NCBI RefSeq assembly: GCF_016900775.1
Contig: NZ_JACJKN010000008.1
Coordinates: forward strand, 1-64,000
DNA: 64,000 nt
From: Olsenella uli
GTDB lineage: Bacteria; Actinomycetota; Coriobacteriia; Coriobacteriales; Atopobiaceae
Reading direction: 5' to 3'
Shown: positions 1 to 64,000 of the stretch, one piece after another
Position numbering within the stretch: position 1 is the first letter of the stretch
How the letters are laid out: each line of letters starts with the position of its first letter
Translations under genes and position numbers: made by a program
The notes under the pieces: generated by a model
What the model was told of the DNA's origin: nothing
The model's database searches: none
What the model saw: the letters and a program-made list of their open reading frames with translations, nothing else

Positions 1-1
1 G

Positions 2-295
2 CTCGACCTGGGCGACCTGCCCGGGCGCGCCATCACGGACCAGCCGCTCAACCTCTCGCTCGGCGAGCGCCAGAAGCTGGGGCTCCTGCGCGCCCTCTCG
101 CGCCCGGAGCCGGTCGTGCTCCTGGACGAGCCGCTCACGAACCTGGACGCCGAGGTGCGGGCGCGCCTGTGCGCGTACCTCGGCGGCCTGCGCGGGCGCC
201 GCACCGTCGTCGCTATCATGCACTCGGGCGAGCTCGACGCCGCGGCGGACCGCATCTACGAGATCCGCGACGGGCGCCTGGCGCGCGTCAAGTAG
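2..295 (+). CDS. ABC transporter ATP-binding protein, C-terminal part (5' truncated)
   Basis: The window opens inside this gene; 97 residues and the stop remain. They read as the second half of an ABC nucleotide-binding domain: a signature-like segment NLSLGERQKLGLLRAL (SLGER in place of the usual SGGQ), a Walker B VVLLDEP followed by TNLD, and a switch histidine in VAIMHSGE. The protein ends soon after at GRLARVK, so there is no C-terminal extension. It would hydrolyse ATP on the cytoplasmic side of a membrane transporter. The substrate cannot be told because the N-terminal half and any permease lie outside the window. The family is clear, the specific role is not. Confidence 0.85.
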   Translation, partial: LDLGDLPGRAITDQPLNLSLGERQKLGLLRALSRPEPVVLLDEPLTNLDAEVRARLCAYLGGLRGRRTVVAIMHSGELDAAADRIYEIRDGRLARVK

Positions 296-324
296 GCGCG
301 TCACGCCGATCCTTCTCGAATCGG

Positions 325-370
325 CCCGCACTCCCCGCCGGCACTCATGAGTGCCGGCGGGGAGTGCGGG
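325..370. repeat. 46-bp perfect palindrome without loop
   Basis: Every base from 325 to 347 pairs with 370 to 348; the centre reads CACTCATGAGTG. A loopless palindrome of this length can extrude as a cruciform or form a transcript hairpin after the ABC gene. The core recurs at 450-473. The gap 296-628 holds no gene, only these palindromes and the stem at 554-635. Confidence 0.9.
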
Positions 371-413
371 CATTTTCGTATGCTGGGAGAGGGGAGTGTC
401 GGCATCCATTTGG

Positions 414-432
414 CGTTTGCCGAGAAGTGCCG
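414..432. repeat. 19-bp inverted repeat, left copy flanking the AraC gene
   Basis: CGTTTGCCGAGAAGTGCCG here is the exact reverse complement of 1499-1517. The two copies bracket the AraC-type gene about 1.07 kb apart. Both contain the GAGAAGT motif that recurs in other intergenic hairpins of the window. Confidence 0.75.
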
Positions 433-449
433 GCCCCGGGCTCCCGAAG

Positions 450-473
450 AGCCGGCACTCATGAGTGCCGGCT
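450..473. repeat. 24-bp palindrome sharing the core of the 325-370 element
   Basis: AGCCGGCACTCA followed by its exact reverse complement. The central 22 bp (GCCGGCACTCA plus complement) are identical to the centre of the longer palindrome 100 bp upstream, so these are two members of one family. Confidence 0.85.
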
Positions 474-553
474 TGGGGGCCGCTTGGGGGCCGGGACCCC
501 TCGCGCGCCGGAACCCTCGCGCGTCCCCCGCCCGCCGCTCGGCCAAGCGCCCC

Positions 554-635
554 AAATTAATCCGCCCTGTGGCTCCGATGTTTTAGAAAAGCCCAGTTGA
601 GCATGAGCCGACGGGCCGCCAGGGCGGATTAATTT
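554..635. repeat. Long stem-loop at the 3' end of the AraC gene
   Basis: AAATTAATCCGCCCTG at 554-569 is the exact reverse complement of 620-635, giving a 16-bp perfect stem with a 50-base loop. The right arm overlaps the stop codon of the minus-strand AraC gene, so the structure probably ends or protects its mRNA. There is no clean T-run on either side. Confidence 0.7.
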
Positions 636-1456
636 CGCGCCGCCTCCCGCCACTCGGCCGGCCCGCACCCAAACTGCGCCCGAAACGCCCGGTAGAAGTT
701 GCTCGTCCCGGCGTAGCCCACCTGCCGCGCCACCTCGCGCACCGGGAGGCTCGTCGCGCGCAGTAGCATCGCCGCGCGCTCCATGCGCTGTTTGGTCACG
801 AGCTCGGTGAACGTCATGCCGCAGCGCTCGTGGATGAGCTCGGAGAGGTAGGTGGTGCTGTAGGAGTAGCGCCGCGCCAGCTCCGCGAGGCTCGCGCTCT
901 CCGGACGCGCGGCGATGTCCTGCAAGATCACGGCGAGCACCTCGTCGGCCCCCTTGGGCCCCTCCTCGGGGACGACGGGGGAGACCAGGGCCGTGATGGC
1001 GACGCCGAGCGCCTCGACCACCTGCTCCCAGCCGTCGCGCCGCTCCACGTACGTCACCGCCGCGGCGGCAAAGAGGTCGGCCATGAGCTCGCTGTCGGGG
1101 TCGGGCGTGCTGACGCGGTGCACGGGGTGGAGCTTCGTGGCGGAGGTGGTGAGCATGCGAAAGAGCGGCGACCCCTCGTCCGCGATGGGCATGAGGCTCT
1201 GCACGAACCGCTTGGTCCTGAAGTAGAGGGCAAGAAACACCTTCCGGCAGGCATCCCCCTCCTCGCGTTCCCCGGTGAGCCTGTCGAGCGGCACGGCCGC
1301 CGAGATGATGTCGAAGTCGCCGGGGTTGGGCGGTAGCCCGTCCAGCTCGCCCTCGAGCCACGCGAGCATGAGGACGTTGCGCCCCGCCCGCGGCTCGCGC
1401 CTGCCCGTCTCGTCCACGATCTGCCGCACCGCCGCGGCAATGCGCGCACCGTCCAT
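629..1456 (-). CDS. AraC-family transcriptional regulator
   Basis: The protein has 275 residues. The last ~100 form an AraC-type double helix-turn-helix: YSYSTTYLSELIHERCG in the first motif, PVREVARQVGYAG then NFYRAFRAQFG in the second. The N-terminal ~160 residues are the presumed sensor half, resembling the unannotated sensor region of many gut-bacterial AraC regulators. The ATG at 1456 was chosen because GAAGGGAG lies just upstream on the minus strand; an ATG 16 codons earlier lacks such a site. The gene is transcribed away from guaB and no obvious target operon adjoins it, so the effector and targets are unknown. It probably acts as a single-gene local regulator. Confidence 0.9.
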   Translation of the reverse strand: MDGARIAAAVRQIVDETGRREPRAGRNVLMLAWLEGELDGLPPNPGDFDIISAAVPLDRLTGEREEGDACRKVFLALYFRTKRFVQSLMPIADEGSPLFRMLTTSATKLHPVHRVSTPDPDSELMADLFAAAAVTYVERRDGWEQVVEALGVAITALVSPVVPEEGPKGADEVLAVILQDIAARPESASLAELARRYSYSTTYLSELIHERCGMTFTELVTKQRMERAAMLLRATSLPVREVARQVGYAGTSNFYRAFRAQFGCGPAEWREAARN

Positions 1457-1498
1457 GGCGCTCCCTTCGACGCACCCATTGTAGGGCAGGCCAGGCTG

Positions 1499-1517
1499 CG
1501 GCACTTCTCGGCAAACG
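1499..1517. repeat. 19-bp inverted repeat, right copy flanking the AraC gene
   Basis: Exact reverse complement of 414-432. It lies between the divergent AraC and guaB genes, just upstream of the guaB promoter. Confidence 0.75.
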
Positions 1518-1521
1518 GCCT

Positions 1522-1550
1522 CTGAAAAACCCGTGAGCGGATGCTACAAT
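1522..1550 (+). promoter_or_regulatory. guaB promoter (extended -10)
   Basis: CTGAAA, 17 bases, then TACAAT at 1545-1550 preceded by TGC, an extended -10. The expected start near 1557 leaves a leader of about 50 bases before guaB. The same TGCTACAAT word precedes leuS. Confidence 0.65.
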
Positions 1551-1607
1551 GGCTCAAATTAAGTTACGGGGAAGTTTTCCGCCGCGGGCGGGGAGAGGAG
1601 CCGGCAC

Positions 1608-3119
1608 ATGGCAACGTTCTTCGAGGGGGAGTCCCACACCTTTTCCGAGTACCTGCTCGTCCCCGGATACTCCTCGGCGGAGAACATCCCCGCCAACGTG
1701 TCGCTCAAGACCCCGCTCGTGAGGTTTCGCCGCGGCGAGGAGCCCGCGCTCAGCCTCAACATCCCCATGGTCTCGGCCATCATGCAGTCCGTCTCCGGCG
1801 TCGACATGGGCGTGGCGCTCGCCATCGAGGGCGGCCTGGCCTTCATCTACGGCAACCAGACGCCCGAGCAGGAGGCGGCCATGGTCAAGGCCGTCAAGGA
1901 CCACAAGGCCGGCTTCGTGGAGTCTGACTCCACGCTCACGCCGGACATGACGATGGCCGAGGTCATGGACCTCAAGGAGCGCACTGGCCACTCCACCATG
2001 CCCGTCACCGACGACGGCTCCTCGCGCGGCAAGCTCCTCGGCATCGTGACCAGCCGCGACTACCGCCCCAGCCGCGACGACCACCAGAAGAGGGTCCGCG
2101 AGTTCATGACCCCGCGCGAGCGTCTCATCGTGGGCGACAAGGACATCACGCTCAAGAAGGCCAACGACGTCATCTGGGACAACAAGCTCAACGCCCTGCC
2201 CGTCGTGGACGAGAACGACCACCTGGTGGGCATCGTCTTCCGCAAGGACTACGACCAGCACAAGTCCAACCCCAACGAGCTCCTGGACGCCAACAAGCGC
2301 TACATGGTGGGCGCGGGCATCAACACCCGCGACTACGCCGAGCGCGTGCCGCTGCTCGTGGAGGCCGGCGCCGACGTGCTCTGCATCGACTCCTCCGAGG
2401 GCTTCTCCGAGTGGCAGAAGCGCACGCTCGAGTGGGTGCGCGCCAACTATGGCGACTCGGTCAAGGTGGGCGCCGGCAACGTCGTGGACGAGGACGGCTT
2501 CCGCTTCCTCGCCGACTGCGGCGCGGACTTCGTGAAGGTGGGCATCGGCGGCGGCTCCATCTGCATTACGCGCGAGACCAAGGGCATCGGCCGCGGCCAG
2601 GCCTCGGCGGTCATCGACGTCTGCCGCGCGCGCGACAAGTACTACGAGGAGACCGGCATCTACGTGCCCGTGTGCTCCGACGGCGGCATCGTCTACGACT
2701 ACCACATGACGCTCGCCCTTGCCATGGGCGCCGACTTCATGATGCTCGGCCGCTACTTCGCCCGCTTCGACGAGTCGCCCACCGAGCGCGTGAACGTCAA
2801 CGGCCAGTACATGAAGGAGTACTGGGGCGAGGGCTCCGCGCGCGCCCGCAACTGGCAGCGCTACGACCAGGGCGGCGCCTCCAAGCTGGGCTTTGTCGAG
2901 GGCGTTGACTCCTACGTGCCCTACGCGGGCTCCCTCAAGGAGGGCGTGGGCCAGACGATCTACAAGATCAAGTCCACGATGTGCAACTGCGGCGCGCTCA
3001 CGATCAAGGAGCTGCAGCAGAAGGCGCGCCTCACGCTCGTGAGCTCGACCTCGATCGTCGAGGGCGGCGCGCACGACGTCGTGGTCAAGGACTCCCAGCA
3101 CTCGGTGAGCTACCGCTAG
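1608..3119 (+). CDS. guaB: IMP dehydrogenase
   Basis: This enzyme oxidises IMP to XMP with NAD+, the committed step of GTP synthesis, in the cytoplasm. The 503-residue protein shows the TIM-barrel IMPDH pattern with two inserted CBS modules (roughly residues 100-225, including [19 protein letters not shown] and [17 protein letters not shown]). The catalytic loop [15 protein letters not shown] places the active-site cysteine at residue 319. The end of the sequence carries the long IMPDH flap. GGAGAGGAG precedes the ATG. The gene stands alone between an extended -10 promoter and a strong hairpin terminator. It belongs to the longer IMPDH subtype (about 500 residues), rather than the shorter CBS-less forms. 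Identification is firm. Confidence 0.97.
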
Positions 3120-3141
3120 GCGAGAAGAGCCTGCGGCCGAC

Positions 3142-3210
3142 GGCCTCCCGGACGTCTCTTCGAGAAGTGCGCTTCGCGGAACTTCTCTCCGAGACGCCCG
3201 GGAGGCCTTT
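3142..3210 (+). terminator. guaB terminator with nested GAGAAG hairpin
   Basis: GGCCTCCCG (3142-3150) pairs with CGGGAGGCC (3199-3207), CGTCTC pairs with GAGACG inside it, and a 26-bp GAGAAG...CTTCTC hairpin forms the tip. A short T-run (TTT) follows. The tip is nearly identical to that of the hairpin after leuS. Confidence 0.8.
3162..3187. repeat. GAGAAG hairpin element, copy a
   Basis: A 26-bp imperfect palindrome, GAGAAGTGCGC through GGAACTTCTC. It differs by one base from 5954-5979 and is closely related, in inverted form, to 3250-3275. Confidence 0.85.
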
Positions 3211-3249
3211 CGTTGCTGGAGCCTCCTCGCGGCGGCCGGACGTTCCGTA

Positions 3250-3275
3250 GAGAAGTTCCGCGCAGCACGCTTCTC
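3250..3275. repeat. GAGAAG hairpin element, copy c (inverted)
   Basis: Its reverse complement matches the 5954-5979 copy except for the three bases after GAGAAG (CGT in place of TGC). It lies between the guaB terminator and the leuS promoter. Confidence 0.75.
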
Positions 3276-3307
3276 GGAGGAACGTTCGACCGCCCGAGCC
3301 GAGGTGC

Positions 3308-3316
3308 TGCTACAAT
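3308..3316 (+). promoter_or_regulatory. leuS promoter, extended -10
   Basis: TGCTACAAT, an extended -10 identical to that of guaB. No clear -35 is seen. The predicted start near 3323 gives a leader of about 30 bases. Confidence 0.6.
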
Positions 3317-3353
3317 CAAGCGGTTGACCATCGCACACGAAGGAGCCACGCAG

Positions 3354-5915
3354 ATGAGCGACGCCGAGAAGAACTTCGAGGTCCCGGCCTACGACGCCGA
3401 GGAGATCGAGACCCGCTGGCAGGCTGCCTGGGACGCCGAGGAGCTCTACAAGACCGAGGAGAGCCCCGAGAAGCCCAAGAAGTACGTGCTCGAGATGTTC
3501 CCGTACCCCTCGGGCGACCTGCACATGGGCCACGCGCGCAACTACACGATCGGCGACGCCATGGCCCGCCAGGCCCGCATGCGCGGCTTTGACGTGCTGC
3601 ACCCGATGGGCTACGACGCCTTTGGCCTGCCCGCGGAGAACGCCGCCATCAAGCACAACACGCAGGCGAGCGTCTGGACCCACCAGAACATCGCGCAGGC
3701 CACCAAGACCATGCGCCGCATGGGCTTCTCCTACGACTACGACCGCATGTTCAACACCTGCGACCCCGAGTACTACAAGTGGGGCCAGTGGATCTTCCTC
3801 AAGATGTGGGAGAAGGGCCTGGTCTACCGCGACAACTCGCCGGTGAACTGGTGCCCCGGCTGCCAGACGGTCCTTGCCAACGAGCAGGTCGTGGACGGCA
3901 AGTGCTGGCGCTGCGGCTCGGTGCCCGAGAAGCGCGCGCTCAGCCAGTGGTACTTCAAGATCACCGACTACGCCCAGGAGCTCCTGGACGACCTCAAGAA
4001 GCTCGAGGGCAAGTGGCCCGAGCGCGTCCGCGCGATGCAGGCCAACTGGATCGGCCGCTCCGAGGGCGCCGAGATCGACTTCGCGCTGGCCGCGGAGGAC
4101 GGCGTGACCCCCACCGACACCAAGATCACCGTCTTCACCACGCGCCCGGACACGCTCTTCGGCGTCTCCTTCTTCCTGCTGCCGCCCGAGAGCCCGCTTG
4201 CCGCCGAGCTCGTGGCTGGCACAGAGCACGAGGAGGCCTTCCTCGAGCTCAAGGCCGCGGCGGAGAAGGTCTCCTCGGTCGACCGCCAGGGCTCTGAGCG
4301 CGAGAAGCACGGCGTCTTCACCGGCCGCTACGTGATCAACCCGGTGAACGGCCGCCCGGCCCCCATCTGGGTCGCCGACTACGTCCTCATGGACTATGGC
4401 ACCGGCGCCGTCATGGGCGTGCCCTGCGGCGACCAGCGCGACTTCGACTTCGCCAAGAAGTACGGCCTCGAGATCGCCCCGATCATCTGCGAGAAGGACG
4501 ACCCGCTCTACGAGCGGCTCAAGGACGAGCGCGAGCTCGTGGTGACCTCCGTGGACTGGGACCACGCGATGGAGGCCGAGGGCTACCTCGTGCAGTCCGG
4601 CCCGTTCACCGGCATGAAGGGCGGCAAGCACTCCGAGGCCGTGGACGCCATCATCGACTGGCTCGGGCAGCAGGGGCTCGGCCGCAAGACGGTGCAGTTC
4701 CGCCTGCGCGACTGGCTCATCAGCCGCCAGCGCTACTGGGGCAACCCCATCCCGATGATCCACTGCGACTGCTGCGGCGACGTGCCGGTGCCCTATGAGG
4801 ACCTGCCCGTCACGCTGCCGGACACGCTCGACCTCGGCGCCGGCGAGACGCTCGCGGAGTACGCGCCCTTCTACGAGACCACCTGCCCCAAGTGCGGCAG
4901 GCCCGCCAAGCGCATCACCGACACCATGGACACCTTCACGTGCTCGAGCTGGTACTACCTGCGCTACTGCGACCCGCACAACGAGGAGCTGCCCTTCTCG
5001 CGCGAGGCCGTGGACCGCTGGATGCCGGTGGACAACTACATCGGCGGCATCGAGCACGCCATCCTGCACCTGCTCTACAGCCGCTTCTTCACCAAGGTCC
5101 TGCGCGACCTCGGCATGATCGGCATCGACGAGCCCTTCGAGAACCTGCTCTGCCAGGGCATGGTCAAGGACGCCAACGGCGACACCATGTCCAAGTCCAA
5201 GGGCAACGTCGTGCCGCCGTCCTCGGTGATCGAGCCCTACGGCGCGGACACCATGCGCCTGGCCATCCTCTTCATCGCCCCGCCCGAGAAGGACTTCAAC
5301 TGGGACGAGGAGGCCGTCGCCGGCGCCAACCGCTTCATCAAGCGCGCCTGGCGCGTGGTCTGGCTGCTCAGCCAGGGCGCGGCCGCGGGGGCCGTGGACG
5401 CGGGCACGCTCGACGCTGCGGGCAAGGAGCTGTGGCGCACGCTCAACGGCATGGGCCTCAAGTGCACCGCCGACTTCGACCGCGGCCAGTTCAACACCGC
5501 CATCTCCGCCGTCATGGAGATTACCAACGCGGCGTCCAAGTACGTGAACGACGTGGCGCCCGAGCAGCGCGACCCCGCGCTCTGCTTCGCCGTGGCGCAC
5601 GCGATTGTGACCATGCTCGCGCCGATCTGCCCGCACTGGGCCGAGGAGCTCTGGCACAAGGCGCTGGCGCAGGAGGGCTCCGTCTACAACGCCGCCTGGC
5701 CCGAGTTCGACGCCGCGGCCGCCAAGGCCGACGAGGTGGAGATTGCCGTCCAGATCAAGGGCAAGGTCCGCGGCCGCGTGACGGTTCCCGCCGACGCCTC
5801 CGACGGCGAGCTCGAGGAGGCCGCCAAGGCCGCCGTGGCCGAGCAGCTCGCCGGCAAGGAGATCAAGAAGGTCATCGTCATCAAGGGCCGCCTGGTCAAC
5901 ATCGTGGCGGTGTAG
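3354..5915 (+). CDS. leuS: Leucyl-tRNA synthetase
   Basis: This enzyme charges tRNA-Leu with leucine in the cytoplasm. The 853-residue protein has the class I signature HMGH in the context [14 protein letters not shown] near residue 57. A large editing (CP1) insertion follows, with [12 protein letters not shown] and GTGAVMGVP, then the KMSKS-type motif MSKSKGNVV near residue 612. Four paired cysteines (CPGC...CWRC and CDCC...CPKC) suggest zinc sites, usual for bacterial LeuRS. The start at 3354 has CGAAGGAG upstream; the frame stays open for 47 codons further 5' but that stretch is repeat DNA. Single-gene unit with its own promoter and terminator hairpin. Confidence 0.97.
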
Positions 5916-5937
5916 GCTCTCACGTGTGGGGGCGGAC

Positions 5938-5995
5938 CCCCGCCTCTTCCTCCGAGAAGTGCGCTGCGCGGAACTTCTCTCCGGAAGAGGCGGGG
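5938..5995 (+). terminator. Hairpin after leuS with nested GAGAAG tip
   Basis: CCCCGCCTCTTCC (5938-5950) pairs perfectly with 5983-5995, and the 26-bp GAGAAG element forms the tip. No T-run follows, so termination may be partial. The gap 5916-6470 contains this hairpin, two further palindromes and the rimP promoter, but no gene. Confidence 0.65.
5954..5979. repeat. GAGAAG hairpin element, copy b
   Basis: A 26-bp imperfect palindrome, 25 of 26 bases identical to 3162-3187, although the outer stems around the two copies are unrelated in sequence. Confidence 0.85.
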
Positions 5996-6090
5996 ATCCG
6001 CGCGTCTCGGCCCGCACGTGCTGCCGCCGGAGTGGGGCGGTTAGGTTTCTGGGGTCGTTGCGCACGGGACGGCCGTCGGGTTTAGAAAGG

Positions 6091-6157
6091 CGGGCCCGTT
6101 GCGGGAGGCGAGAAGGGCGCGTGGCCGTTCTTCTCGCCTTTGAGCGCAACGGGCCCG
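6091..6157. repeat. Nested inverted repeat upstream of rimP
   Basis: CGGGCCCGTTGCG (6091-6103) pairs with 6145-6157. Inside it AGGCGAGAA (6106-6114) pairs with 6131-6139. It carries the GTTCTTCTC word at 6127-6135. Likely a transcript hairpin or cruciform. Confidence 0.75.
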
Positions 6158-6261
6158 GTTTCCCAAGCGGGAGGGGCGCTGCCGCGTGCAGCGGCCGCGA
6201 ATCTCTAGCTCCGTGCGCGCGACGTGGTGCGACGGCCGCGTTTTTCTAAGCGGCGACAGCA

Positions 6262-6282
6262 TGGCGCGCGCAACGCGCGCCA
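6262..6282. repeat. Small GC hairpin
   Basis: TGGCGCGCG, loop CAA, CGCGCGCCA: a perfect 9-bp stem about 100 bp upstream of the rimP promoter. Function unknown. Confidence 0.7.
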
Positions 6283-6357
6283 CTTTCTAACCCGGCCGCG
6301 CGCTCCGTCGCGCCGTCCGCCCGCCGATGCGCGATGTGGGGTTCTCGTGGAGGCGTT

Positions 6358-6386
6358 TTGACGCGGGGCGAGAAAAACCGTAGACT
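6358..6386 (+). promoter_or_regulatory. Promoter of the rimP-nusA-infB operon
   Basis: TTGACG (6358-6363), 17 bases, TAGACT (6381-6386): the best-matching housekeeping promoter in the window. The start near 6393 gives a leader of about 78 bases. The same TAGACT hexamer overlaps two operators in the uronate island. Confidence 0.75.
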
Positions 6387-6470
6387 AGCAGCGTATTCGA
6401 AGCTGTAACCGTAGGAAGTGGGGTGGATTTTCTCGCCCCGCTTCCTTTCTGTATGAAGACGGGAGGGGCG

Positions 6471-6977
6471 ATGCCCAAGCAAGGTCTCGAGCAGGCGATC
6501 ATCGACGCGCTGGAGCCCCGCGCCGGGGAGCGCGGCATCGACGTCGTGGACGTCGAGGTCGTCGGCGCGAGCAAGGCGCCCTGCGTGCGCGTGCGGATCG
6601 ACCACGCGGACGAGTCCGCGCCCACCATCACGCTCGACGAGGTGACGGAGGAGACGGAGTGGATCTCGGCCGCGCTGGACGAGCTCGACCCCATCCCCTC
6701 GAGCTTCACCCTCGAGGTGTCGAGCCCGGGCATGGCGCGCCCCCTGCGCCGCCCGCGCGACTTCGCGCGCTTCGCCGGCCAGACGGTGGCCGTGAGCCTC
6801 GTGCCCGGGGAGGGGAGGCGCCGCTACACAGGCACCCTCCTGGGCATCGAGGGCCAGACGGTGGCCCTCGAGGTCGACGGCGAGCGCGTGGAGCTCTCGC
6901 TCGACGACATCAGGAAGTGCACGATCAAGCCCGACTTCGGCGAGGCCGACGCCTGCGCCCCGGGCAGGAGGAAGTAA
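6471..6977 (+). CDS. rimP: Ribosome maturation factor RimP
   Basis: RimP binds the 30S subunit and is needed for its late maturation. The 168-residue protein, slightly longer than the usual ~150, has the N-terminal alpha/beta domain (GIDVVDVEVVGASKAPCVRVRID), the linker SFTLEVSSPGMARPLRRPRDF typical of RimP, and a C-terminal SH3-like barrel. The ATG at 6471 has GGGAGGGGCG directly upstream; earlier ATGs at 6453 and 6423 lack this. It is the first gene of the operon, 10 bp before nusA, behind TTGACG-N17-TAGACT. Gene order rimP-nusA-infB is the standard bacterial arrangement and supports the call. Confidence 0.94.
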   Translation: MPKQGLEQAIIDALEPRAGERGIDVVDVEVVGASKAPCVRVRIDHADESAPTITLDEVTEETEWISAALDELDPIPSSFTLEVSSPGMARPLRRPRDFARFAGQTVAVSLVPGEGRRRYTGTLLGIEGQTVALEVDGERVELSLDDIRKCTIKPDFGEADACAPGRRK

Positions 6978-6987
6978 GGAGAAACCC

Positions 6988-8232
6988 ATGGCCTCTCAGA
7001 TGATGGAAGCCCTCGAGCTGCTCTGCCAGGAGCGCCACATCGACCAGCTCTACTTGCTCGACCGGCTCGAGCAGTCGCTCGCGAAGAGCTACGCCGACGT
7101 CTTGCACCTGCCCTTCGGCGCCCGCGTCACGATCGACCGCCAGACCGGCAAGGTCTACGTTTACGAGCTCGTCCCCAAGGGCGAGGAGGACCCGGAGACC
7201 GGCGAGTACTCCGAGTTCGACGAGGTCGATGTGACCCCCGCCGACACGAGCCGCATCGCCGCCCAGCACGCCAAGGCCGAGATCAAGGCCATCGTGCGCA
7301 ACGCCGCCCGCGTCCAGATCTACGAGGAGTTCTCGCAGCGCGTGGGCGACATCATCACCGGCACGGTCCTGCAGACCACCTCGGACTTCACGATCATCAA
7401 GATCCGCGAGGGCGTCGAGGCGGAGCTGCCGCACTTCGACCAGCGCCGCTTCCCCGAGGAGCGCAACGAGCGCCCCGCCGGCGAGCGCTACGCCCACAAC
7501 CAGCGCATCCGCGCGATCATCATCGACGTGCGCGACCCCAACTCCACGCAGCCCGTGGTGCGCGGCGAGCGCCAGCGCCCGCCCATCGTGGTCTCCCGCA
7601 CCCACCCGGACCTGCTGCGCCGCCTCTTCGAGCTCGAGGTGCCCGAGGTCTATGACGGCGTCGTCGAGGTCAGGAGCATCGCCCGCGAGCCCGGCGTGCG
7701 CTCCAAGGTGGCCGTCTCCTCCAACGACCCGCGCCTCGACCCGGTGGGCGCCTGCGTCGGCCCCAAGGGCAGCCGCGTGCGCACCGTGGTCTCCGAGCTG
7801 CGCGGCGAGCGTGTCGACGTGGTCCTCTGGAGCGACGACCCGGCCCGCCGCGTGGCCTCGGCGCTTTCGCCGGCGCGCGTCTCCCGCGTGATCATCGACG
7901 AGGAGACCGATTACGCCACCGTCATCGTCCCCGACGACCAGCTCTCGCTCGCCATCGGCAAGGAGGGCCAGAACGCCCGGCTCGCCGCGCGCCTCACGGG
8001 CATGCACATCGACATCAAGAACGAGTCGCTCGCGGCCGGCGTCCTGCGCGACCTGCCGCGCGCCGCCGCGGAGGACGACCTGCTCGACGACGGCGAGGCG
8101 CACCGCTGCGAGTTCGTCGGCGCCAACGGCGTCCAGTGCCGCAACATGGCGCGCCCCGGCTCGCGCTTCTGCGGCATCCACGAGGCGATCGCCGGCGCCG
8201 AGGTCAGCTCCGACCCCGACTCGCTCATCTAG
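6988..8232 (+). CDS. nusA: Transcription termination/antitermination factor NusA with a C-terminal Cys/His tail
   Basis: NusA binds RNA polymerase and nascent RNA and controls pausing, termination and antitermination. The 414 residues cover the N-terminal polymerase-binding domain (1-125), an S1 domain near 130-200 ([12 protein letters not shown]), and two KH domains (about 225-345, with [14 protein letters not shown] and [16 protein letters not shown]). The tail after residue 370 is unusual: Cys374, Cys384, Cys395 and His398, spaced C-x9-C-x10-C-x2-H, look like a small zinc site. In many actinobacteria a separate ylxR gene follows nusA; none is present here, infB starting 57 bp later. The tail may compensate, but that is speculation. 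Confidence 0.95.
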
Positions 8233-8289
8233 GGTACCCGCAGGAACTAGCAGACGGGCGCGTGCCCGAAGGTTTGGAAGGTAGGTCAC

Positions 8290-10923
<2,634 letters not shown>

Positions 10924-10935
10924 TTCACCGCGGAC

Positions 10936-10961
10936 GGGGCGGGGCCGTGCGGCCCCGCCCC
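10936..10961 (+). terminator. GC hairpin between infB and rbfA
   Basis: GGGGCGGGGCC, loop GTGC, GGCCCCGCCCC: an 11-bp perfect stem without a T-run. More likely an mRNA-processing or partial-termination signal than a full terminator, because rbfA follows within 20 bp. Confidence 0.55.
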
Positions 10962-10979
10962 CGCTTGGGAGCATGACCA

Positions 10980-11399
10980 ATGAAGCAGAACCAGTATTCG
11001 AGAAGGACCAACGCGCTCGCGCGGGAGAAGCTCAGCTACATCCTGCTCTTCGAGGTCTCCGACCCCGCGCTGGCGCTCGTGACCGTCACGGGCGTGGAGG
11101 TCTCCGTCGACAAGTCGCTCCTGCGGGCGTTCGTGAGCTGCGACGCCGAGCGCTATGACGAGGTCACGGCCGCGCTCGCGCGCGCCAAGGGCCGCATCCG
11201 CTCGCTTCTGGGCCGCTCGCTCGGCTGGCGCGTGACCCCGGAGCTCGACTTTCGCATCGACACCACGACCGACGAGGCCGAGCGCATCGCGCGCGCCCTC
11301 GAGGACGTGCCCCCCACGCTCGGCGTGGAGAAGGACGAGTTCGGCTACCCGGTGGCCGACGTGCCCGCGGCGGCGGGCGAGAAGGACGACGAGGAGTAG
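10980..11399 (+). CDS. rbfA: Ribosome-binding factor A
   Basis: RbfA binds the 30S subunit during 16S rRNA 5'-end maturation and cold adaptation. The 139 residues contain the KH-like fold typical of the family: LAREKLSYILLFEVSDP near the start, VTVTGVEVSVDKSLLRAFV, and LGRSLGWRVTPELDFRID in the middle. The C-terminus is an acidic extension. The ATG at 10980 has GGGAG nine bases upstream; an ATG at 10973 is out of frame. It lies 10 bp before the DHH gene, and that pair is often linked in bacteria. Size and neighbourhood match the family well. Confidence 0.94.
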   Translation: MKQNQYSRRTNALAREKLSYILLFEVSDPALALVTVTGVEVSVDKSLLRAFVSCDAERYDEVTAALARAKGRIRSLLGRSLGWRVTPELDFRIDTTTDEAERIARALEDVPPTLGVEKDEFGYPVADVPAAAGEKDDEE

Positions 11400-11408
11400 G
11401 GGGTCCGC

Positions 11409-12425
11409 ATGCTGGGGGGAGCCATTCCCGCCGAACAGGCCGCGCAGTTCGACGCGATCGCCCGCCTGATCGAGGCGGCGCGGCGCATCGTCGTCTGCGC
11501 GCACACCTCGCCCGACGGCGACGCGCTCGGCTCGGGGCTCGCCCTGGCCGAGGTCATCGAACGCACCTGGCCGGGCCGCGAGGTCACGAGCCTGCTCGCC
11601 GACGACGACGTGGTGCCGCGCACCTACGCCTTCCTGCCGGGCGCGGACTCCTTCGTGCGCGCCTGCGCCTACGAGGGCTCGCCCGACCTCTTCGTCTGTG
11701 TGGACCTCTCGCAGCCGGGCCGGCTCGCCGATGCGCGCGCCGTGCTCGAGCGCTCCGCGCACGCGGTGGTGCTCGACCACCATCCGGGCGGCGAGCCGGG
11801 CTGGGACGCCGGCGTGGTGCGCCCGGACGCCGCGGCGGCCGGCATCATCGTCGCCGAGTTCGCGCGCCACGTGGGCTGCGAGCTCACGCCCACGATCGCG
11901 CAGAACCTGCTCTGCGCCCTCATGACGGACACGGGCTGCTTCCAGTACCAGAACGCCAACGGCGAGGCGTTCTGCGTCGCGAGCTCGCTCGTCGAGGCCG
12001 GCGCCTCGCCCTCCGAGGTGTCGCTCCACGTCTACCAGAGCGACCGGCTCGCCTACATCCACCTCTCCGCCACCGTCATGAGCCGCATCACCACCTTCGA
12101 GCAGGGAAAGATCGCCTACAGCTATGCCACCGCGGCCGACTTCGCCGCCACGGGCGTGCCCGTGGCGGAGTGCGACGGCCTCGTCGACCTGGTGCGCCGG
12201 GTCGACGGCTGCGAGGTGGCGCTCTTCCTGAAGGAGGTCCCCGGCGGCAAGGTCCGCGGGAACCTGCGCGCCAAGTCCTCGCGCGACATCTCCTCGATCG
12301 CGCGCGAGATGGGCGGCGGCGGGCACGCCGCGGCGGCGGGCTTCACCGTGGACGGCGACATCGACGAGGCGCTCGCCGTCGTCCTGCCCAAGCTCCGCGC
12401 CCTGTACGCCCCGGCGGAGGGCTGA
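11409..12425 (+). CDS. DHH-family phosphoesterase (NrnA-like oligoribonuclease / pAp phosphatase)
   Basis: The protein has 338 residues with the DHH core: HTSPDGDALGSGLAL (metal-binding aspartates), a second aspartate block around FVCVDLSQPGR, and the namesake LDHHPGG. The C-terminal DHHA1 substrate-binding domain ends in MGGGGHAAAAGF. NrnA enzymes degrade RNA fragments of 2-5 nucleotides and dephosphorylate 3'-phosphoadenosine 5'-phosphate in the cytoplasm. Placement between rbfA and truB is the classic position for this enzyme in Gram-positive bacteria. The stop is 2 bp from the TTG start of the next gene, so translation is probably coupled. Which of the two activities dominates cannot be told from sequence. 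Confidence 0.93.
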   Translation: MLGGAIPAEQAAQFDAIARLIEAARRIVVCAHTSPDGDALGSGLALAEVIERTWPGREVTSLLADDDVVPRTYAFLPGADSFVRACAYEGSPDLFVCVDLSQPGRLADARAVLERSAHAVVLDHHPGGEPGWDAGVVRPDAAAAGIIVAEFARHVGCELTPTIAQNLLCALMTDTGCFQYQNANGEAFCVASSLVEAGASPSEVSLHVYQSDRLAYIHLSATVMSRITTFEQGKIAYSYATAADFAATGVPVAECDGLVDLVRRVDGCEVALFLKEVPGGKVRGNLRAKSSRDISSIAREMGGGGHAAAAGFTVDGDIDEALAVVLPKLRALYAPAEG

Positions 12426-12427
12426 CG

Positions 12428-14572
12428 TTGGCCCGCCGTCCGAGCGCGTTCTCGGCGCTCATCGCCATCGACAAGCCCGCCGGCATGACGAGCCACGACG
12501 TCGTCTCCCGCGTCCGCCGCGCGGTGGGGGAGCGCCGCGTGGGCCACGCCGGCACGCTCGACCCGGCCGCCACCGGCGTGCTCGTGGTGGGCATCGGCCA
12601 GGCCACTAAGCTCCTGGGCCTGCTCACGCTCGACCGCAAGGGCTACGACGCGACCTTCCAGCTCGGGTCCGAGACCACCACGGACGACGCCGAGGGCGAC
12701 ATCACGCGCACGGCCGAGGTGCCAGGCGAGCTGCTCGACCCCATGGTCGCCAAGCTCGAGGTCTCGAGCCTCGCGGGCGAGCAGGACCAGGTGCCCCCGG
12801 CCTTCTCCGCCGTCTCGGTGGGCGGCCGGCGCGCCTACGACGCCGCCCGCTCGGGCGAGGCGCTCGGGCTCGCCGCCCGGCGCGTCCGCGTCTATGACGC
12901 GCGCCTCCTCGGCGTTGACGCCGCGGCCAGGAGCTGGGAGCTCTCGCTCGACGTCTCCAAGGGCACCTACGTGCGCAGCCTCGCGCGCGACCTCGGGCGC
13001 CGCCTGGGCTGCTGCGCGCACGTCTCGGCCCTCAGGCGCACCTTCTCCGGCCCCGTGGCGCTCGCCGACTGCCTGACGCTCGAGGAGCTCGAGGCCCGCG
13101 GCGCCGAGCTCGTCCACGAGCGCTGCCTCGACCCGGTCGGCGTCCTGGGCCTTCCCGAGCGCGCCCTCTCGCTCGATGAGGTCGTCGACGTCATGAACGG
13201 GCGCAGGATCTCGCTTGGCGAGGTGCGTGACGACTGCGTGGTGCGCGCCCCCGCCCCCGGCGAGCGCGTGGCGCTCACCCTGGGCGGCGGCCTGGCCGGC
13301 ATCTGGCGCCGCGACGGGCGCCACCTCGTCTGCGAGACCAACTTCCCGCAGGCCGTCGAGGGCGTGCGCGCGCCCGTCGACGCCCGCTCGCTCTCTCCCG
13401 AGTCGCCGCTCGACGAGCGCGGCGTCCGCGCGCTCGTGCGCGCCTGCGTCCCCGCGGGCCGCGCGTATCGCGGCGGCTTTGGCATGCGCCTGCTCGACGG
13501 GGCCGTCGAGTGCGCGCTCGACGTGCCCTACCGCGCGCCGTTCTCCGCCGTGGCCGTGGGGGAGGGCCCCGAGCCCGCCTGTGACCCGCTCCTCTCGGAG
13601 AGGCGCGCGCTCGGCGAGGACCGGCGCTTCGTCTGCGCCATCGGCGCCTTCGACGGGCTGCACCGCGGGCACCGGGCGCTTCTCGCCCGCGCCCGCGCCG
13701 AGGCCGGGCGCCGGGGCTGCCGCCTGGCCGTCGTGACCTTCTCGCCCGACCCCGCGCGCGTCCTCTCGCCGGACGCCGCGCCCGACGAGCTGCTCTCCGC
13801 CGACGATCGCGAGTACGCCCTCGTCGACTCCGGGGCGGACGCCCTTCTCGTCTTCTCGTTCACCCCCGAGCTCGCGGCCGTGCCGTACGAGCGCTTCGTG
13901 CGCGAGGGACTGGGCTCTCTTCTCGACGTCCGCGCCATCGTGGTGGGCGAGGACTTTCGCCTGGGCGCCCGGGGGGCGGGCACCGTCCCCGCCCTGCGCG
14001 AGCTCGGCCGGGCGGACGGCTTCGACGTCATCGGCGTGCCGCTTGCGAGCGAGGGCGGGGCCCCCATCACCGCCACGCGCATCCGCGGCCTCATAGGGCG
14101 GGGGAGCGTCGAGGAGGCGTCTGCGCTCATGGGCCGCTGCCACTTTGTCGCGGGCACGGTCGAGCACGGGCGCGGCGAGGGCACGGGCTTTGGCTTCCCC
14201 ACGGCGAACGTGCGCGTGGACGCGGGCGCGTGCCTCCCCGCCGAGGGCGTCTACGCGGGGTTCGTCGTCGTGGGCAGCGCCCTCGGCACCGACCACGTGG
14301 GCGAGGTCGCCTACCCGGCGGCCATCAACGTGGGCAAGCCGAGGTCCTTCTCGCCGGGCGAGGAGGGCGAGCCCTTCCTCGAGGCGACGCTGCTCGGCTT
14401 CGGGGGCGACCTCTACGGCGCGGTCGTGCGCGTGGTCTTTGTCCGGTGGCTCCGCGAGCCGCGGACGTTCCCCTCGCTCGACGAGCTCGAGCGCGTGGTG
14501 CTCGGCAACGTGTCCTGGGTGCGTGCTACCCTCGGGGTGCGGGGGGTCGAGCTTTCCGGGAGGCGCGCGTGA
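12428..14572 (+). CDS. truB-ribF: Fused tRNA pseudouridine-55 synthase and riboflavin kinase/FAD synthetase
   Basis: One continuous frame of 714 codons joins two enzymes normally encoded separately. Residues 1 to about 310 are TruB: IDKPAGMTSHDVV, then GHAGTLDPAATGVLVV with the catalytic aspartate at residue 45, then KGTYVRSLARDLG. Residues from about 400 are RibF: the FMN adenylyltransferase nucleotide site IGAFDGLHRGHR and TATRIRGLI. The flavokinase domain follows with GFPTANV near 589 and FLEATLLGFGGDLYG. A stretch of about 90 residues between them has no clear assignment. The TTG start at 12428 has GGAGGG upstream. The product would modify U55 in tRNAs and make FMN and FAD. The junction lacks an obvious internal start with a ribosome site. 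Confidence 0.92.
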   Translation: MARRPSAFSALIAIDKPAGMTSHDVVSRVRRAVGERRVGHAGTLDPAATGVLVVGIGQATKLLGLLTLDRKGYDATFQLGSETTTDDAEGDITRTAEVPGELLDPMVAKLEVSSLAGEQDQVPPAFSAVSVGGRRAYDAARSGEALGLAARRVRVYDARLLGVDAAARSWELSLDVSKGTYVRSLARDLGRRLGCCAHVSALRRTFSGPVALADCLTLEELEARGAELVHERCLDPVGVLGLPERALSLDEVVDVMNGRRISLGEVRDDCVVRAPAPGERVALTLGGGLAGIWRRDGRHLVCETNFPQAVEGVRAPVDARSLSPESPLDERGVRALVRACVPAGRAYRGGFGMRLLDGAVECALDVPYRAPFSAVAVGEGPEPACDPLLSERRALGEDRRFVCAIGAFDGLHRGHRALLARARAEAGRRGCRLAVVTFSPDPARVLSPDAAPDELLSADDREYALVDSGADALLVFSFTPELAAVPYERFVREGLGSLLDVRAIVVGEDFRLGARGAGTVPALRELGRADGFDVIGVPLASEGGAPITATRIRGLIGRGSVEEASALMGRCHFVAGTVEHGRGEGTGFGFPTANVRVDAGACLPAEGVYAGFVVVGSALGTDHVGEVAYPAAINVGKPRSFSPGEEGEPFLEATLLGFGGDLYGAVVRVVFVRWLREPRTFPSLDELERVVLGNVSWVRATLGVRGVELSGRRA

Positions 14573-16548
14573 TAACCGACGAGGACAAGGAGCGGGTCCG
14601 CCAGGCCACGGACTTCGTGCAGCTCGTGGCCGAGACCGTGGAGCTCAGGCAGCGCGGCCAGGAGTTCTGGGGGTGCTGCCCCTTCCACGGCGAGAAGAGC
14701 CCGTCTTTCAAGGTGAACCCGGCGACGGGCCTGTGGCACTGCTTTGGCTGCGGGGACGGCGGCGACGTCTTCTCCTACGTGCAGCGCCGCGAGAACCTCG
14801 ACTTCCCCGACGCCATCCGCTACCTCGCGGACCGCGCCGGGATCGAGCTCGCCGAGGAGCGCGGCGGCCGGCGCGGGCCCCGGAAGACGCGCCTCATGGA
14901 GGCGCTCGGCGCCGCCGAGGAGTACTACCACACCATGCTCATGCGCGGCAAGGGCCCGGGCCCGGACGAGGCGCGGCGCTACTTCGCCGGCCGCGGCTTC
15001 GGCTCGGCCGTCTGCCGGCGCTGGGGGCTCGGCTTCGCCCCGGGGCGCGGGCAGCTCGTGGCGCGGCTGCGCGCCCAGGGCTTCACCCCCGCCGAGCTCA
15101 TCGCGGCCGACCTCGCGCAGGAGCGCTCGGGGCGCGTCGTGGACCGCTTCTACGACCGCGTGATGTTTCCCATCCACGACGAGCAGGGCCGCACCATCGC
15201 CTTCGGCGGCCGCGTCATCGGGCCCAAGCGCGACAACGTGGCCAAGTACGTCAACACGCGCGACACGGCCGCCTTCAACAAGGGCAAGCACCTCTTCGCC
15301 TACGACCGGGCCAAGGAGGGGATGGCCGCCACCGGCGAGGCCATCGTCTGCGAGGGCTACACCGACGTCATCGCCATGCACGAGGCCGGGTTCACCAACG
15401 CCGTGGCCGCGCTCGGCACGGCCTTCCGGCTGGACCACGTGCGGCTCATGGAGCGCCAGCGCGTGAGCCGCATCGTCTGCCTCTTCGACGGGGACGCCGC
15501 GGGGCAGCGGGCGGCCGAGCGCGCGGTGCGCTACATCGACAAGACCTCGGCGGCGCTCATGTGCGTGGTGCTGCCGGACAACCTCGACCCGATGGAGTTC
15601 CTCTCCGAGCGCGGCGCCGAAGCGCTGCGCCCCATCCTCGCCGCGGCGCGCCCGCTCATGGACTTCGTCTTCGAGAAGCGCCTGGCGGGCCTCGACCTCT
15701 CGGCCCCGGGCCTGCGCGTCCGCGCGCTCGCGGACATGGCCCAGCTCCTGGCGCCGCTCAAGCACTCGGTCCTGCTCGACGAGTACGCCACGCGGCTCGC
15801 GGACACCCTCGGGATGGACGTCGACGAGACCAAGCGCGCCATTCGCGAGGCCAAGGTCGCGGAGGTCGAGGAGGACCGCGCCCCCGCGCGCCCGGCGTCC
15901 CGGCGGCCCGCCCGCACGGCGCCGGCCCCCGCGGCACAGGCGATGCCCCCCGCGCCCGCCTACGACGACGAGGGGGCCTACGTGCCCGACGACTACGTGC
16001 CCGCGGACGCCTATGACGCCGCGCCGGCCGCGCCCCCGGCCACCCGCCCCCCTCGCCCCGCGCGCGCCGCCGGGTACCGCGCGCTCTCCGCCGACGACCG
16101 CATGCAGGTCGCGGCCGAGCGCGAGCTGCTCGGCGCCATGGCGCAGCGCCCGGACGCCCTGAGGCCCTACGCCGAGCGCATCGCCGGGCTCTCCTGGTCG
16201 GACGCCCGCCACGAGGCGATGGCGTGGGCGATGCTCTCCACGCCGGAGGGCACGAGCCCCGCCGAGGCCGTGGCGGCGGCGAGCTCGGTGGTGAGCGAGG
16301 CGCCCTCGATCCTCTCGGGCGGGCGCGTGATGGACGACGACGAGCTCTCGGACGCCGAGAAGCTCGACTTCATCGTGGACACCGCCGAGCTCTGCTCGTG
16401 CCGGAGGCGGATCCGCCAGATCCGCGCGGCGCTCGGCTCCTCCTCGCGCCCGGACGAGGAGTCCCAGGCGCTCTTCCGCGAGGCGACCGAGCTTCAGCGC
16501 CGGGTGAACGAGTTGGTCGGGGCACTTTCCTCGGTATCGTCCGAGTAG
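14569..16548 (+). CDS. dnaG: DNA primase
   Basis: DnaG makes RNA primers for lagging-strand replication. The 659-residue protein begins with the zinc-binding CHC2 domain ([15 protein letters not shown] and [10 protein letters not shown], residues ~36-62). A core with [19 protein letters not shown] follows, then a TOPRIM domain from about residue 262 ([14 protein letters not shown] and [13 protein letters not shown]). A Pro/Ala-rich linker (about 440-500) leads to the helicase-binding C-terminal region. The start is a GTG at 14569 that overlaps the truB-ribF stop; GGGAGG lies 5 bases upstream. It is followed closely by rpoD, the usual dnaG-rpoD pairing. Confidence 0.96.
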
Positions 16549-16556
16549 GTTTCGGG

Positions 16557-16562
16557 TATAAT
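16557..16562 (+). promoter_or_regulatory. Candidate -10 box of rpoD
   Basis: A consensus TATAAT just after the dnaG stop codon. No convincing -35 is visible. The predicted start near 16569 gives a leader of about 24 bases, so rpoD can probably be transcribed independently of dnaG. Confidence 0.6.
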
Positions 16563-16592
16563 CTCGAAGTTCATGCGTCGAAGGGGAGATAC

Positions 16593-17948
<1,356 letters not shown>

Positions 17949-17970
17949 GTCGTCCTTCTCAACCTGTCTC

Positions 17971-18006
17971 GCGGCCCCGCGCCTCTCCCGGCGCGGGGCC
18001 GCTTTC
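17971..18006 (+). terminator. rpoD terminator
   Basis: GCGGCCCCGCGCC (17971-17983) pairs perfectly with 17990-18002 around a 6-base loop, followed by a short T-run (TTT). Confidence 0.8.
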
Positions 18007-18074
18007 CGTGAGGCCCTCTCGCCGCGCATGCCCGAGGGCGCCCGGCGAGAAGAACGGCGCGCCTGAGGCTCCCG

Positions 18075-18167
18075 CGAGCATGCCCCCGCGCACGGAACCA
18101 CCGAGCATGCCCCCGCGCACGGAATCGAGCTCTCAGGGCGGCAAACCGTGCGCGGGGGCATGCTCGG
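18075..18167. repeat. Direct and inverted 22-23-bp repeats between rpoD and tRNA-Asn
   Basis: CGAGCATGCCCCCGCGCACG occurs at 18075 and again at 18102. Its reverse complement occupies 18146-18167, so the second copy forms a perfect 22-bp stem with a 23-base loop. The rest of 17949-18506 holds the rpoD terminator, the tRNA with its promoter and terminator, and the promoter of the ABC pair. Confidence 0.85.
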
Positions 18168-18245
18168 CAACGCCCGGGATGGCGGCCCCGCCTCGCGCCG
18201 AATCGGCCCGCGGCCCGCCCCGGAAAAGAAATCTGAGATTTCCAC

Positions 18246-18273
18246 TTGCATGCCATCCAAGAATCTGTATACT
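18246..18273 (+). promoter_or_regulatory. tRNA-Asn promoter
   Basis: TTGCAT (18246-18251), 16 bases, TATACT (18268-18273). The predicted start is about 23 bases before the mature tRNA. Confidence 0.7.
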
Positions 18274-18302
18274 CTTCTCTTGTGCGAACGCGCACATCAC
18301 AT

Positions 18303-18377
18303 TCCCCGGTGGCGCAGTGGTAGCGCAGCTGACTGTTAATCAGCGTGTCGTAGGTTCGAATCCTACCCGGGGAGCCA
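18303..18377 (+). tRNA. tRNA-Asn (anticodon GTT), CCA encoded
   Basis: A full cloverleaf can be drawn. The acceptor stem TCCCCGG pairs with CCGGGGA, and a D arm follows. The anticodon stem CTGA/TCAG carries GTT at 18335-18337, and the T arm contains GGTTCGAATCC. The discriminator base is G at 18374 and the CCA end is encoded at 18375-18377. It has its own promoter and a hairpin terminator. Confidence 0.97.
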
Positions 18378-18387
18378 GGACATGCAG

Positions 18388-18413
18388 GGGCCGGCAGAGA
18401 TGCCGGCCCTTTT
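18388..18413 (+). terminator. tRNA-Asn terminator
   Basis: GGGCCGGCA, loop GAGA, TGCCGGCCC, then TTTT. Confidence 0.85.
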
Positions 18414-18460
18414 GCTATGCCTCCGCCCCCTCTGCCGTTTCTATGACCCCCGGCGCCCTG

Positions 18461-18469
18461 TGTTAGGAT
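18461..18469 (+). promoter_or_regulatory. Extended -10 of the polysaccharide exporter genes
   Basis: TGTTAGGAT, an extended -10 about 38 bases before the GTG start of the permease gene. No -35 match. Confidence 0.45.
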
Positions 18470-18506
18470 TTCAACGCAACAGCCCATCCGCATGCCGGGA
18501 GGAACC

Positions 18507-19331
18507 GTGAGCCACACCATCGAGGCGGCCGACAAGGCCGCGCACGTCACCGGCGCGCTCGCCAAGGACCGCTTCATCCTGCAGCAGCTCGTGACCAAGG
18601 ACTTCAAGCTGCGCTATCGCCGCTCGGTCCTCGGCGTCATCTGGAGCGTGCTCAACCCGCTGCTCATGATGATGATCATGAGCTTCGTCTTCTCGTACTT
18701 CCTGCGCGGCTCCAACGTGGAGAACTACCCGCTCTACCTCATCGTGGGCAACATCACCTTCTCGCTCATGAGCGAGGCCACCAACGGCGGGCTCACCTCC
18801 ATCATCAGCGCCGCGCCGCTGCTCAAGAAGGTCAAGGTCGACCGCTGGGTCTTCCCGGTCCAGAAGGTCTTCTCGGCGATGATGAACTTCGGGTTCTCCC
18901 TCATCGCCGTCGTCGTGGTCATGCTGTTCTTCCAGGTCGTGCCCACCTGGCACGTCGTGTGGATGATCCCGGCGCTCTTCCTGCTCATGCTCTTCTGCAT
19001 CGGCATCAGCCTGCTCATCGGCGCCGCCGCCGTCTTCTTCCGCGACATGATCCACCTCTGGAGCGTGGCCCTCACGGCCTGGACCTACCTCACGCCGATC
19101 TTCTGGGACCTCTCGCTGCTCACCAACGCCGGCGCGCCGCAGTTCGTGGTGTGGGTCGTCAAGGCCAACCCCATGTACAACTACCTCGAGATGATGCGCT
19201 GCGCCATCGTGTACCAGTCGAGCCCCACCACGACGGTGCTCCTGCTCGCGGTATTCTGGGCGCTGCTCATGCTCGTCATCGGCTACTTCGTCTTCCGCAA
19301 GACCGAGCACAAGTTCATCCTCTTCATCTAG
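18507..19331 (+). CDS. ABC-2 type permease, polysaccharide/teichoic-acid export
   Basis: The 274-residue membrane protein has about six hydrophobic segments and the family opening LVTKDFKLRYRRSVLGVIWSV, as in TagG, RfbA and Wzm permeases. It would form the channel that moves a lipid-linked glycan across the cytoplasmic membrane, powered by the ATPase encoded 12 bp downstream. The GTG at 18507 was chosen because GGGAGGA lies just upstream; an ATG at 18492 is in frame but has no ribosome site. The substrate is unknown; the polysaccharide cluster at 58-64 kb is a plausible partner but is not adjacent. Confidence 0.88.
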   Translation: MSHTIEAADKAAHVTGALAKDRFILQQLVTKDFKLRYRRSVLGVIWSVLNPLLMMMIMSFVFSYFLRGSNVENYPLYLIVGNITFSLMSEATNGGLTSIISAAPLLKKVKVDRWVFPVQKVFSAMMNFGFSLIAVVVVMLFFQVVPTWHVVWMIPALFLLMLFCIGISLLIGAAAVFFRDMIHLWSVALTAWTYLTPIFWDLSLLTNAGAPQFVVWVVKANPMYNYLEMMRCAIVYQSSPTTTVLLLAVFWALLMLVIGYFVFRKTEHKFILFI

Positions 19332-19343
19332 GGCGGTATCCCC

Positions 19344-20099
19344 ATGGCTGACACCACCGGCTCCGAGTACGCGATCGAGGTCAACGACGTCTCGATGATC
19401 TTCAACATCGCGAGCGAGCAGCTCAACAACCTCAAGGAGTACTTCATCAAGATCATGAGGCACGAGCTCTTCTTCAAGGAGTTCCGCGCGCTCGACCACG
19501 TGAGCTTCAAGGTGCGCCGCGGCGAGGTCGTGGGCCTCGTGGGCACCAACGGCTCCGGCAAGTCCACGATGCTCAAGTGCATCGCCGGCGTGCTCGAGCC
19601 CTCCGAGGGCTCGATCGTCGTGCGCGGCAACATCGCCCCGCTCATCGAGCTCGGAGCGGGCTTCGACCCCGAGCTCACCGCCCGCGAGAACATCTACCTC
19701 AACGGGTCGCTGCTCGGCTACTCCCGCGAGTTCGTCGACGAGCACCTCCAGGAGATCATCGACTTCGCCGAGCTCCAGGACTTCATGGACATGCCGCTCA
19801 AGAACTACTCCTCCGGCATGGTGGCGCGCATCGCCTTCGCCATCGCCACGGTGACCGAGCCGGACCTCCTCATCGTCGACGAGACGCTCTCCGTCGGCGA
19901 CGTCTTCTTCCAGGAGAAGTGCGAGCGCCGCATCCAGAGCTTCATCGACTCGGGCAACGTCACGGTGCTCTTCGTGTCCCACTCCATGAAGCAGGTGGAG
20001 CGCATCTGCGAGCGCGCGATCTGGATCGAGAAGGGCGTCCAGCGGATGGACGGTCCCGTCGAGGAGGTCGTCGAGGCGTACGAGCGGCAGTTCGGGTAG
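19344..20099 (+). CDS. ABC ATPase, polysaccharide/teichoic-acid export
   Basis: The ATPase partner of the preceding permease. The 251 residues show Walker A GTNGSGKST, the signature NYSSGMVARIAFAIA and Walker B LLIVDETLSVGD. IELGAGFDPELTARENIYLNG is typical of the TagH/Wzt/KpsT subfamily. There is no long C-terminal glycan-binding domain, as Wzt of some O-antigen systems has, so substrate recognition may be simpler. The gene follows the permease by 12 bp and is clearly co-transcribed. The transported glycan is not indicated. Confidence 0.9.
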   Translation: MADTTGSEYAIEVNDVSMIFNIASEQLNNLKEYFIKIMRHELFFKEFRALDHVSFKVRRGEVVGLVGTNGSGKSTMLKCIAGVLEPSEGSIVVRGNIAPLIELGAGFDPELTARENIYLNGSLLGYSREFVDEHLQEIIDFAELQDFMDMPLKNYSSGMVARIAFAIATVTEPDLLIVDETLSVGDVFFQEKCERRIQSFIDSGNVTVLFVSHSMKQVERICERAIWIEKGVQRMDGPVEEVVEAYERQFG

Positions 20100-20136
20100 G
20101 AGGTCCGCGCGGCAGCGCCCCGGCGCGGCCGAATGG

Positions 20137-20144
20137 TGTACACT
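20137..20144 (+). promoter_or_regulatory. Candidate -10 of the pyr operon
   Basis: TGTACACT, with hexamer TACACT at 20139-20144, sits just upstream of the PyrR leader. It resembles the TACACT boxes before kdgK and the toxin-antitoxin genes. No clear -35. Confidence 0.5.
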
Positions 20145-20150
20145 GTGGGG

Positions 20151-20255
20151 GATTCTTTAAGCCGGTGCGAGACGCCAGCAAGGTCAGGTCCTCCCGGGGA
20201 CGCTCTCATAGCCTTATCTCGACGCTCGTGCCGGCATACGGCAGGGCGTCTTTTT
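20151..20255 (+). promoter_or_regulatory. PyrR-dependent attenuator leader
   Basis: The leader has the three parts of a PyrR switch. ATTCTTTAA precedes a PyrR-binding-like hairpin at 20161-20179, where GGUG pairs with CGCC around a CGAGA loop. GCCGGTGCGAG (20161-20171) can pair over 11 positions, two of them G-U, with CTCGTGCCGGC (20225-20235) as antiterminator. The terminator occupies 20221-20255. PyrR bound to UMP would hold the first hairpin and release the terminator, lowering pyr expression. The pairing was checked by eye; PyrR control is established for this family. Confidence 0.8.
20221..20255 (+). terminator. Attenuator terminator before pyrR
   Basis: GACGC...TGCCG pairs with CGGCA...GCGTC around loop GCATA, followed by TTTTT at 20251-20255. 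Confidence 0.85.
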
Positions 20256-20259
20256 GTGA

Positions 20260-20823
<564 letters not shown>

Positions 20824-20842
20824 CACAGGAGGTGCCCCGCAC

Positions 20843-21778
20843 ATGCTGTCCGTCAAGCACCTGATCGACACGACGAGCCTCACTGCCGACGACATCACGC
20901 AGATCCTCGACACGGCGCGCTCGTTCTCCGAGGTCAACAAGCGCGCGATCAAGAAGGTCCCCGCGCTTCGCGGCCGCACGATCGTGAACCTCTTCCTCGA
21001 GCCGTCCACGCGCACCAAGAGCTCCTTCGAGCTCGCCGAGAAGCGCCTCTCGGCCGACTCCCTCTCCATGGGCGGCGCCACGTCCTCCGTGGTCAAGGGC
21101 GAGAGCCTGGCCGACACCATCGAGACCATCGACGCCATGAACGTCGACATGTTCATCTGCCGCGCCAAGCTCGCCGGCACGCCGCAGAAGATCACCGAGC
21201 ACACCGACGCCATCGTCATCAACGCCGGCGACGGCAAGCACCAGCACCCCACCCAGGCGATGCTCGACCTCTACACCATCCGGGAGAACTTCGGCCACCT
21301 CGACGGCCTCAAGGTCGCCATCGTGGGCGACCTCTCCCACAGCCGCGTCTGCGGCAGCCTCGTGCCCGCGCTCAAGACCATGGGCGCCGACGTCACGCTC
21401 GTGGGCCCGCCCACCTTCCAGGTGGACGACCCCGACTACTACGGCGTGCCCCAGACGGCCGACCTCGACGCCGTCATCCCGGAGATGGACGTCGTCTACA
21501 TGCTGCGCGTCCAGCTCGAGCGCATGGAGGGCGCGGCCATTCCGTCCCGCCGCGAGTACAACCGCCTCTGGGGCCTCGACATGGCGCGCGTGGACCGCAT
21601 GAAGCCCGAGGCCATCATCTGCCACCCCGGTCCCATGAACCGCGGCATGGAGATCAACGCCGACGTGGCCGACTGCGCGCGCTCGCGCATCCTCGACCAG
21701 GTGAACGCCGGCGTCCTCACGCGCATGGCCGAGATGTACCTGCTTCTGGGAGGAGAGAACAATGGCGTTTCTGCTTAA
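20843..21778 (+). CDS. pyrB: Aspartate carbamoyltransferase catalytic chain
   Basis: It condenses carbamoyl phosphate with aspartate, the first committed step of pyrimidine synthesis. The 311-residue protein has the carbamoyl-phosphate loop EPSTRTKSSFELA and HQHPTQAMLDLYT, and the aspartate-domain CHPGPMNRG. There is no pyrI regulatory chain in the operon, as in Bacillus-type enzymes, so control is expected at transcription through PyrR. AGGAGGTG precedes the start. The last 17 bases overlap pyrC. Confidence 0.97.
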   Translation: MLSVKHLIDTTSLTADDITQILDTARSFSEVNKRAIKKVPALRGRTIVNLFLEPSTRTKSSFELAEKRLSADSLSMGGATSSVVKGESLADTIETIDAMNVDMFICRAKLAGTPQKITEHTDAIVINAGDGKHQHPTQAMLDLYTIRENFGHLDGLKVAIVGDLSHSRVCGSLVPALKTMGADVTLVGPPTFQVDDPDYYGVPQTADLDAVIPEMDVVYMLRVQLERMEGAAIPSRREYNRLWGLDMARVDRMKPEAIICHPGPMNRGMEINADVADCARSRILDQVNAGVLTRMAEMYLLLGGENNGVSA

Positions 21779-23075
21779 GGGTGCCCACGTCGTCGACCCC
21801 CAGGTGGGCCTCGACGACGTCCGCGACGTGCTCATCGAGGGCGAGAAGATCGCCGCGGTGGGGGAGTGCCTCGAGGCGCCCGCGGGCGCGGAGGTCATCG
21901 ACGCCGCCGGCAAGTACCTCGTGCCCGGCCTCGTCGACATGCACGTGCACTTCCGCGACCCCGGCTTCGAGTACAAGGAGACCATCGAGACCGGCGCCCG
22001 CGCGGCCACGCACGGCGGCTTCACCGACGTGGCCACGATGCCCAACACCGATCCCGTCACCGACAACGGCGCCGAGGTCCGCTACCAGATCGACCGCTCG
22101 CGCCACGCCGGCCTCTGCCACGTGCGCCCCATCGGCGCGCTCACGGTGGGCGAGAAGGGCCAGACGCTCGCGGAGATCGGCGACATGGTCGTGGAGGGTG
22201 CGGTCGCCTTCTCAGACGACGGCCACGGCGTTCAGAGCGCCGGCATGATGCGCACCTGCATGGAGTACGTGAGCCAGTTCGACAAGGTCGTCTCCGCGCA
22301 CTGCGAGGTGGAGTCGCTCACCACGCACGGCGTCATCAACGAGGGCCGCGCGAGCACGCGCCTCGGCATGTTCGGCTGGCCCGCGCTCGGCGAGGAGCTC
22401 GAGATCTACCGCGACATCGAGCTCTGCCGCATGACCGGCTGCGCCCTGCACATCGCCCACATCTCCACCGGGAAGGGCCTCGAGCTCGTCCGCGCCGCCA
22501 AGGCCGAGGGCCTGCCCGTGACCTGCGAGGTGGCCCCGCACCACCTGTTCCTCTGCGAGGACGACATCACCGACGCCTACGACACCAACCTCAAGATGAA
22601 CCCGCCGCTGCGCACCGCCGCCGACGCCGCGGCCCTGCGCGAGGGCATCCTCGACGGCTCGATTGACTGCATCGTGACCGACCACGCCCCGCACGCCCCG
22701 CACGAGAAGGACTGCGAGTGGGAGATCGCCTTCTTCGGCATCGTGGGCCTCGAGACGTCGCTGCCGCTCATGCTCACCAACCTCGTGCTGCCGGGCACGA
22801 TGAGCTGGTCGCGTCTCGTCGAGGTCATGGCCGTGAACCCGCGCGCTTGCCTGCGCCTGCCGGAGGTCCGCGTGGAGGCCGGAAGCACCGCCGACCTCAC
22901 GCTCATCGACCCGGCGGCCGAGGTCACGGTCACCGAGGACTGGCTCCAGAGCCGCTCCAAGAACTCCGCGTGGCTCGGCAAGACCCTCACGGGCGCCGCG
23001 TGCGACGTCTTCGTCGCCGGCCGCCACACGCTCACGAACGGCGAGGTCACCCCGGTCAGAAGGGTCCTGCGATGA
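21762..23075 (+). CDS. pyrC: Dihydroorotase
   Basis: It closes carbamoyl aspartate to dihydroorotate in the cytoplasm. The 437-residue protein is of the long class I type. It has the zinc ligands DMHVHFRDPG, ETGARAATHGGFT, AHCEVES, IAHIST and the catalytic aspartate in CIVTDHAPH. The start overlaps the pyrB end and GGGAGGAG lies upstream within pyrB. Its stop overlaps the next ATG (ATGA). The order pyrB-pyrC-pyrK-pyrD-pyrF is as in Gram-positive operons. Confidence 0.97.
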   Translation: MAFLLKGAHVVDPQVGLDDVRDVLIEGEKIAAVGECLEAPAGAEVIDAAGKYLVPGLVDMHVHFRDPGFEYKETIETGARAATHGGFTDVATMPNTDPVTDNGAEVRYQIDRSRHAGLCHVRPIGALTVGEKGQTLAEIGDMVVEGAVAFSDDGHGVQSAGMMRTCMEYVSQFDKVVSAHCEVESLTTHGVINEGRASTRLGMFGWPALGEELEIYRDIELCRMTGCALHIAHISTGKGLELVRAAKAEGLPVTCEVAPHHLFLCEDDITDAYDTNLKMNPPLRTAADAAALREGILDGSIDCIVTDHAPHAPHEKDCEWEIAFFGIVGLETSLPLMLTNLVLPGTMSWSRLVEVMAVNPRACLRLPEVRVEAGSTADLTLIDPAAEVTVTEDWLQSRSKNSAWLGKTLTGAACDVFVAGRHTLTNGEVTPVRRVLR

Positions 23076-23860
23076 GCGCCGGGCTCGCCGTCCACGACTT
23101 CTCCGTCGTCTCCAACGAGCCCGTGGCGGACGGGCTCGTGCGCATCGTCCTCTCCGCGCCCGAGCTCGCCTCCGCGCTCAGACCGGGCCAGTTCGTGAAC
23201 ATTCACGTGCCCGGCGACGCGAGCCAGGTCCTGCGGATCCCGCTGTCCTTCAGCTGCGCGGACGCCGCGGCCGGGACCGTGGAGATCGTCTACGCCGTCG
23301 TGGGCGACGGCACGCGCCGCCTCTCCGAGATGGCGGCGGGGGAGCGCTCCACGGCCGTCGGGCCCTGCGGCAACCCGTGGCCCGCGGTCGAGGGCGCCCG
23401 GCGCGCGTGCGTCGTGGCCGGCGGCGTGGGCGTCACGCCCGTCGTGGCCTGCGCCCGCATGCTCGCCGCCTCGGGCGTGGCCTTCGACGCCGTCGTGGGC
23501 GCGCAGACCGCCGGCAGGCTCTGGGGCGCGGAGGCGCTCGCGGGCCTCGGCGCCGGCACCGTCGCCGTGACCACCGACGACGGGAGCGCGGGGCGTCGCG
23601 GCTTCACCACCGACGCCCTCGCCGACCTTCTCGCCGCAGGCGACTACGACGTCGTCTACGCCTGCGGCCCCGAGGTCATGATGGCCGGCGTGGCCCGGAT
23701 CTGCCATGAGGCGGGCGTGGCGTGCCGCGTCTCCATGGAGCGCATGATGTGCTGCGGCTTTGGGGCGTGCGGCACCTGCAACGTGGCCATGGCCGACGGC
23801 ACCTACAAGTCCTGCTGCAAGGACGGACCCGTCTTCGACGCCGAGGAGGTGGCGTGGTAA
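23072..23860 (+). CDS. pyrK: Dihydroorotate dehydrogenase electron-transfer subunit
   Basis: PyrK carries FAD and a [2Fe-2S] cluster and passes electrons from the PyrD subunit to NAD+. The 262-residue protein has the flavin-binding RIPLSFSCAD (an RxxS-type motif), a nucleotide-binding GGVGVTPVVACAR, and a C-terminal cluster site CCGFGACGTCNV with a further KSCCKDGPVF. The ATG overlaps the pyrC stop in an ATGA, and its own stop overlaps pyrD, so the subunits are made in step. This marks the enzyme as class 1B. Confidence 0.94.
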   Translation: MSAGLAVHDFSVVSNEPVADGLVRIVLSAPELASALRPGQFVNIHVPGDASQVLRIPLSFSCADAAAGTVEIVYAVVGDGTRRLSEMAAGERSTAVGPCGNPWPAVEGARRACVVAGGVGVTPVVACARMLAASGVAFDAVVGAQTAGRLWGAEALAGLGAGTVAVTTDDGSAGRRGFTTDALADLLAAGDYDVVYACGPEVMMAGVARICHEAGVACRVSMERMMCCGFGACGTCNVAMADGTYKSCCKDGPVFDAEEVAW

Positions 23861-24804
23861 TGGGCGAGAAGAACCTGGGCGCCCGGGACGTGAGCATGGC
23901 GGTCGACCTCGGCGGCGTGCGCATGCAGAACCCCGTCAACACCGCGTCGGGCACCTTCGCCTTCGGCTCGGTCTTCGAGGACTTCTTCGACGTGGCGCGC
24001 CTCGGCGCGATCACCCTCAAGGGCTGCTCGGCCGAGCCCTGGCCCGGAAACCCCGCGCCCCGTATGTGCGAGGTGCCGAGCGGCATGATGAACACGGTGG
24101 GGCTTGCCAACCCCGGCGTCCGCGGGATGGTCGAGAGCTACGGCGAGTACCTCGCCGGGCTCGAGGGGCGCGGCTGCCGTGTCATCGTGCAGGCCGCCGG
24201 CCACGCGGTCGAGGAGTACGTGGCGGCCGTCGAGCTCATCGAGGAGCTCTGCCCGTGGGCGAGCGGCGTGGAGATGAACATCTCCTGCCCCAACATCGCC
24301 CGCGGCGGCGCCCTCGTCGGCGGCACGCCCGAGAGCGCCGCCGAGGTCGTGCGCGCGGTGCGCCCGCGCGTCAAGCGACCGCTGCTCGTCAAGATGGCCC
24401 CGGTCCGCGTGCCGGAGGTCGCGCGCGCCTGCGAGGCCGAGGGCGCGGACGCCCTCTCCCTCATCAACACCATCAACGGCATGTCCATCGACGTGCGCAC
24501 GCGCAGGAGCCGCCTCTCCAAGCCCACGGGCGGCGTCTCCGGCCCCGCCATCCACGCCATCGCCGTGCGCATGGTCTGGGAGGCGGCGCAGGCCGTCAAG
24601 ATCCCCATCAACGGCGTGGGCGGCATCGCCACGTGGCAGGACGCGGCCGAGATGATCCTCGCCGGCGCCACCTCGGTCACGGTGGGCACCGCCAACTTCT
24701 ACGACCCCGCCTGCGCGGCAGACATCGTGGACGGCCTCGCCGCCTGGGCCGCCGAGCAGGGCGTCACGGACATCAACGAGCTGATTGGAGCCTTCGAATG
24801 CTGA
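23860..24804 (+). CDS. pyrD: Dihydroorotate dehydrogenase, class 1B catalytic subunit
   Basis: It oxidises dihydroorotate to orotate with FMN. The 314-residue TIM barrel carries the catalytic cysteine of class 1 enzymes at residue 143 (GVEMNISCPN). It also has NPVNTASGTF at the start, and SLINTINGMSIDVRT and GVGGIATWQDAAEMILAGA at the FMN phosphate site. It is paired with pyrK immediately upstream (one-base overlap TAATG) and overlaps pyrF by 7 bases. Confidence 0.96.
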   Translation: MGEKNLGARDVSMAVDLGGVRMQNPVNTASGTFAFGSVFEDFFDVARLGAITLKGCSAEPWPGNPAPRMCEVPSGMMNTVGLANPGVRGMVESYGEYLAGLEGRGCRVIVQAAGHAVEEYVAAVELIEELCPWASGVEMNISCPNIARGGALVGGTPESAAEVVRAVRPRVKRPLLVKMAPVRVPEVARACEAEGADALSLINTINGMSIDVRTRRSRLSKPTGGVSGPAIHAIAVRMVWEAAQAVKIPINGVGGIATWQDAAEMILAGATSVTVGTANFYDPACAADIVDGLAAWAAEQGVTDINELIGAFEC

Positions 24805-25520
24805 CGTACGAAGAGGCAAGCGACAAGGTCATCATCGCGCTGGACTGCTCCAAGGAGCGCGCCTTCGAGCTGGCTGACGCGCTCGCGGGCAAGGCCACGT
24901 GGGTCAAGGTGGGCATGACGCTCTTCTACGCGGAGGGCCCCGCCATCGTGGACGCCATGCGCGAGCGCGGCCTGCGCGTCTTTCTCGACCTCAAGGTCCA
25001 CGACATCCCGTTCCAGGTGCAGGGAGCCGTGCGCGCGGCGTCCCTCACGGGCGCGGACATCCTCTCCATCCACGGCCTGGGCTCCTCGGCCATGATCGCC
25101 GCGGCGCGCAAGGGCGCCGAGGAGGCGGCCGAGCTGCGCGGCGGCGAGCGCACGCGCCTCGTGGCCATCTCCGTGCTCACGAGCATGGACCAGGCGGCGC
25201 TCGCCGAGATCGGCGTGGAGTCGCCGGTCGCCGAGGAGGTGGCGCGCCTCGCGAGCCTCGCCTACGGGTCCGGCGCCGACGGCATCGTCTGCTCGCCGCA
25301 GGAGGCCGCCGAGATGCGCGCGCTTCTCGGCCCGGATGCCCTGATCGTCACCCCGGGCGTGCGCCCGGCGGGCGCCGAGGTGGGCGACCAGAAGCGCATC
25401 GCCACGCCGGCCGCCGCGATCGCGGCGGGCGCGTCCAAGCTCGTCATCGGCCGCCCCATCACGGCCGCCGAGGACCCCGTGGCCGCCTTCGACGCCATCT
25501 GCGCCGAGCTGATGGCGTAG
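24798..25520 (+). CDS. pyrF: Orotidine 5'-phosphate decarboxylase
   Basis: It makes UMP from OMP, the last step of the pathway. The 240-residue barrel has the catalytic FLDLKVHDIPFQV (Lys-Asp array) and the phosphate-binding VTPGVRPAGAEVGDQKR. The start overlaps the end of pyrD. The operon ends here: pyrE, carA and carB, needed for the full route, are not in this window and must lie elsewhere. mihF follows after a 196-bp gap with its own promoter. Confidence 0.96.
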   Translation: MLTYEEASDKVIIALDCSKERAFELADALAGKATWVKVGMTLFYAEGPAIVDAMRERGLRVFLDLKVHDIPFQVQGAVRAASLTGADILSIHGLGSSAMIAAARKGAEEAAELRGGERTRLVAISVLTSMDQAALAEIGVESPVAEEVARLASLAYGSGADGIVCSPQEAAEMRALLGPDALIVTPGVRPAGAEVGDQKRIATPAAAIAAGASKLVIGRPITAAEDPVAAFDAICAELMA

Positions 25521-25626
25521 GGACCGCGGAGCCCCTGAGCTGCGCTTTTGCTGAGGGCCCTCCCGTCGCCCGCGCGGCGTTCGTGTGAAGGTCTGCCCTC
25601 TGACCTGCACCTTTGGTGAAGAAGGC

Positions 25627-25655
25627 TTGCAAAAGCGGAGCTAAATGGGCACACT
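25627..25655 (+). promoter_or_regulatory. mihF promoter
   Basis: TTGCAA (25627-25632), 17 bases, CACACT (25650-25655). The expected start lies about 55 bases before mihF. Confidence 0.65.
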
Positions 25656-25716
25656 AGTTTCTTGCGAAGCCGTCGGGCGGTGCCCTGCGGCTCAACGGAT
25701 TGAAATGGAGGAACAC

Positions 25717-26025
25717 ATGGCTCTACCCCAGCTTACCGACGAGCAGCGCAAGGCCGCTCTCGAGAAGGCCGCCCAGGCTCGTCACGAGCGCGCCGAGCTC
25801 CGCGAGAAGATCAAGAGCGGCAAGGTCGCCCTCGAGGACGTCCTCGACTCCGACGACCCCATCGCCAGCCGCATGAAGGTCTCCACCCTCATCGAGTCGC
25901 TCCCCGGCTACGGCAAGGCCAAGGCCTCCAAGATCATGGACGAGCTCGGCATCTCCGCCACCCGTCGCGTCAAGGGCCTTGGCGCCCGCCAGCGCGAGCA
26001 GCTCGTCGAGGCTCTCTCCAAGTAG
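25717..26025 (+). CDS. mihF: Actinobacterial integration host factor (mIHF)
   Basis: A small nucleoid protein that binds and bends DNA; it is specific to Actinobacteria and unrelated to IhfA/IhfB. The 102 residues contain the family core SLPGYGKAKASKIMDELGI and a helix-two-turn-helix-like end, RRVKGLGARQREQLVEAL. The N-terminal ~45 residues are a charged helix. ATGGAGGAACAC gives a strong ribosome site just before the ATG at 25717; the frame opens earlier but without support. The order pyrF-mihF-gmk-rpoZ is conserved in the phylum and is one of the best clues to the organism's class. Confidence 0.93.
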   Translation: MALPQLTDEQRKAALEKAAQARHERAELREKIKSGKVALEDVLDSDDPIASRMKVSTLIESLPGYGKAKASKIMDELGISATRRVKGLGARQREQLVEALSK

Positions 26026-26631
26026 GTGGCGAGGAGAGCCAGGCTCTTCGTCGTATCCGGACCGTCAGGCGTGGGCAAGGGAACGCTCGTCTCGCTCCTT
26101 CGCGAGAGGCTCCCGCGCCTGGGCCTGACGGTCTCTGCCACGACGAGGGAGCCACGACCGGGCGAGAAGGACGGTGTGTCCTACTACTTCCTCGATGACG
26201 ACGAGTTCGAGCGCCGCGTCGAGGCGGGCGAGTTCCTCGAGTGGGCCTGGGTGCACGGGCACCGCTACGGCACGCTCAGGAGCGAGGCCGAGCGGCTGCT
26301 CGCCGAGGGCCGCTCGGTCGTGCTGGAGATAGACGTGCAGGGCGGTATGAGCGTGCGCGCTGCCCACCCCGACGCCGTCCTCGTCTTCATCGAGCCGCCC
26401 AGCATGGACGAGCTCGAGCGCCGCCTGCGCGGCCGCGGGACCGAGGACGAGGCGTCCGTTGAGCGCCGCCTCGCCAACGCCCGCAGCGAGATGGCGCGCG
26501 CCGGCGACTATGACGCGCGCGTCGTCAACGACGACCTCGAGCGCGCCGTGGCCGAGCTCGCCAGTGTTATTGAACGCTTTGAGACAAACGGAGGTCCCAC
26601 GAACGATGTCTGTGACCAAGCCCGAGATTGA
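26026..26631 (+). CDS. gmk: Guanylate kinase
   Basis: It converts GMP and ATP to GDP and ADP. The 201 residues begin with the P-loop VVSGPSGVGKGTL, then the GMP-binding TTREPRPGEKDGVSYYF and EFLEWAWVHGHRYGT, and a lid segment RLRGRGTEDEASVERRL. The GTG start at 26026 abuts the mihF stop. The last 26 bases overlap rpoZ, giving a slightly long C-terminus. With guaB elsewhere in the window, it serves GTP supply. Confidence 0.95.
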   Translation: MARRARLFVVSGPSGVGKGTLVSLLRERLPRLGLTVSATTREPRPGEKDGVSYYFLDDDEFERRVEAGEFLEWAWVHGHRYGTLRSEAERLLAEGRSVVLEIDVQGGMSVRAAHPDAVLVFIEPPSMDELERRLRGRGTEDEASVERRLANARSEMARAGDYDARVVNDDLERAVAELASVIERFETNGGPTNDVCDQARD

Positions 26632-26890
26632 CGCCCTGCTCGAGAAGACCGAGCACAACCCCTTCCTGCTCTGCTCGATCGCGTCCAAGCGCGCCTGCGA
26701 CATCAACAACATGGTGCGCGGCCAGCACCTGCGCGTGACCGCCATCCAGGACTTCGACGACATCACGACCGTCGTCTCGGGCAAGGACCCCGTGTCCGTT
26801 GCCATGCAGGAGATCGAGGACGGCACCCTGAGCTTCGTCAAGGAGGACTTCGACGAGGACATCCGGGGCGCCAACACGATCGCCCTGTAG
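26606..26890 (+). CDS. rpoZ: RNA polymerase omega subunit
   Basis: Omega helps assemble and stabilise RNA polymerase by holding the beta' chain. The 94 residues include NPFLLCSIASKRACDINNMV, the conserved omega core, and an acidic C-terminal half. GGAGG lies upstream inside gmk, and the start overlaps the gmk end by 26 bases. It is short but well placed after gmk, as in most actinobacteria. Confidence 0.92.
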   Translation: MSVTKPEIDALLEKTEHNPFLLCSIASKRACDINNMVRGQHLRVTAIQDFDDITTVVSGKDPVSVAMQEIEDGTLSFVKEDFDEDIRGANTIAL

Positions 26891-26897
26891 GAGTCCC

Positions 26898-28145
26898 ATG
26901 ACGGAGAGACTCTGCCTCGTCCACTACCACGAGATCGGCCTCAAGGGCAAGAACCGCTCGACCTTCGAGAACCAGCTCGTCACGAACCTCCACCGGGCGC
27001 TCAGGGCCTTCGAGCCCTCGAGGATCGCGCGCGTGTCCGGCCACCTCGTGGTCGAGGTCGCCGACGGGCGCGCGAGCGAGGAGCTCGCCGCCGCCATCCG
27101 GCGCGTGCCCGGCGTGGCGCGCGTCTCGCTCGCCTACAAGTGCGGCCTCGACGCGGGCGAGTACACGGCCGCGGCCATCCGCGCCCTCGGCGAGGCGGGG
27201 GAGTTCGGGAGCTTCAAGGTCCACGCCCGCCGCTCGTCGACGACCTACGAGCTCCACAGCCTTGACATGAACCGCCTCGTGGGGGCCGCCCTCTGCGAGG
27301 CCTTCCCCGAGAAGAAGGTCGACGTCCACACCCCCGACGTCACGGTCGTCGTCCACGTGGTCCAGGGCTCCACCTACGTCTACGCGGCCTCCGCGCCTGG
27401 CGTGGGCGGCCTTCCCGTGGGCACCGCCGGCAAGGTCGTGACCCTGCTCTCGAGCGGGTTCGACTCGCCCGTGGCCACCTGGATGGTGGGCCGCCGCGGC
27501 GCCACCTGCGTGCCCGTGCACTTCTCGGGCCGCCCCATGACCTCGGACACGAGCGAGTGGCTCTGCCAGGACGTCGTCGAGGCGCTCGCGCCCGCAGGCA
27601 TCGTCGGCCGCCTCTACGTGGTGCCCTTCGGCGAGCGCCAGCGCGAGATCTCGCTCGCGGTGCCCCAGGGCCTGCGCATCATCATGTACCGTCGCGTCAT
27701 GATGCAGGTCGCCGAGCGCATCGCGCGCCTCGAGGGCGCAAAGGCGCTCGTCACCGGCGAGTCGCTGGGGCAGGTGGCCTCCCAGACGCTCGACAACATC
27801 GCCGCGGTGAACGAGGCCGTCACCATGCCCGTGCTCCGCCCGCTCATCGGCTCGGACAAGCAGGAGATCATCGCCCGCTCGCAGGAGATCGGGACCTACG
27901 ACATCTCGTGCCAGACCGCGCCCGACTGCTGCACGCTCTTCATGCCGCGCCGCCCGGAGACCCACGCCCGCCTCGAGCAGGTCCTCGAGGCCTGGGAGTC
28001 CTTCGACCACGAGGCCATGGTGGAGGGCCTCGTGAGGGACGTCGAGTGGCGTGATTTCACGCAGTGCCCCTCGTATCACGCGCCCAAGGGAGGCCTGCGC
28101 GAGCACCATGGCGAGCTCTCCCCCTGGATGGGCGGCGAGCGGTAG
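26898..28145 (+). CDS. thiI: tRNA 4-thiouridine synthase ThiI
   Basis: ThiI adenylates U8 of tRNA and transfers sulfur to it; it can also supply sulfur for the thiamine thiazole. The 415 residues hold an N-terminal ferredoxin-like region, a THUMP domain (about 60-165), and a PP-loop ATPase. The PP-loop reads TLLSSGFDSPVATW, SGFDS in place of the common SGGxDS. A conserved pair DCCTLF lies near 340. It lacks the C-terminal rhodanese domain of the E. coli enzyme, as in most Gram-positive versions, so a separate sulfur carrier is needed. A strong terminator follows. Confidence 0.93.
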   Translation: MTERLCLVHYHEIGLKGKNRSTFENQLVTNLHRALRAFEPSRIARVSGHLVVEVADGRASEELAAAIRRVPGVARVSLAYKCGLDAGEYTAAAIRALGEAGEFGSFKVHARRSSTTYELHSLDMNRLVGAALCEAFPEKKVDVHTPDVTVVVHVVQGSTYVYAASAPGVGGLPVGTAGKVVTLLSSGFDSPVATWMVGRRGATCVPVHFSGRPMTSDTSEWLCQDVVEALAPAGIVGRLYVVPFGERQREISLAVPQGLRIIMYRRVMMQVAERIARLEGAKALVTGESLGQVASQTLDNIAAVNEAVTMPVLRPLIGSDKQEIIARSQEIGTYDISCQTAPDCCTLFMPRRPETHARLEQVLEAWESFDHEAMVEGLVRDVEWRDFTQCPSYHAPKGGLREHHGELSPWMGGER

Positions 28146-28199
28146 GCCCCCGTCCCGCGAGCGGCGCCCCCAAAGGGCGACCTCATATCAAACCCTGTA

Positions 28200-28237
28200 G
28201 CGGCACGCCCCCTTTGAGCTGGGGCGTGCCGCCTTTT
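28200..28237 (+). terminator. Terminator after thiI
   Basis: GCGGCACGCCCC (28200-28211) pairs perfectly with 28221-28232 around a 9-base loop, followed by a T-run (TTTT at 28234-28237). Confidence 0.88.
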
Positions 28238-28343
28238 CGTCAGCGACGCGTCAGCTTCGTGCGCGCGCCCTGGCGAGAAGTTCGCCCATCCCGCGCCCGG
28301 AACGACCGAGGGGTGCCACGCTGGATGCGGGAGGCGATGCGGA

Positions 28344-29051
28344 ATGGCGCAGAGGAATCATCGGAGGGGCCCGGGCGCGCTCGGGAGGCTGGCGACGCGG
28401 TACGGCGTGACGGGGCGGCGCGCGGCAGCGGTGGCGCTCGTCATCGCGCTGCTCGCTGCCGGAGGGGCCGCCGCCCTCGGCCTCTCGACCATGGGCGGCG
28501 TCGAGGTCGCGCGCGACGAGGGGGCCGCGGCCGCGCGGCAGGAGGTCCCGGCCGAGGGCGGGGAGGCGCCCGGCGAGGAGGGCCCCGCGGCCCCGGCCGA
28601 GGGGGAGGCCACCGCGGAGGGGGTCGTGGTGGTGCACGTCGACGGGGCCGTGGGCGCGCCGGGGGTCTACGAGCTTCCCGGCTCCCCGCGCGTGAACGAC
28701 GCCATCATGGCCGCGGGCGGCCTCGCGGAGGGGGCGGACACCTCCGGGCTCAACCTCGCCGCGCCCCTCTCGGACGGAGAGAAGGTCCACGTGCCGCTCG
28801 CAGGCGAGTCCCAGCCCTCGCCCGCGCCCTCCGCGCCGGGCGCGGGCGAGGGGGCGGGCGGCCTCGTGAACCTCAACACCGCCACGCTCGAGGAGCTCGA
28901 CGAGCTTCCCGGCGTCGGCGAGGCGACGGCGCGCGCCATCCTCGAGGATCGCGAGAAGAACGGGCCCTTCTCGTCGCCCGAGGACCTCATGCGGGTCTCG
29001 GGGATCGGGGAGAAGAAGTTCGAGAAGCTCGAGGGACTCGTCTGTGTCTGA
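28344..29051 (+). CDS. comEA: ComEA-like DNA-binding competence protein
   Basis: ComEA binds incoming double-stranded DNA at the outer face of the membrane during natural transformation. The 235-residue protein has a basic N-terminus, one membrane segment (about 25-45), a Pro/Glu/Ala-rich spacer, a SLBB domain (about 93-150, GAVGAPGVYELPGSPRVNDA), a second low-complexity spacer, and a C-terminal helix-hairpin-helix pair. The latter reads VNLNTATLEELDELPGVGEA and RVSGIGEKKFEKLEGL. It overlaps comEC by 8 bases. Together they suggest a DNA-uptake channel; whether the cell is competent cannot be judged here. Confidence 0.93.
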   Translation: MAQRNHRRGPGALGRLATRYGVTGRRAAAVALVIALLAAGGAAALGLSTMGGVEVARDEGAAAARQEVPAEGGEAPGEEGPAAPAEGEATAEGVVVVHVDGAVGAPGVYELPGSPRVNDAIMAAGGLAEGADTSGLNLAAPLSDGEKVHVPLAGESQPSPAPSAPGAGEGAGGLVNLNTATLEELDELPGVGEATARAILEDREKNGPFSSPEDLMRVSGIGEKKFEKLEGLVCV

Positions 29052-31377
29052 GTCGGTCGCCCTGCCGCCGCGCCCGGCGCTTCCCCACGCGCTCTGGGCC
29101 CTGCTCGCCGCGCTCGCCGCCGAGCGCGCGGCCCTCGCCCTCGCGCCGGGCGCCGCCGCGCTCGCCGCCGCGTCGGCGGTGCTCGCCGCCCTCGCGCTCG
29201 CGCTGGCCCGCCCGGGGCGCGCCGCGCTCGCCCTGCCGCTCGCGGCGGTGCTCCTCGCGTCGCTCGCGGCCTCGGGCCTCTCCTGCGCGGCCGAGCTCTC
29301 CCGCCAGGCCGCGCTCGCCCAGGCCCTCTCGACGAGCTCCGTCTCGTCGTGGGAGCTGCGCCTCGTCGGGGACATGTCGCGCGGGGCGAACGCGTGGCGC
29401 GGGCGTGCGGTGGCCTCGTGCGCGGGCGGGCCCGCGGGCGAGGTCTGGCTGCTCGCGGACGAGCCACTCGAGCAGGGGACGCGCCTCTCCTGCGTCGGCC
29501 GCTTCGAGCCGAACGGGGACGACGACTGGGGCGCCTCCTCGCGCGCGCAGGGGATCTGCGGCACCGTGCGCGCGGTCCGCGCCCTCTCGGCGGAGCCGGC
29601 GGGCGGGCTCTCGGGTGCCGTCCTGGCCCTTCGCTCCGCGGTCCTCGCGAGCCTCGACGCGGGCTCCTCGGACGAGCGCGCTCTGCTCGCGGGCAGCGTC
29701 TGCGGCTCGATGGCGGCCATCTCCGAGCGCGGCCTCGACGACGCGTTCGCGCGCTGCGGCGTCTCGCACCTCGTCGCCGTCTCGGGCGGTCACCTCGCGC
29801 TCGTCTGCGCGCTCGTGGCGGCCCCGCTCGGGCGCTTTCGCCTGGGGCCCGCCGGGCGCGCCGCGGCCCTGCTCGCCCTCACGGGGCTCTTCGTCGCGTT
29901 CTGCGGGGCGCCCGCCTCGGCCGTCCGCTCGTGGGCCATGTCGCTCGTGGCCGCGCTCGCGCGCCTCCTGGGGAGGCGCGCCCACCCGCTCTCCTCGGTG
30001 AGCCTGGCGTCCCTCGCGATGGCGCTCGCCGACCCCGGCGTCACGGGCCAGCTCGGCTACCTGCTGTCCGTTGCCTGCGTCTGCGGCATCTGCGCGCTCG
30101 GCGGCTACGCACGCTACCTCGTGCGCGTCCTTCTCCCCGCGCCGCGCCTCCCCGCGGCCCTGCCCGCGCGCGCCCGCGCGGCGCTCTGCCGCCTGGGCTC
30201 GGAGGCTACAGACGCGCTCGCCCTCACGCTCGTCTCCCAGGCGGTCACGATGCCGCTCACCTGCGCCGCGTTCTCCCAGCTCTCGCTCGTGGCGCCGCTC
30301 GCCAACGTCCTTCTCGCCCCGCTCTTCACGCCGTTTCTCGGCGCGGGGCTCGTCGCCGCGTGCCTCGCCTGGGCGCCCGCCCTGCAGGCGCCCGCGCTCC
30401 TCGCGGCCGACGCGCTGGGAGGGGCCATCGTGCGTCTCGTCGGCCTGCTCGGCGGGCTCCCGCTCGCGAGCGTGGCGGTGAGCGTGGAGGAGGGGCCGGC
30501 GCTCGCGGCCATGCTGGCCGCGTCCGGGGCGCTGCTCGTCTGGTGGCCCCGCGCCTCGCGCCGGGCGATCGCCGCCGCCCTCGGGCTTGCCGTGGCGGCC
30601 GCACTCGCGTGGCTCCTGCGCTGGCGCCTGCTCGCCCCGGCCCGCGTCGTGGTCATGGACGTGGGGCAGGGCGACGCGATCCTCGTGACGGACGGCGCCG
30701 CGTCGCTGCTCGTGGACACCGGCCCCGGCGACGCCGTGGTGGCCGCCCTCGCGCGCGCCGGCGTCACGCACCTCGACGCCGTCCTGCTCACGCATCTCCA
30801 CGACGACCACGCCGGCGGCCTCGCTGACGTCCTCGGCGCCGTCTCGGTGGGCCGCGTCATCGTGGGCGAGGGGGCGGAGCCGGGCGCGGCGGCGGGCGGC
30901 CTGCCGGTGGAGTGGGTCGGCCACGGGGACGCGCTCGCCGTCGGGCGCTTCTCGCTCGAGGTGGTCTCGCCCCTCGAGCCGGCCGACGGCTCCGGCAACG
31001 AGGGCTCGCTCGAGCTCCTGGTCGCCTTCCGCGACGGCGGGCGCGAGCTCACGGCGCTTCTCGCCGCGGATGCCGAGGAGCCCGAGACGTCGGCCGCCCT
31101 CGCGCGCGGCGACGTGGGCGACGTCGACCTCCTCAAGGTGGGCCATCACGGCTCGGCCGCCTCCGTCGGCATGGAGACCGCCCGGGCGCTGGACCCGGAG
31201 GTGAGCGTGGCGAGCGCGGGGGAGGGAAACTCCTACGGGCACCCCGACCCGGCCTGCGTGGAGGCCCTCGAGGGGGCGGGGTCGCTCTTCCTGTGCACCA
31301 TCGAATGCGGGGACGTGACGGTCGAGCCGGGGGAGTCCGGGCCGGTTGTCACCTGTCAGAAGGGAGGCATGCCATGA
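29044..31377 (+). CDS. comEC: ComEC/Rec2 DNA-uptake channel
   Basis: The 777-residue membrane protein moves single-stranded DNA into the cytoplasm. The N-terminal part has several Ala/Leu-rich helices and an OB-like segment, and the central Competence domain starts near 205 with LLAGSVCGSMAAISERGLDD and HLVAVSGGHLALV. A C-terminal metallo-beta-lactamase-like domain follows (VMDVGQGDAILV, LLTHLHDDHAGG near 580, VGHHGSAAS), a probable nuclease. The start is a GTG inside the comEA end. The stop overlaps an in-frame ATG of the downstream toxin-antitoxin genes (ATGA). Confidence 0.93.
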   Translation: MSESVALPPRPALPHALWALLAALAAERAALALAPGAAALAAASAVLAALALALARPGRAALALPLAAVLLASLAASGLSCAAELSRQAALAQALSTSSVSSWELRLVGDMSRGANAWRGRAVASCAGGPAGEVWLLADEPLEQGTRLSCVGRFEPNGDDDWGASSRAQGICGTVRAVRALSAEPAGGLSGAVLALRSAVLASLDAGSSDERALLAGSVCGSMAAISERGLDDAFARCGVSHLVAVSGGHLALVCALVAAPLGRFRLGPAGRAAALLALTGLFVAFCGAPASAVRSWAMSLVAALARLLGRRAHPLSSVSLASLAMALADPGVTGQLGYLLSVACVCGICALGGYARYLVRVLLPAPRLPAALPARARAALCRLGSEATDALALTLVSQAVTMPLTCAAFSQLSLVAPLANVLLAPLFTPFLGAGLVAACLAWAPALQAPALLAADALGGAIVRLVGLLGGLPLASVAVSVEEGPALAAMLAASGALLVWWPRASRRAIAAALGLAVAAALAWLLRWRLLAPARVVVMDVGQGDAILVTDGAASLLVDTGPGDAVVAALARAGVTHLDAVLLTHLHDDHAGGLADVLGAVSVGRVIVGEGAEPGAAAGGLPVEWVGHGDALAVGRFSLEVVSPLEPADGSGNEGSLELLVAFRDGGRELTALLAADAEEPETSAALARGDVGDVDLLKVGHHGSAASVGMETARALDPEVSVASAGEGNSYGHPDPACVEALEGAGSLFLCTIECGDVTVEPGESGPVVTCQKGGMP

Positions 31378-31378
31378 G

Positions 31379-31387
31379 TGCTACACT
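31379..31387 (+). promoter_or_regulatory. Extended -10 of the toxin-antitoxin operon
   Basis: TGCTACACT right after the comEC stop. The expected start near 31394 leaves about 28 bases to the preferred antitoxin start. Confidence 0.6.
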
Positions 31388-31421
31388 AGGGGCCACAATC
31401 GTGGCCCAAAGGGGGTGTGAA

Positions 31422-31691
31422 ATGCCAAGGTGCGTGCCCATCAAGGAGATCAAGAACACCGTCGAGTTCGCGCGGATCGTCGAGGAGTCGCCGGAGCCCG
31501 TCATCGTGACCCGCAACGGGCGCGAGGCCTTCGCGGCCATGTCCATGGAGGTGCTCGACGCGATGCGCGTGGAGCGCGCCCGCGCCGAGCTCTACCGCCT
31601 CGTTGACGAGGCGGAGGAGGACATCCGCGCGGGTAGGGTCGTGGACGCCCGCGAGTCGATACGAAGGACGCGTGAGCGCTATGGCCTATGA
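31422..31691 (+). CDS. Phd/YefM-type antitoxin
   Basis: The 89-residue protein matches the type II antitoxin pattern: VPIKEIKNTVEFARIVEES then PVIVTRNGREAFAAMSMEV, the DNA-binding Phd fold, followed by a helical tail that would wrap the toxin. It should neutralise the toxin and repress its own promoter. Two starts are possible. ATG 31422 follows GGGGGTGTGAA and comes after the extended -10. ATG 31374 has GGGAGG and overlaps the comEC stop, adding 16 residues. The first fits the usual antitoxin N-terminus. The gene overlaps the toxin by 11 bases. Confidence 0.88.
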   Translation: MPRCVPIKEIKNTVEFARIVEESPEPVIVTRNGREAFAAMSMEVLDAMRVERARAELYRLVDEAEEDIRAGRVVDARESIRRTRERYGL

Positions 31692-31992
31692 TGTTATCTT
31701 TGCCAATGCGGCCCGGCGGGACAAGGAGCAGATCGCTTCCTACCTGCTGCATGAGCTCCAGAACCAGACGGCCGCGCGGGGCTTCCTGGACGGCCTCGAG
31801 CGCGTGACGGGCAACCTGGCGCAGTTCCCGGAGATGTACCCGCGCGTTAGCGAAGGCAGGCTCGCCGCGGGCGGCTACCGCAGGGCCGGGTTCGGGAGCT
31901 ACGTCGCGCTCTACGGCGTCAATGACGATACGGGCACGGTCGAGGTCGCCCGCGTCTTCCACGCGCTTCAGGACTACGCGCGGCTGCTCTAG
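31681..31992 (+). CDS. RelE/ParE-family toxin
   Basis: The 103-residue protein has the RelE/ParE fold pattern: YDVIFANAARRDKEQIASYL at the start, a helical hairpin, FPEMYPRVSEG and GYRRAGFGSYVALYGVND in the beta sheet, and VARVFHALQDYARLL at the end. Family members are ribosome-dependent mRNases (RelE) or gyrase inhibitors (ParE). The sequence resembles plasmid-stabilisation-type proteins and does not settle which. It overlaps the antitoxin gene by 11 bases, so the pair is co-translated. The pair lies between comEC and holA, where no other gene is normally present, so it is probably a later insertion. Confidence 0.88.
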   Translation: MAYDVIFANAARRDKEQIASYLLHELQNQTAARGFLDGLERVTGNLAQFPEMYPRVSEGRLAAGGYRRAGFGSYVALYGVNDDTGTVEVARVFHALQDYARLL

Positions 31993-32010
31993 CCGCGAGG
32001 GGAGGAGAAG

Positions 32011-32973
32011 ATGGCAGACAAGCCCGCGCTTCTGGCGGCCTACCTCATCGTGGGGCCGGACGAGCTCAAGCGCAAGCAGGCGCTCGCCCGCCTCAAGGCC
32101 CGCGTGGACGGGCCCTTCGCGGCCTTCAACCTGGAGGAGCTCGTCGCCCCGGGCGACCTCGAGCCGGTGGGCGTGCTCGCCTCGCTCAACACGCTGCCGA
32201 TGGGCGGCGAGCGCCGCGTCGTCGTCATCGAGAACGCCGAGAAGCTCCCCAAGCCCGTCTCTGAGGCCGTCGTGGGCTACCTCGACAACCCCAACCCGAG
32301 CTGCACGCTCGCGCTCGTGGCCACGACGCTCGCAAGGACCACGCGCCTCTACAAGGCCGTCGCCAAGGTCGGCCCCCGCACGGTGATCGACTGCGCGGCC
32401 AAGAAGGGCCGCGACCTGCCGCCCTACGTGCAGAAGCTCGCGGCGGCCCACGGCGTCTCCATCGCGCCCGATGCGGCGCGCGAGCTCGTGGCGCGGGTCG
32501 GCGAGTCCACGACGATGCTCGACACGCAGGTCGCGACCCTCGCCGCGCTGCTCGGCGGCTCGGGGACGATCACCTCCCCCTTCGTGGAGGCCAACGTCGC
32601 CCGCGTGGCCGAGGTCAAGCCCTGGGAGTTCCTCGACCGGCTCTCCGCCCGGGACGCCCATCGCGCCCTCGCGCTCTACCGGCTGCTGGACGGCTCGGCG
32701 CTCGGGCTGCTCTCGCTCGTGGCGGGCCGCCTGCGCGAGCTCGTCTGCGCCCGCTCGCTCGCCGCGCGCGGGCAGGCCCACGCGCTCGCCGCCGAGCTCA
32801 AGAAGCAGGACTGGCAGGTGAGAAACCACGGCCGCTGGGCGCGCGCCTTCGCCGACGGCGAGCTCGAGCGCCTGCTCGGCGCCTGCGCCGAGGCCGAGCG
32901 CGCCCTCAAGAGCGGCGTGGAGGCGGACGAGGTCATGCCCGCCCTCATCGCGCGCGTCTGCGGCGCCGCCTGA
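32011..32973 (+). CDS. holA: DNA polymerase III delta subunit
   Basis: HolA opens the sliding clamp as part of the clamp loader. The 320-residue protein shows AYLIVGPDELKRKQALARL at the start, MGGERRVVVIENAEKL in the second beta region, and helical domains with VAEVKPWEFLDRLSARDA and LGLLSLVAGRLRELV. The typical delta pattern is clear although the family is divergent. GGGGAGGAG lies before the ATG. comEC-holA-rpsT is the usual order in actinobacteria; here rpsT lies about 18 kb downstream, past the uronate island. A perfect 19-bp hairpin follows the stop. Confidence 0.93.
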   Translation: MADKPALLAAYLIVGPDELKRKQALARLKARVDGPFAAFNLEELVAPGDLEPVGVLASLNTLPMGGERRVVVIENAEKLPKPVSEAVVGYLDNPNPSCTLALVATTLARTTRLYKAVAKVGPRTVIDCAAKKGRDLPPYVQKLAAAHGVSIAPDAARELVARVGESTTMLDTQVATLAALLGGSGTITSPFVEANVARVAEVKPWEFLDRLSARDAHRALALYRLLDGSALGLLSLVAGRLRELVCARSLAARGQAHALAAELKKQDWQVRNHGRWARAFADGELERLLGACAEAERALKSGVEADEVMPALIARVCGAA

Positions 32974-32990
32974 TTCCGCGGGGCGAGAAG

Positions 32991-33039
32991 AACGTCGGGA
33001 CGGCCCCGCACCCTCTCTCCGCGGGGCCGTCCCGACGTT
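32991..33039 (+). terminator. 19-bp perfect hairpin after holA (CGTCG/GCCCCGC family)
   Basis: AACGTCGGGACGGCCCCGC (32991-33009) pairs perfectly with 33021-33039 around an 11-base loop. Its right arm is also the start of the tandem repeat. A weak T-run (TT at the arm end plus TCG) follows. Confidence 0.7.
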
Positions 33040-33200
33040 TCGCCAGCCGGAACCGTCGCCAGTCCACCGCACAATCAGCCTGCGGGGCCATTCCGACGTT
33101 CCGCCCGCCTAAACTGTCGCCAGACCCCCGCAGTGCGCCCCGCGGGGCCGTCCCGACACCCCGTCTTCCCGGATCGTCGCCAGACCCCCGCAGCGCGCCT
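33021..33200. repeat. Three tandem units of about 60 bp
   Basis: Units begin with GCGGGGCCGTCCCGAC, GCGGGGCCATTCCGAC and GCGGGGCCGTCCCGAC at 33021, 33082 and 33142. Each contains GTCGCCAG about 30-35 bases in (AACCGTCGCCAGTC, AACTGTCGCCAGAC, GATCGTCGCCAGAC). The gap 32974-33309 holds only this array and its flanking hairpins. A 9-bp hairpin (33206-33230) follows the third unit. Confidence 0.85.
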
Positions 33201-33230
33201 GCGCGGCGCCGAGGCGACAGACCTCGGCGC

Positions 33231-33283
33231 AAAAAACGTCGCCGGGGCCCCGCGCAGCCAGCCTGCGGGGCCCCGGCGACGTT
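33231..33283 (-). terminator. Terminator of the GntR gene (19-bp stem)
   Basis: AACGTCGCCGGGGCCCCGC (33235-33253) pairs perfectly with 33265-33283. Read on the minus strand the hairpin is followed by six T residues (33231-33236), a complete intrinsic terminator for the regulator. Confidence 0.85.
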
Positions 33284-33309
33284 CTTCTCGCCCTTCCTGC
33301 CGGGCGGCG

Positions 33310-33987
33310 CTAGCTCTCCGTGAAGTACTCCGGGTGGGAGACCGAGATGGGGTGGTAGTCGATGTGCGCCTTGCGCAGGTGGCGCGAGGTGAGGTAGGAC
33401 GCCTCGTTGGTGTCGTGCGCGGCGATGGCGTCGCGGATCTTGTGGTGCTGGTCCATGACGACGTCCCACTCCACGCCCGAGGTCAGCACCGCGAGCCAGC
33501 GGAAGCGCTCGTAGTGGACGTTGGTCATGTTGAGCCAGTCCCAGAGCGGCGCGCGGTCCGCGATGACGAAGAAGGTCTCGTGCATGAGGTTGTCCGACTC
33601 GAAGAACGCGAGCTCGTCGGCGGCCTCGACGGCGTCCTCCTGCTGCGCGATGATGGCGTCGATGCCGGCGATGTCGGCCTTGGTGGCCTTGGCGCAGCAC
33701 TCGATGACGACCTGCCGCTCGAGGCACTCGCGGGCGAAGCGCGCGTCCTCGCAGGAGCGCATGTCGATCTTGGAGACGTAGGTGCCGCTCTGGGGCACCG
33801 TGTTCACGAGCCCCTGCTGCTGGAGGAGCACGAGCGCCTCGCGCACGGGCGTGCGGCCGAGCCCGAGCTCCTCGCAGAGGCGCTTGGGCACGAGGCGCTC
33901 CCCGGGCTTGTAGCGCGAGAACACGAGCGCGCGCCGCAGGGCCTCGTAGGCCTGGGTCTGCAGGGTGGGGGTGTCCTTCTCGTGCAT
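33310..33987 (-). CDS. GntR-family (FadR/FCD) regulator, probable repressor of the uronate island
   Basis: The 225-residue protein has an N-terminal winged helix (TQAYEALRRALVFSRY, LCEELGLGRTPVREALVLL, GLVNTVPQSGTYVSKID) and a C-terminal all-helical FCD domain. Candidate metal and effector residues there are MHETFF, DQHHKIRDAI and HLRKAHIDY. UxuR and ExuR of the same subfamily respond to fructuronate or glucuronate. The ATG at 33987 has GAAGGACG upstream; the frame is open 13 codons more. It is divergent from the uxuB-like gene, with operator-like AACTAATATATCAGTT between them. Its direct control of the five palindromes is inferred, not shown. Confidence 0.9.
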   Translation of the reverse strand: MHEKDTPTLQTQAYEALRRALVFSRYKPGERLVPKRLCEELGLGRTPVREALVLLQQQGLVNTVPQSGTYVSKIDMRSCEDARFARECLERQVVIECCAKATKADIAGIDAIIAQQEDAVEAADELAFFESDNLMHETFFVIADRAPLWDWLNMTNVHYERFRWLAVLTSGVEWDVVMDQHHKIRDAIAAHDTNEASYLTSRHLRKAHIDYHPISVSHPEYFTES

Positions 33988-34160
33988 GCTCGTCCTTCTC
34001 GCTTTGCTTCTCGTGGTGTCAGGCAATGTCTTATTTTACGGGTTGGCGCGCGCGCCGGCCGTCCGATTCGCGAGCGCGACGCAATCTCCAGGCCCTCCGG
34101 ACACTCAAAGCCGAATACCGACCGCTGGCGGATTCCCCGCAAAACCTCGCGTCTCGCCGG

Positions 34161-34189
34161 TTGAGTTGGAGGGGCGCTCAAACTAATAT
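34161..34189 (+). promoter_or_regulatory. uxuB promoter overlapping an operator
   Basis: TTGAGT (34161-34166), 17 bases, TAATAT (34184-34189). The -10 lies inside the palindrome at 34181-34196, so a bound repressor would block polymerase. The rest of 33988-34264 shows no gene. Confidence 0.6.
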
Positions 34190-34196
34190 ATCAGTT
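34181..34196. promoter_or_regulatory. Operator 1 of the uronate regulon
   Basis: AACTAATATATCAGTT: the shared palindrome with A in place of G at position 5. It lies between the divergent GntR and uxuB-like genes. Confidence 0.75.
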
Positions 34197-34264
34197 TAGG
34201 GGGAACCGAAGGGGCCTGCGGCACCGCGCTCGCGCGGGCGCGGGCGAGAAGGACGGAGGAGTAC

Positions 34265-35878
34265 ATGGCAACACTCAAGAACTGGCAGGAGAGCCGCGAC
34301 GAGCTCGAGGGCAAGGGGGTGCGCCTGCCCCAGTGCGACGTCGACGCCCTGCGCAAGGCGGGCGCCGAGCAGCCGGTGTGGATGCACTTCGGCGGCGGCA
34401 ACCTCTACCGCGCCTTCCACGCCCAGATCGCGCAGGACCTCGCGGACAAGGGGCTGCTCTCCCGCGGCGTCGTGGTGGCGGAGACCTTCCGCCCGTTCAC
34501 GATCGACGAGGTCTACGCCCCCTATGACAACAACATCCTGCAGGTCGTCATGAACGCCGACGGCACGCTCGACGAGCGCGTGCTCGCCGTCACGGCCGGC
34601 GCCATCTTCGCCAACGCCGACCGCCCGACCGACTACGCCCTCGCGCGCCGCTACTTCGAGAGCCCCGACCTCCAGCTGGTCACCTTCACCATCACGGAGA
34701 AGGGCTACGGCCTCACCAACGCCTCCGGCAAGCTGCTGCCCTACGTGGCCGCCGAGATCGAGGCCGGCCCCGCGCACGCCGCGAGCTCCATGGGCATCGT
34801 CTGCGCGCTGCTCGTCGACCGCTTCGAGGCGGGCGCGGCGCCCATCGCCATGGTCTCCACCGACAACTTCTCGCAGAACGGCCGCCGCTTCCAGGAGGCC
34901 ATCCTCACGATCGCCCGCGGCTGGCTCGAGCACGGCCACGTCACGCAGGACTTCGTGGACTACGTCTCGGACGAGTCGCGCGTGAGCTTCCCCTGGTCGA
35001 TGATCGACCGCATCACCCCCAACCCCTCGCCCGAGACCGAGGCCGCCCTGCGCGAGCAGGGCTGGGAGGACCTCGACCTCATCACGACCTCCGGCCCGAC
35101 CTTCGCCGGCTTCGCCAACACCGAGGCGGCCCACTACCTCGTCATCGAGGACTCGTTCCCCAACGGCCGGCCGGCCCTCGAGGAGGGCGGCGTGATCATG
35201 TGCGACCGCGAAACCGCCGAGCGCGCCGATACCATGAAGGTCACCGCCTGCCTGAACCCGCTGCACACGTGCCTGGCCGTCTACGGCTGCCTGCTCGGCT
35301 ACACCCGCATCTGGCAGGAGATGGAGAACCCGGACCTCGTGGCGCTCATCAGGAGGCTCGGCTACGACGAGGACCTGCCCGTGGTCGTGGACCCCAAGGT
35401 CATCGACCCCAAGACCTTCATCGACGAGCTGCTCGCCGAGCGCCTGCCCAACAAGAGCCTGCCCGACGCACCGCAGCGCATCGCGGCCGACACCTCGCAG
35501 AAGGTGCCCATCCGCTATGGCCACACCCTGAACGCCTACCTCGAGGCGGGGCGTGACGTCTCCGGGCTCGTGGCGATCCCGCTCGTGATCGCGGGGTGGA
35601 TGCGCTACCTGCTCGCCGTCGACGATAGGGGAGAGGCCTTCGAGCCGAGCCCCGACCCGCTGCTCGCCGACCTCAGGGCCCAGCTCTCCGGCATCTCGCT
35701 CGGCGAGACCGACCCCGCCAAGATCCACGAGGCGCTGAGCCCCATCCTGTCCAACGCCGAGATCTTCTCGCTCGACCTCTACGAGGCCGGCCTCGGCGAG
35801 AAGATCGAGGGCATGTTCGCCGAGCTCAACGCCGGCCCCGGCGCCGTGGCCGCCACCATCGCGCGCTACGTCGGCTAG
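34265..35878 (+). CDS. uxuB: Mannitol dehydrogenase-family oxidoreductase, probable fructuronate reductase
   Basis: The 537 residues belong to the polyol/uronate dehydrogenase family. HFGGGNLYRAFHAQIAQDL is the nucleotide-binding start, then TFTITEKGYGLTN, STDNFSQNGRRF and a catalytic core FPWSMIDRITPNP, with KVTACLNPLHTCLAVYG and DTSQKVPIRYG. In the pathway it reduces D-fructuronate to D-mannonate with NADH. The family also includes tagaturonate and mannitol enzymes, so substrate is assigned from context: uxuA follows 44 bp later and uxaC next. GGACGGAGGAG precedes the start, and the promoter overlaps operator 1. Confidence 0.88.
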   Translation: MATLKNWQESRDELEGKGVRLPQCDVDALRKAGAEQPVWMHFGGGNLYRAFHAQIAQDLADKGLLSRGVVVAETFRPFTIDEVYAPYDNNILQVVMNADGTLDERVLAVTAGAIFANADRPTDYALARRYFESPDLQLVTFTITEKGYGLTNASGKLLPYVAAEIEAGPAHAASSMGIVCALLVDRFEAGAAPIAMVSTDNFSQNGRRFQEAILTIARGWLEHGHVTQDFVDYVSDESRVSFPWSMIDRITPNPSPETEAALREQGWEDLDLITTSGPTFAGFANTEAAHYLVIEDSFPNGRPALEEGGVIMCDRETAERADTMKVTACLNPLHTCLAVYGCLLGYTRIWQEMENPDLVALIRRLGYDEDLPVVVDPKVIDPKTFIDELLAERLPNKSLPDAPQRIAADTSQKVPIRYGHTLNAYLEAGRDVSGLVAIPLVIAGWMRYLLAVDDRGEAFEPSPDPLLADLRAQLSGISLGETDPAKIHEALSPILSNAEIFSLDLYEAGLGEKIEGMFAELNAGPGAVAATIARYVG

Positions 35879-35922
35879 ACAACCCAGAGCCGGGCACGGG
35901 CCCGGAGAGAGAGGAGAGGGAC

Positions 35923-37005
35923 ATGGAGCTCACCTTCCGCTGGTACGGCCCCAACGAGGAGAAGATCACGCTCGAAGAGATCAGCCAGATCCCCGGCTGC
36001 AAGGGCATCGTCGGCACGCTCTTCGACATCCCCGCAGGCGAGGTCTGGCCGCGCGAGCGCATCCACGAGCTGCGCGAGATGGTCGAGGCCCACGGGCTCA
36101 CGCTCAAGGTCATCGAGTCGGTGAACGTCTCCGACGACATCAAGATCGGCACCGAGAAGCGCGACGAGCACATCGAGAACTACAAGGAGACGATCCGCAA
36201 CCTCGCCGCCGAGGGCGTCAAGGTCATCTGCTACAACTTCATGCCGGTCTTCGACTGGGTGAAGTCCGACCTCGACTATGTCCTGCCCGACGGCTCGCGC
36301 ACGCTCGCCTTCGTCAAGGCGAACATCCCCGACGACCCGCAGGTCATCATCGACCGCGTGGCCAACGGCTCGGGCGACTTCACGCTGCCCGGCTGGGAGC
36401 CGGAGCGCCTGGCGCAGGTGCGGGCCCTCCTCGACGCCTACAAGGACATCGACGACGACAAGCTGCGCGAGAACCTCGTCTACTTCCTCGAGGCCATCAT
36501 GCCCACCTGCGAGGAGTGCGACGTCAAGATGGCCATCCACCCGGACGACCCGCCCTACTCGCTCTTTGGCCTGCCGCGCATCATCAAGAACCGCGAGGAC
36601 CTCGACTGGCTCTGCACCGCGGTGGACACGCCCTACAACGGCATCACCCTGTGCTGCGGCTCGATCGCCGAGGAGCCCGGCAACGACATCTACTCCATCC
36701 TCGCCGAGTTCACCCGCCGCGGCCGCATCCACTTCGTGCACATGCGCAACATCAAGTACATCAACCCCGACGAGCCCGGCAACAAGGACTTCTACGAGGC
36801 GCCGCACCCCAGCCCCTGCGGCTCGCTCGACATGTACAAGATGATGAGGGCCCTGCACGACAACGGCTTCACGGGCTACATGAGGCCCGACCACGGCCGC
36901 ATGATCTGGGGCGAGACGGGACGCCCGGGCTACGGCCTCTACGACCGCGCGCTCGGCATCGCCTACATCAACGGAATGTGGGAGGCCATCGAGAAGGGCG
37001 CGTAG
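35923..37005 (+). CDS. uxuA: D-mannonate dehydratase
   Basis: It dehydrates D-mannonate to 2-keto-3-deoxygluconate in a metal-dependent TIM barrel. The 360 residues start MELTFRWYGPNEEKITLEEI, a typical UxuA opening, followed by VICYNFMPVFDW, AIHPDDPPYSLFGLPRI, CCGSIAEEPGNDI, IHFVHMRNIK and GYMRPDHGRMIWGE. Length is that of the Gram-positive UxuA. AGAGAGGAGAGGG precedes the ATG. It is co-transcribed with the uxuB-like gene; a large hairpin lies between it and uxaC. Confidence 0.95.
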   Translation: MELTFRWYGPNEEKITLEEISQIPGCKGIVGTLFDIPAGEVWPRERIHELREMVEAHGLTLKVIESVNVSDDIKIGTEKRDEHIENYKETIRNLAAEGVKVICYNFMPVFDWVKSDLDYVLPDGSRTLAFVKANIPDDPQVIIDRVANGSGDFTLPGWEPERLAQVRALLDAYKDIDDDKLRENLVYFLEAIMPTCEECDVKMAIHPDDPPYSLFGLPRIIKNREDLDWLCTAVDTPYNGITLCCGSIAEEPGNDIYSILAEFTRRGRIHFVHMRNIKYINPDEPGNKDFYEAPHPSPCGSLDMYKMMRALHDNGFTGYMRPDHGRMIWGETGRPGYGLYDRALGIAYINGMWEAIEKGA

Positions 37006-37014
37006 GTCCTCTCG

Positions 37015-37095
37015 GCCCCGCCGCCGCATATGATCCCGCGCTCGGACAGCTTTGCTTCGCAAAGAACTCGCGCGGGACATATGCGACGGCGGGGC
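37015..37095. repeat. Long hairpin between uxuA and uxaC
   Basis: GCCCCGCCGCCGCATATG with following bases (37015-37041) pairs with 37070-37095 over 26 positions with one mismatch and one bulge. The loop contains a second stem, CTTTGC-TTC-GCAAAG. No T-run: a likely mRNA-processing or stability structure that may set uxaC level apart from uxuAB. Confidence 0.85.
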
Positions 37096-37172
37096 TGGTG
37101 GCTCAAGCGCCCTTCTCGGTTGCTCCCGCGCGATTCCCACCCTCTGGGTTCTGGGCGAAAGGGGATTCTTCC

Positions 37173-38588
37173 ATGCTTCTGAACGATGACTTTCTGCTGA
37201 CCACCGAGTGGGCCAGGAGGCTCTTCCACGACCACGCGGAGAAGATGCCGATCATCGACTACCACTGCCACCTCGACCCGCGCCAGATCTACGAGGACGT
37301 GCACTTCTCGGACCTCGCCCAGCTCTGGATCTGCGACAACGGCGCCGGCGACCACTACAAGTGGCGCCTCATGCGCGCCAACGGGACGCCCGAGCGCCTC
37401 ATCACCGGCGACGGCGAGCCCTACGAGAAGTTCCTCGCCTACGTGGACACCATCGAGCGCGCGCCCGGCAACCCGCTCTACGAGTGGAGCCACCTGGAGC
37501 TGCGCCGCGCCTTCGGGATCGACCTCACGATCTGCCGCGCCAACGCCGAGGAGATCTGGCGGCGCGCGGGCGAGCGCATCGCCGAGGCGGACTTCTCCGC
37601 CAAGGGCCTCATCCGCGCCTTCGACGTGCGCTGCGTCTGCACCACCGACGACCCGGCGAGCGACCTCGCCTGGCACAAGCTGCTCGCCGCCGAGGAGGCC
37701 GAGAACGGCTTCAAGGTCCTGCCGACCTTCCGCCCCGACGGCCTCATGGGCATCGACAAGCCTGACTTCGCCGCCTACATCGGCCGCCTCGCGGACGTCT
37801 CTGGCGTGGCCGTCACCGACTGGGCGAGCCTGAAGGCCGCCGCCGCCCAGCGCGTGGCCTACTTCCACGAGGTCGGCGGCCGCCTCGCGGACCACGGCAT
37901 GAACTCGTTCTTCTACGCCGGCGCCACCGAGGACGAGGTGGCCGGCATCGTGGCGCGCGCCCTTGCGGGCGAGGCCCCGAGCAAGGCCGAGGTGGACGCC
38001 TACCAGAGCGCGCTCACGCTCTTCCTCATGGGCGAGTACGAGCGCCACGGCTGGACGCTCCAGCTGCACGCCAACGTCTTCCGCAACGCCAACTCCCGCG
38101 GCTTCGCCGCGCTCGGCGCCGACGCCGGCTTTGACTCCGCCGGCGACCAGCCGGGCCTTGTGGGGCAGCTCGCCCTGCTCCTCGACGCCGCCAACAGCGC
38201 CGACGCCCTGCCCAAGACGATCATCTACACGCTTGACGAGTCCCAGTACATGGGCATCGCCACGCTCATCCAGTCCTTCCAGGGCGGCTGCCGCCAGCGC
38301 CTGCAGCTCGGCTGCGCCTGGTGGTTCTTCGACCACTTCGCGGGCATGAAGAGCCAGCTCACGATGTACGCCCAGGAGAGCCTGCTCGCCAACTTCACCG
38401 GCATGCTCACGGACTCCCGGAGCTTCCTCAGCTACCCGCGCCACGAGTACTTCCGCCGCGTGCTCTGCCACACCGTCGGCGAGTGGGTCGAGATGGGCCG
38501 GCTCCCCGAGGACGAGGCCTACCTCGGCGGCCTCATTGAGGACATCTGCTACAACAACGCGCACGACTACTTCGGCTTCTTCGAGTAG
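37173..38588 (+). CDS. uxaC: Glucuronate isomerase
   Basis: It interconverts D-glucuronate and D-fructuronate (and galacturonate/tagaturonate), the first step of the pathway. The 471-residue protein is of the amidohydrolase superfamily: MPIIDYHCHLDPRQIYED with the HxH metal site, FDVRCVCTTDDPASDL, LPTFRPDGLM, LQLHANVFRNANSRG, and TMYAQESLLANFTGMLTDSR near the end. Usual length is about 470. GAAAGGGG precedes the ATG. A 167-bp gap with a long hairpin separates it from uxuA. A 17-bp perfect stem with TTT follows the stop. Confidence 0.95.
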   Translation: MLLNDDFLLTTEWARRLFHDHAEKMPIIDYHCHLDPRQIYEDVHFSDLAQLWICDNGAGDHYKWRLMRANGTPERLITGDGEPYEKFLAYVDTIERAPGNPLYEWSHLELRRAFGIDLTICRANAEEIWRRAGERIAEADFSAKGLIRAFDVRCVCTTDDPASDLAWHKLLAAEEAENGFKVLPTFRPDGLMGIDKPDFAAYIGRLADVSGVAVTDWASLKAAAAQRVAYFHEVGGRLADHGMNSFFYAGATEDEVAGIVARALAGEAPSKAEVDAYQSALTLFLMGEYERHGWTLQLHANVFRNANSRGFAALGADAGFDSAGDQPGLVGQLALLLDAANSADALPKTIIYTLDESQYMGIATLIQSFQGGCRQRLQLGCAWWFFDHFAGMKSQLTMYAQESLLANFTGMLTDSRSFLSYPRHEYFRRVLCHTVGEWVEMGRLPEDEAYLGGLIEDICYNNAHDYFGFFE

Positions 38589-38617
38589 GCGCGCCCGGCG
38601 ACCTGACGCCCGCCCTT

Positions 38618-38665
38618 CGTCGCCGGGGCCCCGCGGAGCGGATCTGCGGGGCCCCGGCGACGTTT
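38618..38665 (+). terminator. 17-bp hairpin after uxaC (CGTCGCC/GCCCCGC family)
   Basis: CGTCGCCGGGGCCCCGC (38618-38634) pairs perfectly with 38646-38662, then TTT. The stem is the same 17 bp as in the GntR terminator (33237-33253). Confidence 0.75.
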
Positions 38666-38677
38666 CTGCTCCGGGAA

Positions 38678-38724
38678 GCGTCGCCTGCGCCCCGCACGGT
38701 GGCGTTGCGGGGCGCAGGCGACGC
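38678..38724. repeat. 19-bp perfect hairpin, second element before kdgK
   Basis: GCGTCGCCTGCGCCCCGCA (38678-38696) pairs perfectly with 38706-38724 around a 9-base loop. It belongs to the CGTCGCC/GCCCCGC family with a changed middle. 38589-38874 otherwise contains only the kdgK promoter and operator. Confidence 0.8.
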
Positions 38725-38830
38725 ATTTCGGGGGCCGGGGTTCCGGGCGGCGGCGCCCGGCCGCCTCCGCCGCCCGTCGAATTGCGAAGCCGCTCGCTGG
38801 ACGGCCGTGGCGCGGCCGCCGCACGGCGGA

Positions 38831-38836
38831 TACACT
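38831..38836 (+). promoter_or_regulatory. -10 box of kdgK
   Basis: TACACT, followed 10 bases later by operator 2, which would cover the transcription start. No clear -35. Confidence 0.55.
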
Positions 38837-38846
38837 GTTCTCATTA

Positions 38847-38858
38847 GTGATATATCAC
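38847..38858. promoter_or_regulatory. Operator 2 of the uronate regulon (kdgK)
   Basis: GTGATATATCAC, a perfect 12-bp palindrome with the GATATATC core shared by the island's operators, but with GT/AC arms in place of ACT/AGT. It lies 17 bp before the kdgK start. Confidence 0.7.
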
Positions 38859-38874
38859 GGGGCAAGGAGATACC

Positions 38875-39915
38875 ATGGCTGATGATGTGACGGGCAGCGG
38901 GAGGGTCCTGTCGCTCGGCGAGATCATGTGCCGCCTCTCCGTGGGCGGCGGGATGCGCCTGGCGGACGCCGCGTCCTTCGACGCGCACTACGGCGGGGCG
39001 GAGGCCAACGTCGCCATCTCGCTCGCCAACTTCGGGCACGAGGCCACCTTCGCCACGAAGGTGCCGGAGAACCCGCTCGGCGACGCGGTGGTGCGCCACC
39101 TCCACAGAAACGGCGTCGACACCTCGCAGGTCCTGCGCGGCGGGGCGCGCCTCGGCACCTACTACCTCGAGATCGGCACCGCCAATCGCGGGTCGGTCGC
39201 CGTCTACGACCGCGCCGGCTCCTCGTTCGCGACGATGGCGTCCTGCGAATGGGACGTCGACGAGCTCTTCTCGGGCGTGGGGCTCTTCCACGTGACGGGC
39301 ATCTGCCCGGCGCTCTCCGCGTCCTGGCGCGCGCTCACGCTCGAGCTCGTGCGCGCCGCGGCCGAGCGCGGCATCCCCGTGAGCTACGACGTCAACTTCC
39401 GGGGCAAGCTCTGGACGTGGGACGAGTGCATGGACGCCTTCCGCGACGTCCTGCCCTACGTCACCTACCTCGCCGCGAGCTGGGGCGACGTCCAGAGCGC
39501 CCTCGGCCTTGCGCGCACGCCCTGGAGCGAGGAGGCCATGGTCGCGGCCTACGATGCGCTCGTCGCCGCCCATCCGGGCGTCCGCGCCATCTACTGCACG
39601 CGGCGCGTCGCGCACTCGAGCAGCTCGAACGACCTCACCGGCTACCTCTACACGGCCGACGGCACGGGCGCCGCGGGATCGCTCGCGCGCTCCCGCACCT
39701 GGCACGTGGAGCCCATCGTCGACCGCGTGGGCGGCGGCGACGCCTTCGCCGGCGGCGTGCTCCACGGGCTTCTCGCCGAGATGGCGCCTGCCGACGCCAT
39801 CGAGTTCGCGGCCGCGGCGAGCGTGCTCAAGCACAGCGTGGCGGGCGACGCCAACCGCTTCACGGCCGCCGAGGTCACCGACTTCATGGCCAGCGGCGCT
39901 GACGTCAAGCGCTAG
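38875..39915 (+). CDS. kdgK: 2-keto-3-deoxygluconate kinase (PfkB family)
   Basis: It phosphorylates 2-keto-3-deoxygluconate to KDPG. The 346-residue protein has PfkB motifs: AHYGGAEANVAISLANFG near the start and the ATP/anion site DRVGGGDAFAGGVLHGLL with the catalytic aspartate near the end. Sugar kinases of this family differ mainly in small loops, so the substrate is assigned from its place before eda in a uronate island. GCAAGGAGATACC precedes the ATG. It has its own operator. The gap to eda holds two REP-like hairpins. Confidence 0.92.
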   Translation: MADDVTGSGRVLSLGEIMCRLSVGGGMRLADAASFDAHYGGAEANVAISLANFGHEATFATKVPENPLGDAVVRHLHRNGVDTSQVLRGGARLGTYYLEIGTANRGSVAVYDRAGSSFATMASCEWDVDELFSGVGLFHVTGICPALSASWRALTLELVRAAAERGIPVSYDVNFRGKLWTWDECMDAFRDVLPYVTYLAASWGDVQSALGLARTPWSEEAMVAAYDALVAAHPGVRAIYCTRRVAHSSSSNDLTGYLYTADGTGAAGSLARSRTWHVEPIVDRVGGGDAFAGGVLHGLLAEMAPADAIEFAAAASVLKHSVAGDANRFTAAEVTDFMASGADVKR

Positions 39916-39916
39916 C

Positions 39917-39947
39917 CTGCGAATTGGGGACAGTCCCCGATTCGCAG
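39917..39947. repeat. REP-like hairpin 1 (GGGGACAGTCCCC)
   Basis: CTGCGAATTGGGGA, loop CAG, TCCCCGATTCGCAG: a 14-bp stem with one G-T pair, one base after the kdgK stop. Confidence 0.9.
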
Positions 39948-39965
39948 ATATGATTGATATCAAAC

Positions 39966-39971
39966 TATTAT
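39966..39971 (+). promoter_or_regulatory. Possible -10 of eda
   Basis: TATTAT in a short AT-rich stretch between the two REP hairpins, preceded by the palindrome TTGATATCAA (39954-39963), which resembles but does not match the regulon operator. Confidence 0.35.
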
Positions 39972-39974
39972 GTA

Positions 39975-39995
39975 AATTGGGGACTGTCCCCAATT
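39975..39995. repeat. REP-like hairpin 2 (GGGGACTGTCCCC)
   Basis: AATTGGGGA, loop CTG, TCCCCAATT, followed by CGCAG as in hairpin 1. A direct near-copy 53 bp downstream of the first. Confidence 0.9.
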
Positions 39996-40016
39996 CGCAG
40001 ACGTGAGGGGGAGCCC

Positions 40017-40658
40017 ATGTACATGGACAGCTACTACGAGAAGGTCGAGAGGCTCGCGATCATCCCGGTCGTCGTCCTGGACGACGCCGCCGACGCCAAG
40101 CCGCTCGCCGACGCGCTCGTCGCCGGCGGGATGCCCTCGGCCGAGGTGACGTTCCGCACGGCCGCCGCGGCCGACTCCATCCGCGCCATGCGCGCCGCGC
40201 ACCCGGACATGGCGGTGGGCGCGGGCACCGTGCTCTCCGTCGATCAGGTCGACGAGGCCGTCGAGGCGGGCGCCGAGTTCATCGTGAGCCCGGGCTTCGA
40301 CGAGGAGGTTGTCCGCCACTGCATGGAGCGCGAGCTCCCGGTCTTCCCGGCCTGCGTCACTCCCACCGAGGTCATCGCCGCCCGCAAGCTCGGCATCCAC
40401 GTGACCAAGTTCTTCCCGGCCGCGCAGTACGGCGGCCTCTCCACCATCAACGCGCTCGCCGCGCCCTTCGTGGGGCACCGCTTCATGCCGACGGGCGGCG
40501 TCTCGCCGGCCAACGTGGCTGAGTTCCTCGCGAGCCCTCACGTGATCGCCTGCGGCGGCACCTGGATGGTCAAGGCCAACCTCATCAAGGAGGGCCGCTT
40601 CGACGAGGTCGAGCGACTCTGCCGCGAGGCCATGGGCATCGTGGCCACGGTGCGGTAG
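40017..40658 (+). CDS. eda: KDPG aldolase (2-keto-3-deoxy-6-phosphogluconate aldolase)
   Basis: It splits KDPG to pyruvate and glyceraldehyde-3-phosphate, feeding glycolysis. The 213-residue TIM barrel has AIIPVVVLDDAADA, a general-base glutamate in SAEVTFRTAAA, VGAGTVLSVDQVDEAVEAGA, and the Schiff-base lysine in GIHVTKFFPAAQYGG. It ends with MPTGGVSPANVAEFL and CGGTWMVK. GAGGGGGA precedes the ATG at 40017; the longer frame upstream runs through a REP hairpin. It completes the island's pathway from glucuronate. It has no own copy of the regulon operator and may be transcribed from kdgK or from a promoter within the REP pair. Confidence 0.95.
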   Translation: MYMDSYYEKVERLAIIPVVVLDDAADAKPLADALVAGGMPSAEVTFRTAAAADSIRAMRAAHPDMAVGAGTVLSVDQVDEAVEAGAEFIVSPGFDEEVVRHCMERELPVFPACVTPTEVIAARKLGIHVTKFFPAAQYGGLSTINALAAPFVGHRFMPTGGVSPANVAEFLASPHVIACGGTWMVKANLIKEGRFDEVERLCREAMGIVATVR

Positions 40659-40722
40659 CGCCGCGCGCCCCTCTCGCCACGCGTCGCGCCCCCAGGTGCC
40701 GGCGCGCCACACAACGCAGCGA

Positions 40723-40772
40723 CTCGGCCATCCGCCGCAAGGGGCAGGCTCGCCCGCAGGCGGGTGGCCGAG
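40723..40772 (+). terminator. Hairpin after eda
   Basis: CTCGGCCATCCGCC (40723-40736) pairs with 40759-40772 (14 bp, one G-T pair). No T-run. The remainder of 40659-40957 is GC-rich without a gene, ending in the GH2 operator. Confidence 0.55.
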
Positions 40773-40897
40773 CTTCCGTGCGATGGGGGAGGGCGGCCCG
40801 CGGGCGGGCTCCGAGACACGGCGCCCCGCCCTCCGCTGGGACGGGAAATGCGGCCGGTCAGGGGGCGCGCCGACGCCATGGCCCCGTTATGCGCTAG

Positions 40898-40911
40898 ACT
40901 GATATATCAGT
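40898..40911. promoter_or_regulatory. Operator 3 of the uronate regulon (GH2 gene)
   Basis: ACTGATATATCAGT, a perfect 14-bp palindrome (AACTG/CAGTT-type flank on the right). It overlaps a -10 TAGACT at 40895-40900. Confidence 0.8.
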
Positions 40912-40957
40912 TGGAAGTGCCGTACTGGAGCGGCGGGGAGCCGAGGAAAGAGGGAGC

Positions 40958-42922
40958 ATGCGCACGTATACGAACCTGAACGCGGGCTGGACCTTCACCA
41001 AGCCGGGGGACGCCCCGATCACGGTGGACGTCCCGCACACCTGGAACAACCTTGACGGCCAGGACGGCGGCAACGACTACTGGCGCGGGACCTGCGCCTA
41101 CGAGCGCCGCTTCACGGTCCCGGCGTTCGACCCCAAGAGGCAGGTCGTCTACCTCGAGTTCGAGGGCGTCAACGCCACGGCGGACGTCGAGGTCAACGGC
41201 ATCGCGTGCTGCCACCACGACGGCGGCTACTCCACCTTCCGCACCAACGTCACCGAGCTCGTGAAGCCCGGCGACAACGGCCTGCTCGTCCACGTTGACA
41301 ACTCCAAGAACGACCGCGTCTACCCCCAGAAGGCCGACTTCACCTTCTACGGCGGCATCTACCGCGACGTGCGCCTGCTCGTTGCCGACGCCACGCACTT
41401 CTCGCTCGACTACCACGGCGGCTCCGGCATCGCCGTCACGCCCAAGATCTCCGACGGCGAGAAGGACGCGGACGTGCGCGTGCAGACCTGGGTGGACGGG
41501 CCTGAGGCCGCCTCCGCCGAGGTCCGCGTGACCCTCGTCGACGCCTCCGGCGCCACGGTGGGCACCGCGACCGGCACCGACGTCACCGTGGCGCTGCCCG
41601 GCGCGCACCGCTGGGACGGCCTCGACGACCCGTACCTCTACACCGCCCGCTGCGAGCTCGTCGTCGCCGGCACCGTGGTGGACGAGGTCTCCACGCGCTT
41701 CGGCGTGCGCAGCTTCTCCTACGACGCCAAGGGCGGCTTCTTCCTCAACGGCCGCAGCTACCCCCTCCGCGGCGTGTGCCGCCACCAGGACCGCAAGGCG
41801 CTCGGCAACGCCCTCACGGAAAAGGAGCACCGCGAGGACATGGCCCTCATCCGCGAGATCGGCGCCAACACGCTGCGCCTCGCGCACTACCAGCAGGCCC
41901 AGTTCTTCTACGACCTCTGCGACGAGGCCGGCATCGTGGTGTGGGCGGAGATCCCCTACATCTCCGAGCACATGCCCAACGGCCGCGAGAACACCATCTC
42001 GCAGATGACCGAGCTCATCACCCAGAGCTACAACCACCCCTCGATCGTGTGCTGGGGCGTCTCCAACGAGATCACCATCTCCACCAAGGACAAGGCGGAC
42101 ATGCTTGACAACCACCGCGTCCTCGACGAGCTCTGCCACAAGCTCGATCCCACCCGCTTCACCACGCTCGCCTGCTACGCCATGTGCGGGCCCTTCAACA
42201 AGTCCGCGTTCGTGACCGACGTCGTGAGCTGGAATCTCTACCTCGGCTGGTACGTGCCGGGCCTCTTCCTCAACGACCTCTGGTTCGGCTTCTTCCGCCT
42301 CGTGCACCCCAACCGCGTCATCGGCATGTCGGAGTACGGCTGCGAGGCCATGCCCAACCTCCACTCCTCGCGGCCGCGCCGCAACGACCACACCGAGGAG
42401 TACCAGTGCGTCTACCACGAGTACATGCTCAAGTTCTTCGCCAAGCACCCGTACCTGTGGGCAACGCACGTCTGGAACATGTTCGACTTCGCCGCCGACG
42501 CGCGCGACCAGGGCGGCGAGCCAGGCATGAACCACAAGGGCCTCATCACCTTCGACCGAAAGACCAAGAAGGACTCCTTCTACATCTACAAGGCCTGGTG
42601 GAGCAGCGAGCCCTTCGTGCACCTGTGCGGCAAGCGCTACGTCGACCGCGCCGAGGAGGCCACGAGCGTCAAGGTCTACTCCAACCAGAAGGAGGTCACG
42701 CTCTTCGTCAACGGCTCCAAGCTGGAGACCCGTCGCGAGGACCCCAAGAACCCGCACGTCTTCACGTTCTTCGTCCCGCTCAAGAAGGGCGAGAACAGCA
42801 TCGAGGTCACGTCCGGCCAGCTCTCTGACTCCGGCACTATCCGCCGCGTCGACACGCCCAACCCCGACTACGTGCTCCAGAAGAAGAGCACCCAGAAGTC
42901 CAACTGGGCGGACAACGAGTAG
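40958..42922 (+). CDS. Glycoside hydrolase family 2 (beta-glucuronidase or beta-galactosidase)
   Basis: The 654-residue protein has the three-part GH2 core: a jelly-roll sugar-binding domain (VPHTWNNLDGQDGGNDYWRG), an Ig-like domain, and a TIM barrel. The acid/base glutamate is E371 (WGVSNEI) and the nucleophile E459 (MSEYGCEA). An N-x-K motif (N525, K527 in GMNHKGL) matches the carboxylate-recognition motif of beta-glucuronidases. Related beta-galactosidases can show a similar segment, so specificity is uncertain. Context (uronate pathway, GPH transporter) favours glucuronide. No signal peptide: it acts in the cytoplasm on imported substrate. AGGAAAGAGGG precedes the ATG. Confidence 0.9.
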   Translation: MRTYTNLNAGWTFTKPGDAPITVDVPHTWNNLDGQDGGNDYWRGTCAYERRFTVPAFDPKRQVVYLEFEGVNATADVEVNGIACCHHDGGYSTFRTNVTELVKPGDNGLLVHVDNSKNDRVYPQKADFTFYGGIYRDVRLLVADATHFSLDYHGGSGIAVTPKISDGEKDADVRVQTWVDGPEAASAEVRVTLVDASGATVGTATGTDVTVALPGAHRWDGLDDPYLYTARCELVVAGTVVDEVSTRFGVRSFSYDAKGGFFLNGRSYPLRGVCRHQDRKALGNALTEKEHREDMALIREIGANTLRLAHYQQAQFFYDLCDEAGIVVWAEIPYISEHMPNGRENTISQMTELITQSYNHPSIVCWGVSNEITISTKDKADMLDNHRVLDELCHKLDPTRFTTLACYAMCGPFNKSAFVTDVVSWNLYLGWYVPGLFLNDLWFGFFRLVHPNRVIGMSEYGCEAMPNLHSSRPRRNDHTEEYQCVYHEYMLKFFAKHPYLWATHVWNMFDFAADARDQGGEPGMNHKGLITFDRKTKKDSFYIYKAWWSSEPFVHLCGKRYVDRAEEATSVKVYSNQKEVTLFVNGSKLETRREDPKNPHVFTFFVPLKKGENSIEVTSGQLSDSGTIRRVDTPNPDYVLQKKSTQKSNWADNE

Positions 42923-42943
42923 GCCACCCCCGTCCATCCTTCC

Positions 42944-42990
42944 CGGCAACGCCCCGGCGCCGCGCGCGTCGGGGCGTTGCCGTTCTTCTC
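42944..42990 (+). terminator. Terminator after the GH2 gene
   Basis: CGGCAACGCCCC (42944-42955) pairs perfectly with 42971-42982 around a 15-base loop, then TTCTTCTC. Confidence 0.8.
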
Positions 42991-43003
42991 GGTAGCCGCC
43001 CCT

Positions 43004-43156
43004 TCCGGGTACGTACGCGCCCCCTCCGGGTACGTACACCCCGCGGGGGGCCGTGGACGCCGCACTCCTGATAAACCCGCAGGTAGGCGGCGGTGCGAGA
43101 AGAACATCAAACTTTGAATCCCGTACGTACCCGGAGGCGAGGTGTACGCACCCGGA
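43004..43156. repeat. Mirror-arranged TCCGGGTACGTAC repeats
   Basis: TCCGGGTACGTAC at 43004 and 43025 is matched in reverse complement at 43123 and, with one change, 43144. The 34-bp arms are 85 bp apart. The 532-bp gap 42923-43454 holds this array, the GH2 terminator, the GH3 promoter/operator and no gene. Confidence 0.85.
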
Positions 43157-43305
43157 GGGGAGCCCCGGGGGAGGGGAGGCCCGCGCGCCCCTGCCTCGCC
43201 CCGGGCGAGAAGGACGTCGGGCCTAAACCTACCGTAGGGCGAGAAGAACCGTCCGTTGGCGGGTTTTGCGGAGATTGTCTCCTGTCCCTGTGAAGGATTT
43301 GCGGT

Positions 43306-43311
43306 TAGACT
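43306..43311 (+). promoter_or_regulatory. -10 box of the GH3 operon
   Basis: TAGACT, overlapping the left arm of operator 4. The same hexamer serves the rimP and GH2 promoters. No convincing -35. Confidence 0.55.
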
Positions 43312-43322
43312 GATATATCAGT
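43309..43322. promoter_or_regulatory. Operator 4 of the uronate regulon (GH3 gene)
   Basis: ACTGATATATCAGT, identical to the GH2 and transporter operators. A leader of about 130 bases follows before the preferred start. Confidence 0.8.
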
Positions 43323-43454
43323 TTCCGGCCGCCCTGCGGAGGGAAAGGGGACCCCGTGCAGGACGCGGAGCGCATGCAACGCGAACGCACGCAGAGAAAG
43401 GAAGGGAAGGTACATGCACGACGTAAGGGAAAGCGCACAGAGGGGGGATCTCTC

Positions 43455-46400
43455 ATGAGCAACGAAGCTCGTCCCAAGACGCTGGTGACACGTCGCGGCC
43501 TGTTCGGCCTCGGCGCGCTCGGCGCCTCCGTCGCCGTGGGCGCGGGTGGCGTCATGGAGCAGTTCGCCTCCACGCTCGACACCAACCTCGGCACCCAGAG
43601 CGAGAAGCTCACGTCCGAGAGCACGGAGAACGAGCCCCTTTACGAGGCGTTCAAGCCCTCCGACGAGGTTCTGAACGAGGACGGCACGGGCAACTCCCAC
43701 GCCCTCATCCAGAAGGCCATCGACCTCAACCGCAAGCAGGCGGCCGAGGGCGCGGTCCTGCTGAAGAACAGCTCCGAGGAGGGGCGCGGCCTGCCGATCG
43801 CCGAGGGCTCCAACGTGACCCTGCTCGGCATCAGGTCCCACATGCCCATGCTCGGCTCGAGCTTCGGCCTCAAGCTCTTCGGCCCCTGCATCACGCTCGA
43901 GCAGGCGCTCACCCAGAGCAAGACCGACTTCGCCAACACCATCACCACCAACGTCGACCGCAGCACGGGCGCGATCGCACCGACCATCTCCAGCTGGTCG
44001 GGCGACGAGTTCGACTTCGACGGCGCCGGCTTCAACGTCAACCCCACGATGGTCGACGCCTATGAGGCGCTCGGGGAGTCCTTCCCGCACGCCACGTGCG
44101 AGATGACGGTTACCGAGTACGACCCGAAGGAGCCCGGCGTCGCCGACATCGAGGGCGTCAACGGCGACTTCCGCTCGAGCTTCGCCGAGTACGGCGACGC
44201 CGCGATCGTGGTCATCTCCCGCCCGTCCGCCGAGTCGATCGACTACCTGCCCGGCAGCGTCGTGGCCGGCCTCGGCGTCGACGAGCCGCTTCAGCTCACC
44301 GACAACGAGCGCGCCGCGATCGACCTCGCCAAGGAGTGCTCCGGCAACGTCGTGGTGATCCTCAACACCGCCAACGCGGTCGAGATCAAGGACCTCGCGG
44401 ACGACCCGGACGTCTCCGCCATCCTGTGGATCGGCTTCCCGGGCTGCTACGGCATGCTCGGCGTCGCCGACGTGCTGAGCGGCAAGGTGAGCCCCTCGGG
44501 CGCCCTCACGGACACCTACGCCACGCACAACATGAGCGCCCCCGCCATGCAGAACATGGGCGACTACCACTACGCCAACTCCGACATCCTCACCCGCAAG
44601 GGCGGCATGTTCGGCGACCTGTCCTCGAACTACCTCATCGAGTGCGAGGGCATCTACGTCGGGTACAAGTACTACGAGACCCGCTACTTCGACCAGGTCA
44701 TGGGCCTGGGCAACGCGACCTCGGCCGCTGGCGCCACCGCGGGCGACACGTGGAACTACGCCGACGAGATGGTCTACCCGTTCGGCTACGGCCTCTCCTA
44801 CACCACCTTCAGCCAGGAGCCGGTCGGCGAGCCCGAGCTCGAGCTGACCACGCTCGACAACGGCGCCACCACCGCCTACGTGACCTTCAACGTCAACGTC
44901 ACCAACACCGGCGACACGGCGGGCAAGTCCATCGTCGAGATCTGGGGCCAGGCCCCCTACACCGCGGGCGGCGTGGAGAAGTCCGCGATCCAGCTCCTCA
45001 ACTTCGAGAAGACCGACGAGCTCGAGCCCGGCGCCTCCCAGCAGGTCTCCGTGAAGGTCGACCTCCAGTACATCGCGAGCTGGGACAGCTCCCACGAGAA
45101 CGAGGACGGCACCGAGGGCACCTACGTCATCGACCCAGGCACCTATTACTTCGCGCTCGGCAACGGCGCGCACGAGGCCGTGAACAACGTCCTTCTCGCC
45201 CAGGGCGTCGACGCCTCCCGACTGGCCGGCACCGGCGACGCCGCCAAGGTCTGGACCATGGCCATCACCGACGCCGAGGTGCCCCGCACCGCGCTCTCGA
45301 TCTCCAAGAACGGTGCGCAGGTCTCCAACCACCTCGAGACGGCCGACTGGAACTACTTCCAGCCCGGCGAGGTCACCTACCTCTCCCGCTCCGACTGGGA
45401 GGGCACCTGGCCTGTCGAGTACGCCGACATGACGCTCGAGAACGAGCAGCTCATCGACTACCTCAACGGCCACTACTACGACGTCAAGACCGACGACGAC
45501 CTCTCCGGCATCACCTGGGGCGCCGACTCCGACCTCATGATCTGGGACATGGCCGGCAAGACCTATGACGACCCCGCCTGGAACGAGCTGCTCGACAAGA
45601 TGACCCTCGAGGAGGCGCTCTACCTCGCCACCTTCGGCGGCCCCTCCATCCCCGGCGTCGAGTCGATCGGCCTGCAGGAGCACTACCTCACCGAGAACGC
45701 CGGCAACGGCATCGTCATCGCCCTCAACGCCACGCAGGACTCCAACGCCCCGTGGACCATCGGCGCTGACGACCCCAACGGCGCCTGGAACGGCGCGGTC
45801 TTCGGCAACGCGCCCCTGACCGCCGCCTCGTTCAACAACTCCCTCTACTTCGAGATGGGCCAGTTCATGGGCGAGGAGTCGCTGTTCACCGGCATCGCGA
45901 TGCTCTGGGGCCCGGGCCTCAACATCCACCGTCAGCAGTACAACGGCCGCAACGGCGAGTACTACTCCGAGGACCCCGTGCTCTGCGGCAACACCGCCAT
46001 GGAGTACTCGATGGGCGCCCTCGAGTACGGCCTCATCGCGTCGCCGAAGCACTTCGCCTTCAACGACCAGGAGACCAACCGCTCCGGCGTGGCGCCGTAC
46101 ATGACCGAGCAGCAGGCCCGCGAGGGCGAGCTGCGCGGCTGGCAGATCGCCTTCGAGGCCACCGACTACGACACCGAGGACCGCAACGCCAACATGACGG
46201 GCCTCATGACGTCGTTCTCCAAGATCGGCCCGATCGAGTGCACCTGCTCCACCGGCCTCATGACCGACATCCTCAAGAACGAGTGGGGCTTCCGCGGCTA
46301 CGCTGTCACGGACATCTACGACGACACCGACCTCTGGGCGGCCGTCCTGGTCTCCGGCACCACCTGCTTCGACACCCGCGGCATCTCCGGCTTCTATGAC

Positions 46401-46700
46401 TCCACCACGCTCGAGAACTGCTCGACCTTCGCCAACCAGATCGACGGCGTCTCCATCGGCGTGGACAAGGTCAAGGGCGACGCCACGGTTCAGAAGGCCG
46501 TCAAGGAGTCCGCGCACATGATCCTGTACGCCATGACCCAGTCCAACCTCACCAACCGCTACAACAGCACCACGCACATGGAGCCGCAGTTCACCTGGTG
46601 GCGCGGCGCGTACATCGGGGCCGCCGCCGCGTTCGGCCTGCTCGCCGTCGGCGCCGCCGCCTCTGCGGCCATGAGCTCCAAGAAGAGTAAGGAGGCGTAG
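43455..46700 (+). CDS. Glycoside hydrolase family 3 with permuted domains, exported and membrane-anchored
   Basis: The 1081-residue protein begins with a twin-arginine-type signal (TRRGLFGLGALGASVAVGAGG, Arg13-Arg14). The domain usually found at the C-terminus comes first: EGAVLLKN near residue 97 and FPGCYGMLGVADVLSG. A fibronectin III-like region follows (~457-580), then the catalytic barrel (~705-1040) with SPKHFAFNDQETNRSG and GFRGYAVTDIYDD, placing the nucleophile at Asp953. It ends with a membrane helix (~1052-1072) and a basic tail. It should act outside the cell on a beta-linked glycoside. The ATG at 43455 has GAGGGGGG; an earlier ATG at 43356 would bury the signal. Confidence 0.9.
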   Translation: MSNEARPKTLVTRRGLFGLGALGASVAVGAGGVMEQFASTLDTNLGTQSEKLTSESTENEPLYEAFKPSDEVLNEDGTGNSHALIQKAIDLNRKQAAEGAVLLKNSSEEGRGLPIAEGSNVTLLGIRSHMPMLGSSFGLKLFGPCITLEQALTQSKTDFANTITTNVDRSTGAIAPTISSWSGDEFDFDGAGFNVNPTMVDAYEALGESFPHATCEMTVTEYDPKEPGVADIEGVNGDFRSSFAEYGDAAIVVISRPSAESIDYLPGSVVAGLGVDEPLQLTDNERAAIDLAKECSGNVVVILNTANAVEIKDLADDPDVSAILWIGFPGCYGMLGVADVLSGKVSPSGALTDTYATHNMSAPAMQNMGDYHYANSDILTRKGGMFGDLSSNYLIECEGIYVGYKYYETRYFDQVMGLGNATSAAGATAGDTWNYADEMVYPFGYGLSYTTFSQEPVGEPELELTTLDNGATTAYVTFNVNVTNTGDTAGKSIVEIWGQAPYTAGGVEKSAIQLLNFEKTDELEPGASQQVSVKVDLQYIASWDSSHENEDGTEGTYVIDPGTYYFALGNGAHEAVNNVLLAQGVDASRLAGTGDAAKVWTMAITDAEVPRTALSISKNGAQVSNHLETADWNYFQPGEVTYLSRSDWEGTWPVEYADMTLENEQLIDYLNGHYYDVKTDDDLSGITWGADSDLMIWDMAGKTYDDPAWNELLDKMTLEEALYLATFGGPSIPGVESIGLQEHYLTENAGNGIVIALNATQDSNAPWTIGADDPNGAWNGAVFGNAPLTAASFNNSLYFEMGQFMGEESLFTGIAMLWGPGLNIHRQQYNGRNGEYYSEDPVLCGNTAMEYSMGALEYGLIASPKHFAFNDQETNRSGVAPYMTEQQAREGELRGWQIAFEATDYDTEDRNANMTGLMTSFSKIGPIECTCSTGLMTDILKNEWGFRGYAVTDIYDDTDLWAAVLVSGTTCFDTRGISGFYDSTTLENCSTFANQIDGVSIGVDKVKGDATVQKAVKESAHMILYAMTQSNLTNRYNSTTHMEPQFTWWRGAYIGAAAAFGLLAVGAAASAAMSSKKSKEA

Positions 46701-46704
46701 GGGG

Positions 46705-47154
46705 ATGTCCACCACTACCGCTAAGAAGGGGATCGGCTTCTTCATCGAGGCCGTCGCCCTGGTGCTCGCCGTCGTCGGCATCGTCGCCATGGTCGTGAGC
46801 GGCAGCATGGGCGTTGGCTACGAGTTCCCCAACATGCCCGTCTACCTCGTTCTCTCGGTCGTCGCGATCGCGCTCGTCGTGGTCTCGATCGCGCTCGACG
46901 CCAAGCCCGCCGACAAGGGCCCCGGCATCGTGTCCCTGCTCGCCCTGGGCGTCGCCATCTTCATCCTGGCGTATGCCGGAATCCAGGTCGTCGCGTCCCG
47001 AGCCCTCAACATCTCGGCGATCTTCTCCTGGAACTCGGGCGACACCACCGGCTGGAGCATGTTCTATGCGGCCGCGGCCTCCGCGGGCTGCATGGTGGTC
47101 TCTGCCGTGCTGCTCACCGTGGCCGGCTTCATGCCCACCTTCAAGCGTCGCTAG
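46705..47154 (+). CDS. Small membrane protein with four helices, function unknown
   Basis: The 149-residue protein has four predicted membrane segments (about 9-32, 46-64, 73-95 and 115-140) and a basic C-terminus, FMPTFKRR. I do not recognise a family. It starts 4 bp after the GH3 stop and shares its terminator, so the two are expressed together. As the GH3 protein is anchored at both ends, a helper or partner in the membrane is conceivable, but nothing in the sequence proves it. Codon use is like that of its neighbours. Confidence 0.8.
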   Translation: MSTTTAKKGIGFFIEAVALVLAVVGIVAMVVSGSMGVGYEFPNMPVYLVLSVVAIALVVVSIALDAKPADKGPGIVSLLALGVAIFILAYAGIQVVASRALNISAIFSWNSGDTTGWSMFYAAAASAGCMVVSAVLLTVAGFMPTFKRR

Positions 47155-47197
47155 CGTCTTCATGGCCGGCGCACGGTCGCCGGTCGGCAGACGCCCT

Positions 47198-47235
47198 GGG
47201 CCCCGCGGGTGCTTCTCGCCCGCGGGGCCCTTTTT
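47198..47235 (+). terminator. Terminator after the GH3 operon
   Basis: GGGCCCCGCGGG (47198-47209) pairs perfectly with 47219-47230 around TGCTTCTCG, followed by TTTTT. Confidence 0.92.
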
Positions 47236-47280
47236 GGAGCGCCGCGCGCTACCGTTCTTCTCGGCTCGCGGCCGCCCGAT

Positions 47281-47363
47281 GCGCAAAGTACAGAAGTTTC
47301 CCTATTCCTACGGCATTTCGCCTGATGTCCGCGTGGGAGGGCCAAAGCTTCTGTACATTGCGC
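47281..47363. repeat. Inverted repeat upstream of the transporter gene
   Basis: GCGCAAAGTACAGAAG (47281-47296) and 47348-47363 are reverse complements except one base; the loop is 51 bases. The 388-bp gap 47155-47542 otherwise holds the terminator and operator 5. Confidence 0.8.
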
Positions 47364-47476
47364 CTGCGCATGGCTCCGCCCGCGCGCCGGCGCGCCCGGC
47401 CCGAACCACCCACGCCGCCGTTTGCGCCGCTCGCGGAAGAGGCCCGATTCTGGGGAATTCGGCGCCTTGTTCACGC

Positions 47477-47482
47477 TAAACT
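47477..47482 (+). promoter_or_regulatory. -10 box of the transporter gene
   Basis: TAAACT, overlapping operator 5 as TAGACT does at operators 3 and 4. Confidence 0.5.
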
Positions 47483-47493
47483 GATATATCAGT
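47480..47493. promoter_or_regulatory. Operator 5 of the uronate regulon (GPH transporter)
   Basis: ACTGATATATCAGT; with one more base on each side the palindrome extends to 16 bp, AACTGATATATCAGTT. Confidence 0.8.
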
Positions 47494-47542
47494 TAGAGGG
47501 GCGAGAAGCCCCAAAGAAGGGCCGCAACATAGGGGAGAGTGT

Positions 47543-49147
47543 ATGGCAGAGAAGAATGCTCAGGCGCCGCAGCACCACGGTGCGGGCGCGACAAACCGGG
47601 CGAAGATGTACCAGCTCGTCCTGTTCCCGTTCAACAACGGCGCGACGAACGTGTACTACGTCCTCCTCATGAACTACATCGCGTATTACGCCAACGGCGT
47701 CCTGGGCCTGCTCCTGGCCTTCGCCACCACGATGGTCACGGTCACGCGCATCTTCGACGCCGTGATTGACCCGTTCATCGGAGTCTTCATCGACCGTACC
47801 GAGACCAAGATCGGCAAGTTCCGCCCGTTCATCATCCTCGGTAACGTGGTCATGGCCGTCTCGTCGCTGCTGCTCTTCTACGGCACGCGCCTCATCCCCG
47901 CCGACATGGAGCTGCTGCGGTACGTGGGCTATACCCTCTGCTACATGCTTCTCATGGTCGGCTACGCCATGCAGACCTCCTGCACGCGCTCCGGCCAGAC
48001 CTGCCTCACCAACGATCCTAACCAGCGTCCGACGTTCACGATGTTCAACACCATCGCCTCGCTCGTGGGCATGGGCGTGACCATGGCGACCGCCTCCATC
48101 GTGGGCGGCCAGGTCGGCTTTGGCACCGAGGCCTTCTTCAACTTCCTCATCCCGCTTGTCATCATTCTCTCCGCCGCCCTCACCGCGCTCGCGGTCATCG
48201 GCATTGCCGGCAAGGACCGCAAGGAGTACTGGGGCTTCGGCGAGTCCGAGGGCGAGAAGACCCAGCTCAAGATCAAGGACTACGTCGAGATCGTCAAGGG
48301 CAACAAGGAGCTCCAGCGCCTCATGGTCGCGGCATCCGGCACCAAGTTCGCCTTCGCCGTCGCCACCAACACCACTGTCGGCGTCCTGCTCTATGCCTGC
48401 ATGATGGGCGACTACAACCAGTTCTACCTGCCCATGTACGTGATGGGCTACGTGTTCTCCGCCCCGTTCTTCATCGGTGGCCTGCGCATCAGCCAGAAGT
48501 TCGGCCAGAAGAAGACGCTCGTCACCTTCACCTCGGTCGCTCTCATCTGCTACATCGGCGTCGTCGTGCTGCTTGGCATGTGGAACCCCAACGATCCGGC
48601 GTTTGGCCTCTCGCTCTGGAGCACCGAGGGCGGCTTCCACCTCACGCTCAACGCGTACACCCTCATCTTTATCGTGCTCTACGGCCTGGGCTACGGCGCG
48701 TACTACTCCACCGCCGACATGGCCATCCCGATGGTCGCCGACGTCTCCGACTACGAGATGTTCCGCTCCGGCAACTATGCGCCCGGCGTCGTGGGCACGC
48801 TCTTCTCCTTCGTTGACAAGCTCGTGAGCTCGCTTTCCACGACCGTCGTCGGCATCGCCATCACCGCAGTGGGCCTCGCCACGCTGCCTGACACCGACAC
48901 CCCCTACATGGAGGGCATGAACGTGCTCACGATCGTCCTCTTCTGCATCATCCCCATCGTCGCGTGGATTCTCACCCTCATCGCCATGAAGGGCTACAAG
49001 CTCACCGGTCCGCGCATGAAGGAGATTCAGGCCGTCAACGCCTGCCGCAAGGACGCCATCGCCGACGGCATGACCGTCGAGAAGGCCCTCGAGACCTACA
49101 AGGACGTCAAGGACATCCCCGCGGAGTACAAGGCGTCGCTCTCGTAG
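47543..49147 (+). CDS. GPH-family sugar:cation symporter, probable hexuronide transporter
   Basis: The 534-residue protein has about 12 membrane helices and the glycoside-pentoside-hexuronide signatures. These are RIFDAVIDPFIGVFIDRTETKIGKFRPFI after helix 2 and GYGAYYSTADMAIPMVADVSDYE in the second half (quoted in part). GusB and UidB-type glucuronide carriers belong here, as do melibiose and xyloside carriers. Import is coupled to H+ or Na+. The operator shared with the GH2 and uronate genes makes a glucuronide the most likely substrate. AGGGGAGAG precedes the ATG. The last ~70 residues form a cytoplasmic tail. Confidence 0.9.
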   Translation: MAEKNAQAPQHHGAGATNRAKMYQLVLFPFNNGATNVYYVLLMNYIAYYANGVLGLLLAFATTMVTVTRIFDAVIDPFIGVFIDRTETKIGKFRPFIILGNVVMAVSSLLLFYGTRLIPADMELLRYVGYTLCYMLLMVGYAMQTSCTRSGQTCLTNDPNQRPTFTMFNTIASLVGMGVTMATASIVGGQVGFGTEAFFNFLIPLVIILSAALTALAVIGIAGKDRKEYWGFGESEGEKTQLKIKDYVEIVKGNKELQRLMVAASGTKFAFAVATNTTVGVLLYACMMGDYNQFYLPMYVMGYVFSAPFFIGGLRISQKFGQKKTLVTFTSVALICYIGVVVLLGMWNPNDPAFGLSLWSTEGGFHLTLNAYTLIFIVLYGLGYGAYYSTADMAIPMVADVSDYEMFRSGNYAPGVVGTLFSFVDKLVSSLSTTVVGIAITAVGLATLPDTDTPYMEGMNVLTIVLFCIIPIVAWILTLIAMKGYKLTGPRMKEIQAVNACRKDAIADGMTVEKALETYKDVKDIPAEYKASLS

Positions 49148-49197
49148 CGTCGCTTCGCGGCGCGCCCGCGCCGCCTGGATAGCGCTTCCTCCTTTCG

Positions 49198-49239
49198 GGG
49201 GTGCTCGGTCACTGCCATGCGCCGGGCACCCCTCTTTCG
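49198..49239 (+). terminator. Terminator after the transporter gene
   Basis: GGGGTGC (49198-49204) pairs with GCACCCC (49226-49232), with additional pairing inside, followed by TCTTTCG. Confidence 0.75.
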
Positions 49240-49298
49240 TGCGGGGGCGTTCGGTTAAGGCATGGCCTGTCGCGAATGCCGTGCGCGAGTGCCTCCCG

Positions 49299-49364
49299 CG
49301 AGTGACAGCTTTCGAACAAACGGGGGCCCTGAGGGGGCCTCGTCCGGCCAGAATCCGTCACTCG
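49299..49364. repeat. 66-bp dispersed element, copy 1
   Basis: Starts CGAGTGACAGCTTTCGAAC, ends GTCCGGCCAGAATCCGTCACTCG-like (last 8 bases GTCACTCG). The terminal 8 bp are inverted repeats. The 357-bp gap 49148-49504 holds this copy, copy 2 and the transporter terminator. Confidence 0.88.
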
Positions 49365-49414
49365 GCTGACGGACCGCCGTTGGGGCCTCGGTTGCCGCGG
49401 CCGCCCCTCCGGCC

Positions 49415-49480
49415 GGAGTGGCCCGTTTCGAACGGATGGGAGCCTCCAGGGGCGCTCGTTCGGTCAAAAGCCGTCACTTT
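49415..49480. repeat. 66-bp dispersed element, copy 2 (divergent)
   Basis: Same length and the same TTTCGAAC and GTCACT landmarks, but the ends are degraded (GGAGTGGC and GTCACTTT). It lies 25 bp from the stop of the AbiEi-like gene. Confidence 0.75.
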
Positions 49481-49504
49481 GCGCGGGGGTCGAGTGCGGT
49501 CGGC

Positions 49505-50536
49505 TCATGCGAGCCCGTATGCCTCAAGGGGAACGAGCTCGCAGACCGGGCCGTCCGGGATGTCGACGAGCGGCTCGTGGTCGCGCGGCACGCCGAAGGT
49601 CTCGAGCAGGCGGTTGAACTCGTACAGGTCGCCGACCTCCTCGGGGGAGAAGCGGATGATCTTCGGCAGGTCGATGGTGATGCGGGACTCGCGCCGCCGC
49701 TCGCGTCGCAGCGCCACGAGCGGGCTGCCGCCGTTGATGAGCGGGTTTCTGACCTTCTCGCCGCCGTCGAGCTCCCCGATGATGACGGTTCCGTCGGGCA
49801 GCACCCACATGAAGTCGACGCGGAGGGCGCGGCCGGGGCTCATGGGGTCGCGGAGGGGCACCTGCAGGTCGGGCATCGCAAACCCCAGCTCGTACATGGT
49901 CGCCCGTGCGGTTGACTCGCCACCGCTCTCCGGGCGCGGGTCGGCAAACGAGACCGTCCTTATCGCCTGCCGGAACCCTCGGAAGTGCGGGCCCATGGAC
50001 TCGACGTACGAGACCAGCTCGTCGGCGCCAAGAAGGCCCAGGCGAAGACAGGAGTCGGCGACCGCGAGCCCCTCGGAAAAGCTGAGCCGCCGCGCGCAGT
50101 CGAAGACCGTGCGCTCCGGCCCTGTCACGGGAATGCCCGACGCGGTGGTCGCGCCCTCGCCGCGGACGTGGAGCCCCACGACCCTCCCGCCGTGATAGCT
50201 GCGCGCGCCCGACGGCGTGGCTATTTGGATGGGCGTCTGGAGGTGGTTTGACACGCTGAGGCCGTGGGCGACGGCCGCGGAGGTCCCGCAGAACACCCAG
50301 TCCGGGTGGAGCTCGTGGAGGGCGCGCATCATGAAGAGCGTCCGCTCGCTCCGGGCGAGGGAGCGCCAGGATTCTGCCCGCGCGTACAGCCGCGGGAGCG
50401 GGGAGAGGGGCTCGCCAGACTCCACGCGGCGCTCGAGCGCGCGATGGAGCCTCCCCGGGAACGACTCGAGGCACGCGCCGCGCCGCTCCGCCTCCCGCAG
50501 GAAAATGTCAATCTCACGGTCCACGATCTGCCACAC
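49505..50536 (-). CDS. AbiEi-like protein with a C-terminal nuclease-like domain
   Basis: The 343-residue protein starts at a GTG (50536) with GAGAGGAGGGG upstream. The middle (about 75-175) reads HPDWVFCGTSAAVAHGLSVS and GIPVTGPERTVFDCARRLSF, which matches the AbiEi antitoxin-like domain of actinobacterial proteins. The end (about 205-300) has ESTARATMYELGF then ALRVDFMWVLPDGTVIIGELDG. That is the arrangement of E, D and E-x-D residues seen in DUF559/Vsr-like (PD-(D/E)xK) nucleases. No AbiEii toxin gene adjoins it. It is flanked by three copies of the 66-bp element. Function is unknown; a defence or mobile-element role is a guess. Confidence 0.8.
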   Translation of the reverse strand: MWQIVDREIDIFLREAERRGACLESFPGRLHRALERRVESGEPLSPLPRLYARAESWRSLARSERTLFMMRALHELHPDWVFCGTSAAVAHGLSVSNHLQTPIQIATPSGARSYHGGRVVGLHVRGEGATTASGIPVTGPERTVFDCARRLSFSEGLAVADSCLRLGLLGADELVSYVESMGPHFRGFRQAIRTVSFADPRPESGGESTARATMYELGFAMPDLQVPLRDPMSPGRALRVDFMWVLPDGTVIIGELDGGEKVRNPLINGGSPLVALRRERRRESRITIDLPKIIRFSPEEVGDLYEFNRLLETFGVPRDHEPLVDIPDGPVCELVPLEAYGLA

Positions 50537-50749
50537 GGCCCCTCCTCTCCGCCTTAGCGGGGATGATAGGGGAGGGGCGGCCCGCGGTGTCTTCCCGGCC
50601 CCTGACGCGTCGCTGACGCCGCAGGTGGCAGGGGGCGCGGCCGCCGGGGCGACTTCGCGGGCGGCGGCCTGGCGGCGGCGGGCGGCGTTTTGCACGCGGG
50701 GGCGGGCCGGGGGCCGTCGTTTTTCTCGCCTCTGGGTCTCCCCGCCGGG

Positions 50750-50815
50750 CGAGTGACAGATTTCGAACGTATGAGGCCCCCGGAAGGGCCCCGTCCGGCC
50801 GAAGGCTGTCACTCG
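50750..50815. repeat. 66-bp dispersed element, copy 3
   Basis: CGAGTGACAGATTTCGAAC at the start, GTCACTCG at the end, GGCCCCCGGAAGGGCC in the middle. With copies 1 and 2 it encloses the AbiEi-like gene. The remaining part of 50537-50922 is GC-rich with no gene, apart from the rpsT terminator. Confidence 0.88.
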
Positions 50816-50865
50816 GGGAGGGCGCGGCGAGAAGAACCGGCAAGCAGCGGGTCCTTCTCGGCACG

Positions 50866-50900
50866 AAAAAAGCGGACCCGGGCAGCACCCCGGGTCCGCT
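50866..50900 (-). terminator. rpsT terminator
   Basis: AGCGGACCCGGG (50871-50882) pairs perfectly with 50889-50900. Read on the minus strand it ends in six T residues. Confidence 0.9.
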
Positions 50901-50922
50901 CGCACGATCTATGAGGGAGAAG

Positions 50923-51186
50923 CTACTTGATGGTGTTCACGAGCTTCTGCACGCCGCTCTTGCGCTGAGCGGCCTGGTTCTTGTGGATGATGCCCTTGGA
51001 AGCGGCCTTGTCGAGCAGGCGGCCGGCCTTGTTGGCGGCGTCCTGGGCGGCCTCGGCGTCCTTGGCCTCGACAGCAAGGCGGACCTTCTTGACGGCGGTC
51101 TTGAGCTCGGAGCGGACCGCGCGGTTGCGCTGACGCGCCTTCTCAGCGGTGATGATGCGCTTCTTCTGAGACTTGATGTTAGCCAC
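50923..51186 (-). CDS. rpsT: 30S ribosomal protein S20
   Basis: S20 binds 16S rRNA early in 30S assembly. The 87-residue basic helical protein has the family start ANIKSQKKRIITAEKARQRN and the C-terminal ASKGIIHKNQAAQRKSGVQK. The start is a GTG at 51186 preceded by AAAGGAACTGCAC. It is divergent from lepA, the usual arrangement, and has its own terminator. It normally follows holA, which lies 18 kb away here. Confidence 0.96.
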   Translation of the reverse strand: MANIKSQKKRIITAEKARQRNRAVRSELKTAVKKVRLAVEAKDAEAAQDAANKAGRLLDKAASKGIIHKNQAAQRKSGVQKLVNTIK

Positions 51187-51254
51187 GTGCAGTTCCTTTC
51201 GGTTCTTAACTATGTGAGGCCTCTGTGCTGAGACACGGCGAGGTCAACCCGATG

Positions 51255-51263
51255 AATATAGCA
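51255..51263 (-). promoter_or_regulatory. rpsT promoter, extended -10
   Basis: On the minus strand TGCTATATT, an extended -10; the predicted leader is about 60 bases. Confidence 0.55.
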
Positions 51264-51281
51264 TATCGCCCGGGAGTTCGC

Positions 51282-51287
51282 TATCAT
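51282..51287 (+). promoter_or_regulatory. -10 box for a possibly leaderless lepA mRNA
   Basis: TATCAT ends 7 bases before the lepA ATG and no Shine-Dalgarno lies in range, so transcription may begin at the start codon itself. No clear -35. Confidence 0.45.
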
Positions 51288-51294
51288 TCACTTC

Positions 51295-53102
<1,808 letters not shown>

Positions 53103-53106
<4 letters not shown>

Positions 53107-54128
53107 CGGCCGCCGAGGTCCTGGCCGCCTACGCACCCGCCGCCGCTCTCGACATGCCTAAAAGGGGACAGGCCCCTTTTAGGCAAGTCTCTCTCGCGGA
53201 GCGCCTCTCGGGCAGGCTGCTCATGGCGCCGATGGCCGGCGTCTCCGACGCGGCGTACCGCCTCATGGCGCGCGCGGGTGGCGCTGCGCTGGCCTACTCC
53301 GAGATGGTCTCCTGCGCCGGCCTCCACTACGGCGAGAAGAGCTGGGAGCTCGTGGACCCGGACCCGGCGGAGCCGGACGTGGCCGTGCAGCTCTTTGGCT
53401 CCAAGCCGGAGCTCTTCCGCGAGTCCGCGGAGCGCGTGGCGGCGCGGCTGGGCGAGCGCCTCGCGCTCATCGACGTCAACATGGCGTGCCCGGTGCCCAA
53501 GGTCACCAAGAAGGGCGAGGGCTCCGCGCTGCTGGAGGACCCCGCGCTCGCAGCGGACATCGTGCGCGCGTGCCGCGCGGGCGCCCCGGGCGTTGCCGTG
53601 ACGGTGAAGATCCGCCGCGGCCGCTACGCGGGGCAGGAGGTCGCGCCCGAGTTCGCGCGCGCGATGGAGGACGCCGGCGCCGCCGCCGTGGCCGTGCACG
53701 GCCGCTTTGCCACGCAGATGTACCACGGCGAGGCCGACTGGGGCGTCATCGACCGCGTGGCGGACGCCGTCTCCGTGCCCGTGATCGCGTCCGGCGACAT
53801 CCTCTCCCACGAGGCGGCGCTGCGCGCGCTCGACGAGACCGGCGCCTCCGCCGTGATGGTGGCGCGCGGGACCTACGGCAACCCGTGGGTCTTCTCGGGC
53901 CACGAGCCGAGCGTATCCGAGAAGATCGCCGCCTTCGAGTGCCACGTGCGTCTGCTCGCGGCCACCGGCGCCCACCTCAAGCGCGCCCGCAGCCTCGCGG
54001 GCTGGTACTTCAAGGGCATGCCCGACGCCGCCCGCTGGAGAAACGCCGCCATGAGCTGCGTCACCGCCGAGGAGTTCCTCGCCGTCGCCGCCGACGTCCG
54101 CGCGTACCTGACAAAGGTGTCAGGGTAG
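53103..54128 (+). CDS. dus: tRNA-dihydrouridine synthase
   Basis: It reduces uridines in the tRNA D-loop with FMN and NADPH. The 341-residue protein has [56 protein letters not shown] with the catalytic cysteine, and [14 protein letters not shown]. The first ~38 residues are not conserved. Bases 53155-53185 within that stretch form a REP-like hairpin that is translated as [11 protein letters not shown]-like peptide ([10 protein letters not shown]). The GTG at 53103 overlaps the lepA stop. The end, LTKVSG, lies inside another repeat copy. Both ends therefore appear to have been shaped by repeats. Confidence 0.9.
53155..53185. repeat. REP-like hairpin inside dus (GGGGACAGGCCCC)
   Basis: TGCCTAAAAGGGG, loop ACAGG, CCCCTTTTAGGCA: a 13-bp perfect stem. 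It keeps the dus frame and resembles the two hairpins between kdgK and eda. Confidence 0.9.
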
Positions 54129-54142
54129 TTTGTCAGGAAACC
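54109..54142. repeat. 34-bp repeat at the dus 3' end
   Basis: TGACAAAGGTGTCAGGG followed by a TTTGTCAG arm and GAAACC. It supplies the dus stop codon. A near copy lies at 54342-54375. CTGACAAA and TTTGTCAG pair as a stem. Confidence 0.85.
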
Positions 54143-54272
54143 CGCTCGGCGGCGGGCGGGGGCGCGGCCCGTTGCGACATCGGGGGTTATGGCAGCTTTC
54201 GTTGTTCCGGCTTTGTCTGATTTGGGGTCATGGCAATCGCCGCCGGTCGCCAACTGGTCGTTCTCCTCGGAG

Positions 54273-54332
54273 CGTTGCGGTTTTGGGGGCTATGGCAGGC
54301 CGGACTCTGCCACAGCCCCACATTCCGCAACG
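54273..54332. repeat. 60-bp imperfect palindrome between dus and fic
   Basis: CGTTGCGG pairs with CCGCAACG, and GGGGCTATGGCAG pairs with CTGCCACAGCCCC with one wobble. A partial direct copy of the left half (GTTGCG...GGGGGTTATGGCAG) begins at 54171. Confidence 0.8.
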
Positions 54333-54341
54333 GCTGAAGCA

Positions 54342-54375
54342 TGACAAAGGTGTCAGGGCAGTCTGTCAGGAAACC
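54342..54375. repeat. 34-bp repeat at the fic 3' end
   Basis: Differs from 54109-54142 at two positions. It overlaps the last codons of the minus-strand fic gene, so both converging genes end inside a copy. Confidence 0.85.
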
Positions 54376-55247
54376 GCCTGCGCCCCCGCCGCGGCCGACT
54401 CGTTCTCCCGGGTCTCCCGCACGCAGGCAATCCGACCCTTGCACTCGGCGAGGACGGACGCGCAGCCAAGTGCGACGAGCGGGTTGGCGTCTCCGTCCGC
54501 CTGCCACGCCTCGAGCGACGTGTAATAGCCGACCCTGTCGTCGTGCTTGATGGCGACGGGCGGGTATCCGGCAGAGACAAGCATGCAGTTGAGCAGCGTG
54601 CGGCCCGTGCGCCCATTGCCGTCCTGAAAGGGGTGGATGGCCTCGAAGAGGGCGTGGAACGCAAGCGCTGCACATACGGGGTGCAGGTCATGATGCTGAT
54701 ATGCGTAGACGAGGCTCTTGAGGTCATCGCGAACCTCGACGGCGGCAACCGGCGCGGTCCGCGAGCCGCGGATGTAGACGGGGCCCATTCTGAGCGCACC
54801 GCGCGTCCTCGGCCGGCAATCGAGCGCGGTGCGCTCATGTATGTCTTGGATGAGGGCAACACTGAGCTCGCGTCCCTCGGAGGGCTGCCTCAGGGCGTAG
54901 TCGTAGCCCTCCGCGACGCCGCGTACCGAGAAGAGGTCCTGCAGGCTCTTGTCGTCAGTGGGAATGAACTCTCCCTCAAGGACGAGCTCGGTCTCAAGGG
55001 GCGTGAGCATGGAGCCCTCGATGGCAGTCGTGTGGTAGGCAAAGCGGCTCAGGAAGTCGCGGTCGTACCCCGCAAGGGCGTCGCGCTCGGCATCGGTGCG
55101 TGGCGCTCATGTCCGCCGCATCTCGTCGGTGAGCGCGGCGACTCGCGAGAGCGAGGACTCAACGTCCGGGCTGAGGATGGGGTGGAAGGCTCTGTAGATT
55201 ATCTCGGCCATGGGTAGGGACGAGAAAGACTCCCCTGATTTGCGCAT
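54366..55247 (-). pseudogene. Fic-domain protein with an in-frame TGA at codon 47
   Basis: Reading from an ATG at 55247 with GGGAGGG upstream, one frame gives a typical 293-codon Fic protein, except for a TGA at 55109-55107. After the stop come RFAYHTTAIEGSML, an S/T-x-x-x-E-G inhibitory motif, then HALFEAIHPFQDGNGRTGR, the AMP-transfer motif (His205). The frame is otherwise intact, so a single nonsense change is the simplest view. Translation could restart at ATG 55010 (GAGGG upstream). That would give a 214-residue Fic domain without the inhibitory motif. Fic enzymes add AMP to target proteins. The gene ends in a repeat copy. Confidence 0.8.
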
Positions 55248-55281
55248 GAGCCCTCCCGTCTCAGCCGCCCTGCTTTGCCCC

Positions 55282-55287
55282 ATTGTA
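55282..55287 (-). promoter_or_regulatory. Candidate -10 of the Fic gene
   Basis: TACAAT on the minus strand, about 35 bases before the ATG at 55247. Confidence 0.45.
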
Positions 55288-55316
55288 TGCGATGCCCTAG
55301 GGTGCGGCTTCACGGA

Positions 55317-55322
55317 TACAAT
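55317..55322 (+). promoter_or_regulatory. Candidate -10 of hemW
   Basis: TACAAT on the plus strand, back to back with the Fic -10; the predicted leader is about 75 bases. Confidence 0.45.
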
Positions 55323-55403
55323 GATGATGCCAGTGCCATAGCATGGGAATATGACCCACGTCAAGGGATGCAAATCGAGCACTCGTTCAGTAACGGATAC
55401 GTT

Positions 55404-56627
55404 ATGACCAAAGCCCTCTACCTGCACATACCCTTCTGCGCGCGCAAGTGCGCGTACTGTGACTTCTCCTCGTGGGCCACGCCCGCGGGCGACCCGCTCA
55501 TGGCCGCGTACGCCCGCGCCCTTGAGGAACAGCTCACGGAGGCGGCCGCGCTCGGCCTCGTCGAGGGCTGCGAGACGGCCTACGTGGGCGGCGGCACCCC
55601 TACGCTTCTGGGCGAGAAGAACCTGGGCTCGCTCGTCTCCGCCGTCCGCTCCGTGGCGCCGGGGATAGCGGAGCTCAGCTGCGAGGCGAACCCGGACTCC
55701 CTCACGGACGGCGTCATCGACGCCCTTCGCGCGGCAGGGGCCACACGCCTCTCCGTCGGCGTCCAGAGCCTCGACGACGGCGAGCTCGCCGAGCTGGGCC
55801 GCCTGCACGACGCCGCGTGCGCGCGGGGGCGCGTGGCGGCGGCCGTGGCGTCCGGGCTGGACGTCTCGGTCGACCTCATGTGCGCGACGCCGGGCCAGAC
55901 GGACGAGAGCTGGAGGAGGACGCTCGAGGGTGCGCTCGCGCTCGGCGTGGGCCACGTGAGTGCCTACCCGCTCCAGATAGAGGAGGGGACGGCGCTCGAC
56001 CGCCGCTATGCGGATGACCCGTGCCCCTGGAACTCCGACGAGGTGCAGGCCGCCCGCATGAGCGAGGCTCAGGTGATGCTTGAAGGTTCTGGCTTGGCCC
56101 GCTATGAGGTGGCGAGCTACGCCGCCGCAGGTAAGCGATGCCGACACAACATTGCCTACTGGACGGGCCTGTCATATCTCGGCCTGGGAACCGGAGCCTC
56201 AAGCATGCTCAACCTCAAGGAATACTTGAGATTTCGTGAGGTTGCTCCGCAACTGCCGAAGCCGCCCGAGGGGACCGCGCGGGCGCGCCTCACCGTCACG
56301 ACGGGCCGCCGCGAGCTGGCGGCGGACCCGCGGCTGGCAGCCCTCTCCGCGTCGCTCGAGTTCCTGACGGAGGCGCAGGCGGCGACCGAGGACCTCATGC
56401 TCGGGGCGCGCCTCGTGGACGGGCTGGACCCCGCGCTCGTCTCGCGCGCCCGTGACCTGCTCGGCGCGCGGCTCAACGATGCGCTGGCCGACCTCCTCTC
56501 CCGCGGCCTTCTGGCCGAGAAGAACGGTCGGCTCGCGCCCACCGAGAGCGGCTGGCTCCTCGGCAACGAGCTCTACGGCGCCCTCTGGGACCTCGCCCCG
56601 GGGGAGGTCCTCACCGCGAGCTGCTAG
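55404..56627 (+). CDS. hemW: Radical SAM heme chaperone HemW
   Basis: HemW binds heme and a [4Fe-4S] cluster and is thought to deliver heme to respiratory enzymes; it resembles HemN but is not the coproporphyrinogen oxidase. The 407 residues show YLHIPFCARKCAYCDFSS (CxxxCxxC cluster), YVGGGTPTLL, LSVGVQSLDDGELAELGR, SVDLMCATPGQTDESW and a C-terminal HemN domain. The ATG at 55404 fits the family start but lacks a ribosome site; an in-frame ATG at 55368 is an alternative. Position after lepA is conserved. Confidence 0.92.
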   Translation: MTKALYLHIPFCARKCAYCDFSSWATPAGDPLMAAYARALEEQLTEAAALGLVEGCETAYVGGGTPTLLGEKNLGSLVSAVRSVAPGIAELSCEANPDSLTDGVIDALRAAGATRLSVGVQSLDDGELAELGRLHDAACARGRVAAAVASGLDVSVDLMCATPGQTDESWRRTLEGALALGVGHVSAYPLQIEEGTALDRRYADDPCPWNSDEVQAARMSEAQVMLEGSGLARYEVASYAAAGKRCRHNIAYWTGLSYLGLGTGASSMLNLKEYLRFREVAPQLPKPPEGTARARLTVTTGRRELAADPRLAALSASLEFLTEAQAATEDLMLGARLVDGLDPALVSRARDLLGARLNDALADLLSRGLLAEKNGRLAPTESGWLLGNELYGALWDLAPGEVLTASC

Positions 56628-56651
56628 GATCCCACTCATCCGTGAGCCGCG

Positions 56652-56717
56652 TGAGTGACAGAATCCGGCCGAATGCGGCCCGCAAAAGCGCCCCATCCGT
56701 CCGAAACGCGTCACTCA
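56652..56717. repeat. 66-bp dispersed element, copy 4
   Basis: TGAGTGACAGAATCCGGCC at the start and GTCACTCA at the end. It lies between hemW and the stop of the TM2 gene. Confidence 0.88.
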
Positions 56718-56759
56718 TACTGGCGCCCGCACCAAACCGGGCGGCCCGAGCCCGAGCCG

Positions 56760-57569
56760 CTACTCCCGCCGCTCGCGGCCACGCGCAACCTCAAGCGGCT
56801 TGACGGCTCCCGCCTGCGCGGGCACGTCCGGCACCGGGCCGTTCATCACGCGCTCGATTACGTCGAGCGCGTATCGCGCCTCGTCAAGCCTGAGGATGTG
56901 CTGGCGGCTGCCAAACTGAAGCGCAAAGCCCCACTCGACGGGGGTTATCGAGGAGAGCGCCGTCACCTGCTCGTCAAACGCGCGCCTGACGCCGGAGAAG
57001 ACGATGCGGCGGTCGGTCACGGAGAGCGTGCCGGGCGTGGGAATCGCGATGTCCTTCCTAACGGGGTCCAGATGGACGTTCCGTCCAAGCTCGTAGGCAA
57101 GCCCGTTTCCGACGAGCCCCGCCCCTCCCGAGAGGCGCCCCGTCTGCCGGACGACCTCGTTCCTGATCTCATAGTAGGTGGCCGGGCAGCAGAGATGGCA
57201 GCGCTCGCCGGGGGAGAGAAACGCGTTCGTCGGCACGACGGGGAGCGGGTCCACGGGAAGGAGGCGCCGCGTCCCGCCGGGGATTGACGGCGACGCCGCA
57301 TGCCCGCGCGTGGCCGCCGGGTCAGGCCGGCCAACGGCTATCCGGTAGTAGCGCCCCGCGTCAGAGAGCCAGCCAACAAAGAAGAGGCCGCCGGTCAGGA
57401 GATAGAGCACGCCCATCCCAGGCTTGCCTTCGCGGAACTTGTGGGCGCCGCACCACCCGAGCAGCGCGCAGAGGAGAAAGTCGCCCCATGCCGCCGCCCG
57501 CGGGGCGTGTCGCCGCCCGCGCGCTCGCCTCTCGCCACCGATGTCGACGTGATCGTGAATGGCAATCAT
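56760..57569 (-). CDS. TM2-domain membrane protein with a PH-like C-terminal region
   Basis: The 269-residue protein has an N-terminal TM2 domain (about 27-75): LLCALLGWCGAHKFREGK and LTGGLFFVGWLSDAGRYY, two helices with a short turn. The second half has LSPGERCHLCCPATYYEIRN and GTLSVTDRRIVFSGVRRAFD, a pattern like that of bacterial PH/GRAM-like domains. I know no function for this combination. The ATG at 57569 is only about 6 bases after the predicted transcription start. The gene is bracketed by copies 4 and 5 of the 66-bp element. Confidence 0.78.
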   Translation of the reverse strand: MIAIHDHVDIGGERRARGRRHAPRAAAWGDFLLCALLGWCGAHKFREGKPGMGVLYLLTGGLFFVGWLSDAGRYYRIAVGRPDPAATRGHAASPSIPGGTRRLLPVDPLPVVPTNAFLSPGERCHLCCPATYYEIRNEVVRQTGRLSGGAGLVGNGLAYELGRNVHLDPVRKDIAIPTPGTLSVTDRRIVFSGVRRAFDEQVTALSSITPVEWGFALQFGSRQHILRLDEARYALDVIERVMNGPVPDVPAQAGAVKPLEVARGRERRE

Positions 57570-57581
57570 CCCCTCGTAGGG

Positions 57582-57590
57582 ATAATACCA
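57582..57590 (-). promoter_or_regulatory. Extended -10 of the TM2 gene
   Basis: TGGTATTAT on the minus strand, 12 bases from the ATG, implying a nearly leaderless mRNA. Confidence 0.55.
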
Positions 57591-57675
57591 GCGCCGCCGA
57601 GCTCCATGTCGGCGACGTCCGGAGAGCGCCCGACGACTGGCGTGTCTCCCCGCGATTGCGGCACGCCCCGCCCGC

Positions 57676-57741
57676 CGAGTGACGGAAACCGACCAAACCA
57701 GGCCCCCAAAACGGCCCCATCCGGCCGAAACGCGTCACCCG
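57676..57741. repeat. 66-bp dispersed element, copy 5
   Basis: CGAGTGACGGAAACCGACC at the start, GTCACCCG at the end. The gap 57570-57896 holds this copy, the TM2 promoter and the AT-rich leader of the first NusG-like gene. Confidence 0.88.
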
Positions 57742-57896
57742 GGCCAGCGCGCCCAGCCGCCCACGGCTCCCCATACCACAACGCTACAGTTAGCCGAATG
57801 TAATATATGTGTCGCCAAATTAGGGGAGGGGGTATTCCCTCAACCAAGGTGTGATAGCATCAGTTCCACCAACAGGTCATGTTGAGAGGGGGAGTG

Positions 57897-58541
57897 ATGT
57901 CAGATTATGCCGCACAGGTACTTTTACCTGCGGAAACAGAGTTCTCTGCCGCTCCCTCGAAGATATCAACTTATAAAATGATAATCGGGGGGGGGGTCTC
58001 CCGGAATAGGCTAGACCTACCGGAGGCACGCCCAACCAACGGAACGCTCTGCGCGCTGCGCGTGACGCCCGGCCACGAGCGCGCGATGGCGCGTCGCGTG
58101 CGCCGCGTCGCGGCGGCGGGGCTCAACGACTGCTACGTCCTGCTCACGGAGCGCGAGCGCCGCCGCGACGGGCTCTGGCACAGGGAGCTCGTCCCCACCT
58201 TCCCCTCCTACCTCATCCTCGACGTGCGGAACCCCGACGCCCTCGAGCGCGGGCTCCGCCTCCTCACGGCCCCCGCGGACCTTCCGCGCGTGGGCGGCGT
58301 GCCCGCCGCAATCCCCGCGGAGGACGCCGCGCTCCTGCGCGCGCTCGCCGGCCCCGACCACGTCATCCGCGCGTCCCGGGGTGCCATCGAGGACGGCGCC
58401 CTCCGCGTGTGGGAGGGCCCGCTCGCCGGGCGAGAGCAGCTCGTTCGCCGCATAGACCGCCATCGTCGCGCCGCGTACCTCGACTCGCGCCTCGGCGAGG
58501 GCCGGCTGCGCGTGGGGCTCGAGGTGGTGAGCAAGACCTAG
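57897..58541 (+). CDS. NusG-like antiterminator (LoaP/UpxY type), first gene of the polysaccharide cluster
   Basis: The 214-residue protein has a NusG N-terminal domain from about residue 45 (LCALRVTPGHERAMARRV, FPSYLILDV) and a KOW-type end (EGPLAGREQLVRRIDRHRRAAYL). Specialised NusG paralogs such as LoaP and UpxY let polymerase read through terminators in long polysaccharide operons. The ATG at 57897 has GAGAGGGGGAG. Residues 1-40 are not conserved and are encoded by AT-richer DNA containing ten consecutive G (57987-57996). A change in tract length would shift the frame before the NusG domain, so expression may be phase-variable. Confidence 0.85.
   Translation: MSDYAAQVLLPAETEFSAAPSKISTYKMIIGGGVSRNRLDLPEARPTNGTLCALRVTPGHERAMARRVRRVAAAGLNDCYVLLTERERRRDGLWHRELVPTFPSYLILDVRNPDALERGLRLLTAPADLPRVGGVPAAIPAEDAALLRALAGPDHVIRASRGAIEDGALRVWEGPLAGREQLVRRIDRHRRAAYLDSRLGEGRLRVGLEVVSKT
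57987..57996 (+). repeat. G10 homopolymer inside the first NusG-like gene
   Basis: Ten G residues encode GGG GGG GGG G(TC) as Gly-Gly-Gly-Val at residues 31-34. With ten G the frame is open. Confidence 0.9.
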
Positions 58542-58556
58542 CCAAAGACTCAAGGC

Positions 58557-58608
58557 AGCTTTCTGTGCGCGGCCCACGGGCCCTCTCGCGGGCGGCGCAC
58601 AGCAAGCT
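58557..58608 (+). promoter_or_regulatory. Leader hairpin between the NusG-like genes
   Basis: AGCTT-T-CTGTGCGC (58557-58570) pairs with GCGCACAG-C-AAGCT (58595-58608), 13 pairs with one mismatch. A strong structured RNA just after the first gene and before a terminator, where an antitermination target would be expected. Confidence 0.6.
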
Positions 58609-58701
58609 GGCTCCCTGCGTGCGCAGGCGTGCTGTTGCTGCATACATACCCCGGTCGACCGCGCGGTGCATCAGGCGGGCGCGGAGGGCTCGGGGGAGTG
58701 A

Positions 58702-58785
58702 AGAGACTCGCGATGCCGCCGACGGGCGGCATGGCCGAAGGCGTGGGCCGCGTGCCCGGCGCCAGGCCACGCGCGTCTCTTTTTT
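58702..58785 (+). terminator. Complex terminator between the NusG-like genes
   Basis: AGAGAC (58702-58707) pairs with GTCTCT (58775-58780); inside it ATGCCGCC-GAC-GGGCGGCAT forms another stem. Six T residues end it (58780-58785). A natural target for the NusG-like regulator upstream. Confidence 0.7.
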
Positions 58786-58831
58786 CATGACCAGATTCAG
58801 ACAGGAAGAACCCGGGGAGGTGATGGCGAGC

Positions 58832-59434
58832 ATGTGGTACGTGGTGCAGGTGACAGGCGGGACCGAGGAGCGCATGGCCGAGCTCATAGAGAGCGTGGCC
58901 ACGCCGGGCGTGCTGGAGGAGTGCTTCCTCCCGCGCTACCAGACGGAGATCAAGGTCCGCGGCGCGTTCCGCCCCGTGGAGAAGCCGCTCCTCACGGGCT
59001 ACCTCTTCGCCGTGACCGCGGACCCCGCGCGCCTGGCGCGCGACCTCGCCAAGATCCCGGAGTTCGCTCGTGTCCTCAAGGTGGGAGGGGCCTACGCGCC
59101 GCTCTCCCGCGAGGAGGAGGCCTGGCTCGGCGCTTTCACCGAGCCGGGGCGCCGCTGCGTCCCCATGAGCTACGGCGTGGTGGCGGGCGAGAAGATCGTG
59201 GTCACCGAGGGGCCCCTCAAGGGGCACGAGGCCATGATCGCCGAGGTCGACCGCAGGCGCAGCGTTGCGTACCTGCGCTTTGAGATCTGCGGCCGCGAGG
59301 TGACCACCCGCGTGGGCCTGGGGCTCGTGGCGCGCCTGCCCGAGACCGCCCGCGCGGAGGCGGAGCGCGTGGTGTCGGAGCGGCGCGCACGCGCGCGGGC
59401 GAGAAGGTGCTCCATGGAAGGAACCTGCAAGTAA
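58832..59434 (+). CDS. NusG-like antiterminator (LoaP/UpxY type), second copy
   Basis: The 200-residue protein has a complete NusG pattern: WYVVQVTGGTEERMAELI, FLPRYQTEIKVRGAFRP, KPLLTGYLFAVTADP and the KOW segment VVTEGPLKGHEAMIAEVDRR. Starts are ambiguous. GGGGAGG lies 11 bases before ATG 58832 and only 2 bases before ATG 58823. It directly precedes the sugar transferase, without a gap. Its presumed role is to keep polymerase moving through the long polysaccharide operon. It differs much from the first copy, so the two are unlikely to be recent duplicates. Confidence 0.88.
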   Translation: MWYVVQVTGGTEERMAELIESVATPGVLEECFLPRYQTEIKVRGAFRPVEKPLLTGYLFAVTADPARLARDLAKIPEFARVLKVGGAYAPLSREEEAWLGAFTEPGRRCVPMSYGVVAGEKIVVTEGPLKGHEAMIAEVDRRRSVAYLRFEICGREVTTRVGLGLVARLPETARAEAERVVSERRARARARRCSMEGTCK

Positions 59435-60163
59435 ATGGATAGGAACGAGCTTGTCGTGACCCAGTGCGGAGGCTACGCGCTCGAGCGGGTCGAGGGCGTG
59501 GCGGCGGGGCTCGATCCCGAGGCGGCCCGCGCGGCCGAGCGGCTGAGGACGGGACGGTGGGCCTACCGCGCCGTCAAGCGCGCGTTCGACGTCTGCTTCA
59601 GCGCGTGCGTGCTCGTGTGCCTCTCGTGGCTCTTCCTCATCGTTGCTATAGCCATCAAGCTGGACGACCCGGAGGGCCCGGTCATCTTCTCGCAGGCCCG
59701 CGTCGGGCGCGACGGCCGGGAGTTCCGCATGTACAAGTTCCGCAGCATGTGCGCCGACGCCGAGAGCCGCCTCGCGGAGCTGGCCGGGAGAAACGAGAAG
59801 GACGGACCGGTCTTCAAGATGGCGGACGACCCGCGCGTCACGCGCGTGGGCAGGTTCCTGCGCAAGACCTCGATCGACGAGCTCCCGCAGTTCGTGAACG
59901 TGCTCGTGGGGGACATCTCGGTCGTGGGGCCGCGCCCGGCGCTTCCCAAGGAGGTCGCGCAGTACACTCCCCGTCAGCGTCAGCGCCTCTCCGTGAAGCA
60001 GGGCATCACCTGCTACTGGCAGACGCGCAGGAATCGCGACTCCATCACCTTCGACGAGTGGGTCGACCTGGACCTCATCTACGTGAAGAAGTGCGGCCTC
60101 TGGGCCGACCTCAAGCTGATCGTCCAGACCGTGGGCTGCGTGCTCACGGCGCAGGGGAGCTAG
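59435..60163 (+). CDS. Initiating sugar-1-phosphate transferase (WbaP/WcaJ-like)
   Basis: The 242-residue protein joins the first sugar phosphate to undecaprenyl phosphate, which starts a lipid-linked repeat unit. It has one membrane segment (about 50-72) and the conserved core PVIFSQARVGRDGREFRMYK, FRSMCADAESRLAEL, RVGRFLRKTSIDELPQFVNV, GDISVVGPRPALP and GITCYWQTRRNRDSITFDEW. It is the small, single-domain form without the long N-terminal membrane domain. The preceding gene's stop abuts the ATG. Which sugar it uses cannot be told. Confidence 0.93.
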   Translation: MDRNELVVTQCGGYALERVEGVAAGLDPEAARAAERLRTGRWAYRAVKRAFDVCFSACVLVCLSWLFLIVAIAIKLDDPEGPVIFSQARVGRDGREFRMYKFRSMCADAESRLAELAGRNEKDGPVFKMADDPRVTRVGRFLRKTSIDELPQFVNVLVGDISVVGPRPALPKEVAQYTPRQRQRLSVKQGITCYWQTRRNRDSITFDEWVDLDLIYVKKCGLWADLKLIVQTVGCVLTAQGS

Positions 60164-60165
60164 CG

Positions 60166-61287
60166 GTGCGCATAGCCATGATCGGGCACAAGCGCTTTGG
60201 CTCGCGCGAGGGTGGCGTGGAGGTTGTGGTGACCGAGCTCGCCCGTCGCATGGCGGCGCTTGGGCATGAGGTCACCTGCTACGACCGGGGCGGCAAGGAC
60301 GTCATGACCGGTGACCGAGCGCACGGCGAGCGCGTCGTGGATGGTGTGCGCGTGGTGCCGGTCCGAACCATCGATGCCAGGGGCATGGCGGCTCTGAGCT
60401 CCTCGTTCTTTGCGACGCTTGCCGCCGTCAAAGACAAGCCTGACGTTATCCACTACCATGCGGAGGGTCCGTGCGTGCCACTCCCGATGGCGCGCCGCGC
60501 GGGCATACGGACCGTCGCGACGATCCACGGCCTCGACTGGCAGCGAGCCAAGTGGGGTAGGCTCGCAAGCTCCTACATAAAGCTCGGCGAGAAGAACGCG
60601 GCGGGATGCGCGGACGAGGTTATCGTGCTCTCGCGGTCCACGCAGCGCTATTTTCGCGAGACGTACGGACGCAAGACCCTGGTCATTCCCAACGGGATCA
60701 ACCCCAAGGAGCCCAGGGCGGCGCGTGTCATTACCGAGCGCTGGGGACTGGGGAGGGGCTCCTACATCCTCTTCCTCGGGCGACTGGTGCCCGAGAAGCG
60801 ACCCGAGCTCCTCATAGAGGCATTTAGAGGGCTCGAGACGGACAAGTGCCTTGTCATCGCGGGGGGCGGTTCCGACACATCCGCCTACGAGACGGCCCTC
60901 AGGCAGGCTGCCGAAGGCGATGACCGCATTCTCTTCACGGGCTTCGTGCAGGGTGAGGAGCTCGCCGAACTCTACTCGAATGCGTACTGCTACGTGCTGC
61001 CCTCTGATGTGGAGGGCATGCCGATGAGTCTGCTCGAGGCCATGGCGTACGGCTGCTGCTGCGTGACGAGCGACATCCCCGAGTGCGCGGACGTGCTCGC
61101 GGGGACGGGGATGACGTTCGAGCGGGGGAGCGCCGCGGGCCTGCGGCAGGTGCTCGTGTCGCTTCTGAAAGACGATGGGGAGGCCCGTGCTCTCGGGCTG
61201 ACCGCCCGCAAGCGCGCTCTCGAGTCATTCGGTTGGGACTCCGTCGTTCGATGGACGCTTGAGACCTATGAGGGGGCTGCCGGATGA
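60166..61287 (+). CDS. Glycosyltransferase family 4
   Basis: The 373-residue GT-B enzyme has an N-terminal domain with RIAMIGHKRFGSREGGVEVV and DVIHYHAEGP. The C-terminal nucleotide-sugar domain reads ILFLGRLVPEKRPELLIEAF, then PSDVEGMPMSLLEAMAYG, the ExxxxxxxE signature. It would add a sugar to the lipid-linked intermediate on the cytoplasmic face. The start is a GTG 2 bases after the sugar-transferase stop. Donor and acceptor are unknown. The end overlaps the next ATG. Confidence 0.9.
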   Translation: MRIAMIGHKRFGSREGGVEVVVTELARRMAALGHEVTCYDRGGKDVMTGDRAHGERVVDGVRVVPVRTIDARGMAALSSSFFATLAAVKDKPDVIHYHAEGPCVPLPMARRAGIRTVATIHGLDWQRAKWGRLASSYIKLGEKNAAGCADEVIVLSRSTQRYFRETYGRKTLVIPNGINPKEPRAARVITERWGLGRGSYILFLGRLVPEKRPELLIEAFRGLETDKCLVIAGGGSDTSAYETALRQAAEGDDRILFTGFVQGEELAELYSNAYCYVLPSDVEGMPMSLLEAMAYGCCCVTSDIPECADVLAGTGMTFERGSAAGLRQVLVSLLKDDGEARALGLTARKRALESFGWDSVVRWTLETYEGAAG

Positions 61288-62567
61288 GGGTCATTCTCGT
61301 CAACAAGTTCCACTACCGCAAGGGCGGGTCGGAGACCTACTACTTCGCCGTGGCCGACGCGCTCAGGTCCCAGGGGCACCAGGTGTTCTTCTTCGCCATG
61401 GAGGACCCTGAGAACGAGCCGTGCGACCAGGCGAGGTGCTTCGTCTCAGCCAAGGACTACAACGGGCCGACGTCGGTGGTGCGGAAGGTCGGCGAGGCCG
61501 CGTCGCTCCTGTACTCCACGGAGGCCAAGCGGAAATTCGAGGCCCTCTGTGAAGCGGTGCGACCTAACGTCGTCCACATGAATCTCGTCCACCGGCAGAT
61601 CACGCTCTCGATCCTCGATGCGCCGTACCTTCAGGAGCACGGGGTCCCGGTCGTCTGGACGGCACACGACTACATCGCGGTGTGCCCGAGCTACACGATG
61701 CTCGACGGCAACGGCGAAGTGTGCGAGGCGTGCCTGGGCGGCCATTTTTCCAGCTGCCTCAAGCGGAAGTGCGTCAAGGGCTCGACGGCAAAGAGCGGCT
61801 TGGCGACGCTCGAGGCGGAGTACCTGCGCCTCACGAAGGTGTACGCAAAGATCGACCGCATCATCTGCCCCTCCCAGTTCCTGGGGAGCAAGATGGTCGA
61901 GGGCGGCTTTCCCACAGAGCAACTCGTCTGGATGCCCAACTTCCTGACGGACCGGGCAGTCTCCGAGATCGAGGGCGTTCCCGCGGCCGATTCGGGCAGG
62001 CCGTACTTCATCTACTTCGGGCGGCTTTCGGGCGAGAAGGGCGTCGCGGTCCTGCTGCGGGCATTCGTGCGGGCGCGGGCTCAGGGCCTGCCGGAGGACT
62101 ACGGCCTCGCCATCGTCGGCGACGGTCCCGCGCGCGCCGAGCTGGAGCAGCTTTCCGCCGAGCTCGGCCTCGCCAACGCCGCGGCGTTCCTCGGCTACAA
62201 GTCGGGTGACGAGCTCAGGGCGCTCGTGAAGGGCGCCCGCTTCAGCGTGGTCCCGTCGACGTGGTACGAGAACATGCCGTTCTCCGTCGTCGAGTCTCTT
62301 CTGGCGGGGACGCCGGTCCTGGGGAGTCGCATCGGCGGCATCCCCGAGCTCGTCGACGAGGGCAGGACCGGCTTCACGTTCACCGCGGGGGACGCCGACG
62401 CGCTCGCCAGCCTGCTGCGCTCCGCGACGGATCTCTCCGACGACGAATACCGCGCGATGCAGGCAGCGGGTCGGGCGTTCGTCCGCGAGCGCTGCTCCGA
62501 GAGCGCCTACCTGCAGAAACTCGTCGACCTCTATACCACCCTCATACGCGAGAAGAAGGGTCATTAA
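61284..62567 (+). CDS. Glycosyltransferase family 4
   Basis: The 427-residue GT-B enzyme opens with RVILVNKFHYRKGGSETYYF. A cysteine-rich insertion follows (CPSYTMLDGNGEVCEACLGG then SSCLKRKCVKG), as found in one GT4 subgroup. YFGRLSGEKGVAVLLRAF begins the C-terminal domain and STWYENMPFSVVESLLAGTP carries the ExxxxxxxE site. The insertion may bind metal. It overlaps the preceding gene by 4 bases (ATGA). Confidence 0.9.
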   Translation: MRVILVNKFHYRKGGSETYYFAVADALRSQGHQVFFFAMEDPENEPCDQARCFVSAKDYNGPTSVVRKVGEAASLLYSTEAKRKFEALCEAVRPNVVHMNLVHRQITLSILDAPYLQEHGVPVVWTAHDYIAVCPSYTMLDGNGEVCEACLGGHFSSCLKRKCVKGSTAKSGLATLEAEYLRLTKVYAKIDRIICPSQFLGSKMVEGGFPTEQLVWMPNFLTDRAVSEIEGVPAADSGRPYFIYFGRLSGEKGVAVLLRAFVRARAQGLPEDYGLAIVGDGPARAELEQLSAELGLANAAAFLGYKSGDELRALVKGARFSVVPSTWYENMPFSVVESLLAGTPVLGSRIGGIPELVDEGRTGFTFTAGDADALASLLRSATDLSDDEYRAMQAAGRAFVRERCSESAYLQKLVDLYTTLIREKKGH

Positions 62568-62570
62568 TCC

Positions 62571-63716
62571 ATGGCTGAGAAGAAACTCAACGGCACCGTC
62601 ATCGTCACGTACCGCTGCAACGCGCGCTGCACCATGTGCAGCCGTTACAAGGCGCCGAGCCGCCCGGAGGAGGAGCTCTCGCTCGAGACGATCAGGAAGC
62701 TTCCGCGCATGTACTTCACCAACATCACGGGAGGGGAGCCCTTCATCCGCAAGGACCTCAAGGACATCGTACGCGAGCTCTACAAAAAGAGTGACCGCAT
62801 TGTCATCTCCACCAACGGCTTCTTCACCGACCGCATCATCGACCTCTGCGAGGAGTTCCCTGAGGTCGGCATCCGCGTTTCCATCGAGGGTTTGGAGGAC
62901 ACCAACAACGAGATCCGAGGGCTCCCCAACGGCTTCCAGCGCGGGTATCAGACGCTCAAGAAGCTCGTGGAGATGAAGCACCCCGACGTTGGTTTCGGCA
63001 TGACGGTGCAAGATAGGAACGCCAAAGATCTCGTGCCGCTCTACAAGCTTTCAGACGAGCTGGGAATGGAGTTCGCCACGGCGAGCCTTCACAACAGCTT
63101 CTACTTCGTGGAGGCCCACAACATCATCCATGACCGTCCGATGGTGGCCAAGAACTTCGAGAACCTCGTGAACGAGCTCCTCAGGAGCAGCTCGCCCAAG
63201 AAGTGGTTTCGCGCCTACTTCAACCACGGCCTCATCAACTACATCTATGGCCAGCCGCGCCTGCTGCCCTGCGACATGGCGTTCGACACCTTCTTCATCG
63301 ACCCCTACGGCGATGTCATGCCCTGCAACGGCACCAAGGACAAGGAGGTCATGGGCAACCTCAACGAGGAGTCCTGGGACGAGCTCTGGAACTCCGACCA
63401 GGCGGAGAAGGTCCGCGCGAAGGTTCGTCACTGCGACCGTAACTGCTGGATGATCGGCTCGGTGAGCCCGGCCATGCACAAGTACATCTGGAAGCCCGGC
63501 TGGTGGGTGCTCAAGCACAAGGCGAAGGCGCTCTTTACCAAGAAGCCCTACGACATGCACGAGCTCAAGATCGTCAGCGACTACGAGGAGGGCCGCGTGA
63601 CCAAGGAGCAGCTCGACGCCTGCTCCACCTGCGACCTGTGCGCCACAGTGAACGACGGCCTGTCCGAGGCGTCGAAGGCGGATGCCCACGTGTACGAGAC
63701 GCATGAGGCGTTGTAA
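62571..63716 (+). CDS. Radical SAM protein with SPASM-like C-terminal region
   Basis: The 381-residue protein has the cluster motif TYRCNARCTMCSRYKAPSR (CxxxCxxC), an ITGGEPFIRKDL nucleotide loop, and a downstream cysteine set: LLPCDMAFD, DVMPCNGTKD, RHCDRNCWM, and a final DACSTCDLCATV. Such SPASM-type proteins modify peptides or act in biosynthesis; within polysaccharide clusters the targets are mostly unknown. It follows the glycosyltransferase by 3 bases and is part of the same operon. I cannot name its substrate. Confidence 0.88.
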   Translation: MAEKKLNGTVIVTYRCNARCTMCSRYKAPSRPEEELSLETIRKLPRMYFTNITGGEPFIRKDLKDIVRELYKKSDRIVISTNGFFTDRIIDLCEEFPEVGIRVSIEGLEDTNNEIRGLPNGFQRGYQTLKKLVEMKHPDVGFGMTVQDRNAKDLVPLYKLSDELGMEFATASLHNSFYFVEAHNIIHDRPMVAKNFENLVNELLRSSSPKKWFRAYFNHGLINYIYGQPRLLPCDMAFDTFFIDPYGDVMPCNGTKDKEVMGNLNEESWDELWNSDQAEKVRAKVRHCDRNCWMIGSVSPAMHKYIWKPGWWVLKHKAKALFTKKPYDMHELKIVSDYEEGRVTKEQLDACSTCDLCATVNDGLSEASKADAHVYETHEAL

Positions 63717-63725
63717 GGCTACGAG

Positions 63726-64000
63726 ATGAGGATCCTGTACGTCGCCCTTTCTTGTGGCCCTAACCTCGGAAGCGAAGATGCCATTGGTTGGCATCTGCCG
63801 ATTGCTGCCGCCAGAGCCGGCCATGACGTGACCGTTCTGACGAGAGAGGACAAACGGGAGGAGATTCAGACCTTTATCGATTCTCACCCGGCTCAGATTT
63901 ACCCGCGCTATGTCTATGCGCCCCTGGGCAAGCTTGCTGGCTTATGCAAGGGGCCGCTGTATTCTGTTCGCGCCATTCTGTGGTGTCGGTCAATTAGACC
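63726..64000 (+). CDS. Glycosyltransferase family 4, N-terminal part (cut by window end)
   Basis: The frame from ATG 63726 is open to the window edge, about 91 residues. It starts MRILYVALSCGPNLGSEDAI and has AARAGHDVTVLTREDK, the usual N-terminal fold of GT4 enzymes whose opening reads CGPNxGSE. Its codon use is AT-richer than that of the genes before it. It lies 9 bp after the radical SAM gene. The catalytic C-terminal half is outside the window, so the assignment is provisional. Confidence 0.75.
   Translation, partial: MRILYVALSCGPNLGSEDAIGWHLPIAAARAGHDVTVLTREDKREEIQTFIDSHPAQIYPRYVYAPLGKLAGLCKGPLYSVRAILWCRSIR

Follow-up and report, generated by a model that had tools for sequence, protein, structure and literature searches.

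A permuted GH3 enzyme and a membrane-protein partner in a predicted glucuronide-use cluster of Olsenella uli

What does a glycoside hydrolase of family 3 (GH3), with a hydrophobic helix at each end, do among genes of hexuronate degradation? This question was raised by a gene in the window (the whole 64,000-nucleotide stretch of DNA that was analysed), whose features are collected in Table 1. An earlier note had read the product as a surface-tethered enzyme that, together with a GH2 enzyme and a GPH carrier, serves a two-stage use of a glycan. This interpretation was supported in part; it did not mention the adjacent membrane-protein gene, the genes for glucuronate degradation and their regulator, or the changed glycone pocket. 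What is new here is the surroundings of the GH3 enzyme, namely a predicted glucuronide regulon and a membrane partner. The reversed domain order was ruled out as a novelty, since it has been known since 2016 (GlyA1, PMC5104943; also 5WUG and BrGH3A).

Table 1. Positions in the window of the GH3 enzyme, its domains and residues, and the neighbouring genes and sites.
Feature	Position	Strand	Basis
Permuted GH3 enzyme, 1081 aa	43455..46700	+	open ORF, Pfam, AlphaFold2 model
N-terminal helix, residues 8-45, TRRGLFG twin-arginine motif; putative Tat-type signal or uncleaved anchor	43476..43589	+	
(alpha/beta)6-sandwich domain, Glyco_hydro_3_C, residues 101-449	43755..44801	+	Pfam
Glu260, predicted acid/base (GlyA1 Glu143)	44232..44234	+	alignment
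FnIII-like domain, Fn3-like, residues 500-570	44952..45164	+	Pfam
Asn748, replacing DGPxG Asp (GlyA1 Asp532) of -1 subsite	45696..45698	+	alignment
Catalytic (beta/alpha)8 barrel, Pfam-matched part (Glyco_hydro_3), residues 771-954	45765..46316	+	
Asp953, predicted nucleophile (GlyA1 Asp709)	46311..46313	+	alignment
C-terminal transmembrane helix, residues 1048-1080, basic tail	46596..46694	+	modelled helix
4-helix membrane protein, 149 aa, GH3 partner	46705..47154	+	
GntR/FCD-family regulator, divergent from cluster	33310..33987	-	
Mannitol-dehydrogenase-family oxidoreductase, probable fructuronate reductase (UxuB-like)	34265..35878	+	NCBIfam matches below cut-offs
UxuA mannonate dehydratase	35923..37005	+	
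UxaC glucuronate isomerase	37170..38588	+	approximate start within ORF 36516-38588
PfkB-family kinase, probable KDG kinase	38875..39915	+	NCBIfam matches below cut-offs
KDPG aldolase (Eda)	39954..40658	+	
GH2 without evident signal peptide	40958..42922	+	PDB relatives
GPH-family sugar:cation symporter	47543..49147	+	Pfam MFS_2 above cut-off; TIGR00792 below its cut-off
Operator-like site, 1 mismatch, between GntR gene and uxuB-like gene	34182..34195	.	
Operator core TGATATATCA (exact) before KDG kinase; 3 mismatches to 14-mer	38846..38859	.	
Operator-like site ACTGATATATCAGT before GH2	40898..40911	.	
Operator-like site ACTGATATATCAGT before GH3	43309..43322	.	
Operator-like site ACTGATATATCAGT before GPH carrier	47480..47493	.	

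All three Pfam matches of the GH3 enzyme (Glyco_hydro_3_C, Fn3-like and Glyco_hydro_3) exceeded the gathering score, and their positions place sandwich, FnIII and barrel on one chain in reversed order; by structural match, the barrel extends from about residue 691 to 1040. The AlphaFold2 model (pLDDT 87.8, pTM 0.90) agreed with the permuted order along its length, and the standard order was not seen. Its full-length structural matches were six permuted GH3 entries (5k6l-o and 5wug/5wvp), with 731 residues aligned to 5k6m at 2.6 Å (residues 64-1040, Z 34.3), and the remaining 44 matches listed covered the barrel region only. Hence, the reversed order claimed in the earlier note was borne out, as was its barrel carrying Asp953, which aligns with the nucleophile of GlyA1, the ruminal beta-glycosidase of entries 5k6l-o. 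As in other permuted GH3 enzymes, the nucleophile Asp is on the barrel and the acid/base Glu on the sandwich; the catalytic pair is intact, and both columns were unchanged in the 59 permuted GH3 rows (59/59) of the alignment A3. GlyA1 has the same domain order and the same two residues; about 25% of the structurally aligned positions are identical. The protein is predicted, from its sequence, to be a retaining exo-beta-glycosidase of the permuted type. The restriction of reversed GH3 enzymes to a few rumen bacteria proved too narrow: 54 non-redundant permuted GH3s drawn from related genomes were aligned, and the GlyA1 authors had already recorded this arrangement for Firmicutes, Actinobacteria and Archaea (PMC5104943).

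Identical operator-like sites were found before the GH3, GH2 and GPH genes, in agreement with the co-regulation proposed for the three, and both neighbours were found in place. A scan of the genome (2.48 Mb) for ACTGATATATCAGT, allowing up to three mismatches to the 14-mer, returned nine sites, and all four of those with 0-1 mismatch fell in the GH3 cluster, beside the GntR/FCD regulator, which may be the reader of this putative operator. By its sequence context, the GH3 gene is a member of a predicted hexuronate/glucuronide regulon. The best PDB relatives of the GH2, over its full length, were 7kgz (791 bits) and 6mvg (781 bits), beta-glucuronidases by name, and it was also close to 8ges, 8get and 6mvh (768 bits), named beta-galactosidase. 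It is in this way a full-length relative of the FMN-binding class of gut beta-glucuronidases, to which we take 6mvf, 6mvg and 6mvh to belong. Its best NCBIfam match, NF050095 (beta-glucuronidase LacZ4), reached 559 bits, under the cut-off of 950. The GH2 is probably of the beta-glucuronidase type, and the GPH protein probably acts as a carrier.

The GH3 enzyme belongs to a monophyletic subfamily common to Coriobacteriia and Bacillota. The partner gene was downstream of GH3 or fused to it in 23 of the 25 ortholog loci (the other two contigs end inside GH3), and the fusion was in frame in three Oscillospiraceae MAGs (L090-L092); a physical pairing of the two proteins is suggested. A beta-glucuronidase-type GH2 was near 21/25 of these loci and a GPH carrier near 19/25, whereas the same search of 36 stretches whose permuted GH3s are all paralogs (L036-L071) gave a single GH2 match (27%) and neither partner nor GPH nor uronate genes. 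The partner itself had no Pfam or NCBIfam match, and Foldseek returned nothing at E <= 0.001; a claudin-/TARP-like fold, with E only about 0.1 to 1, was not claimed. No pair of a GH3 enzyme and a 4-helix protein was described in the open-access literature searched, with subscription papers mostly outside it.

Three loci (L136, L141 and L142) carried GH3 and partner and no GUS-type GH2 or GPH within the stretch examined. The pair thus appears usable elsewhere, and a strict link to glucuronides is weakened. These pairs, standing without catabolic genes, also fit a function chiefly as sensor or receptor, in which a surface ligand would be cleaved or bound and a regulator triggered. LytTR and/or GHKL proteins, identified by Pfam in place of GntR, adjoin the module in the Bacillota loci L134, L135 and L089, and ORFs of similar appearance occur at other Bacillota loci. 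Nevertheless, the Thermophilibacter regulator is a GntR/FCD protein and the catalytic pair is kept, so that such a function seems very improbable.

The N-terminus of the GH3 enzyme, MSNEARPKTLVTRRGLFGLGALG, lies within modelled helices 8-36 and 38-45, and the C-terminal membrane helix described previously was recovered as a modelled hydrophobic helix, 1048-1080, with the final letters SKKSKEA. The Tat-type signal was upheld only in part. The TRRGLFG motif precedes a hydrophobic stretch, as in Tat substrates, and tatC and three TatA/B-family genes were found in the genome. The RR pair was present in the Coriobacteriia orthologs with a covered N-terminus (the window, L086, L087 and L088), but in the Bacillota orthologs that were inspected, which are 58-65% identical, the helix occurs without RR, so conservation of the motif was seen in Coriobacteriia only. 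Tat export, predicted from the motif, is the weaker part of the earlier reading. Because invariant residues follow directly after the helix, it may escape cleavage and act as an anchor. Unlike GlyA1, the enzyme has helices at both ends and a linked 4-helix partner, and it apparently sits on the outer face with a membrane anchor at each end.

The explanation held here as probable is a doubly anchored surface exo-beta-glycosidase that, with the 4-helix protein, belongs to a glucuronide-use system and trims a glucuronate-bearing glycoside. The GH3 enzyme would be held at the outside of the cell membrane by one helix per end and would form, with the adjacent 4-helix protein, the surface unit of glucuronide use. 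It would trim a glucuronic-acid-containing glycoside extracellularly (the sugar removed is one that we infer), the product would enter the cell via the GPH carrier, and the cytoplasmic GH2 beta-glucuronidase would release free glucuronate for degradation by UxaC, the UxuB-like enzyme, UxuA, KDG kinase and Eda, with the GntR/FCD regulator governing the promoters through ACTGATATATCAGT. The points counted for this explanation were the conserved Glu260/Asp953, the model match to GlyA1, the operator clustering, the linkage of partner, GH2 and GPH, the paralog contrast, the in-frame fusions and the closeness of the GH2 to 7kgz and 6mvg; those counted against it were the stand-alone GH3/partner pairs, the LytTR/GHKL regulators in Bacillota, the GH2 score under the NCBIfam cut-off, the PDB relatives named beta-galactosidase and the fold search of the partner, which gave no significant match.

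In the -1 subsite, the equivalents of GlyA1 Arg597, Lys630, His631 and Arg641 are kept, whereas Asn748, Phe921 and Ile954 replace Asp532, Tyr677 and Trp710; these three residues were found in all 23 ortholog loci covering the positions. In early MAFFT runs, and with the A1 profile against the PDB, the motif of the query fell at another place than Asp532, with a gap. Alignments including sister clades set Asn748 opposite the DGP Asp, in a column of only D or N next to the variable residue 747, and this placement was judged the better one.

These changes bear on the view that the enzyme is a broad beta-glucosidase/xylosidase like GlyA1, sharing the regulon by chance and acting on sugars used independently of glucuronate. 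It has the fold and catalytic residues of GlyA1 and the domain order of BrGH3A, both of which cleave beta-glucosides (PMC5104943, PMC11233000); BrGH3A and the permuted Paenibacillus barengoltzii enzyme (5wug/5wvp) are named beta-glucosidases, and in the main text on BrGH3A the words "membrane" and "glucuron" are absent (PMC11233000). The altered subsite, although Phe at 921 by itself is frequent (32/59 rows of A3), and the linkage to GUS-type GH2 enzymes across two phyla make this view unlikely.

The same pocket raises the possibility, less likely than not in our judgement, that the GH3 enzyme is itself an exo-beta-glucuronidase (or beta-uronidase), the change from Asp to Asn admitting the C6 carboxylate into the -1 subsite. 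Column 748 of A3 held 45 D, 14 N and nothing else, and GUS/GPH-linked loci made up 12/14 of the N rows and 2/45 of the D rows. A3 omits incomplete frames and nine permuted rows that were long, short or low-scoring (7 D, 2 N); with the nine added, the linkage was 12/16 for N and 2/52 for D, and the Fisher tests of this association ignore the relatedness of the rows. N is also found in the second GH3, from a different branch, that the cluster carries in G012, G022 and a Coriobacteriia MAG. Conversely, four N rows (L112, L113:12027 and the long forms L053:7721 and L058:6487) had no linked GUS in the stretch examined, the linked rows L110:3582 and L110:11063 are D, and in L111 one D row and one cut frame of the D type stand beside a GH2 (54%) with no close GPH. 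A carboxylate-binding residue, looked for without model coordinates, was not found. No GH3 beta-glucuronidase was described in the open-access literature searched (subscription papers mostly outside), and we know of none.

The reactivation of drug and hormone glucuronides by gut bacteria has mostly been studied through GH2 enzymes. The FMN-binding beta-glucuronidase class has been tied to mycophenolate reactivation in a paper whose main text does not contain "GH3" or "transporter" (PMC9377255). In two phyla, a relative of this GH2 class is accompanied by a carrier, a membrane partner and a GH3 predicted to lie at the surface, an arrangement that suggests a defined extracellular step and a native substrate of greater complexity than a plain glucuronide. 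A bolder proposal, which we regard as doubtful, is that this Actinomycetota/Bacillota subfamily turned into a surface-tethered beta-glucuronidase through pocket changes, Asp-to-Asn foremost. The 4-helix protein, fused to it in certain species, would be its obligate complex partner and would either display the enzyme or hand its product on to the GPH carrier. If true, gut glucuronide use would begin with an extracellular step that is not assigned to GH2. With this subfamily it can also be tested cleanly whether a handful of residues in the pocket suffices to turn a GH3 enzyme towards uronic acids, and the 149-residue partner suggests a new family of membrane proteins that accompany enzymes.

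The reversed domain order proposed for the GH3 enzyme in the earlier note was upheld by the Pfam annotation, in which Glyco_hydro_3_C, Fn3-like and Glyco_hydro_3 follow each other along the chain (see the table), and by an AlphaFold2 model built from 59 permuted GH3s (pLDDT 87.8, pTM 0.90). This model was aligned (VIA-align) with six permuted entries, GlyA1 (5k6l-o) and 5wug/5wvp, with Z 33.8–34.3 over 726–740 residues; the barrel region alone was aligned in the other 44 structure matches listed. Glu260 and Asp953, the latter already placed in the barrel by the earlier note, were predicted by alignment as the catalytic pair. Permuted GH3s are already known, namely GlyA1 and BrGH3A in the available portions of their descriptions and 5WUG by its entry title. 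The reversed order is ordinary, and it is the unit around the enzyme that is testable and unreported in the literature searched.

The gene is located in a cluster with the order GntR/FCD regulator (minus strand), UxuB-like, UxuA, UxaC, KDG kinase, Eda, GH2, GH3, a 149-aa membrane protein and GPH carrier. Curated NCBIfam cut-offs were passed by UxuA, UxaC and Eda, and the names UxuB-like, KDG kinase, GH2 and GPH are based on Pfam domains together with the best matches below threshold. The top solved relatives of the GH2, 7kgz (791 bits) and 6mvg (781 bits), both full length, are named beta-glucuronidase; it also matches 8ges, 8get and 6mvh (768 bits, full length), named beta-galactosidase, and we take 6mvf–6mvh to be FMN-binding beta-glucuronidases. 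The crystal structure of Roseburia hominis GUS 2 has been assigned to that class (PMC9377255, available portion). Also in the window, a Phd/YefM-type antitoxin and ParE-type toxin pair precedes the DNA polymerase III delta gene, and the motif GAATTGGGGACAGTCCCC / GGGGACTGTCCCCAATTC occurs in paired inverted copies ahead of the aldolase gene.

The operator-like core TGATATATCA was found at four positions in a whole-genome scan, every one inside the cluster, and ACTGATATATCAGT with up to three mismatches gave nine sites genome-wide, the four with 0–1 mismatch sitting in the cluster. The reversed-pattern control returned 16 sites in the loose search (≤3 mismatches) against one for the core, so the loose sites prove nothing, but the near-perfect ones stand out. 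The exact operator-like 12-mer was present in four of the 31 genomes of the genus, with three copies each in G000 (the window's genome), G012 and G022 and a single copy in G003, where the GH3 search of the genus genomes gave no match. Separately, an intergenic repeat contains direct and inverted copies of CCGGGTACGTAC(A/G)C, the inverted ones separated by roughly 115 bp; the whole genome has 16 exact copies, and the repeat also lies on G000 contigs C1, C2, C13, C14 and C46. Arrays resembling it flank a gene on either side in the extra-GH3 region of locus L032. The repeat may be a small mobile element or a regulatory one.

Nine ortholog loci were obtained by scanning genome contigs: Thermophilibacter provencensis (Atopobiaceae, Coriobacteriia; 99.7% identical), Olsenella sp. 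SW781 (96%), a Coriobacteriia MAG (80%) and, at 61–63%, Hungatella hathewayi, a Butyrivibrio MAG and four Oscillospiraceae MAGs. Three more searches (E ≤ 1e-250), each on an even sample of a larger group, covered 397 genomes from the family of G063, 400 from that of G064 and 296 from the class of G000, with orthologs in 4, 12 and 5, respectively, and 15 new loci overall (L134–L148). The 25 loci compared (window, 9 and 15) include the near-duplicates window/L088, L090/L091/L092, L139/L140, L141/L142 and L143/L145. The 4-helix partner was present in 23 of them, the remaining two (L146 and L147) stopping within the GH3. The GUS-type GH2 was present in 21/25 and was not found in L136, L141, L142 or L148, the last having a contig that stops within the GH3. 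GPH was present in 19/25: none was seen in L136, L141 and L142, and the three other loci without it (L091, L146 and L147) are truncated by the ends of their contigs. UxuB-like, uxuA and uxaC genes also adjoin the cluster in the Coriobacteriia MAG. No partner, GPH or uronate gene was found in 36 stretches of differing lengths with permuted paralogs only (L036–L071), where the sole GH2 match (L042) was weak (27%). As far as the literature searched goes, this cross-phylum link to GUS-type GH2, GPH and glucuronate genes is new, as is a GH3 subfamily with its own 4-helix partner.

Among 67 permuted GH3 rows, an ORF of at least three helices lay directly 3' of the GH3 in 12 and was fused in one (L090); none was found in 53, for only some of which the full 1.5 kb was present, and L108 had hardly any downstream sequence. 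A partner was seen in the GH3 subfamily, in the rows sister to it and in three additional rows from Bacillota; the neighbouring genus rows L005, L007 and L008 had none. In L090–L092, GH3 and partner form a single 1217-aa frame. Counted from the first possible start, the partner ORF begins between about −38 and +20 nt relative to the end of the GH3 in 22/22 places, all picked because a partner was expected there. Its model has four helices (pLDDT 84.5, pTM 0.76), with a segment LFS(W/Y/F)N...GW..FY between helices 3 and 4 that typifies the ortholog loci rather than the sister rows. This segment would be exposed outside the cell if the basic N-terminus is on the inner side.

The C-terminal helix of the GH3 suggested earlier was recovered in the model. 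The Tat-type signal stood in part: TRRGLFG is present at the N-terminus and the genome carries tatC and three TatA/B-family genes, but the matching helix of the Bacillota orthologs lacks RR (e.g., MKKTGLWRG, further Bacillota N-termini being alike). The residues immediately past this helix are invariant among orthologs, and we read it from sequence as a predicted anchor, with a Tat motif in Coriobacteriia. Several further permuted GH3s from related genomes carry comparable TRR motifs, e.g., L013, L039, L048, L060 and L071.

The −1 subsite of GlyA1 is formed by Asp532, Arg597, Lys630, His631, Arg641, Tyr677, Asp709, Trp710 and Glu143 (PMC5104943, available portion). The aligned counterparts are N748, R832, K865, H866, R876, F921, D953, I954 and E260, so that GlyA1 has Asp532/Tyr677/Trp710 whereas this GH3 has N748/F921/I954, a pocket also new in the literature searched. 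N748, F921, D953 and I954 are identical in 23/23 ortholog loci covering them, and E260 in 24/24. Phe is common in the column of residue 921 (32/59) and tells nothing on its own. In GH3 structures, the Asp at the position of GlyA1 Asp532 binds O4 and O6 of glucose. Column 748 of the 59-row alignment held only D (45) and N (14), the N rows being spread over three parts of the tree. GUS/GPH-linked loci made up 12/14 N rows vs 2/45 D rows and, with nine omitted rows added, 12/16 vs 2/52 (Fisher p 7e-9 and 2e-8, ignoring relatedness and near-duplicates). The enzyme is probably a surface exo-glycosidase serving glucuronide use; the computations show the fold, residues, gene order, operator-like sites and linkage, with surface topology, pairing with the partner, direction of flow and substrate all presumed. 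A more specific version, that the GH3 acts directly as a uronidase, is less likely.

In the Bacillota loci L134, L135 and L089, the upstream regulator is not GntR but a LytTR response regulator, a GHKL kinase or both. T. provencensis, Olsenella SW781 and the Coriobacteriia MAG have, at varying positions in the same cluster, a further permuted GH3 of another branch (L032, L034, L086); its pocket is also Asn, with a CTGATATATCAG-like site upstream in L032 and L034. One Oscillospiraceae MAG region (L149 with L110) holds four permuted GH3s, of which two have 4-helix partners, adjoining another GUS-like GH2 (63%) and GPH (54%), and is a second, larger version of the GH3-partner-GH2-GPH module.

Coordinates of the features in the window, the GH3 product and related loci
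Feature	Position	Remark
GH3 ORF	43455-46700 (+)	1081 aa
Glyco_hydro_3_C	residues 101-449	Pfam, first in chain
Fn3-like	residues 500-570	Pfam, second in chain
Glyco_hydro_3	residues 771-954	Pfam, last in chain
GH3 helices	residues 8-36, 38-45, 1048-1080	AlphaFold2
Toxin-antitoxin pair	31422-31992	
GAATTGGGGACAGTCCCC / GGGGACTGTCCCCAATTC motif	39915-40000	
CCGGGTACGTAC repeat	43005-43160	intergenic
LytTR/GHKL regulators	L134:3467-5499, L135:5235-5945, L089:4527-5801	
Second permuted GH3	L032:10110-13079, L034:1574-4603, L086:3831-6953	
Larger module	L149:1540-5537, L110:3582-17200	Oscillospiraceae MAG

Follow-up and report, generated by a model that had tools for sequence, protein, structure and literature searches.

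In Bacteroides, the NusG paralogues known as UpxY are encoded by the first genes of phase-variable polysaccharide operons, whose promoters are invertible. The NusG paralogue LoaP of Bacillus velezensis acts by antitermination through a leader hairpin, which allows terminators to be passed (PMC12691694). In Eggerthella lenta, capsule phase variation arises by a large DNA inversion that repositions loci relative to loaP (PMC13174815), and in Bifidobacterium breve the sortase-dependent pili are switched by replication slippage within G-tracts, an actinobacterial precedent (PMC9187656). The locus described here lies in a window of 64 kb (the whole stretch of DNA analysed) and resembles each of these systems in part. 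Its first gene, n1, encodes a NusG paralogue and precedes a set of polysaccharide genes, as UpxY genes do; however, whereas the UpxY promoters invert, it is the reading frame of n1 itself that would switch. E. lenta belongs to the same order, and its system likewise involves capsule loci and loaP, but the switch there is an inversion, and that report does not mention homopolymer tracts or frameshifts (PMC13174815). The B. breve switch shares with n1 an actinobacterial G-tract whose length sets the frame, and we count as a further likeness that the tract joins a short upstream ORF with a Shine-Dalgarno sequence to a downstream ORF without one. The gene switched in B. breve encodes a pilin, whereas n1 encodes a putative transcription antiterminator, and would be a potential master switch.

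Similar to LoaP of B. velezensis (NCBIfam antiterm_LoaP, NF033641), n1 is a NusG paralogue associated with a leader RNA that is structured and with a hairpin resembling a terminator (Table 1), and in heading a polysaccharide cluster it satisfies the LoaP criterion that the gene come first in a long biosynthetic operon. NF033641 is the best model for n1, and is matched by all ten members of the n1 clade in our first phylogenetic tree. The score of 78 bits does not meet the curated cut-off of 125, however, and we therefore name n1 LoaP-like rather than filing it as LoaP. No Pfam family matches n1 at an E-value of 0.001; a solved structure that does match is 8f5g (E 1.3e-6). The gene further differs from loaP in its poly-G leader and in its pairing with a second LoaP-like gene (n2). 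The leader RNA has a conserved hairpin, in which inspection by eye did not recognise a UNCG loop.

Table 1. Features of the n1 locus, in window coordinates.
Feature	Position	Strand	Basis
Purine-rich, Shine-Dalgarno-like sequence of n1 (GAGAGGGGGAG)	57884..57894	+	Sequence; spacing to ATG 57897
n1, LoaP-like NusG paralogue, 214 aa, ON at G10	57897..58541	+	ORF translation; NF033641, 78 bits; 8f5g match
G10 tract, codons 31-34 of n1	57987..57996	+	Sequence
TAGGCTAG, one TAG per out-of-frame reading (58007-58009, 58012-58014)	58007..58014	+	Sequence
Conserved NusG-like domain of n1	about 58053..58538	+	Alignment; profile match
R1, structured RNA element between n1 and n2	58554..58707	+	Covariation, fold; no credible Rfam match
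Long terminator-like hairpin with a terminal TTTTTT (unproven)	58701..58785	+	Minimum-energy fold
n2, second LoaP-like NusG paralogue	58823..59434	+	PF02357 (NusG), E 4.3e-8; NF033641, 122.2 bits (cut-off 125)
Priming undecaprenyl-phosphate sugar transferase, abutting n2	59435..60163	+	PF02397, E 4.6e-67
Glycosyltransferase (GT4 type)	60181..61287	+	Profile match
Glycosyltransferase	61284..62567	+	Profile match

The RNA element R1 recurs across Coriobacteriales in front of LoaP-like genes, features an invariant ACAUA motif, and is supported by covariation (both sides changed in 19/37 pairs; 0.48 versus 0.25 when shuffled). A search of Rfam 15 returned no credible counterpart, only chance matches. 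The hairpin that follows escaped a simple terminator scan, which found no terminator, probably because the loop is long. Its sequence is the same in a related genome (G091), where n1 has decayed (L068:1740-1935): only a G6 is left of the tract, and the bulk of n1 and of its domain is gone. The neighbouring n2 of G091 shares 92.6% identity with that of the window. Past the window end the cluster adds further glycosyltransferases and a Wzy-type polymerase; within the window it also encodes a Radical SAM/SPASM protein (62571-63716, + strand).

Reading from the ATG at 57897, the tract runs GGG GGG GGG Gtc and precedes the NusG-like part of the protein, which starts at about residue 52. This confirms the initial annotation, which had placed ten G in codons 31-34, ahead of the NusG domain. 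It had also claimed that one G more or less would cut off that domain, and in both wrong frames a TAG is indeed met 3-5 codons past the tract. No other run of at least 8 G or C occurs in the window. A single G10 in 64 kb is by itself unremarkable: about 0.3 runs of at least ten are expected by a first-order Markov estimate. Genome-wide, long G runs are depleted: 2.48 Mb contain 4 runs of at least G10, where 12.5 are expected, and 13 of at least G8, where first-order composition predicts about 161. The weight of the tract comes from its recurrence at n1 in relatives, not from one run.

A homologue search with n1 in 140 genomes of the family showed that the nearest homologues carry leaders with G9-G11 runs. 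At 92 NusG-like genes, selected on homology or with the RNA model but without regard to the tract, there were 15 runs of at least 9 G in the sense orientation of the coding strand and none antisense; ten lie within 300 nt upstream of the domain and five within 300 nt downstream of the gene, against an expectation at genus background of about 0.06 for each flank set of 27.6 kb. Ten first-in-tandem genes form a single clade in the first tree (support 97/94) that is marked by the tract: nine of them have G8 or longer. In an out-of-sample test on nine later-fetched clade members, mostly of other genera, G9 or G10 was present in eight. When the tree was enlarged to 140 NusG-like genes of Coriobacteriales, the n1 clade (support 90/98) spanned three families of the order, and upstream G8-G11 runs were present in 18/21 of its members versus 5/119 genes outside it (Fisher 1.9e-15). 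The clade genes are related and not independent, such that P-values are indicative only. The L034 contig, equal in length to G333:C8, was counted once. The G9 of G259 (L177) adjoins a stretch of N and was not taken as evidence, yet remains within the 15 sense tracts and the five outsiders. Among the exceptions within the clade, which look decayed or short, are G400, with G6, and one G236 copy, with G7. The position of the tract is thus conserved across the clade; its length and the surrounding sequence are not. The pattern CG10KCTC, searched across the class, fell mostly in unrelated places without a NusG gene nearby, so we claim no shared flank motif beyond the G run.

Across 18 tract genes, the leader start was observed in frame with NusG in nine and out of frame in nine. 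The in-frame (ON) alleles are G10 in the window genome (G000) and G333:C9, and G9 in G085, G092, G094, G282:C318, G302:C3, G347 and G439. The out-of-frame (OFF) alleles are G11 in G101, G10 in G333:C8, G201, G302:C4, G282:C309 and G440 (L233, whose state was read from the start homologous to that of L226), G9 in G236 and G167, and G8 in G216. Moreover, the G9, in-frame gene of G282 and the G10, out-of-frame gene of G440 share 96% identity across about 860 nt, with no indel in the coding part apart from G9/G10; further related pairs also differ by single bases of tract length at constant flanks. An invariant tract length, which the initial annotation had said would refute a switch, is therefore contradicted between species. 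For the window species itself no length change has been shown, as there was one genome per species and no reads, and homopolymer lengths in draft assemblies can err by one. We also considered a conserved Gly-Gly-Gly as the feature under selection, and rejected it because half of the alleles are out of frame; it is further disfavoured by GGG making up just 17.5% of glycine codons in the window genes.

The sequence behind the tract closes both wrong frames. In 18/18 genes the first stop lies no more than 4 codons past the tract in one wrong frame and no more than 17 in the other. The longer of these stop distances has a median of 11 codons after the tract, versus 80 at positions inside the domain, and when the in-frame codons after the tract were shuffled in ten divergent genes, closure was as tight in 0/2000 trials. 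In G101, TAGGCTAG is kept within otherwise different sequence.

Poly-G tracts are not confined to n1. In its own cluster, about 14-14.5 kb downstream, a GT4 glycosyltransferase gene is split exactly at a G8 (L073:7987-9116, equal to 71986-73115 of contig C64), and one more G would join the halves, the C-terminal of which matches Glycos_transf_1 (E 1.2e-25). On a second contig of the same genome (C54, about 83 kb), a hexapeptide (acyl)transferase gene is split at a G10 (L070:2855-3473, minus strand), in a region where a LoaP-like gene and a sugar transferase are also encoded. Other genomes have tracts of G9-G12 between a LoaP-like gene and a priming sugar transferase, both in and out of frame. 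From the split enzyme genes and the tracts near sugar transferases, poly-G switching of polysaccharide genes appears to be general in the order.

The tract might instead be a cis-acting nucleic-acid element, either an ops-like site for pausing or for recruiting NusG paralogues, or an mRNA structure, with no slippage switch involved. The tracts between LoaP-like and transferase genes lend this some support, having conserved flanks (for example, CCGAC-Gn-TGCTGACCGCT and TTGCCGAC-Gn-CGTTGAT), and several tracts are followed by CGYTC or TCTC. A pause element, however, needs neither a reading frame that continues across the tract into NusG nor prompt stops in both others; such stops would not be required by a coding Gly-Gly-Gly either. 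Enzyme genes with other flanks are also split at G runs, and tracts with unchanged flanks differ in length by single bases. We consider a purely cis-acting role improbable, though it is the best surviving of the alternatives.

A slightly weaker possibility is that the leader ORF with its tract encodes a separate leader peptide, and that NusG starts downstream, so that tract length is irrelevant to the n1 protein. The initial annotation had named a true start downstream of the tract as grounds for refutation; this does not apply to the window gene, though it may apply to part of the clade. Three Eggerthellaceae-like relatives (G167, G216 and G400) have an ATG just before the NusG domain, downstream of the tract, and the tract may not gate the domain in them; in G400 the leader ATG is lost and the domain is intact. 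In the window gene, by contrast, the stretch from the tract to the domain contains no in-frame ATG, GTG or TTG, the next in-frame start being a GTG already within the first conserved strand, and G101, G085 and G092 likewise lack any such codon from the tract to that strand. Moreover, in 18/18 genes the linker between the tract and the domain is free of stops in the NusG frame, which a separate leader peptide would not need. A downstream start is thus quite unlikely to be the general explanation.

Long homopolymers can cause RNA polymerase slippage. One study (PMC6260861) reportedly describes transcriptional slippage that is non-programmed. A fixed mixture of frames in each cell, produced at the tract by such slippage or by ribosomal frameshifting with no change in the DNA, is nevertheless the least plausible account, since close relatives differ in the length of the DNA itself and the B. 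breve G-tracts switch by replication slippage (PMC9187656).

We favor the reading that n1 encodes a phase-variable, LoaP-like processive antiterminator switched by slippage at its G tract, to which we assign a probability of roughly 0.8, with control of the operon being inferred. Relatives across the order, most of whose members are gut bacteria, keep the run in place, with varying length and with stops behind it, which argues for a genuine slip-prone switch. The original proposal of slipped-strand phase variation is supported by the comparison between genomes (fixed position, nine frames each way and the G9/G10 pair), by the stop closure, and by the other polysaccharide genes of the same genome that are broken at poly-G; slippage as the mutational process is itself an inference. 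In the ON state, translation would begin at ATG 57897, cross the G10 and continue in frame to a full NusG-like protein, and slipped-strand mispairing by one G in either direction would lead to the TAG stops and an OFF state. Since Bacillus LoaP works via a leader hairpin, we infer that n1 acts on R1 and the terminator-like hairpin before n2; both its antitermination activity and this target remain inferences. ON cells would then read through into n2, the priming transferase, and the glycosyltransferase and Wzy cluster, and OFF cells largely would not, with an inferred effect on surface polysaccharide. Beyond this master switch, separate poly-G tracts in single enzyme genes would alter the structure of the sugar.

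With less assurance, and only somewhat in favor, we extend this reading to the order-wide LoaP-like clade: its members may be stochastic master switches, each with a G tract and closed wrong frames, that act at an undescribed structured RNA so that RNA polymerase enters the second LoaP-like gene and the entire polysaccharide operon, with enzyme G tracts diversifying the product. A search of open-access full text for LoaP or NusG together with phase variation found no phase-variable NusG paralogue, and a slippage switch in the antiterminator itself appears to be undescribed in the literature searched. In gut commensals, phase variation of the capsule can determine sensitivity to phages and contact with the host. 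If our reading is correct, a slippage switch in an antiterminator flips a whole operon from one gene, and Coriobacteriales gain a defined, sequence-readable contingency system with a leader RNA lacking an Rfam entry, which can be checked by tract-length counts in existing reads.

Further G runs were observed around these loci. The G9-G12 tracts that separate a LoaP-like gene from the priming sugar transferase (L243, L245, L255, L179, L181, L235, L022, L046 and L050) have closely conserved flanks and differ in length. At L188:580-591, L186 and L187, a second run of G10-G12 lies outside the leader ORF and several hundred bases ahead of n1. In two genomes CTTCAAAGCC comes directly after this run, which is possibly promoter-proximal. 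At L157 (C2:63746, G10) and L155 (C1:80561, G9), the runs sit as Shine-Dalgarno sequences just before an ATG, where tract length might tune expression at the level of translation.
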